A program made the translations under genes and the position numbers. From Acidobacteriaceae bacterium (lineage in GTDB: Bacteria > Acidobacteriota > Terriglobia > Bryobacterales > Bryobacteraceae), in assembly GCA_019245255.1 (NCBI GenBank), contig JAFARV010000085.1, forward strand, positions 1-35,426: 35,426 bases of DNA, written 5' to 3'. The number at the start of each line of letters is the position of its first letter. The first letter of the stretch is position 1. The notes beneath the pieces are model-generated. The model worked only from the letters and a program-made list of their open reading frames with translations. It was not told the origin of the DNA and made no database searches. Below are positions 1 to 35,426 of this stretch, piece by piece.

Positions 1-366
1 GCCGCCCAATTGATCGGCGTCACTCTCGCCAACGACGGCAAAGTGGTTGCGAATTACTCGAACGGTGCAGCCCAACAGGTAGTGGCGCAACTCGCAGTCG
101 CGAGCATCCGCAACCCGGAGTCGCTCATCGACGTGGGTAATAACAACTTCAGCCTGTCGGCACAAAGCGCCGCGCCGGCTGTTGGAACTTCCGGCACCGG
201 CGGCCGCGGCACCATCCAGGGATCGGCGCTCGAAGGCTCAACCGCCGATATCGCATCGGAGTTTTCCAACCTGCTCCTCTACGAGCGCAGTTATCAGGCG
301 AATTCCCGCGTCGTCACGGTTTCGGATCAATTAGCACAAGAAGCTGTGAATCTCATCCACTCGTAA
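1..366 (+). CDS. flgE: Flagellar hook protein FlgE, C-terminal fragment (5' end outside window)
   Basis: Open frame from base 1; C-terminus ...SNLLLYERSYQANSRVVTVSDQLAQEAVNLIHS is typical of flagellar hook/basal-body rod C-termini; followed by fliN. Confidence 0.85.
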   Translation, partial: AAQLIGVTLANDGKVVANYSNGAAQQVVAQLAVASIRNPESLIDVGNNNFSLSAQSAAPAVGTSGTGGRGTIQGSALEGSTADIASEFSNLLLYERSYQANSRVVTVSDQLAQEAVNLIHS

Positions 367-386
367 GCACTAACTGAATAGCGCAA

Positions 387-404
387 GGGCGCGGATGCGC
401 GCCC
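387..404. repeat. Perfect hairpin GGGCGCG-GATG-CGCGCCC preceded by GCGCAA; one of three related copies in the window
   Basis: Read directly; same motif at 32594-32611 and 33852-33869. Confidence 0.6.
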
Positions 405-417
405 TTGACAGCACGTT

Positions 418-690
418 TTGCCCGAGGTGCCTAGATACCCGATGACGCCAGCAGAAGAAATTGTCGGTTTTGAAGATGTTCACATGGCAGTCCAGGTCGA
501 ACTGGCTCGCCGGGTCATGACTGTCCGTGAAGTCTTACAACTCGATGTCGACAGTGTTCTCAAGATGAACCGCTCAGCGGGCGAGAATCTCGATCTTTGG
601 ATTGGCGGCGCGCTGATCGGCTTTGGTGAGATCGTGATTGCGGAAACGACCACCGGCCTGCGCATCACCGATTTCAATGTGAAGGAATAG
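418..690 (+). CDS. fliN: Flagellar motor switch protein FliN (SpoA/SPOA domain)
   Basis: VQVELARRVMTVREVLQLDVDSVLKMNRSAGENLDLWIGGALIGFGEIVIAETTTGLRITD matches the FliN SPOA pattern; directly after flgE. Confidence 0.88.
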   Translation: MPEVPRYPMTPAEEIVGFEDVHMAVQVELARRVMTVREVLQLDVDSVLKMNRSAGENLDLWIGGALIGFGEIVIAETTTGLRITDFNVKE

Positions 691-828
691 TCCGCAACTT
701 CATAGTGTCCGGTCTTTGGTGAACGGCAAGCCGCAATAAATCATCGACGGTCGCAGCCCATCGTCGCGTCTCTATCAATCCCCCTTATCCTTCCGCGCCC
801 TTTTTTGCGAGCGTTCGTTGTGAGGCGG

Positions 829-1398
829 CTACAACAGCTCGGCAAATCGCCGGAGTTCGGCCGCCGTAGCGACCAAGCCGTTGCGCGTCAGGGTTTCAAG
901 GTACTCGCCGGTCGTGCAGGGCGGATTTTTCAACCGTTGGCGGATCTTCTGGACGCACCTGCAAAACAGGCCTTGCGCGAGGTTGAGATGATTGCAGAGA
1001 AACTCATCCGGGTGCTGCGCGTCGATCCCGAACGGCGCAAGCGCCGCTTCGGGAAAGTCCTTCAAATTGGCGGTCACAATAACGTCGCAGCGGCCGACAA
1101 TGGCGGCGGCGAGCACATGCCGGTCATTTTCGTCTGGAAGCTGAAGCGATGGGATGAGGCTTTCATAACCTGTGACCAGGGCATCGCGGGTGTTGCTGTC
1201 CATGAGATCGCGCGTCCGCTCCAGCTTGGCGCGCTCGCGGTGAGGTTCATTCTCAAGCAGTTTCTCGATCCATTCCCGGTGAATGTCGGCCGTCCACCTC
1301 GCCTTGTAAACGTCGGTGACGGCGAGCTGCAGAAGCAGATCGCGCACGGGCGCGGGGTAAAGCACATTGGCGTCGAGCAATGCCGTGTAGCCGCTCAT
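829..1398 (-). CDS. PIN-domain toxin-like protein
   Basis: LLDANVLYPAPVRDLL... DENDRHVLAAAIVGRCDVIVTANLKDFP: acidic PIN residues; its start overlaps the end of an HTH gene. Confidence 0.82.
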   Translation of the reverse strand: MSGYTALLDANVLYPAPVRDLLLQLAVTDVYKARWTADIHREWIEKLLENEPHRERAKLERTRDLMDSNTRDALVTGYESLIPSLQLPDENDRHVLAAAIVGRCDVIVTANLKDFPEAALAPFGIDAQHPDEFLCNHLNLAQGLFCRCVQKIRQRLKNPPCTTGEYLETLTRNGLVATAAELRRFAELL

Positions 1399-1865
1399 GG
1401 GCGGGAATAGCCCATGTCATTCTCCTGCGCGTCGGCGGTCAGTTGCGCCAGCACGTCCTCGCGTTCAGCATCGATGCGCTCCTTGTAGGCCATCACGTCA
1501 TCGATCAGTATGCGGCGATGCTTACCGACCAGGCGATGCGGGATGACCTTCTCGTCAAGCAGCTTGATGAGGTAGGGGCGCGAGACATTGAGGATGCTGG
1601 CGGCCTCGACGGTCGTCAGCTCCGCATTTTCGGGGACGATGGTGACGCCACGGCCGGCTGCCATGGCCTCCAGAACCTCCACCAAGACCGAGACCGCACC
1701 GGCCGGCAGCTCAATCGGCTCTTCCCGTCCGGCTTCCTTGACCTTGAGCGAGAGCGGCTTCTGCCGGCGGGCAAAGCGCGACAGGCTCTGTCCCGAAACG
1801 CGAGCCAGGGAAGCGTCCTGCGCCGTCGGCGCCGAATGACGATGCAAATGTGCAAGCGCGGCCAT
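1395..1865 (-). CDS. Excisionase-type HTH antitoxin partner of the PIN toxin
   Basis: LTTVEAASILNVSRPYLIKLLDEKVIPHRLVGKHRRILIDDVMAYKER = DNA-binding excisionase (HTH_17) motif; 4-bp overlap with the PIN ORF. Confidence 0.8.
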   Translation of the reverse strand: MAALAHLHRHSAPTAQDASLARVSGQSLSRFARRQKPLSLKVKEAGREEPIELPAGAVSVLVEVLEAMAAGRGVTIVPENAELTTVEAASILNVSRPYLIKLLDEKVIPHRLVGKHRRILIDDVMAYKERIDAEREDVLAQLTADAQENDMGYSRP

Positions 1866-2213
1866 GATGATTGCTCTCCTCCATAAGCATAGGCCATATG
1901 TGCAGTATGTGCAATAAGTGAATTATCTGCAACATGTGCCTATATGCGGGAGGATAAACGCCGCATGTGTCGATTGACGGATTCCGAAAAGGATGTACCT
2001 GTTCGAGAGATGCGTGGGCGATTCCTTCGCACGCTCTGCACACATAGCGCTACTCGAACATTAATGTGAAGCTCTTGCGGCGGGACCCATTCGCAGGCGC
2101 CTTCTTCGCGCCGCACGTCGCCGTTGCCGCATTAAAAAGCGCAATGCCCATCGGCCAGGCTTGGACCAATGGGCGTTGGGCAGACCTTCGGGGAAAAGGG
2201 CGGAAAAGAATCG

Positions 2214-2786
2214 TCAGGAGGGGCTATCCGTCAGGACGCCCTCATAGAGCAGCGAAAGATCGACCGAGACCAGTTCGCCCGAGGGTAGATCCAGGATGAG
2301 TTTGTGAGCGAGGGCCGTCAGATCCTGCATGGTCCACCCGCCCTGGCCACGTTTGTATTGCTCGACATAGAGACTGTCTTGCGCGATCAGCACATAAGTT
2401 TGAAGCGAAGAAAGCTCCCGATATTGCTGGAACTTCTTGCCGCGGTCATAGGCTTCGGTGGACTCCGACAAAATCTCGAAGAGTACCAGCGGATTGAGCA
2501 GGAAGTTGCCCTCGAACTGAGGCGAACAGGAGATCGACGCATCGGGGTAGGTGTAGAGGCCGGAAGGAAGTTTAACGCCTAGGCCGGACCCGAAAATTTC
2601 ACATGCACATCCGCGCAATCCGATTCCGAATTCCCGGATCAGGTTGACCAGGATGCGGGCGTGGCTCGGGGTGCCTCCAGCCATCGCGAACACTTCACCC
2701 CGGAAGTATTCGTGGCGCACCTCAGACGTCGCTTCGAAGCGTAGGTACTCTTCAACGCTGAGTAAGTGGTTCGGCTGAGTGCTCAT
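2214..2786 (-). CDS. Uma2 family (DUF820) putative restriction-endonuclease-like protein
   Basis: LSVEEYLRFEATSEVRHEYFRGEVFAMAGGTPSHARI...YPDASISC...NPLVLFEILSESTEAYDRGKKFQQYRELSSLQTYVLI is the Uma2 signature. Confidence 0.88.
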   Translation of the reverse strand: MSTQPNHLLSVEEYLRFEATSEVRHEYFRGEVFAMAGGTPSHARILVNLIREFGIGLRGCACEIFGSGLGVKLPSGLYTYPDASISCSPQFEGNFLLNPLVLFEILSESTEAYDRGKKFQQYRELSSLQTYVLIAQDSLYVEQYKRGQGGWTMQDLTALAHKLILDLPSGELVSVDLSLLYEGVLTDSPS

Positions 2787-2816
2787 TGGTTTGGATTTCC
2801 TTTTCAGCTTAAGAGG

Positions 2817-3200
2817 TCATTCGAAACGTCCCGTCATCTGATGCACGTTCGAAAGGCCCACCGTCACGCCCGGTCTCTCATCCGGGACCGAGAGCACGCG
2901 ATAGTGATCCCGGATATACCTGCGTTTCCGTCGCAACGAGCTGGCCTTTGTCGTGCACCAGCAGATCGTTCTTGTAGGCTTCGGGCAGGTTGAGGCGTTC
3001 CGCTTGAGCAACCAGCACCTTGTGAATGGCGTCCGGACTCATGCCGACCTCCGCTTGGTGGCAGGCTTGGTTTTTACATCGAGCGAAGCCGTGAGCACCG
3101 CCATCAGGTCTTCGGTTTTGGCAGCGGACCACGGCCATACCGTTGATCATAGCGGCGCTTGCCTGGTGGATAGAACTGGAGCGGCAACTCGGCGAATTTC
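2817..3200 (-). pseudogene. Degenerate two-ORF remnant (unknown family)
   Basis: Minus-strand frames give ...QFYPPGKRRYDQRYGRGPLPKPKTEDLMAVLTASLDVKTKPATKRRSA* overlapping (ATGA) MSPDAIHKVLVAQAERLNLPEAYKNDLLVHDKGQLVATETQVYPG, which appears to continue in another frame as RDHYRVLSVPDERPGVTVGLSNVHQMTGRFE*. Confidence 0.4.
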
Positions 3201-3209
3201 TTCGCCCAT

Positions 3210-3237
3210 CTACTCGAGTTTCGGGATCCGGACGGGC
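3210..3237. repeat. Copy 1 of imperfect 28-bp direct repeat of the fliM 3' end (CTACTCGAGTTTCGGGATCCGGACGGGC)
   Basis: 26/28 identical to 3995-4022; minus strand reads ...VRIPKLE-stop, as in FliM. Confidence 0.8.
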
Positions 3238-3320
3238 ACCACGGCGCTGAGCACCGATCCGACAACGAACAGGCTGAACGCTAACGAGTGCGTCGGCGCA
3301 CATCGACGCCGGTGGCTACC

Positions 3321-3566
3321 ATGAATGGCTACCATGTAGATATGACGTGCAGTGTGAAAGAAGCCCGCAACAAGTTCACTCAGCTGCTCAAGGCGGTTGA
3401 GGATGGTGAGGCCGTCACGATCACACGCAACGGTAAGCCTATTGTGGAGATGGTCCCAGCCAAACCACGGAAGCCCAAGTTCGGAACGATGAAGAATCTG
3501 GTGATCGATCCTAATTGGAACCGGCCACAGAACGACGTCGAAGCCTGGCTACGAGGCGACGTCTGA
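3321..3566 (+). CDS. Phd/YefM (VapB-like) antitoxin
   Basis: CSVKEARNKFTQLLKAVEDGEAVTITRNGKPIVEMVPAKPRKPKFGTMK; start chosen at 3321 (the ORF track begins at a GTG at 3288). Confidence 0.85.
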   Translation: MNGYHVDMTCSVKEARNKFTQLLKAVEDGEAVTITRNGKPIVEMVPAKPRKPKFGTMKNLVIDPNWNRPQNDVEAWLRGDV

Positions 3567-3949
3567 CGCGCCTACTCCTTGATACCTGCGTCGCTATCAA
3601 CGCGGCTGAGGGGAAATTGCCGGTGAAGGTGCGGACTCTCCTGAGTGCATCCAGCACGGTGCGCCTACTTAGCTCGGTGAGTATAACGGAGATCGTTCTC
3701 AAAACCGCTCTCGGAAAGTTGAACATTCCTGAGCCGAGTCTTGATCAGTTGATTTGCGATCTCCAGCTCACGATGCTCCCCCACACTCCCACCCATGCTC
3801 GGCGGATGTACGGACTACCGATGCACCACCGGGAACCGTTCGACCGCATGCTGATCGCAGTCGCATTGGTGGAGGACATTCCCATCGTGACATCGGACAA
3901 GGACATTGAGAAATACAGCGATATGGGATTAAAAGTCGTCCGCTACTGA
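3515..3949 (+). CDS. PIN-domain VapC-like toxin (start uncertain, probably just after the antitoxin stop)
   Basis: LLLDTCVAINAAEGKL...SSVSITEIVLKTALGKL...HREPFDRMLIAVALVEDIPIVTSDKDIEKY: canonical PIN motifs. Confidence 0.87.
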   Translation: MEPATERRRSLATRRRLTRLLLDTCVAINAAEGKLPVKVRTLLSASSTVRLLSSVSITEIVLKTALGKLNIPEPSLDQLICDLQLTMLPHTPTHARRMYGLPMHHREPFDRMLIAVALVEDIPIVTSDKDIEKYSDMGLKVVRY

Positions 3950-3994
3950 GATCGTTGGATCTCGTGTTTGCTAACGAGAAGCTGGGCGATTTGC

Positions 3995-4972
3995 CTACTC
4001 GAGCTTCGGGATCCGAACGGGCGGCGGCGGCAGCTGCTCTACAATAAACGATCGCTTGTTGCTGCAATCGATTACCTGACCCTTGAATTTGTTGGTTCCG
4101 TTCACCAGGCAATCAACCCGTTTCTCCAGCCGGTAGTCAAACTTGAGGCAATCTCCGACTTCCAGGTCGAGCAGATCACGCACCGTCAGCCGCGGACCAA
4201 CCAGCCGCGCATCGAGCGTAACGGCGGACTGACGCAAGAGGGCCATCATACGGTCCTGCTCTGCCTCCGTAGGGTCGGTTTTCCGCAGCATCCATTGCTG
4301 TTCAAACTTCTGGCCGATCATCTTGATGTTGATGGCCGGGATGGCAACGTTCAGGGTGCCTGCAGCATCGCCGATGCGGATTTCGATCGCAATCGCAACC
4401 ACGGCTTCCGTGGGCGACAGAATCTGCACCATCTGCGGCTCGGTTGCGATGGTCTCGATTTTGAAATTGATCAGCGCGACACTCTTCCAGGCCTCGCGCA
4501 GGTCGTTCAGAATAATCCGGAACAGGGTGTCGAGAAGGTGCTGCTCGATTTCTGTGATCTCGCGCTTGCGGTTATCGCTGCTTTTGCCCTTTCCTCCGAG
4601 AATGATCTCGAGGATCGGAAACACTAACGATGGGCTGATTTCGATCAGCGCGTTTCCGTCGTAGGGACGCAAGCTGAGCGATACGATACAAGACGGCGAC
4701 GGCAGGCCTTCGAGGAATTCGCCATACGACAACTGCTCCACGCTGATCAAATTCACCGTCAGGTAGGCACGCAGATAGGCCGCCAGGCTGGAGGCCAAGT
4801 TACGCGCAAATGCTTCATGCAGCAGGTGAATCGCCCGCAACTGCGACTTCGCGATACGATCCGGGCGCCGGAAGTCGAAGGGAACTTCTTTACGGCCTCC
4901 CCCGCCCTGCTCCTGGCCCTTTAATTTCTGGAAAACCGCATCGATTTCCTGCTGGCTAAGTTGCCGGTTCAA
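3995..4972 (-). CDS. fliM: Flagellar motor switch protein FliM
   Basis: LSQQEIDAVFQKLKGQ...FDFRRPDRIAKSQLRAIHLLHEAFARNLASSLAAYLRAYLTVNLISVEQLSYGEFLEGLPSPSC... is diagnostic of FliM. Confidence 0.95.
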   Translation of the reverse strand: MNRQLSQQEIDAVFQKLKGQEQGGGGRKEVPFDFRRPDRIAKSQLRAIHLLHEAFARNLASSLAAYLRAYLTVNLISVEQLSYGEFLEGLPSPSCIVSLSLRPYDGNALIEISPSLVFPILEIILGGKGKSSDNRKREITEIEQHLLDTLFRIILNDLREAWKSVALINFKIETIATEPQMVQILSPTEAVVAIAIEIRIGDAAGTLNVAIPAINIKMIGQKFEQQWMLRKTDPTEAEQDRMMALLRQSAVTLDARLVGPRLTVRDLLDLEVGDCLKFDYRLEKRVDCLVNGTNKFKGQVIDCSNKRSFIVEQLPPPPVRIPKLE

Positions 4973-5134
4973 AATATACCTCGTTTAAGGAGTGTGGTGT
5001 AAGCAGCAGCAATTTCAACTCCACATCTCCCCGGCACCTAGCAATTCACTATCCGATTTCTCTGAGCGAGTACTTATGTGCGAAAAAACCACTGCCTTAT
5101 GACCGAAGAGATTTTCGAGCAGGTGACACTCTGA

Positions 5135-5500
5135 ATGGACGTTTTGATCGTAGACGACTCCGCAGCGATTCGGAAAATTCTTAAGCGGGTTTTACAGCAA
5201 GCCGAAATCCCGACCGGCCAGGTGTATGAGGCAAGCGACGGTGTGGAAGCCATCGAACGCTTGAAGGAGCAGCCAGTACAGCTGATCCTGTCCGACATCA
5301 ACATGCCGAACATGGATGGCCTGCAGTTCCTAAGCCACATCAAGAGCACGGCCGAGTGGAAGCACGTTCCCGTTGTGATGGTCACAACCGAAGGCAGCCA
5401 ATCGAAAGTGATTGAAGCGGTTGAGCTCGGCGCCGTCGGCTACGTCCGCAAACCGTTTACTGCCGAGCAGATCAAAGAGAAACTCGCCGGGATCATTTAG
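5135..5500 (+). CDS. cheY: CheY-like single-domain response regulator
   Basis: MDVLIVDDSAAIRKILKR...LILSDINMPNMDGLQFLSHIK...VPVVMVTTEG...GYVRKPFT receiver domain. Confidence 0.92.
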   Translation: MDVLIVDDSAAIRKILKRVLQQAEIPTGQVYEASDGVEAIERLKEQPVQLILSDINMPNMDGLQFLSHIKSTAEWKHVPVVMVTTEGSQSKVIEAVELGAVGYVRKPFTAEQIKEKLAGII

Positions 5501-5520
5501 ACCCCGTGGGACGGATACAA

Positions 5521-6036
5521 ATGGAAAGACAACAGATTATTGACGCGATTCACGCCGCAACAGCAGAAGTTTTCTCGACAATGCTCGGTCTCGAAATCGA
5601 GCCCGCCAGCGTCCACACGGACCAAGCGTGTCCTTCGGTGAACGACGGCGTGATGGCAATTGTCGGGATTGCGGGTCCCTGGGCCGGAAATGGTGTAATT
5701 TCGTGCACCGCTCCGTTTGCATGCCGGGTTTGTGAGCTGTTTCTCATGACCGAGGCGGTCGCGGTGAACGAAGAAGTCCTGGACGCAGTCGGTGAACTCG
5801 CGAACATGGTCATCGGAAATTTCAAGACCGCGGCTGAAGCCGTCGTGGGGCCACTCGGGCTTAGTGTTCCGACCGTCATCTATGGCCGCAACTTTACGTC
5901 AAAGAGCCTGGGCAACAATGATTGGCTGGTGCTTCCCTTCAAGTGCGCTGAGGATATCTTTGAAGTCCGGGTTTGGTTTGCACCCGCGAGCGAAAGTCAT
6001 CCCAGGCACTTTGTAAATCATCTGCAGTCGGTCTAA
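5521..6036 (+). CDS. cheX: CheX-family chemotaxis phosphatase
   Basis: ELFLMTEAVAVNEEVLDAVGELANMVIGNFKTAAE: ExxN-type CheC/CheX motif; 20 bp after cheY. Confidence 0.82.
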   Translation: MERQQIIDAIHAATAEVFSTMLGLEIEPASVHTDQACPSVNDGVMAIVGIAGPWAGNGVISCTAPFACRVCELFLMTEAVAVNEEVLDAVGELANMVIGNFKTAAEAVVGPLGLSVPTVIYGRNFTSKSLGNNDWLVLPFKCAEDIFEVRVWFAPASESHPRHFVNHLQSV

Positions 6037-6461
6037 AGATCACGGCCGCGTATTTCCGGGACGTAACTCTCCCGCGTCCCGCAAACTCTCTTCTTGCCAG
6101 AGCCTGTGTGACATGCACAACCGGGAGCGCAGGCACTCCGAGCTGTTGTCCTGGCCTTGGTGCACCAACAGCCGGATGAACGTATGCGCTCACGTTCAAG
6201 CTTGATCTTAACGATCGATTTCCAGTCGCTGCAATATTTCATTCGTCCTTTCTCAGCTGTAACATTCTGCCGGACTTTCCTTATCAAGCTTGCCGTACCA
6301 AGCCAATGCAGATTTTTCACTCGCGATGTCCACTAATACAAGTGAGTCACGGACTTTCCTGACTAACGTTCCTGTGGCTCGCCAACCGATATGTACTGTG
6401 AAGCACACTGGAAACACCGGTAACCGCTTCATACAAGATCGGACGCGGCTGATACCGCTGA

Positions 6462-7706
6462 ATGTCCGAAATACGGGAGTTTATATTCGTGAGATTAACT
6501 AAAGTCTTATTTGCTTTGGGCTGCGCCGGCATGTTCGTCTCGGCACTTCAGGCGCAACAGATACCAGATTTAAAGGTCGGCAACGATACGGTCCAGTTCC
6601 ATGCATTTGCGTCGCAGGGATTCGCCTACACCAACGACAACAATTACCTGACGATGAACACAAGTAACGGCAGCGCTGCGTTTACGGAGTTTGGTTTTAA
6701 TGCGTCGATGCAAGTTACCAACAAGCTTCGAGTCGGTGCGCAGATGTACGACCGGAACATCGGTCAGCTGGGCGGATGGCATCCCACATTTGACTGGGGA
6801 TACGCCGACTATCGCTTCAACGATTGGTTTGGGATCCGAGCCGGAAAAGTGAAGACTGCATTGGGTCTCTTCAACGATACGCAAGATACCGAAGCGCTTT
6901 ATACCTGGGCGCTGTTGCCTCAATCGGTTTACCCGATCGACTTACGCAGCAATAACATCGCCCACACGGGTGGCGACGTGTACGGCTCACTCTCATTGCA
7001 TAAGGCCGGCACAGTCGGATACACCGCGTATATCGGAGCGCGTTCCTTCGACCCATACGGCGGGTACAATTACTTCTCGGCTAATCTCGGCATACCGATC
7101 GTTAGCAACTCGGGTCGCGCCGCCGGCACGGATGTCCGCTGGACTACGCCCGTCACCGGTTTGATGGTTGGCGGGTCCTTTATGGATCAAACGCAGGACA
7201 GAAAGGGATACTATACAACTCTCGCATTGGGAGCGCCGCTAGGCACCCCTTACAGCTTTGTTGCTAACCCACAGCGAACGTCGGCTGCTTACGGAGATTA
7301 CACACGTGGTAATTGGCACTTGAACGCAGAGTTCCGGCGGGATCACTATATCGGCGATATAAGCACGACATTCGGTCCCGTGTTCCCGTGGAACGGTAGC
7401 GATAAAGCATGGTTTGTGTCAGCAGCCTACCGTATCAACAAGCATCTGGAGCTTGGAGCATATCACTCGCATTACACGGTTGATGCACCATTTATTGCGA
7501 CGGACCCCAATAGCAATCACATTTATGACGAAGTCGCGACAGCTCGTGTGGATGTGACCTCGTGGTGGGATGTAAAGATCGAAGGCCATTTCATGAATGG
7601 TTACGGTGATATGTTCTCCGCACATGGATTCTATGTCGCGAACAACCCGCAAGGCATGAAGCCGAGCACCGATATGCTCGTTATCCGCACGGGTGTGAAT
7701 TTCTAA
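6462..7706 (+). CDS. Outer-membrane beta-barrel porin (phosphate-selective/OprO-like)
   Basis: Signal peptide (VLFALGCAGMFVSALQAQ), alternating aromatic beta strands, C-terminal ...MLVIRTGVNF ending in Phe. Confidence 0.75.
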   Translation: MSEIREFIFVRLTKVLFALGCAGMFVSALQAQQIPDLKVGNDTVQFHAFASQGFAYTNDNNYLTMNTSNGSAAFTEFGFNASMQVTNKLRVGAQMYDRNIGQLGGWHPTFDWGYADYRFNDWFGIRAGKVKTALGLFNDTQDTEALYTWALLPQSVYPIDLRSNNIAHTGGDVYGSLSLHKAGTVGYTAYIGARSFDPYGGYNYFSANLGIPIVSNSGRAAGTDVRWTTPVTGLMVGGSFMDQTQDRKGYYTTLALGAPLGTPYSFVANPQRTSAAYGDYTRGNWHLNAEFRRDHYIGDISTTFGPVFPWNGSDKAWFVSAAYRINKHLELGAYHSHYTVDAPFIATDPNSNHIYDEVATARVDVTSWWDVKIEGHFMNGYGDMFSAHGFYVANNPQGMKPSTDMLVIRTGVNF

Positions 7707-7735
7707 CTACGGACGCGTCATCAGGAGAAGAAAAC

Positions 7736-8158
7736 ATGAGACGTCTCAATCATTTATTCGCGGCAGCAGCGCTGAGTGCGCTGCTCGGCGTGGCCGCCAA
7801 TGCCGGAGAATTCAAAGTCATCGCCAATTCGAGTGTGGACACTGCGGCGGTCTCGCTCGACGATCTGAAATCGGTGTTTCTCGAAACCAAGATGGAACTG
7901 GGCTCCGGGCACGTGGTGCCGGTGCTCGAGAAATCCGGGCCTGCACACGAAGCGTTTCTGAAGGACTGCCTGGGCAAGTCGGACTCGGCGCTGTCCACGT
8001 ACTATCGCAGTCTGGTGTTCACCGGTAAGGGCTCGATGCCCAAAGCCCTCGGTTCGGATGCCGATGTAGTGGAGTACGTAGCCAAGACCAAGGGCGCCAT
8101 CGGCTATGTGGCGGCGAGCGCCGCGGCCGCCAGTGTCAAAACTCTCGAAGTGAAGTGA
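7736..8158 (+). CDS. Small PstS-like periplasmic substrate-binding protein
   Basis: Signal peptide; [27 protein letters not shown]...[39 protein letters not shown] resembles phosphate-type substrate-binding domains. Confidence 0.72.
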
Positions 8159-9600
8159 TCCATATGCGAAACCTCAGTATTACGGCGAAGATTTGGCTCA
8201 GTATTGGGGTCTTCGTAGCCGGATTTGTGCTCTCGACGGTGCTCGGACAGGTGGAGAGCTTCGCCACCGAGCACACCTTGAATGCTGCCTCCGACGCGCT
8301 GTTTCCGGCCGCGCAGCAGAGCCAGGAAGCGGAAGCGGCGTTTCAGCGCGCGGTCAAAGGCTTCGGCGATGCGGTGGTGATGCAGGACGCCTCGGGGCTG
8401 GAGCGCGCGGCACAGGAAGGCCAGGCGGCGGTGAGCAGCCTGAAAGGGGTAGCTGCCATCAAAGGTCTGCCGGCGGCGAACAAGGCCACAGCCGGCGAGC
8501 TGGCACAGTCCGTCGATCGGTTCACCGCCGATGCCCGCAAGACCTACAGCGCGCTGCTGAGCGGCGGGGCCGGCAATATGTCCGCCGAAACCCAGGACTC
8601 GATGCAGAAGCTGGCAGCGCGTACTGATGCCTTGAAAGCCTCGCTCGCGGGTCTGAAAAGCGGTCTCTCCAACGACCTGCATAAACAGTTGAGCAGCACC
8701 CGCGCCGCTTCCGTTGCCCAGCGCTGGGTGGCGATCTGCGTGTTTTTGATCACGGTGGCGGTAGCCGGCGTGATCGTGCATCTGACCATTCGCAAATCTA
8801 TCACCGGCCCGATTGTGCACGTCATTCATGGGGTGCAGGAAGCGGCCGATGGTGCAGCTTCGGTTTCCGACGAAATGGCTGCCGCCGGCGATCGCGTGGC
8901 GCGCGAAGCGCAGCAACAGGCCGCCTACATCCAGGAGACCTCGGCATCGCTCGAACAGATTTCCGCCACCACGCGGCAAAATGCCGCGCGTGCCGAGGAA
9001 GCCGATAAGCTGATGCGCACCGCGGGAGACATGGCCGGGCGAGCCGGCACTGCCATGACCGACCTGACGAACTCGATGAAGGCCATCGCCGAATCCAGCC
9101 GCCTGGTTTCCGACGTGCTCAAGAGCATCGACGAGATTGCCTTCCACACCAACATCCTGGCCTTGAACGCAGCCGTGGAAGCGGCGCGCGCCGGTGAGGC
9201 CGGGGCCGGCTTCAGTGTGGTAGCCGATGAAGTACGGGCGCTGGCGCGGCGCGCCGCCGATGCCTCTAAACGCAGCGGCGACATCATCCAGAAGACCATC
9301 AAAGATGTGAACGAAGGGGTGCAGCTGCTGGGTGCGGCGCAAGGAGCGTTCAACGAAGTCTCCTCCGGCATCAACTCCAGCGCGGTTGTGGTCACCCAGA
9401 TTGCCGCCAGCAGTCAGGAACAAGCCATCGGCGTGGGGCAAGTCAGCACTTCGATTACCCGCATCAGCAAGGTCACGCAGAGCAATGCGGCCAATGCCCA
9501 CCGCACTGCTCAATCCATTGCCCAGATGAAGGAACAAGTGGAATCCACACGCCGCCATCTCGAGCAACTGGTCTCCGTCGTCGGTCTGCAGCAGGCGTAG
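8155..9600 (+). CDS. Methyl-accepting chemotaxis protein
   Basis: Two TM segments, HAMP region, hairpin tip [46 protein letters not shown]. The GTG start overlaps the previous stop; ATG at 8164 is an alternative. Confidence 0.93.
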
Positions 9601-9626
9601 TAGCTCACGCTACAAAGTACAAAGTC

Positions 9627-9660
9627 AAACGGCGTTCCCGTCGAGGCGGGAACGCCGTTT
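9627..9660. terminator. Rho-independent-type terminator after the MCP operon
   Basis: Perfect 14-bp stem AAACGGCGTTCCCG-TCGAGG-CGGGAACGCCGTTT. Confidence 0.8.
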
Positions 9661-9909
9661 CTACTTACAGAATTCGCGTAAGGCCCGCGCTGCGCCGGGG
9701 GCCGATAACGCCGGCACACACATCCGCCCCGTTCTCAGGAACCTGACAGGCTCGTGAGAATCTTCGCGTGCGGAGTTTTAACCCGGCACACCCCGACTAT
9801 CGGCGTACAAATAACCGCAGGAGTGCTTGAGTACTCCCTTCAGTGACTGTTTCCGTAAATTAAACCCGATCTAAAGCTTCCGCACAATGTCCTCGATAGG
9901 ACAGATGAC

Positions 9910-10161
9910 CTAGACAGCTGCAGTAAGCATATGCAGAGCGGCACGGCACACGAGTTCAGCGGTGGAATGAATATCCAGCTTTTTGCAGATAGCCTTCCTG
10001 TGATTACTCACTGTGCCGGCGCTCAATTGGAGTAGTGCAGCAATCTCTTTGGTGGTTTTGCCTTGGCCGATCAGATCCAGGACCTGCCGTTCCCTAGGTG
10101 TCAATTGCGCAATGTTACCGCTGAGATTCGACCTTCCATTCAGAGCATTCTTCAGAAACAC
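9910..10161 (-). CDS. LuxR/NarL-type HTH protein, possibly a remnant of a two-domain response regulator
   Basis: LTPRERQVLDLIGQGKTTKEIAALLQLSAGTVSNHRKAICKKLDIHSTAELV = LuxR HTH; no receiver domain in frame upstream. Confidence 0.75.
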   Translation of the reverse strand: MFLKNALNGRSNLSGNIAQLTPRERQVLDLIGQGKTTKEIAALLQLSAGTVSNHRKAICKKLDIHSTAELVCRAALHMLTAAV

Positions 10162-10698
10162 GTTCGCCTCGACTCATCAAGTTCCTTGGTTATGGTCTTT
10201 GAGCGTGCAGCGGAATACTCACAGACGCAAGCGGAATCTCGCGCCCGCGGCGCCGCTACTATCTGAATCTAGAACTCGCTAAAAGGGAAGAGCCTTGGTG
10301 ACTCTATGACATCCTCGTCTTTCAGCGCTTGGTAAGAGATCCGGCGGAGGTTTAAGTCCTCGGCTGGGGTGCAACTTATCTGAAACGCGTCGAAAGTTAA
10401 GGTGCGTGCAGAGGCATGTATGATTTTTGTGTTTGCATTGCTTTGCCCTCTCCAAAAGGCTTGTTGTTCAGCGATCCGGGTAAGGTCAAGCTCCGGAACG
10501 CACTAAGTTTCGAGAGAGAATACCATATAGACGGCGGGATTACAATACGTTAATAACTGATGTTAATAATTAAAGGCCGCAGCAGCATTTGATACAGCTG
10601 AACGCCGTCGGCGGGTATGATAGCAACGCACTTCCGGCAATTGCCACGAATGGGGGCGGGCCAAGCTGGATCGGACTCGAGCCGAGTCGGGCTAAGCG

Positions 10699-11622
10699 CT
10701 AGGAAGGCAATAAATTAAACAGAGACGTTTGCGGCATCTTGGCCTCGGATGCCATGGCAGCCTGGAGGTTAGTCACATATTGCTGCATTTCGACGATGGC
10801 CGAAGTGGCGTCGGCGTCCTGGCGGTTCGAGAGATCCTGTTGATACGCAATGTTCTGACTTGAGGCCTGGGTGAGAGCTGCACTGACGCGGTTCTCAACA
10901 TTTCCATAGAACCCCTGCTGCTGGTTCAGGTAGGTCGACGCATCCTTCACGGCCGATGTAGCCGTCTGCAGGCCGGCGCTATCGTTATTTTGCAGCGCGA
11001 CACGGACCGCATTCATAGCTGCAAAGACGTTCCCTGTCGTGGGTTGATCGGAGCTGTCACGGGCGTCAAAAATTTGCGTCGCGGTTAGCGCAACGGGGAA
11101 CTTGTTGCCGGACGTGTCTTCCGCTTGGCGAGTCGAAGTTGTAACTTGCAGACGGTCGACACCAGTGGGCGAGTTCGCGTCGAACTGGTAGCTGGGGCTT
11201 TGATCGGCGTCACCGCTGAAAATGTATCGTCCGTCGACCTGGGTCTGAGTGAGCGAGACCATCTGCTGCATCAACGTTTGTACCTGGGAAGCGAGTGTCT
11301 GGCGCGTGGCGGCCGTCTGGTTCATCCCAAGGCCCTCGGCTGCCAACGTAGACACCTGATCGAGCACCGTGATACCGCTTGACAGGTTCTGGTCCGCGGT
11401 TGTAACTTCACCTTGCACGGCCGTCAGATTGGTTTGGATCTGCTGGTTCTGCTGAATGTTGGCGTGCAGTTGCAGAATATCGCTGACCTGGTCGGGCGCA
11501 TCCGCCGGAGTCTGTACCTTCAGGCCTGAAGACAATTCAGACTGCACCTGAGACAGGCGGGATTGCAGGTCATTAACGTTGGTTACAAATTGTAGCCCTG
11601 AAGCATTTAATCCAGATACCAT
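10699..11622 (-). CDS. flgL: Flagellar hook-associated protein 3 (FlgL)
   Basis: Flagellin-like N-terminus LNASGLQFVTNVNDLQSRLSQVQSELSSGLKVQTPADAPDQVSDILQL, VDGRYIFSGDAD; next to flgK. Confidence 0.9.
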   Translation of the reverse strand: MVSGLNASGLQFVTNVNDLQSRLSQVQSELSSGLKVQTPADAPDQVSDILQLHANIQQNQQIQTNLTAVQGEVTTADQNLSSGITVLDQVSTLAAEGLGMNQTAATRQTLASQVQTLMQQMVSLTQTQVDGRYIFSGDADQSPSYQFDANSPTGVDRLQVTTSTRQAEDTSGNKFPVALTATQIFDARDSSDQPTTGNVFAAMNAVRVALQNNDSAGLQTATSAVKDASTYLNQQQGFYGNVENRVSAALTQASSQNIAYQQDLSNRQDADATSAIVEMQQYVTNLQAAMASEAKMPQTSLFNLLPS

Positions 11623-11649
11623 GCGTATTCCTTATCGGCTATTCCATCC

Positions 11650-14600
11650 TTAGGCGCTTTGCGGGATGATTGCGAGTACGGACTGAACCATATCATCAAC
11701 GACCGTAATCATCTTTGAGGCGGCCTGGTACGCCATTTGATATTGCAGTACGCGAGTTGCTTCCTGGTTCAGATCTACTCCCGAAACCTGCTGGCGCAGC
11801 GACTGAGCCTGGGTGACGAGACCTTGCTGGACAGACTGCCCATTCTTAGCGTCCGACAGACTAGCGCCAACGGAACCCGCAATACTCCCGAAATAAGCAG
11901 TGAAGCTTTGGCCGTTGATTTCGTCGGTGCCGTCTGTCGGATTTGCCAGCCCGGCCAGAGTGAGTGCAACGGAATTCGCGCTGTTCTGATACGTGGCGGT
12001 GGTAGCCGTCAGTCCGAGCGTCGCATTTGCGGTCCCCGGGAGAATCTGAATGGATCCGTTGGGCCCGGTGTTTGTGGTTGCGAGCACCAGCGCGCCGCTA
12101 TTCGGGTCGAGACTCGCTGTCGCTCCGACGCCGAGCGACTTGAACTGGCCATTGAGGTCGTTCACAACACCGCTGAGCGTTGTATCGGCCGGATTCAGCG
12201 TGATCGCAGAAAGAGATTTCCCGTCGACCTGCAAGTTTAAGGTGTCGTTCGTCTTTGGCGTAATGGTGAATGCAGGCGATAATGCCGTTCCCGCCAGAGA
12301 GGTCAACTGCGGCGATGGCAGGCTCACTGGCCTGGTGTTCCCAAGCCCGAGCGTCGCATTCGCGCTTCCTGCAAGCAGTTGGATCGAGCCGCCAGGCCCG
12401 GTATTGGTAGTCGCAAGCACGAATCCGCCGGTATTCTCGTCGAGACTCGCCGTGGCGCCAATGCCCTGCGATTTAAACTGGCCGTTCAGGTCTGCGACTA
12501 CAGCGCTGAGACTCGTGTCGGCCGGATTCAGCCTAATCCCTGGGACAGAGTTGCCGTCCACCTGTAAGTTCAGGGCGTCGTTTGTGCCTCCAGTAATGGT
12601 GAAAGGGGCAGAAACACCGGCTCCCATTAGCGCCGATACGGGCGCTGGCTGGCTAACCGGCGTGGTAGCCGCAAGTCCGAGCGTCGCATTCGCGCTTCCC
12701 GAGAGAATTTGGATCGATCCACTCGTCCCCGTGTTGGTGGTTGCAAGTACGAGCGCACCGGTATTCGGGTTCAGGCTTGCGGTCGCGCCAATGCCGAGCG
12801 ATTTAAATTGACCATTCAGGTCCGTCACCACACTGTTGAGACTGGTATCCCCGGAATTGAGCGCGATTCCCGGGACAGATTTGCCGTCGACCTTCAAATT
12901 CAGGGCGTCGTTTGTGCCGGCAGTAATGGTGAATGGAGCTGCAACAGCCGTCCCCATCAGAGCCGAAACCTGTGGTGATGACACGCTAACCGGCGTCGCC
13001 GCGGTAAGCCCGAGCGTGGCATTCGCGTTTCCTGTAAGAACCTGGATGGATCCGTTGGGCCCGGTGTTGGTGGTGGCAAGCACGAGCGCGCCGGTATTTG
13101 CGTCAAGACTCGCCGCCGCCCCAATGCCGAGGGACTTGAATTGCCCGTTGAGGTCGGCCACCACGCTGCCCAGCGTTGTATCGGCCGGATTCAGCGTGAT
13201 CGGGGAAAGAGATTTACCGTCGACCTGTAAGTTCAGGGTGTCGTTTGTACCCGGCGTAATCGCAAATGGAGCGCCGACGGCTGTTCCTGCCAGAGCCGGA
13301 ACCTGCGGCGATGCCACATTGACGGAGGTCGTGTTCGTGAGACCAAGGGTCGTATTCGCGTTTCCGGAAAGAATTTGAATGGAACCGTTGGGCCCGGTGT
13401 TGGTGGTGGCAAGCACGAGCGCGCCGGTATTTGCGTCAAGACTCGCCGCCGCCCCAATGCCGAGCGATTTGAACTGGCTGTTCAGGTCCGTGGCGACAGC
13501 ATTCAGACTGCTGTCGGCCGGATTCAGCGTAATCGGTGAAATCGTCTTGCCGTCAACTTGAAGCTTTACTGTGTCGTTTGTTCCTGGAGTGATTGTCAAC
13601 GCGGGTGTACTGGCCGTCCCCGTCAGGGCTGATACCTGTGCAGACGGCAAGTTTGTGGCTGTGACATTCGGATTTATCTGCAGAGTTGCGGCTGTGCTGG
13701 TCCCGCTCGTCTGATCGTAGGTGAACAGCGGCACGCCTAAAACAGTGTTTACCCGGTCGGCGAAGGTCCTCGCCAGTTCGTTTAGAGAACCGGTTTGGCT
13801 GCTGTCGCCTTGAAGGCCAGGCAGTATCTGGTTGCGTACTGCGATGGCGCCGGCGAGCTTGCCGGTCGTAATTTCAGTGGTAACGTCATTGCCATGCGAA
13901 TCGGTGACTTGCGCCTGCGGAGGGGGGTTGACGGCAAGCCCGAGGGTGGTATTTGCAGTCCCGGAAAGGATCTCGACCGATGCGCCGGCGCCGGTCGATC
14001 CTGACGCCATCACAAGCTGGGTTCCGGTGGAATCAACGCTCGCCTTCGTCGTACTGCCCATGGCCTGCAACTGCGTGTTGATGTCGTGCGCTACGGCAGC
14101 TACTGTCGTATCGCTCGGACTCAGAGTTATCGGCTTCGACAGCGCCTTGCCGTCGATTTTCAAGTTCAAGGCATCGTTAACGCCGGCTGTAATCTGGATC
14201 GGAACGTGTACGGGGGCGCCGCTTTGCACGACAGGAGTTGTCGGAACGTAGACCGCGGCGGTCAATTTGTTCACCGTCGAACCGTCCACCAGCTCAGTCT
14301 GTCCGCCGAGCATCACGCGGAACGTTCCGTCCGGCTCCTTGATGGTCATCACATTGGCGACCTCGGACAGCTGTTCCAAAGTACTGTTCACGGCTGCATC
14401 GACGGACGGATCCAGCTGCCCGCCGGCAGAGATCTGGGCGTTATAGCCCGCCAACTGCGCTGCCAGTTGATTGACTTGACCGGTCAAATTGCTGACCTCG
14501 CCGTCTGTGTTTTGAGCCACTGTGGACACGTTCGCGGCTGTACTGTTGAATGCAGAAGCGACGGTTTGGGCTTGATTGATGACTGCTTGCCGGGTAACGC

Positions 14601-14982
14601 TGCTGTTTGGAGACGAAGCCCAGGAGCTGAATGCGGTAAACAGGCTATTAAATGCGGCCGGAACGCCGCTGTTCCCCGAAAGGTCGAATTGATTGTTGAG
14701 GGGCGTCAGGTCGTTGACCTGTTGCTCGTAATAGCCAAGCTGAGCAGTGCTGTTGCGGACGCTTGTTTCGGCATAGTCACTGCGGGAACTTTGCAATGGC
14801 CCCAGCTCGACACCTCCCGGCTCCTTCCCTCCGACTTCGAACGGCATGGCCTCAAAGGTCGGGGTTTGCTCTACGTATCCAGGCGTCGAGGCATTGCTGA
14901 CATTGTTTTGAACGACGTTCAGGGCATTTTGAAATGCCGCAAGAGAGTTCGAGGCGGATGTAAGACTCGAAAACAGTGACAT
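11650..14982 (-). CDS. flgK: Flagellar hook-associated protein 1 (FlgK), 1110 aa, with tandem IN-like repeats
   Basis: N-terminus SLFSSLTSASNSLAAFQNALNVVQNNVSNASTPGYVEQTPTFE and C-terminus VDLNQEATRVLQYQMAYQAASKMITVVDDMVQSVL are FlgK hallmarks. Confidence 0.93.
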   Translation of the reverse strand: MSLFSSLTSASNSLAAFQNALNVVQNNVSNASTPGYVEQTPTFEAMPFEVGGKEPGGVELGPLQSSRSDYAETSVRNSTAQLGYYEQQVNDLTPLNNQFDLSGNSGVPAAFNSLFTAFSSWASSPNSSVTRQAVINQAQTVASAFNSTAANVSTVAQNTDGEVSNLTGQVNQLAAQLAGYNAQISAGGQLDPSVDAAVNSTLEQLSEVANVMTIKEPDGTFRVMLGGQTELVDGSTVNKLTAAVYVPTTPVVQSGAPVHVPIQITAGVNDALNLKIDGKALSKPITLSPSDTTVAAVAHDINTQLQAMGSTTKASVDSTGTQLVMASGSTGAGASVEILSGTANTTLGLAVNPPPQAQVTDSHGNDVTTEITTGKLAGAIAVRNQILPGLQGDSSQTGSLNELARTFADRVNTVLGVPLFTYDQTSGTSTAATLQINPNVTATNLPSAQVSALTGTASTPALTITPGTNDTVKLQVDGKTISPITLNPADSSLNAVATDLNSQFKSLGIGAAASLDANTGALVLATTNTGPNGSIQILSGNANTTLGLTNTTSVNVASPQVPALAGTAVGAPFAITPGTNDTLNLQVDGKSLSPITLNPADTTLGSVVADLNGQFKSLGIGAAASLDANTGALVLATTNTGPNGSIQVLTGNANATLGLTAATPVSVSSPQVSALMGTAVAAPFTITAGTNDALNLKVDGKSVPGIALNSGDTSLNSVVTDLNGQFKSLGIGATASLNPNTGALVLATTNTGTSGSIQILSGSANATLGLAATTPVSQPAPVSALMGAGVSAPFTITGGTNDALNLQVDGNSVPGIRLNPADTSLSAVVADLNGQFKSQGIGATASLDENTGGFVLATTNTGPGGSIQLLAGSANATLGLGNTRPVSLPSPQLTSLAGTALSPAFTITPKTNDTLNLQVDGKSLSAITLNPADTTLSGVVNDLNGQFKSLGVGATASLDPNSGALVLATTNTGPNGSIQILPGTANATLGLTATTATYQNSANSVALTLAGLANPTDGTDEINGQSFTAYFGSIAGSVGASLSDAKNGQSVQQGLVTQAQSLRQQVSGVDLNQEATRVLQYQMAYQAASKMITVVDDMVQSVLAIIPQSA
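11990..13660 (-). repeat. Five tandem ~333-bp (111-aa) repeats within flgK, Flagellin_IN-like
   Basis: Repeated xALxGTAxxxxFTITPGTNDxLNLQVDGKSxxxITLNPADTTLxxVVxDLNGQFKSLGIGAxASLDxNTGALVLATTNTGPxGSIQxLxGxANATLGL; 13052-13131 and 13385-13464 are 80/80 identical at offset 333. Confidence 0.9.
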
Positions 14983-14993
14983 CGACTCACCTC

Positions 14994-15335
14994 CTACAGA
15001 TGAACCAGCGTGGTTGACGAACCGTACGGTTCCAGGCTCTTGATTGTGCCGCCGCGCTCATACGAGCCGAAATTTGCCGCCCGCAACGCCTGGAGGCCTT
15101 CGTAGAATTTGACGGGAGCTTCCATCAACTTCCGGATGGCGGCCATTTCCCGCGGAACGCCGGATAGGAACGCACGTTCGTTACCGCCGGGCGCAGCAGT
15201 CTGCATCGCAGCGATCGGCTGCAGCAATGCCGCGATCGTTTCCAACTTCCCGGTAACCTGATCGAAGTTCTCGGGCGTGGGATCGGTCAACAGACGGTGT
15301 ATGTCGCGAATCTCCTGGGCCGCGCTTTCGACCAT
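14994..15335 (-). CDS. Small flagellar protein, FlgN chaperone-like by position and helical content
   Basis: 113-aa helical ORF between flgM and flgK; sequence similarity not certain. Confidence 0.45.
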   Translation of the reverse strand: MVESAAQEIRDIHRLLTDPTPENFDQVTGKLETIAALLQPIAAMQTAAPGGNERAFLSGVPREMAAIRKLMEAPVKFYEGLQALRAANFGSYERGGTIKSLEPYGSSTTLVHL

Positions 15336-15345
15336 AGGGCGTCCC

Positions 15346-15642
15346 CTATCTCGCAGGGCTAATCGCTTCCGACACGATGCCCTTACTGATCTGCATCGGA
15401 TTAATCTGAAAAGCCTTGGAATTCACAGCCTTAGCGATTTGACTGAGCCGTGCCGAGCGATCCGCGTCCACGGACGCGCCGCTCTGTAGCCGTGAAGCCA
15501 AACTCGATAACTGCAGATTGTCGGAGGCCCCAGACCGCGACGGCGCCTTGGAGGAGGATGAGCCCGTTGCGGTGTCGACCTCGCTGGTCCGGCCGGTTTG
15601 CGTCGTTATGCGCTCGGAGAATCCCTGGTCGGTAATTTTCAT
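15346..15642 (-). CDS. flgM: FlgM-like anti-sigma-28 factor
   Basis: MKITDQGFSERI...LSSLASRLQSGASVDADRSARLSQIAKAVNSKAFQINPMQISKGIVSEAI. Confidence 0.75.
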   Translation of the reverse strand: MKITDQGFSERITTQTGRTSEVDTATGSSSSKAPSRSGASDNLQLSSLASRLQSGASVDADRSARLSQIAKAVNSKAFQINPMQISKGIVSEAISPAR

Positions 15643-15888
15643 ATCTGTTCTCTACTTGCGATTCGGTGCGTAGGTACTACCTGTATCGGGCTATACCCTG
15701 AACGGGAAAACGGAGTGGGTGGTCCGATGTAGTTCAAGAGAACAGTCCGCATAAATAGTCTCGGCAAAACTCTAATTTTCTTTAGAAAAAAGTCGAAAAG
15801 TTCCTGTGCCGGCAAGCACAGTATTAATGCCGCTGCTATCGGTATCTAGGGACGCGGCTTTTCCCGGTCATGACCGGAACGAAACATA

Positions 15889-17304
15889 ATGGCCATAACC
15901 AAACCTCAGGCAGTTTTGTGCGTTACCCATGCAGTGATGCTGCAGCATCTGCAAACTGTTGCAACCGAACTGGATGTCAGCCTGGTCGAGGCACACAGTA
16001 CCGAAGCCCTGTTGAGCTATGCGGAGCTGGCTCGTGCAGCCGCAATTGTAGTGGAGGTGTCTGAATTTTCGTCCCAAACCTCGCAATTGATGGACGCCCT
16101 CCGGGCGCAAGCACCCGACGTTCCGATCATTGTTCTTCTCGAGAAGCCCTCGGCCGCCGACGCCATCCGCTTTAGCCGATATGGCGCATCTGACTGCCTG
16201 GATTGCTTATCGACCACGGAGCAATTCTTTTCGGCGTTGCAGATTTCACTCGCAGCGAGCAAAAATGTGCGTGAAAGCACGGACACGGCGGCGGCGGCGG
16301 AGCCCTGGCGGAAGCTCCTGGTGGGCCGTAGCGTTCCGATGGAACAGATCAGTAAAGTCATCCGGCTGATTGCATCGCGGCGCTGTACCGTGTTGATCTC
16401 AGGGGAAACCGGAACAGGTAAGGAAGTGGTCGCCAAGGCGATTCATATGGCCAGTTCCCGCGGCCGGCGGCCGATGGTGTCCGTGAACTGCGGCGCCATA
16501 CCCGAGAACCTGGTGGAGGCGGAACTCTTCGGCCACGTAAAAGGGGCGTTTACCGGCGCGGTGAATCATCGCATCGGCCGATTTGAACAAGCCAATGGCG
16601 GCACGCTGTTTCTGGATGAGATTGCCGATCTTCCATTGGAGCTGCAATCGAAACTGTTGCGCGCCTTGCAAGAGAAAGAGATCCAGCGCCTCGGTGGCAG
16701 CGAAACGCTCAAGGTGGATGTCCGTGTGATTGCGGCAACAAACGCCGACCTGCTCGCTCGCGTCCGCGAAGGGCGGTTCCGCGAGGATCTCTATTACCGG
16801 CTCAATGTCGTGCCTATTCACCTGCCTACTTTGAGGGGCCGCGCCTGCGATATTCCTCTGCTGATCGAACACTTTGTGCGCAAGGTCTGTGAGGCCGAAG
16901 GTATCGCGCCGAAATCGGTCAGCCCGGAGGCAGTGAGGCTGTTGTCCGGACACTCCTGGCCCGGTAACGTGCGCCAGCTCGAGAATGCCGTCGAGCACGC
17001 AGTTGTCATGAGCGGCGATCGTGAATATCTGTATGCGTCGGACTTTTCCCTGCGTCTCGATCACACGACAACACCGGCTGCAGTGTCTCAGGACGGAAAC
17101 ATCGTGGATACGGTTCCGGGAAGCCAGAAGGAATTTCCTGAGGAAGGCCTCGATTTCACGGAAACGCTACGCCAGTTCGAGCGGGCCATTCTTCAGGAGG
17201 CGATGTCGCGGGCCCAGGGCAACAAAACAGTCGCCGCGGATATGCTGAAGCTGCCTCGCACCACATTGATTCATAAATTACGCGTGCTGGACACCGTAAT
17301 GTAA
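15889..17304 (+). CDS. Sigma-54-dependent transcriptional activator (FlrC/FleQ/NtrC type)
   Basis: AAA+ motifs GETGTGKE, GAFTGA, FLDEIADLPLELQSKLLRALQEKEIQRLGG; C-terminal Fis-type HTH; N-terminal divergent receiver-like domain. Confidence 0.93.
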   Translation: MAITKPQAVLCVTHAVMLQHLQTVATELDVSLVEAHSTEALLSYAELARAAAIVVEVSEFSSQTSQLMDALRAQAPDVPIIVLLEKPSAADAIRFSRYGASDCLDCLSTTEQFFSALQISLAASKNVRESTDTAAAAEPWRKLLVGRSVPMEQISKVIRLIASRRCTVLISGETGTGKEVVAKAIHMASSRGRRPMVSVNCGAIPENLVEAELFGHVKGAFTGAVNHRIGRFEQANGGTLFLDEIADLPLELQSKLLRALQEKEIQRLGGSETLKVDVRVIAATNADLLARVREGRFREDLYYRLNVVPIHLPTLRGRACDIPLLIEHFVRKVCEAEGIAPKSVSPEAVRLLSGHSWPGNVRQLENAVEHAVVMSGDREYLYASDFSLRLDHTTTPAAVSQDGNIVDTVPGSQKEFPEEGLDFTETLRQFERAILQEAMSRAQGNKTVAADMLKLPRTTLIHKLRVLDTVM

Positions 17305-17306
17305 GA

Positions 17307-17324
17307 GCACGGCAGAAGCCGTGC
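17307..17324. other. Hairpin GCACGGC-AGAA-GCCGTGC between the sigma-54 activator and motA
   Basis: Perfect 7-bp stem with 4-nt loop; no clear T tract follows. Confidence 0.5.
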
Positions 17325-17374
17325 CTTAAAAGCCGTATTCACTCTTCAAACAGCCGATATGTGAGTACGGAATC

Positions 17375-18256
17375 ATGTTCGCAATTATCGGCATCGTTGT
17401 GGTCATCGGCGCAATCCTAGGCGGCTACCTCATGGAGAAAGGGCCACTTATGGTCTTGGTGCAGCCTGCGGAGCTGCTCATCATCGGTGGTGCATCGCTG
17501 GGGACTGTCCTCATCGCAAATCCCCTGCCTACGGTTATCAAGCTGTTCAAAGGCATCCTCGGCATTCTCGGGGGCAGCAAGTATACTCAGGCGTCCTATC
17601 TCGAAAGTTTAAAGATGCTGAGCGACCTGTTTCAGTTCGCACGCAAGAACGGCTTGCCAAAGCTCGAAGCGGACCTGGATGAGCCGGAAAAGAGCGCCGT
17701 CTTCAGCAAGTACCCGAAGTTTCTTGCCGACCATCATGCGGTGGCATTTGTGTGCGACACACTGCGCATGTTCATCAGCGCTGGTGCCGATCCGTTTGAC
17801 CTGGACCAAATGATGGAACTCGATATGGAGGTTCATCATCACGAAACACAAGAGCCGACGGCGGCGCTGGCAACCATGGCCGATTCCCTGCCCGGATTGG
17901 GAATTGTTGCCGCGGTGCTGGGCATTGTCATCACCATGGGTGCAATTGGAGGCCCGCCTGAGCAGATCGGCCATAAGGTAGCGGCGGCGCTTGTCGGTAC
18001 CTTCCTCGGCATTCTGATGTGCTATGGCTTCATCGGGCCGATCGCAGCCAACCTGACGAAGATCAATGAGGCCGACGGCCAGTACTATCATTTTCTGCGC
18101 GTGGGTGTGCTGGCCTTTATCAAGGGTTCATCACCCATGACAGCGGTTGAATTTGCGCGGCGGTCGATTCCATCGAGCGTTCGCCCAAGCTTTAAGGAAA
18201 TGGAAACCGCCTGCCGCGGGGGCGCCGCGGCACCGGCGCCTGCGGCCGCGGCGTAG
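17375..18256 (+). CDS. motA: Flagellar motor stator protein MotA
   Basis: MFAIIGIVVVIGAILGGYLMEKGPLMVLVQPAELLIIGGASLG... MADSLPGLGIVAAVLGIVITMGAI. Confidence 0.95.
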   Translation: MFAIIGIVVVIGAILGGYLMEKGPLMVLVQPAELLIIGGASLGTVLIANPLPTVIKLFKGILGILGGSKYTQASYLESLKMLSDLFQFARKNGLPKLEADLDEPEKSAVFSKYPKFLADHHAVAFVCDTLRMFISAGADPFDLDQMMELDMEVHHHETQEPTAALATMADSLPGLGIVAAVLGIVITMGAIGGPPEQIGHKVAAALVGTFLGILMCYGFIGPIAANLTKINEADGQYYHFLRVGVLAFIKGSSPMTAVEFARRSIPSSVRPSFKEMETACRGGAAAPAPAAAA

Positions 18257-18259
18257 TCT

Positions 18260-19096
18260 ATGGACTCGCGCCGGCCGATCATCATCAAAAAGAAAGTCGT
18301 CCACGGCGGTCATCATGGGGGCGCGTGGAAGGTTGCCTACGCCGATTTTGTGACGGCCATGATGGCACTGTTTATTGTGCTCTGGCTGCTCACGTCAAAT
18401 GAGAAGGTGCGTCAGGCAGTGGGCGGTTACTTCAAGGATCCGATTGGCCGCGGCAAGAATCCCGGCACCAGCATGACCGGTACGGGGCGCGACGTTTCCG
18501 TGCTGAAGGATGACATGAGCGGCCTCAAGGAGAAGCTGCAGTCTGTAATCAAGCTGATTCCCCACTTCGAACAAATGAAGGGAAATGTCGAGTTCACCAT
18601 CACCGAAGAAGGTCTCAAGATCGATCTGATCGAGAACTCGAAGGGCATCTTCTTCGAATCAGGCAAGCCGCAACCAAGCGATCTTGGGAAGGAGCTTCTG
18701 GTTGCGCTCGCGAAGGAACTTGGCCGGTTACCGAACCGGCTCCTGATCGAAGGTCATACCGATGCACAGCAGTATGCCGATGTGACGGCGTACTCGAATT
18801 GGGAACTCTCCGCCGACCGTTCCAATGCCGCCCGGCGCTTAATGGAAGCTAACGGGCTGGCATCCAACCAAGTCGCACAGATCAGAGGTTATGCCGATCA
18901 AGATCTGCGGAACAAAAATAATCCGGAAGATCCCGCGAATCGCCGGGTCTCCGTTATCGTCCGCTATTTGGATGCCCCGAAGCAGGTGAAGCTCAACTCG
19001 CTAGAGGGTAAAGTTCAGGAGACCGAGCAGCACCCCGTTGTCAACCCTGCAGGCATTGTGGTTCCGGCCAGCGCCAAATCGCCAAAAGGCCACTAG
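18260..19096 (+). CDS. motB: Flagellar motor protein MotB
   Basis: RPIIIKKKVVHGGHHGGAWKVAYADFVTAMMALFIVLWLL and OmpA-like LLIEGHTDAQQYADVTAYSNWELSADRSNAARRLMEANGL. Confidence 0.95.
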   Translation: MDSRRPIIIKKKVVHGGHHGGAWKVAYADFVTAMMALFIVLWLLTSNEKVRQAVGGYFKDPIGRGKNPGTSMTGTGRDVSVLKDDMSGLKEKLQSVIKLIPHFEQMKGNVEFTITEEGLKIDLIENSKGIFFESGKPQPSDLGKELLVALAKELGRLPNRLLIEGHTDAQQYADVTAYSNWELSADRSNAARRLMEANGLASNQVAQIRGYADQDLRNKNNPEDPANRRVSVIVRYLDAPKQVKLNSLEGKVQETEQHPVVNPAGIVVPASAKSPKGH

Positions 19097-20478
19097 CTTC
19101 GGTTAAGTCCGAGACATAAGCGGATCAGATGCTTCTCCTGCTCGGAGACCGAAGGATCCAACAGCGCAGCTTCCTGTTCCCTTCTCCAGCGATCCACTGA
19201 TGCCTGCTCTTCTGCCTCACGGCTGGACTCTGATTCCTGTTCGCGCATCCGATCGTTCCGATATTTTTTCAAGACCTCACCAGAAAAGCATTTTGGAACC
19301 GCGGTCAGCAGAAAACCAATCGGACTGTGTACTCGGCTCTCACGTTTCTGAATATGACTGGCCTTTTCCCGAACAAAGTGCACGATCTCAGATTCGGTGC
19401 AATCCGCTGCCTGAGCGCGACACGCAGCTACCAGGCGCACTACAGCGTCGTCGTCGATCGGGCCAAGCTGATTCAAGGCGGCGTATACGACGGGATATGC
19501 GGACGATGACGTAGTGCTGTCTAAAACATTTGTATCTAATAGATGCCCGGACATTTTGACTACAGTAGACCGGTTGTTTTTGACCACAGTAACTGTGGTC
19601 TCCGGGACCATAGTAGACACGTCTCCGGTAACCACAGAGGACATATTGGACCTGGCTACTGTGGTCATGTCGCTCATTTCAGCCGGGCGAGCTACTGACG
19701 AGGTATTCGAGTCGAGCGGCCGCGCATACGAAAACCCGGGCCCCATTTTTGCGACATACAGGCGGCCCTTCCGAACATGGCGGTCCAGCACGGCTTTGTA
19801 GCTAAAAACGCGGTAGATAGTCGGGGCGCGCTGGTAAATGTCGGCGCGCGTCTCGATTGCGATGAAATCTTTTTCGAGCAGCTTGGCAATAATGCGTTGG
19901 ATGGTCTTCCGCGCCAAGCGGGTCCGCTTCACCAGGTAGTCGTAGCCCGCCTGAACGAGACGGCAGGACTCGCGATCATCGGTAGAGACAAGCTTTGCGT
20001 TCCAAAGCGTATCGTATACGCACTCCTCGGCGGAATTAATCACATCCTGCGCCAAACGAATCCGTTTCACACGCGCCTCCGAGACCAGATCACCGTGTTC
20101 AGTGATCCAGAGCGGCCGCGCCTTGGGCGTTGCGGGAGCAACTGTGGCCACGTCGGAGGTGACCAGTGTAGGATCGGTGGTGCCGGCTGTTGGCGGGGAC
20201 TCGCCACGGGGACGCCTCGCAAATGACGTCATAGGCCTGACCACAGTGGTCATGTCTCGCGTTGCAGGGGAGCTTGTAGACCCGGCCACTGTAGCCAGGT
20301 GGGCGGCAGAACTGGAACCAGACGTGACTACAGGGGCCAGGCTGGAAGTGACTACAGTCGGAGCGGTAACCAGGTGCGAACCAACACCTTTGCCGACAGC
20401 GGGCGAGAAGATCAGGTCCTCAAGCTCGCTGGGATCGAAGGCTGGCTGCTTCTTACTAGACCGCGATGGTCTCGCCAT
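19093..20478 (-). CDS. Winged-helix plasmid replication/partition-like protein with repeat-rich linkers
   Basis: Central wHTH-like region ECVYDTLWNAK...LVKRTRLARKTIQRIIAKLLEKDFIAIETRADIYQRAPTIYRVF. Start set at the ATG overlapping the parA stop. Two linkers are rich in TTVV/STVV/ATVA. Confidence 0.65.
   Translation of the reverse strand: MARPSRSSKKQPAFDPSELEDLIFSPAVGKGVGSHLVTAPTVVTSSLAPVVTSGSSSAAHLATVAGSTSSPATRDMTTVVRPMTSFARRPRGESPPTAGTTDPTLVTSDVATVAPATPKARPLWITEHGDLVSEARVKRIRLAQDVINSAEECVYDTLWNAKLVSTDDRESCRLVQAGYDYLVKRTRLARKTIQRIIAKLLEKDFIAIETRADIYQRAPTIYRVFSYKAVLDRHVRKGRLYVAKMGPGFSYARPLDSNTSSVARPAEMSDMTTVARSNMSSVVTGDVSTMVPETTVTVVKNNRSTVVKMSGHLLDTNVLDSTTSSSAYPVVYAALNQLGPIDDDAVVRLVAACRAQAADCTESEIVHFVREKASHIQKRESRVHSPIGFLLTAVPKCFSGEVLKKYRNDRMREQESESSREAEEQASVDRWRREQEAALLDPSVSEQEKHLIRLCLGLNRS
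19557..19667. repeat. Five imperfect palindromic sites at an exact 24-bp period (starts 19557, 19581, 19605, 19629, 19653), inside the wHTH gene
   Basis: tgactacagtagacc, tgaccacagtaactg, ggaccatagtagaca, taaccacagaggaca, tggctactgtggtca, compared with TGACYACWGTRGTCA. Confidence 0.8.
20238..20252. promoter_or_regulatory. Full palindromic site TGACCACAGTGGTCA inside the wHTH gene
   Basis: 15/15 to TGACYACWGTRGTCA; further degenerate sites at 20283, 20325 and 20349. Confidence 0.7.
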
Positions 20479-21259
20479 GCTGGTGCTCGCTCGACAGAAG
20501 TTGCGGCTTGAGCAGATCGAGAATCGCCGAGGTCGCTCCCTCGTAGTCTTCGAGGGCCTTTGCTTTGGGATCGATATCGGCAATCATGCGGTGGGCGCGG
20601 GCGGCTTTCCCGATGATCTGGTCCGTGCGGATGGCGTTCAGGACAGGGATCTTGTAGGTGTCGCTCAGCTGCTGGACCATCTTCATCACCACATCGGTGA
20701 GGCCGAAGCGGCGGTTGACGATCGTTGGCAGCAGCGCAAGCGTGTGTATCGGAGTGCGCACGCTATCGCCGATGGTTTGGGCCGAAAAAATGGTGGCGCC
20801 GGCGCCAGACACGCTGAGAGTGTCCATAGAAATCGGGATCAGCACGTTCTGGCAGAACACCATGGAACAGGCCTGGAGCAGGGAAATCGAGGGCGCAACA
20901 TCCACCACAATCGCGTCGTAGGACTCTTCGTACATGCGGAAGGCGTTCTGAAATACGTGTTCACGTCCGTACATGGTGAAAATGCGCTGCTCCATCGCAG
21001 TGGTCTCCCGGTTGCCGCAAAGCACATCGAGCCGCTCCGCGATCTTCACCACGCAATCCGGAAGGCGCAGCTGGTTCAGAATGAAGTCGGAGAAGTAAGC
21101 CTCCGGCTTTAAGCGGAGTGTGACGGCGATAGAACCTTGTGGATCGCTATCGATGAGCAGCGTCCGGAAGCCGCGGTCGGCGAGGCAACGCGCCACCGTG
21201 ATAGCGGTCGTCGTCTTCCCGACGCCGCCCTTCTGATTCCCAATCATGAGCTTAATCAT
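20456..21259 (-). CDS. parA: ParA/Soj-family partition ATPase
   Basis: GNQKGGVGKTTTAITVARCLADRGFRTLLIDSDPQGS deviant Walker A; YDAIVVDVAPSISLL. Confidence 0.92.
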   Translation of the reverse strand: MIKLMIGNQKGGVGKTTTAITVARCLADRGFRTLLIDSDPQGSIAVTLRLKPEAYFSDFILNQLRLPDCVVKIAERLDVLCGNRETTAMEQRIFTMYGREHVFQNAFRMYEESYDAIVVDVAPSISLLQACSMVFCQNVLIPISMDTLSVSGAGATIFSAQTIGDSVRTPIHTLALLPTIVNRRFGLTDVVMKMVQQLSDTYKIPVLNAIRTDQIIGKAARAHRMIADIDPKAKALEDYEGATSAILDLLKPQLLSSEHQHGETIAV

Positions 21260-21450
21260 CGTTGCAGGGCCTCCCGAATGGATTGGAGGTCGACCTCGGT
21301 CCAGACCCGGTACTGGTTCTCGGGATTGCGCATCGGTTCGGGAATGCGTCCGTCTGCCAGCATCCGATACAGCGTGCGGGAACTCATGCCAAGAATTTTG
21401 GCGACTTGCGAGCTTCGGTAAACACCGATGCGGTCACGTTTCCGTCTCAT
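21256..21450 (-). CDS. Small MerR/excisionase-like HTH protein
   Basis: YRSSQVAKILGMSSRTLYRMLADGRIPEPMRNPENQYRVWTEVDLQSIREAL; stop overlaps the parA start. Confidence 0.8.
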   Translation of the reverse strand: MRRKRDRIGVYRSSQVAKILGMSSRTLYRMLADGRIPEPMRNPENQYRVWTEVDLQSIREALQR

Positions 21451-21598
21451 TCGGTTACATTTAGGCTAACGCGGATAGCGATGGCATTCAACAAAAACTT
21501 ATGACAGAAATAAAATTTCAAGCGGTACCGCGCAAAACGTCATGCCGCACGGCTGCCCCGCAATTACTTATGACATGACTATAGGATCACGAAGTATG

Positions 21599-21654
21599 TG
21601 ACCACTGTAGTCAGGCATGTTCGGCATCGTTACACTACATGACCACAGTAGTCA
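21599..21654. promoter_or_regulatory. Two palindromic sites TGACCACTGTAGTCA (21599-21613) and TGACCACAGTAGTCA (21640-21654) upstream of the parA operon
   Basis: Both 15/15 to TGACYACWGTRGTCA, 41 bp apart, in the intergenic region. Confidence 0.8.
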
Positions 21655-21679
21655 GATACACTAGTGAAGCCGTCGCGCC

Positions 21680-22204
21680 TTACTGTCCTGGAGCCGTTTG
21701 TGCCATCGTGATCCGGCGGTCAAACTCCTCTGGGTCATTACCCATGGCCATAATGAGTGCAAGTAATTTCTGTTTGGCTTCGTCCGGTGTCATGAAGCTT
21801 TCAATAAGGATGCGGCCGGGCGAGAGGCGAACGCCCTCAGGGAGATCTTCGAGGTGCTGCGCCAGGATGGTATCAGACGCTTCGACGAGAACCTGCGGTT
21901 GCTTGAGCGCCTCGCGATGCCACGTCTGGATCAGCCCCGCAACCCGCCTCCGCCGCTGCTGTTCATACACGGCTTTATCGCCTCGCGCCAGGTGTCGCAG
22001 ATAGCGAATCACCTCGTCCTTCAAGGCCAGACCGTTCCTGCCGATCGTATGGCGGACGAGTGGTTGTAAGAGCTGTTGCGCGCGCCGGCGTCCGATACCC
22101 AGGATTGACTCGAGTGTTGCGCGATCGACCCAGGGGGAGGGAAGGGTAGCGAGTTGGGCCTCGGCTTCTGCGAGCCGGTCGTACCAGAGGGGTTTGTCCG
22201 GCAT
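21680..22204 (-). CDS. Hypothetical protein with possible HTH
   Basis: RATLESILGIGRRRAQQLLQPLVRHTIGRNGLALKDEVIRYLRHLARG; upstream of the parA operon in the same orientation. Confidence 0.6.
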   Translation of the reverse strand: MPDKPLWYDRLAEAEAQLATLPSPWVDRATLESILGIGRRRAQQLLQPLVRHTIGRNGLALKDEVIRYLRHLARGDKAVYEQQRRRRVAGLIQTWHREALKQPQVLVEASDTILAQHLEDLPEGVRLSPGRILIESFMTPDEAKQKLLALIMAMGNDPEEFDRRITMAQTAPGQ

Positions 22205-22443
22205 CAGGTGCTCTCGTGCGCTTATATAAACGTTACAGCCACAAGCGGTTGGCTCGTTTGTCAGGATAGCACGCTGTCACGGCGATTATGCGCACGTGCG
22301 CAAAACCGCTGCAGTCTGACGTGTAAAACGTCTCTGGCGCACCTGGCTGCGTTAAAGTATGGGTTGTTCCTGGCTTTTGCTAAAGTTTATTAGCGAAAGT
22401 TGACAAGAGCTATTATTTCCGGCCATACTAATGGCTATTAAAT

Positions 22444-22674
22444 ATGGACGTATCTATTGCAGAAGCGAAGAACCGTTTGCCGGAGCTGATTCGCGCGGTC
22501 GAGGGCGGGGAACAGGTTGTCATCACGCGGCATGGGAAACCCGTCGCCCAAATCGCGCCGCCACCAGCCGAACGTAGTCGGGTCCAACTGGGATCGATGC
22601 GAGACCGAATCAAGTTATATCCCGGCTGGGATGACCCAATTGATCTGGAGCGCTTCCTCGAGGGCGACAGTTGA
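22444..22674 (+). CDS. Phd/YefM-type antitoxin
   Basis: MDVSIAEAKNRLPELIRAVEGGEQVVITRHGKPVAQIAPP. Confidence 0.9.
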   Translation: MDVSIAEAKNRLPELIRAVEGGEQVVITRHGKPVAQIAPPPAERSRVQLGSMRDRIKLYPGWDDPIDLERFLEGDS

Positions 22675-23060
22675 GCCGCTACCTCCTCGACACGAATGCT
22701 GCGTTGCTAGGGTTATCGACCCCCGAATCGCTGCCGGGTAAAGTGCGCGAGGCGATGTTAGCTGGCCGAAACACTCTAAGTGTCCTTGCTTATTGGGAGG
22801 TGCTGCTCAAGAGTATGAAAGGCAAGCTTGATGTCGGGGACCCACGCGCATGGTGGCTGGATGCAGTGAATAAGCTTTCAGCAACCATTGTGCAATTGCG
22901 TGTAGAACACATCTCTGCCATTCGCGAGTTGCCCCCGATCCACCAGGACCCGTTCGACCGTGCACTCATCGGGCAAGCGATGGTCGAGGATCTGACGTTG
23001 GTGACCCTCGACGGTGACATCCCCAAATACGCCTCAGATCGGTTGCGAGTTCTCGTATGA
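22671..23060 (+). CDS. VapC-like PIN toxin
   Basis: YLLDTNAALLGLSTPESL...LSVLAYWEVLLKSMKGKL...HQDPFDRALIGQAMVEDLTLVTLDGDIPKY; TTG start overlaps the antitoxin TGA. Confidence 0.9.
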   Translation: MSRYLLDTNAALLGLSTPESLPGKVREAMLAGRNTLSVLAYWEVLLKSMKGKLDVGDPRAWWLDAVNKLSATIVQLRVEHISAIRELPPIHQDPFDRALIGQAMVEDLTLVTLDGDIPKYASDRLRVLV

Positions 23061-23123
23061 GCGCGCGCTTGTCACCGTTTCCGATCCCCTCCCGGCGATT
23101 CGCCGCCTGGTGCTCGATTCCGT
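22980..23123. repeat. Copy A of ~142-bp direct repeat (vapC 3' end plus integrase 5' end)
   Basis: Nearly identical to 23801-23942; a few substitutions and one 2-bp indel. Confidence 0.93.
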
Positions 23124-23162
23124 TCCGCGAAGCCGCGGTGAATTCTTGAAAAGGAGCGGCTG

Positions 23163-23771
23163 ATGAGCGAACGTTTACCTACGCAATCAGCTTTCAATAT
23201 TGGTTTTCCGCAGGAAATCGTGTCCGGTCGTCCACGTGTTGTACAGACCGACCGAAAGGACCCGGTGCTCGGGCAGACTATTCTGCAGGAGATGAGGGAG
23301 TTTTTGCCGGACGGAAGAATACTTGAAGAGTCGTACTACAGGTCCGACGGCACGATCGCACACCGCTTGATGCACGAATATTCTGAAGCAGGTGAACCGA
23401 CTCTGATCAAGCGATTCGAGGGCGCAGAAGTAGAGAAGTACACCATCTTGGCGCCGGAGGGCCTTTCGAATCCGCTAACTGCGCGGTCACCCATCGAAGT
23501 TCAATCAGGTGAAAACGGACCGGTTTTCACCCTTTTTACGCCCGAACAGCAAGTTATAGGGCGGGCTGAGATGAGGCTTGGAGATACCGTCCGTGAACTG
23601 TCCTGGTTCGCAGATGGTGAAACACGTCCCGGAATGAGGAGGATAGAGCGTGTGGATTCACGGGACAACAACGGGAATTGGACGCAAAAAACACTTTTTG
23701 AGCAGCGAGGGAATGGCGAGCCAAAGCCTATAGCGGAGTTGTATCGGCGAATAGCATATTACGAGACGTGA
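23163..23771 (+). CDS. Hypothetical protein lying between the repeat copies
   Basis: 202-aa ORF; weak YD/RHS-like phrases (LPDGRILEESYYRSDGTIAHRLMHEYSEAGEPT; DNNGNWTQKTLFEQRGNGE). Confidence 0.65.
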   Translation: MSERLPTQSAFNIGFPQEIVSGRPRVVQTDRKDPVLGQTILQEMREFLPDGRILEESYYRSDGTIAHRLMHEYSEAGEPTLIKRFEGAEVEKYTILAPEGLSNPLTARSPIEVQSGENGPVFTLFTPEQQVIGRAEMRLGDTVRELSWFADGETRPGMRRIERVDSRDNNGNWTQKTLFEQRGNGEPKPIAELYRRIAYYET

Positions 23772-23800
23772 ATACGACATCAAACCGGGTACCGTTGCGT

Positions 23801-23942
23801 ATGGTCGAGGATCTGACCTTGGTGACCCTCGACGGTGACATCCCCAAATACGCCTCAGATCGGTTGCGAGTTCTGGCATGAGCGCGCTTGTCACCGTTTC
23901 CGATCCCCTCCCGGCGATTCGCCGCCTGGTGCTCGATTCCGT
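23801..23942. repeat. Copy B of the direct repeat (vapC 3' remnant plus true integrase start)
   Basis: Aligned to 22980-23123. Confidence 0.93.
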
Positions 23943-24840
23943 CTCGAGCCCACTCACGAAAACGCTCTACGCGAAGGCGCTGGACGACTTCTTCGCCTGG
24001 CGGCTCGAAAACGGATCCCCAGTATTTCATCGCGCAGCCGTGCAAGCTCATCGCGCGTGGCTCGAAGCGCAGAACTATGCGCCATCTTCAATCAACCAAC
24101 GTCTGGCCGCACTTCGGAAACTAGCGCGGGAAGCCGCGGCCAATGGCTGGCTCGACGCCGAGACGGCCGCTGGCATCGACCAGATGCCGGGTGTGAAACA
24201 GCAGGGAACCCGGAGTGGCAACTGGTTAACCAAGCAGCAAGCGGCGGCGCTGCTGCATGCGCCGGACCCGTGTACGCTCAAGGGAATTCGGGACCGAGCC
24301 ATTTTGGCGGTCCTCATCGGATGCGCTCTGCGGCGGTCCGAACTGGTGGCGCTTGAAACGGACCATGTGCAACAGCGCGATGGCCGTTGGGTGCTGGTTG
24401 ACCTCCGCGGCAAGCACGGCCGTATTCGCTCGATCGCCATTCCGCCTTGGGTCAAACAGGCGTTCGATCTCTGGATGGATGCTGCCGATGTCATCGAAGG
24501 AAAACTGTTCCGCGCCCTCAATCGTCACGGCATGCTCACGCGCGATACGCTTTCCACGCAGGCGGTGCTCGACATTGTGAAAGAGTACAGTGAACGACTC
24601 GGGATTCGGGTGCGCCCGCACGATCTGCGGCGCACCTGCGCGAAGCTGTGCCGGGCTGCGGGCGGGGATTTGGAACAGATTCAGTTGCTGCTCGGGCACG
24701 CCTCCATTCAAACAACGGAGCGTTATCTTGGCACCCGTCAGAACCTGGCCGACGCTCCTAATGACCGGCTGGGGCTCGGTTGGGACGCGTCAGCGAGAGA
24801 AGGGCGGGTGTTTTCGGAGCTTGAGTTCCAAGCTCCTTGA
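23878..24840 (+). CDS. Tyrosine recombinase/integrase (XerC/D-like)
   Basis: IGCALRRSELVALE, RPHDLRRTCAKLCRAAGGDLEQIQLLLGHASIQTTERYLG = R...HxxR...H...Y catalytic set. Confidence 0.93.
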   Translation: MSALVTVSDPLPAIRRLVLDSVSSPLTKTLYAKALDDFFAWRLENGSPVFHRAAVQAHRAWLEAQNYAPSSINQRLAALRKLAREAAANGWLDAETAAGIDQMPGVKQQGTRSGNWLTKQQAAALLHAPDPCTLKGIRDRAILAVLIGCALRRSELVALETDHVQQRDGRWVLVDLRGKHGRIRSIAIPPWVKQAFDLWMDAADVIEGKLFRALNRHGMLTRDTLSTQAVLDIVKEYSERLGIRVRPHDLRRTCAKLCRAAGGDLEQIQLLLGHASIQTTERYLGTRQNLADAPNDRLGLGWDASAREGRVFSELEFQAP

Positions 24841-24994
24841 TGGCATGAGTCAGTGAGTATCAGCCGCATATCGCCAACGCCAGCCGTGCGATTTCAGGAA
24901 CGGCGGGAAAGAGAGGTTAGCCTGGCTGCACCATGACTGCCGCAGCAAACTTGACCCGTCCAGGAAACCCTTTCATAGTGAAGAAGGAGATGAT

Positions 24995-25538
24995 ATGTCG
25001 GCATCGACAGCCCAACTCACACCGGACGCTCTTCTCCTTTTACCGAAACCCCCCGAAGGAAAGCAATACGAACTGAGCGATAGAGAGCTGATCGTCGTGG
25101 GCAACGCCGGCGCTCTCGATGAGCTCATCAAGACGAGAGTGTTCGAGATCCTGACGGAATACCGTCTGCGGATGAAGAACGGCCGTGCTTTCGCCGAAAC
25201 GCAGTTCACCTTGCGCCAGGATCGCGCGCGCATTCCGGATGTGGCGTGGGTGGGCCAGGACAAGCTCGCTCTGATTCCGCGTGCGAATCAGGCCATTCCC
25301 ATCGCTCCTGATTTGGCGGTCGAAATCATTTCGGACTCCGAAGCGCCGGAGGAGACGGAACAACGGCTCCGAGACTACCTGGGAAGCAGGCAGCGAGGTC
25401 TGGCAGGTGTTCCCGTCGCTTGCCAGCGTAACGGTGTGGCGGGGAAACCAAGGTTCAAGAGTAGACAAAGAGCAGGTCGTCACCTCCGAACGGCTGCCCG
25501 GGTTTGTCATCCCCGTTTCTGAACTGTTCCGGTTGTAA
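24995..25538 (+). pseudogene. Uma2 family gene, frameshifted
   Basis: N-terminal Uma2 frame (PEGKQYELSDRELIVV...IPIAPDLAVEIISDSEAPEETEQRLRDYL) continues in another frame as EAGSEVWQVFPSLASVTVWRG...LPGFVIPVSELFRL; extra G at 25381-25383. Confidence 0.8.
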
Positions 25539-25570
25539 GCAGGTCGCGGCACTCCCCCCAAGCAGATACG

Positions 25571-25825
25571 ATGGAGGAAAGTAAGCACATGGCTGCACTG
25601 GATTGGTCCCAATGCCCAGCAGTAGAGAGCATTCCCGGCAAGCGCAGCGGCGCCTGGGTATTCAAAGGCACCCGCACGCCCATTTCCACTGTCTTCGAAA
25701 ACATCGAAGATATGAGCGTTGACGAGCTTGTTGATGAATTTGGAGTAACGCGGGAGCAGGTTCACGCCGTTCTTCAGTTCGCTGCGCAAAGTGCCGAACC
25801 GATTATGACCGGTCCGCGCGCATAA
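25571..25825 (+). CDS. DUF433 antitoxin-type protein
   Basis: IPGKRSGAWVFKGTRTPISTVFENIEDMSVDELVDEFGVTREQVHAVLQFAA. Confidence 0.9.
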   Translation: MEESKHMAALDWSQCPAVESIPGKRSGAWVFKGTRTPISTVFENIEDMSVDELVDEFGVTREQVHAVLQFAAQSAEPIMTGPRA

Positions 25826-25874
25826 ATGCTCGTTCTGTTCGACAACGGAACACCGCGCACGCTGGCCCGTTTCT
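25826..25874 (+). pseudogene. 5' fragment of a DUF5615 PIN-like toxin
   Basis: MLVLFDNGTPRTLARF immediately after the DUF433 stop, interrupted at the inverted repeat. Confidence 0.8.
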
Positions 25875-26018
25875 GGGTAGCGGTAAGGATTCCTTCCAAA
25901 AACCCATTGATCTCTTAATTTAGGCGTGGCGTTGCGCTCGGGTAACAGCTATCCAGCTCTTTCGCCGTAGGGTGAGCCTTCAGCCGCGGATACCGCGGTA
26001 TCGATTGCGGTGGGCACG

Positions 26019-26297
26019 CTATCTCTTTGCCTGCCGTTTCTGAAATGCAGGTTTGGCGTTCCTTGCCAGAATGCGGGAGATCGTAGCGGGATGTACTCTG
26101 AAGAGGCGCGCCGCGTCGGCGGCTGTCTTCTCCCCCCGGTTGGACCATCTTCACAACGGCCGCCGGATGCCTTTTCGCGAAAGATCTGATCGCACTCTGC
26201 CGCCTTCAGAGCAGCAACTTGCGCGGCTGTGCCCTGATCGTCGGTGGAAACGCGCGCGTAGCCGAAGCGCAGTGCATAATCGCCATCGATTTCGTCA
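26019..26297 (-). pseudogene. Internally deleted serine recombinase/resolvase remnant
   Basis: FGYARVSTDDQGTAAQVAALKAAECDQIFREKASGGR joined out of frame to GEKTAADAARLFRVHPATISRILARNAKPAFQKRQAKR*. Confidence 0.75.
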
Positions 26298-26489
26298 TGC
26301 AATACAGTTCTGCAACGCGAGAATCGAGCAATCGGCTGAGTGGGGTTCCGTTGCACAAACGGAGGTTTGCACAACGTGTTTCGATCAGCAGCCGGTGAAG
26401 AGGCCCGTCTCAACGCCTCTGATAGGCTTCCTCCCTAAGCAGCGGAATCTGCTGAGTCTGCCCGCAGACCGCCTGAAAGTTCTCAAAAC

Positions 26490-27371
26490 TTAGTTCTGTA
26501 CTGACGATTGCGGTAATGCTTTTCTCTCGATCCAATCTCCCCGACTATCCTGCCACTTCACAAGCACATCGCCCGAGGGTTCCGTCTCGAGGCGGAGGTT
26601 GTGAATGGGATCCTCTGACTCACCAATGCGTTCGTATGGCGGCAAAGTCGGGTCTACACCTGACCAAGGTTCCCCCACGCGAGGTCTAACCGGGCTATTT
26701 GCAGCCCAAGTCGCGGTGCTTTCTAGAACAACGTGCTTCCCACCAAGTGAGACGGCAAACACGTTTACGCCACGCATGACGGCCTCTGTTGTGTTGTCCT
26801 CGTAGTGTAGATTTTCGCGTTTGACCGCGAGAGAAGCAAAATCCTCCAGCAGAGGCTCGCGAACAATAAAATCAGCATAGGCCCGCGGATCATAGCTATA
26901 CGCCAGCCGATATTGCCCGGGCTTCAAAGGTACACAGCCAGTCGGCAGCAGTGGCCGACCCGAAAACACGGGGGCATCGCTGCGGGTCGTTCTCGTAAGT
27001 CGGTCTTGCGGTTGCAACAGGACCGTATGGTCATCTGACCAGGGCGTGTAGGCAGAATACGGGTGGGGTGAAAGGTTTCGATATTCCAGATCGCCTTCAG
27101 CGTCTCCGCGTGCCTTCTCCAGAATGTCTATACCGGACCGCTCGGGCCAAAACGGCGACAGCACTTCGAGCGTCCGGTCGGCCGGATTCACAACTGAAAT
27201 CGTGAGCGTTGCCAGTTCGCCCGGTGCATATACCGTGTGGTCCATGCTTATAGTCGTTTGAAGATATCTCATGTTTGATTCCGGAGCTGTTGGCTCTTCA
27301 TCAAGTGCCACTTGAGGCCACAACGGGGTGACGCCAAAAACAAATATCATTACAGATCTCAGTAATCGCAT
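26490..27371 (-). CDS. Hypothetical secreted protein
   Basis: Signal peptide MRLLRSVMIFVFGVTPLWPQ; Ig-like phrases (MDHTVYAPGELATLTISVVNPADRTLEVLSPFWPE; PLKPGQYRLAYSYD). Confidence 0.6.
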   Translation of the reverse strand: MRLLRSVMIFVFGVTPLWPQVALDEEPTAPESNMRYLQTTISMDHTVYAPGELATLTISVVNPADRTLEVLSPFWPERSGIDILEKARGDAEGDLEYRNLSPHPYSAYTPWSDDHTVLLQPQDRLTRTTRSDAPVFSGRPLLPTGCVPLKPGQYRLAYSYDPRAYADFIVREPLLEDFASLAVKRENLHYEDNTTEAVMRGVNVFAVSLGGKHVVLESTATWAANSPVRPRVGEPWSGVDPTLPPYERIGESEDPIHNLRLETEPSGDVLVKWQDSRGDWIERKALPQSSVQN

Positions 27372-27416
27372 TATGACCTCGACATTTAGTGGAACTTCAC
27401 CCATATGTTGTGCCTG

Positions 27417-28749
27417 TCATCTGGCGGGCCAGGATAATACGTCCACTCGTCTATATCCTTGAAGAGTCCAACGCGGAGTCCAATCCATAATGTGTTGGAG
27501 TTGGTCCTCAATTAGCAGATTAGTTGCTGGCCCAGCAAGCGCATTCCGAGTTGTTACGCGATAGATGCAATCTGGCAAGCCTAGACAATTAGCCAATCCC
27601 TTAGGTGGAACTTCAGTCTTTCCCGTGATGCTGTTGCCTGCTAATGCGCCAAGAGGGAGGACGTCGTCAGATATTTCAGTCCCACCGAGGTAGTCATACC
27701 GGTCCAGCCGCACGAACAACTGGTTATCACGCCGTTCTGCAACACTGTACTGTTGCAATGACAATGACTGCACGTTGGCTGGCTGGTCTAACGGGAGAAT
27801 GGGTCCTGGCCTCAGTGGATGGTGCAAATTAAATTTATGCCCAGTTTCATGGGCTACAATTTGCGCCAGGTACACACTAGCAGGAAACTGCTTCAGAGCA
27901 GCGCATGCCCCCAACTGGGAAAAATCGATTTGAGTTGCTGTACCATCGTTTGTAAATGTTATTGCGTTTCCAACCGGTCCACCCTTTGGCGGAGTTGCGT
28001 TGCAAGCGGCACCGAGGCGGTGATCCTCATAGAACAAGGCATATCCTCGAAACTGCGCAGTCGCGTATGGGCTATTGAAGTTCAGGAGTCCGAGTCTGTC
28101 GTGGGCGTGCGTATGTCCAGACTGGTCGGAATTTACACGCCTGTAGACGACAAAAGAGCTTGTCTGGGGGGCAAGGATACTCCTTAATGCGCTGGTTAGG
28201 CAGTTTGGCTGCAAGCCCGCGGCTCCGCAGGTCTGGGTGCCGATCAAGTCCAAGAAGAACACGTCCTGTTTGCCAACTGGATCCGTATCGCTCCAAGCGA
28301 CAGTGCTGTCATCGTCTGTTACATAATGAAAGCCACGGTATTCATCGTAGACTGAGAATCCATCACCAGTAGGAGCAGTTGAATCGAAGCCCGGCTCCTG
28401 GTCCCAGTCTGGCGGTAGATGGGCACCATTAACAGTTGAGTACTGGTCTTCCCAGCTATCTGCGATTCCATCGCAATCCTGATCCACGGGCAGGCTTGCG
28501 AAGTTGCCGGAGCCGGCGCAACTCGGCGGTGTTGCGTTCAGTCCCCGCCGTCAAGAATCCTCTATCCCCTCCATCCGGAAGCAATCCGATGTACGATCCG
28601 AATGCGTTGCTGCAGGTAGTCTGAGTATGAACAGGAATGGCAGCTCCGGTGACGAGCAACGACAAAACGGACAAAAACTTTGCGAGGTACGTAGACCGTT
28701 TGATGAAGACCGGTCTTTTCAGGCGGTCCTGGGCCATTTGCATCGGCAT
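27417..28749 (-). pseudogene. Secreted zinc metalloprotease-like gene, apparent frameshift near 28540
   Basis: Signal peptide in ORF 28456-28749; continues in another frame as GLNATPPSCAGSGNFASLPVDQDCDGIADSWEDQY... with HETGHKFNLHH zinc motif. Confidence 0.65.
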
Positions 28750-28938
28750 CGAAGTTGTTATCGACGCGCTGAAAGGCTGATACGAGGGAATTTGTGGTGT
28801 TGGATCACCCTAATCCGTACGGGAGTGAGGGTGAGTACTTACAGAATCTCTAAGCATTGGATCGCGAACTCTTAATGTCATCGACCTGCCCGGACGGCGG
28901 GTAAGAATCAATCATTGGAAGGAATCCTTACCGCACCC

Positions 28939-29251
28939 TTATCTGATTGACCGGCACACCGTCACCGAAGCCCGTGCGCGCGGATGGGGAGAGCTTGGAA
29001 ACGGCGAGCTTTTAAACGAAGCCGAAGCCGCAGGACTTGAAGTATTGGTAACGACAGACCGCAATATCAGGTATCAGCAAAATCTTGCCGGTCGTAAAAT
29101 CGCTCTTGTCGTTTTGGGCAAAGGCCGGTGGACCATCATAAAGCCACATATCACCGAGATTGTGGCCACCATCGCTGCCGCCACTCCCGGCAGCTACGTC
29201 GAGGTGGAGATTCCGTCCGCGCCGAAGTTGAACGTCAGGCAGAAACCGTGA
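28939..29251 (+). pseudogene. 3' fragment of the DUF5615 PIN-like toxin
   Basis: LIDRHTVTEARARGWGELGNGELLNEAEAAGLEVLVTTDRNIRYQQNLAGRKIALVVLGKGRWTIIKPHITEIVATI... Confidence 0.8.
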
Positions 29252-30134
29252 CTGCTTCTGCAACGCCGAAGGACTGCTCCGGACTGATGCGGGCGTAGAC
29301 GTCCCGGATGGTCGAAAACCGGAAATCCTGCAAGAGGCGCGTGAGCTTTGGTCCCATGCTGCTGAGCCCTAAATACGTTCGCATGCGGGCAATCGGACCG
29401 TTTGCCAGCCGCGGCTGGCCAGGGTCAACTTCCCATGGATGCACATAGACGCAGGCAGGCTCGCCTTCCACACGATTGACTCTTCGAATGCCCGCTGCCG
29501 TGTAGCGATAAGGAAAAATGCGTAAATAACCTCCACCGCCAATCGGAGCCACGCGATTCCCGGAGAGTTGCACAGTCGCAACCGGGATTTCCGTGATCTG
29601 ACCCGAAGGAGTGTGGATCACATGTGCGTGACGCGGCGAGCCGGGAATGCCATACCGGTCATGCACAATGGGGCAAATGCTCGAGTCATGCGTGAAGCCG
29701 CACTCGGCAAGGACGTCGAGTGCCCAGAGACTGTTCTCGGTTATGGAAAAGCTCGGCGCGCGGTAGGTTCTCGGAGTCACACCGCAGGCGTCTTCGATGG
29801 CCTTAACAGCCGCTTTCGTATCGGCCTTAAATTGCGTGGGCGAGAGCTCATAGACCAACCGGTGTTCATGGCTGTGACACGCGATCTCATGTCCGGCCGC
29901 GGCAATGCGCCGGACCAAATATGGATGTTCAGAAGCGACCCATCCGAGGATAAAGAATGTCGCCCGAACATCGAATGCCTCGAGCAAATCTAAAACGTAT
30001 GCCGTACCGCTTTCGACTCGAGAGGGCAGGGAAGACCATTGAGCGGAGCTGACATGAGCTCCGACTTCGCTCGGATGAAAGTATTCCTCTACGTCTACGC
30101 TAAATGCATTCAGCATGGTCTCAGAGGTACTCAT
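29235..30134 (-). CDS. XrtA/PEP-CTERM-associated polysaccharide deacetylase (DUF3473 type)
   Basis: NAFSVDVEEYFHPSEV...ATFFILGWVASEHPYLVRRIAAAGHEIACHSHEHRLVYELSPTQFKADTKAA...YRAPSFSIT...VYVHPWEVDPGQPR. Confidence 0.9.
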   Translation of the reverse strand: MSTSETMLNAFSVDVEEYFHPSEVGAHVSSAQWSSLPSRVESGTAYVLDLLEAFDVRATFFILGWVASEHPYLVRRIAAAGHEIACHSHEHRLVYELSPTQFKADTKAAVKAIEDACGVTPRTYRAPSFSITENSLWALDVLAECGFTHDSSICPIVHDRYGIPGSPRHAHVIHTPSGQITEIPVATVQLSGNRVAPIGGGGYLRIFPYRYTAAGIRRVNRVEGEPACVYVHPWEVDPGQPRLANGPIARMRTYLGLSSMGPKLTRLLQDFRFSTIRDVYARISPEQSFGVAEAVTVSA

Positions 30135-30313
30135 TTCGAAGAGACATCACAGTCACGGAGATTCGGTGCATCGGGAAACAGTAAGTAAGCACGTCCTGTG
30201 CCAGGCACGAAAATGCTGAGGAGAGCGTCATCGCGACGCACTTTGTCCCAATTTTTAGGAATTGTAGCTAGACGGCAAAGCGCCGCAGTTGTCCGGTGTT
30301 CGCAAGCAATTGC

Positions 30314-31633
30314 TTACAGCTGCGGAGCTACAACAGGCACAAACTTCCAGACCTGATCCGGTTGCAGCGTGCAGCTTGATTCCCGGATGGCTTGTTGCCC
30401 ACCGGCGCCGGTGAGACATTGGAGCGATTGCTCGGACAGAAGCACAAACCCCGATTGCGAAATAGGAATCATTGCCCAGGTTGAGCTGGTGCCGTTGAAC
30501 TGAAGTACAAGCTGCGGCGACCCGCTAGTTCCACTATCTAAAAACCCCGAATCGAACCGGATGTCGTACCCCGCGGTGACGGCTGCGACTTGCACCACTT
30601 GCTGTTGCCTCCCCGAGCAGGCTGCTTCAACTACGATGGTTTGCAATCGTGCCCCGGACGCGGCCGTCATACAGGCTCCGGTGCTGTTATCAACAATCTC
30701 AAAGCGCGAAGAGGACAAAGACGGCATGAGCGTCAAAGGCGTTGCGACGGTGCTGGAGCTAGAGGCAATTGTGATGGTCGCGGTCAATATGCTGGCCGGC
30801 GGATTCACCAGGATTTGAAACGCCCCCGCATTGGCGCCTTTGGGAATCGTCAGCGTGGCCGGGACAACGAGATTCGGAGAGGAACTGGAGATTGATAGCT
30901 GCGTGTTAGCTAGAACTGGGGCATATAACTGTACAGCGCAAATCCCAAAAGCGGCGCCCACGATGATGCTCGGTTCACAAGAGAGGCCCGTTATCTGCAC
31001 GGGTGGACTTTGCCCGCCAGCGTTGATCGAGATGGTTCCTGCTGCAGCTGTTATTGCTAACGAAGCGCCGTTTGCGTCCGCAGCGAGGACGTTTGAGAGT
31101 GGAACCGATACGGAACCCGCGACGGTTGACGCCAGAGTGATCTGAACCAGCGCCAGGACGCCGTTCCCGATGAGATTGTCATTGACAATTCCCGCCGCAA
31201 TGCAGGTGTATCCGGTGGGCTCCTGGTTACACACGATGCTCTTATTCGCTGCCAGCGCTGCCGGACCGGGCGAGACGGAGATGGAAGTAACATCCGCCGT
31301 TGGGTAAGCGAGTGTCCACTGGAGAGCCGCCGGGTTCGTGGCCGATGCGCCGGATGAGTATGTCAGGGGCAGCTGAATCGTCCCGCCCGGCGTCGATGTT
31401 CCGGAAGATAGCGTCAGGACGTCTTGGGCGCAAGCCAGACTGCAGAAGCACGCCAACACTAGGGCGCAGGCAGACTTTGAGGCGGCGCGCAGAGCACACG
31501 TATAGAGCGGTGCCAGCATAAACGGTGCAAGCATAAACAAGGTTAATTGTTGGCGGACAATCGATAATACTATAGTCCTGCTAGGGATATGCCGGCCTAT
31601 CGCATATATCCGTCCACGCCAGCAATCCTGCAA
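30314..31633 (-). CDS. Secreted cohesin-like repeat protein with a possible C-terminal ricin-like domain (start uncertain)
   Basis: Signal-like LVLACFCSLACAQDVLTLSSGTSTPGGTIQLPLTYSSG...; C-terminal SLQCLTGAGGQQAIRESSCTLQPDQVWKF. Confidence 0.55.
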   Translation of the reverse strand: MQDCWRGRIYAIGRHIPSRTIVLSIVRQQLTLFMLAPFMLAPLYTCALRAASKSACALVLACFCSLACAQDVLTLSSGTSTPGGTIQLPLTYSSGASATNPAALQWTLAYPTADVTSISVSPGPAALAANKSIVCNQEPTGYTCIAAGIVNDNLIGNGVLALVQITLASTVAGSVSVPLSNVLAADANGASLAITAAAGTISINAGGQSPPVQITGLSCEPSIIVGAAFGICAVQLYAPVLANTQLSISSSSPNLVVPATLTIPKGANAGAFQILVNPPASILTATITIASSSSTVATPLTLMPSLSSSRFEIVDNSTGACMTAASGARLQTIVVEAACSGRQQQVVQVAAVTAGYDIRFDSGFLDSGTSGSPQLVLQFNGTSSTWAMIPISQSGFVLLSEQSLQCLTGAGGQQAIRESSCTLQPDQVWKFVPVVAPQL

Positions 31634-31793
31634 TCGCTCTCGCCTCGGGAGCGAACCGACCTGTAGTCTACTGGATTGTTTTTAGGCTGAAACTCAAATC
31701 CGTTTCACTTAATGCCAGATACGACTGAGGTATGGTTCCCCCTAGTTGTCTTCATAGCCAGCTAAGTCGAAGAAAATGCACGGCGAGTTTGGA

Positions 31794-31809
31794 TGGCCGG
31801 GCGTTTGCT
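31794..31809 (+). promoter_or_regulatory. Sigma-54-type -24/-12 promoter candidate
   Basis: TGGCCGGGCGTTTGCT: correct GG/GC spacing; conserved in the paralog's leader. Confidence 0.65.
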
Positions 31810-31863
31810 TATGAATGTGACCGCGCTTACGCGGCTCTCAGATCTGAGGAGGAGTAAGAAGTA

Positions 31864-32565
31864 ATGCTAAAAATTTCAGGCGCCGTGCTTTCCGCGGCGC
31901 TCGTTTTATCCACATTCGCAGCCACAGCACAAGCTGCGATGGAAGTACAGGTAACCGATAACGTTTCCACCGTAACCGTAGCCGACCAGGGAGCGGGTGA
32001 TACGAATCCGATTGCAGGTATACTGTCAACCGACATCCCGCAACTTTATTTGATAGGGGTCAACAATGCGACGATTACCGCGGCGGGAAGTCCTGCGATC
32101 GGGCAAGGCGCATTAGATCTGAATGATCTCGACATCGCCGTCGGCTCGGCCACGACGATTACGGTAGAGCTTTCCGAAAACAATCAAACGTCGCCGACCG
32201 GCCCAGCTTATCTGAATCAACAGTTCAGCCTGACTTCACTCTCCGGGAACGCGACCGTGACTCTGACGGGGTATGAAAACAACTCGAATACGCTGTTCGA
32301 TACCACCGGATTGGCAACCAACCCGTTGTCACTTTCTACCGTCGGCGGCCTGACGGACTCATCCGCTGTCGGATCGTTCAGCTCGCCGTACTCGTTGACC
32401 GAAGTTGCGACCATCGTATTCCACACCATGGGTACGCTGGACCTGCAATTTACTGGCAACCTCTCAGCTTCACCGGTTCCGGAGCCGACCTCGATCCTGC
32501 TATTCGGAACGGTTCTCGCGGCAGCCGGCCTCGTGATGCGGAAGCGTTTCGTAGCCAACAACTAG
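31864..32565 (+). CDS. PEP-CTERM sorting domain protein (paralog 1)
   Basis: Signal peptide; C-terminus VPEPTSILLFGTVLAAAGLVMRKRF; RBS GAGGAG. Confidence 0.93.
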   Translation: MLKISGAVLSAALVLSTFAATAQAAMEVQVTDNVSTVTVADQGAGDTNPIAGILSTDIPQLYLIGVNNATITAAGSPAIGQGALDLNDLDIAVGSATTITVELSENNQTSPTGPAYLNQQFSLTSLSGNATVTLTGYENNSNTLFDTTGLATNPLSLSTVGGLTDSSAVGSFSSPYSLTEVATIVFHTMGTLDLQFTGNLSASPVPEPTSILLFGTVLAAAGLVMRKRFVANN

Positions 32566-32593
32566 CCTCGACGCGTTCCGTTAAGAGCGCAAA

Positions 32594-32611
32594 GGGCACG
32601 GATGCGTGCCC
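32594..32611. repeat. Hairpin GGGCACG-GATG-CGTGCCC (copy 2)
   Basis: See 387-404. Confidence 0.6.
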
Positions 32612-32743
32612 CGAGGCAGGGGAAAGAACCCGCTGGCCCGTTGCGTGGCGCGCCACAAGCGCACAGCCGGTTGGTGGCGTCGTGCGCGATGGAACAAGTC
32701 CGTGCCCGTTTTGCGCGGGTTCGTCAAGAACGCGCCGACTCTA

Positions 32744-32781
32744 GGGAGCCAAGGCCTATATGGTCTTCGGCTCCCTTTTTT
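32744..32781 (+). terminator. Terminator-like hairpin GGGAGCC...GGCTCCC + T-rich tail
   Basis: gggagccaaggcctatatggtcttcggctcccttttttg. Confidence 0.75.
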
Positions 32782-33034
32782 GTTTTTTGACTCATGGTGT
32801 CACTGTGTTCAATTCCGGCTTGACCGCAAAACCGAAGCTCCTTCTTGTTCGAAGTCTGCGAGCCGCCCGCTATCGCCGCACCGGAACCATCCAGCTTAAA
32901 CCTAAATACCGCAACGATTAAGGTCACTTGTAAAATCCAAATCTGTTTCACTTACTGGTTGAAATGGAGAATTATCTCCCATAAGTGTTTACCTATTTGA
33001 CTAAGTTAACTAAAATGCGAGCTATAAAACTGGA

Positions 33035-33050
33035 TGGCCGACCGTTTGCT
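33035..33050 (+). promoter_or_regulatory. Sigma-54-type -24/-12 promoter candidate
   Basis: TGGCCGACCGTTTGCT. Confidence 0.65.
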
Positions 33051-33106
33051 AATGAATGTGTAACCGCATTTAGGCGGCTCTCAGATCGGAGAAGGAGTAA
33101 GAACTA

Positions 33107-33808
33107 ATGCTAAAGATTTCAGGCGCCGTGCTCTCTGCGGCGCTCGTTTTATCCACATTCGCAGCCACGGCACAAGCGGCGATGGAAGTAAAAGTAAGCG
33201 ATAACCTTTATAGCGTAACCGTAGCGGACCAGGGACCGGGTGATTCGGTTCCAATTCCAGGTATACTGCAAACCAATATCTCGCAATTCTATTTTTGGGG
33301 CCTGAACGACGCAACGATTACCGGTGCCGGAAGCCCCGTGCTCGGGGAAGGCGCGCTAGCGCTGAATACTCTCGACATCGCCGTCGGCACGCCTACGACG
33401 CTAACGGTAGCTCTCTCCGAAAACGATGAAATGTTGCCGACCGGTCCGGCTTATCTGAATCAACAGTTCAGCCTGACTTCACTCTCCGGCAACGCGACAG
33501 TGACTCTGACCGGGTATGAAAGTAATTCGAATAAGCTGTTCGATACCACCGGATTGGCAACCAAGCCATTGTCACTTTCCGCAGTGGGCGGTGTGACGGA
33601 TTCATCCGCCGTCGGATTATTCAAGGCGCCATACTCGTTGACCGAGGTTGCGACCATCGTTTTCCAAACGTGTGGTGAGCTGGACCTGCAATTCACTGGC
33701 AACCTGGCGGCTTCGCCAGTCCCCGAGCCGGCCTCCATCCTGCTATTCGGAACGGTTCTCGCGGCAGCGGGCCTGGTGATGCGAAAGCGTTTCGTGACCA
33801 ACAACTAG
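33107..33808 (+). CDS. PEP-CTERM sorting domain protein (paralog 2)
   Basis: Same length and closely similar to 31864-32565; VPEPASILLFGTVLAAAGLVMRKRF. Confidence 0.93.
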   Translation: MLKISGAVLSAALVLSTFAATAQAAMEVKVSDNLYSVTVADQGPGDSVPIPGILQTNISQFYFWGLNDATITGAGSPVLGEGALALNTLDIAVGTPTTLTVALSENDEMLPTGPAYLNQQFSLTSLSGNATVTLTGYESNSNKLFDTTGLATKPLSLSAVGGVTDSSAVGLFKAPYSLTEVATIVFQTCGELDLQFTGNLAASPVPEPASILLFGTVLAAAGLVMRKRFVTNN

Positions 33809-33851
33809 CTTGATACCGTACCCGCTTTGCGCGGGTTCTCAAGAGCGCAAA

Positions 33852-33869
33852 GGACGCGGATACGCGCCC
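33852..33869. repeat. Hairpin GGACGCG-GATA-CGCGCCC (copy 3)
   Basis: See 387-404; one A-C mismatch. Confidence 0.55.
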
Positions 33870-33999
33870 CGAGTCAGAGGAAGAAACCCGCTGCTGTTTG
33901 CGGGGTGACCGAGCGCACAGCCGGTTGGAGGCGTTGTGCGCGATTCAGAGGCGGCCGCGGCCGTTTTGCGCGGGTTCGTCAAGAACGCGACGAGTCGAG

Positions 34000-34036
34000 G
34001 GGAGCCAAGGCCTATATGGGTCTTCGGCTCCCTTTT
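34000..34036 (+). terminator. Terminator-like hairpin after PEP-CTERM paralog 2
   Basis: gggagccaaggcctatatgggtcttcggctcccttttg. Confidence 0.7.
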
Positions 34037-34048
34037 GTTTTGGCGTGC

Positions 34049-34663
34049 TTAATTGTGCAGATACGCTAAAACAGCCCGCACAATCTCGGCTTTTGTTTCC
34101 GCCAGCGACAAACTGCCAGGCCGGCGAAAGATCGCTCCATGCGTCAGCGAGTCCACCATGTGAGCGACAACGAACGCGAGTTTTCGCGGGTCCCGGCCGT
34201 CCTTTAATTCCGCGGATCTCGACGAAATGGCAAGCAGGAACACACCATGAAGCCGCACCGCAAAGTCCCGTGCCCCATCTCCCCGATGAGGAACCTGCGA
34301 GAGCAGTACGTGTAGCTCCGGGTCCTTCCTATGTACCTCAATCATGGCGTCGATCATGGCGCGCACAAGGACCTCAAGTGAAGATGATGCGTGATCGACA
34401 AGCGTAGCGTTCACCAGAATGTCGATCTGTTCCACATGCCGCTCGTGCAGTGCGGCAAAGATTGCGGCCTTGTCCGGAAAATACTGGTATATGGAGCCAA
34501 TACTGACCCCGCCCACTTCAGCAATGCGGTTCGTGGTAACAGCCTCGAATCCCTCGCGTTTCACGATCCGGATCGCGGAGTCGAGAATCGCTTCCACCAT
34601 CTGGCGCGCCCGGAACTGTTTAGGCGCCCGCCGAATTGAATGTGAGGTATGCTTCGCAGCCAA
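34049..34663 (-). CDS. TetR/AcrR family transcriptional regulator
   Basis: ILDSAIRIVKREGFEAVTTNRIAEVGGVSIGSIYQYFPDKAAIFAALHERH. Confidence 0.93.
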   Translation of the reverse strand: MAAKHTSHSIRRAPKQFRARQMVEAILDSAIRIVKREGFEAVTTNRIAEVGGVSIGSIYQYFPDKAAIFAALHERHVEQIDILVNATLVDHASSSLEVLVRAMIDAMIEVHRKDPELHVLLSQVPHRGDGARDFAVRLHGVFLLAISSRSAELKDGRDPRKLAFVVAHMVDSLTHGAIFRRPGSLSLAETKAEIVRAVLAYLHN

Positions 34664-34798
34664 ACATATCAGTGTATAAAATGTGAGCTTTCATGCAGAT
34701 ATTGGCTGATTATAGATTGAATGGAGGCTACATCGGTCGGCCCGCAAATGCGAGTAGACTTAGGATCCACCACGGCCCTATCCTGTTGGCAGATTATG

Positions 34799-35269
34799 AG
34801 CAACAGTCACAATTCGCCCGTAGCCCCGCATGATGCAGAGACATACCTGATTACCGGAGCAACTGGAGATGTCGGTTCTAAAGTCGTTCACCAATTACTG
34901 GAGCTTGGCCACAGACCGCGAGTTTTTGCTCGAGATGCCGCTAAAGCAAGGCTGCAGTTTGGTCAATCAGTCGATATTTTCGTGGGAGATCTTGCTGACA
35001 AGAAATTGCTGGCCGCAGCTCTGGACGGAGCTCACGCGCTGTTTCTGATCACCACGGGCCCGCGGATTCCTGTACTCGATCAGATCGCGGCCGACGCCGC
35101 AAAAGCAACCGGTATTCGGCACATCGTAAAATTATCATCTCTCGACGTTGAGCAGCATCTCGCAATTGGCGCGTGGCACGAGCATGGAGAGGCGGCCATT
35201 CGCGCGAGCGGAATACCGTTCACCTTCGTTCGGCCTGCGCTTGTCCCCTGGCGTGGCACAAAAAGTTAA
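34799..35269 (+). pseudogene. NmrA/NAD(P)-binding family protein, apparently truncated
   Basis: YLITGATGDVGSKVVHQLLELGHRPRVFARD...FVGDLADKKLLAAALDGAHALFLITTGP...IPFTFVRPA then stops early. Confidence 0.7.
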
Positions 35270-35426
35270 GACACTGTTAGCCGTTGGCTGAAAAGTTCTT
35301 GGCCGACGGCGGGCCTGTATTGCAGAATGGCTTCCGGTTGGTGAAGCGGAGGCGAGCGCTGCAGGAGTGCAACTGGCCGAGGAATAACCAACCGGAAACT
35401 CATCGAGACGATGAGCCGGGGAGCGG

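Follow-up and report, generated by a model that had tools for sequence, protein, structure and literature searches.

The window, by which we mean the whole 35,426-nt stretch of Acidobacteriaceae DNA analysed here, carries a tyrosine recombinase gene (int) whose first part is present twice (Table 1). A phd-type antitoxin gene and an intact vapC toxin gene are followed by an int remnant (int′), an open reading frame of 202 codons (ORF202) and the complete int; on the other side, in the opposite orientation, lie o174, parA and a putative replication initiator gene. Both PF02604 and PF01850 are matched above cut-off, and phd lies upstream of and overlaps vapC, which identifies the two as a type II toxin-antitoxin (TA) pair, phd-vapC. 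No tRNA gene was found in the window.

Table 1. Features of the int locus, in order of position in the window.
Feature	Position	Strand	Evidence or remark
Putative replication initiator gene (rep), winged-helix-like	19093..20583	-	Inferred from weak HTH matches and position beside parA
parA	20456..21259	-	PF13614, E 3.1e-33
o174, plasmid-backbone gene	21680..22204	-	Adjoins int in relatives (L033, L039, L045)
Intergenic region o174-phd, with candidate recombination site and TA promoter region	22205..22443	.	
Candidate dif-like 11-6-11 site GGCTTTTGCTAAAGTTTATTAGCGAAAGTT	22372..22401	.	Best PWM match in the whole window, both strands
phd-type antitoxin gene	22444..22674	+	PF02604, E 9.7e-11; TIGR01552
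vapC (PIN-domain toxin), intact	22671..23060	+	PF01850, E 9.5e-10
Repeat copy A	22980..23123	+	vapC 3′ end and int′ 5′ end
int′ remnant	23057..23149	+	First 22 int codons, 2-bp frameshift
ORF202, passenger gene	23163..23771	+	202 aa; weak relative, RHS/YD-repeat-like proteins of the same bacterial family
Repeat copy B	23801..23942	+	Last 26 vapC codons and int 5′ end
int, complete XerC/D-like tyrosine recombinase	23878..24840	+	PF00589, E 4.6e-24; 320 aa

An earlier note on this DNA had described 22980–23123 and 23801–23942 as near-identical, and alignment bears this out: the two copies are 98% identical over about 142 columns, with three substitutions and one 2-bp indel. The indel, a GC dinucleotide (copy A GCGCGCGC, copy B GCGCGC), joins two blocks, the first of 87 nt at 97% identity (22980–23066 and 23801–23887) and the second of 61 nt at 100% identity (23063–23123 and 23882–23942), and the spacing between the copies is 821/819 bp. 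The pair is far above chance (E 7.8e-62, blastn against its own genome) and is the sole such pair in the genome assembly. The earlier account of what each copy joins was equally accurate. In copy A, the complete vapC (22671–23060) ends with its stop codon overlapping the ATG of int′ (23057), the truncated integrase being cut to 22 frameshifted codons; in copy B, the last 26 vapC codons (MVEDLTLVTLDGDIPKYASDRLRVLA, then the stop), beginning at 23801, overlap the start of the complete 320-aa int (23878).

The int′ stub is out of frame through the 2-bp insertion, its sequence reading MSARLSPFPIPSRRFAAWCSIPFREAAVNS and then a stop, and translation from its ATG ends at 23149 after 30 codons. Beyond the stub, 23126–23143 matches int codons 84–89 at 15 of 18 bases (2 of 60 shuffles were as good); this statistically weak match is suggestive only of a second int′ remnant, which would mark an internal int′ deletion. 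The complete int, with a GC content of 62%, retains the whole R-K-H-R-H-Y catalytic set, R153, K179, H248, R251, H274 and Y283 being invariant in eight relatives. Since its scores of 117 and 116 bits fall under the XerC/XerD equivalog cut-offs of 335 and 330 bits, its predicted product is related to, yet distinct from, the chromosomal XerC/XerD of the host.

The int family comprises XerC/D-like recombinases on Acidobacteriota and Deinococcus plasmids, near parA/rep genes, and it is also found in many contigs from the same bacterial family. Plasmids with int relatives include Paludibaculum pPfer1 (L039, 67%), pACIX905 (L043) and those of Deinococcus, Acidisarcina and Granulicella; the closest relatives share 66–67% identity. 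Furthermore, the neighbourhood of parA and o174 is common to the window int, L033, L039 and L045. Because its relatives lie on plasmids and these neighbours are held in common, the segment 19093–24840 is, judged by gene content, a plasmid-type maintenance block.

Several further observations concern this block and its surroundings. The palindrome TGACCACnGTnGTCA occurs at five places between 19653 and 21654, in and around the putative rep gene and parA and sometimes within coding sequence, with nine matches over both strands against 0.56 expected; parS or iteron sites are possible identities. Flagellar and chemotaxis genes (fliM, cheX-like, flgL-like flagellin, motA and motB) occupy 3995–19096 and abut the block, motB ending at 19096 and the putative rep gene starting at 19093, and in L033 FliW and two flagellins come directly after the related int. 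Such flagellar genes beside plasmid-type blocks could be a sign that Bryobacterales have flagellar plasmids. The genome assembly itself holds two FlhA genes (contigs C715 and C988), which reflect either two flagellar systems or contamination. Downstream of the block, very similar tandem genes at 31864–32565 and 33107–33808 encode PEP-CTERM-like proteins that end in VPEPxSILLFGTVLAAAGLVMRKR.

ORF202 is preceded by a good Shine-Dalgarno sequence (AAGGAG), has a GC content of 52.5% and is longer than expected by chance, 6 of 500 resamples reaching its length. It matches no Pfam or NCBIfam family, RHS_repeat included, and no relatives were found in plasmids, phages or IMG/VR, nor, at E 1e-3, in 100 relatives or 396 phylum genomes. 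When the cut-off was relaxed in an order-level search, weak full-length relatives emerged in L109 and L111 (24–28%), and fragments in L110; with 22.3 bits, the L109 protein (25%) lies barely over the RHS_repeat cut-off of 22. Single-sequence structure prediction returned an all-beta model with a mean pLDDT of only 39.9. Most likely, ORF202 is a passenger gene whose product, to judge from its relatives, is a host-type beta-repeat protein, either secreted or at the cell surface. Because its relatives sit away from recombinase and TA genes (neither int nor a TA gene occurs within the 3-kb loci of L109–L111), ORF202 gives the impression of passenger DNA picked up at random.

In about 27 distinct loci of relatives, an 11-6-11 palindromic dif-like site with the core ATAATGnnCnTTAT lies 20–100 nt before int; family members at 45–50% identity are mostly without a recognisable site. 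The PWM for this site was built from 14 sequences, the remaining loci, about half, being independent of the matrix. Its best match in the window lies 42 nt before phd and about 1.5 kb from int; resampling yielded a score at least as high in 5 of 2000 intergenic regions and in 3 of 100 whole windows. The match is degenerate, and it stays a candidate dif-like site because the window has further 9/11 palindromes that are just as good. An initial PWM candidate immediately upstream of phd, CTAATGGCTATTAA, gave way to 22372–22401, which the matrix favoured. The idea that the repeat serves as an attachment site fared poorly: the PWM scan found no dif-like site inside copy A or copy B, and since the best candidate precedes phd, outside both, the repeats are probably not attachment sites.

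How the TA pair came to stand between site and recombinase can be approached through the nearest relatives. In L033/L065, L039/L066 (L039 being pPfer1) and L045, a dif-like site is followed directly by int, without phd-vapC. Because of this arrangement, and because phd-vapC homologues are common elsewhere, phd-vapC looks like an insertion between the dif-like site and int, with vapC-int as an intermediate state. Indeed, a DNA search of the family genomes placed phd-vapC homologues at many other positions (64–83%), some matches beginning in the phd promoter region; these matches attest to how widespread the TA pair is, but say nothing of where the pair in the window came from. The earlier note had taken vapC-int as the probable ancestral order. 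This stands in so far as vapC-int preceded the split, since the junction, with its vapC-stop/int-start overlap, is the same in both copies, but not as the deep order, the nearest relatives being without phd-vapC. The further proposal, that the ORF-bearing segment was gained along with a duplication of the junction, is likewise supported. An ancestral ORF between long-diverged copies is not what we found, as no relative has ORF202 beside int and the copies are about 2% different.

As to the origin of the structure, we lean towards a scar that recombination left at the locus for dimer resolution in a plasmid-type replicon, formed when two phd-vapC-int replicons joined and then underwent deletions, and hold this to be rather probable. 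The ancestral state would have been o174, dif-like site and int, in that order. First, as comparison with relatives shows, phd-vapC would have entered the gap from site to int, so placed that the vapC stop overlaps the start of int. Second, two phd-vapC-int replicons would have been joined, by homologous recombination or by Int at dif-like sites, to give a product in which phd-vapC-int was followed by passenger DNA and then by phd-vapC-int again. Third, deletions would have taken most of the first int, and also all that lay between ORF202 and the final 26 vapC codons of the second module, the second site included. Left over would be a single passenger gene, one intact TA pair and two versions of int, the first a dead stub and the other live. 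The loss of the second site would have stopped resolution and fixed the structure, and the live int would be expected to resolve dimers at the single site before phd.

A joining of replicons is favoured by the two near-identical junction copies with their matching stop/start overlap, by the int relatives on plasmids beside parA/o174 (pPfer1, pACIX905 and L045), by a candidate site that has been pushed away from int by phd-vapC, unlike the short distances in relatives, by the int remnants with extra DNA in three other loci, described below, and by the random-passenger character suggested for ORF202. There is also a precedent, reversible plasmid fusion and resolution at Xer sites being documented in Acinetobacter (PMC5790767). 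Against it, an intermediate with two full phd-vapC-int modules was absent among the relatives found, the single dif-like site in the window is a degenerate match, the presumed second remnant of int′ is statistically weak, and a local tandem duplication with deletions would lead to an identical arrangement. This latter route, which we judge clearly less probable while giving it some weight, would begin with one replicon already carrying ORF202 downstream of int; the segment from the vapC tail through int to ORF202 would be duplicated in tandem, after which most of the first int and the second ORF202 would be lost. It dispenses with a second replicon and suits copies that differ so little; however, no trace of ORF202 follows the live int, and no relative has ORF202 downstream of int.

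An assembly chimera, in which a metagenome contig was wrongly joined at a junction shared by two strains, strikes us as quite improbable: the source assembly is fragmented (1041 contigs, 79% complete) and repeats are classic misassembly points, but the copies differ at four places, each is joined to different unique DNA, and three loci from independent assemblies (L051, L055 and L056) are built in a similar way. Least credible is that ORF202 is a mobile cassette, one that uses the vapC-int junction for attachment and could leave as an 821-bp circle, for although a direct repeat brackets ORF202 beside a tyrosine recombinase gene, the conserved site of this recombinase family lies elsewhere, the repeats are 142 bp of slightly diverged coding sequence unique in the genome, the relatives of ORF202 have no recombinases nearby, and searches of 200 family genomes and of plasmids turned up no other ORF bracketed by these repeats.

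The order of an int remnant, extra DNA and a longer int recurs in three related loci. In L051, a 60-nt int fragment (residues 30–48 of its own int) is followed by an HNH-type ORF and then int; in L055, a frameshifted int is followed by 1.2 kb and then int. In L056, from the same genus, an internally deleted int precedes an ORF and a longer int copy that is 79–88% identical to the first; the longer copy has one internal stop and may be broken, and no dif-like site was recognised there. Strong sites (score >15) far from an intact int are rare in the set, the distances being about 1500 nt in the window, 965 in L051, 2103 for the second int of L055 and 361 in Deinococcus L040. In this limited sample of loci, which was not chosen for estimating frequencies, all three site-to-int gaps above 900 nt (the window, L051 and L055) contain an int remnant.

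A more general reading, which we put forward as conjecture and think unlikely, is that the gap between site and int is a recurrent accretion spot: it takes up incoming units, each made of a passenger gene and a further int, while the int already present degenerates into a stub and TA or HNH genes are carried in alongside. Were this true, int stubs would record successive acquisitions, and the process would amount to slow, recombinase-renewing capture, distinct from integrons and pdif modules. The locus itself shows TA and passenger genes settling between a resolution site and a recombinase gene, where leftover pieces of recombinase serve as markers. Should a broader survey bear the pattern out, the sequence in which little-studied Acidobacteriota plasmids gained their genes could be read from int stubs.

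Finally, the locus may be set beside known systems. With XerC/D-like plasmid resolution (dif, cer-like and single-recombinase sites) it shares an int with the full catalytic set, an 11-6-11 site that adjoins the gene in its relatives, and linkage to parA/rep on plasmids; it differs in that the candidate site in the window is degenerate, with 1.5 kb of apparently inserted genes before int. Acinetobacter plasmids carry pdif modules (PMC13141974, PMC5790767), in which dif-like sites, TA genes and passenger genes likewise occur together, Xer recombination gathering them on plasmids. In contrast to those modules, whose passengers lie between two dif-like sites, ORF202 is flanked by vapC/int coding repeats, with one candidate site in the window and none between vapC and int; in addition, the replicon here itself encodes the recombinase. 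Integron gene cassettes also bring a passenger gene close to a tyrosine recombinase, whereas ORF202 lies upstream of int and in the same direction, and int scores 29.3 bits with integrase_gron against a cut-off of 265.

A further comparison lies within the Acidobacteriota. A family of HNH-type small proteins is encoded by genes that immediately precede related int genes or overlap them (L044:3447–3995, L051:8985–9353, L061, twice, and L073), with 45–65% identity between members on different plasmids and contigs. These HNH-int pairs resemble the window in having an extra gene directly upstream of a related int and, in one case, an int remnant before that gene; unlike theirs, which is HNH-type, the extra gene of the window bears a weak resemblance to RHS-like genes.
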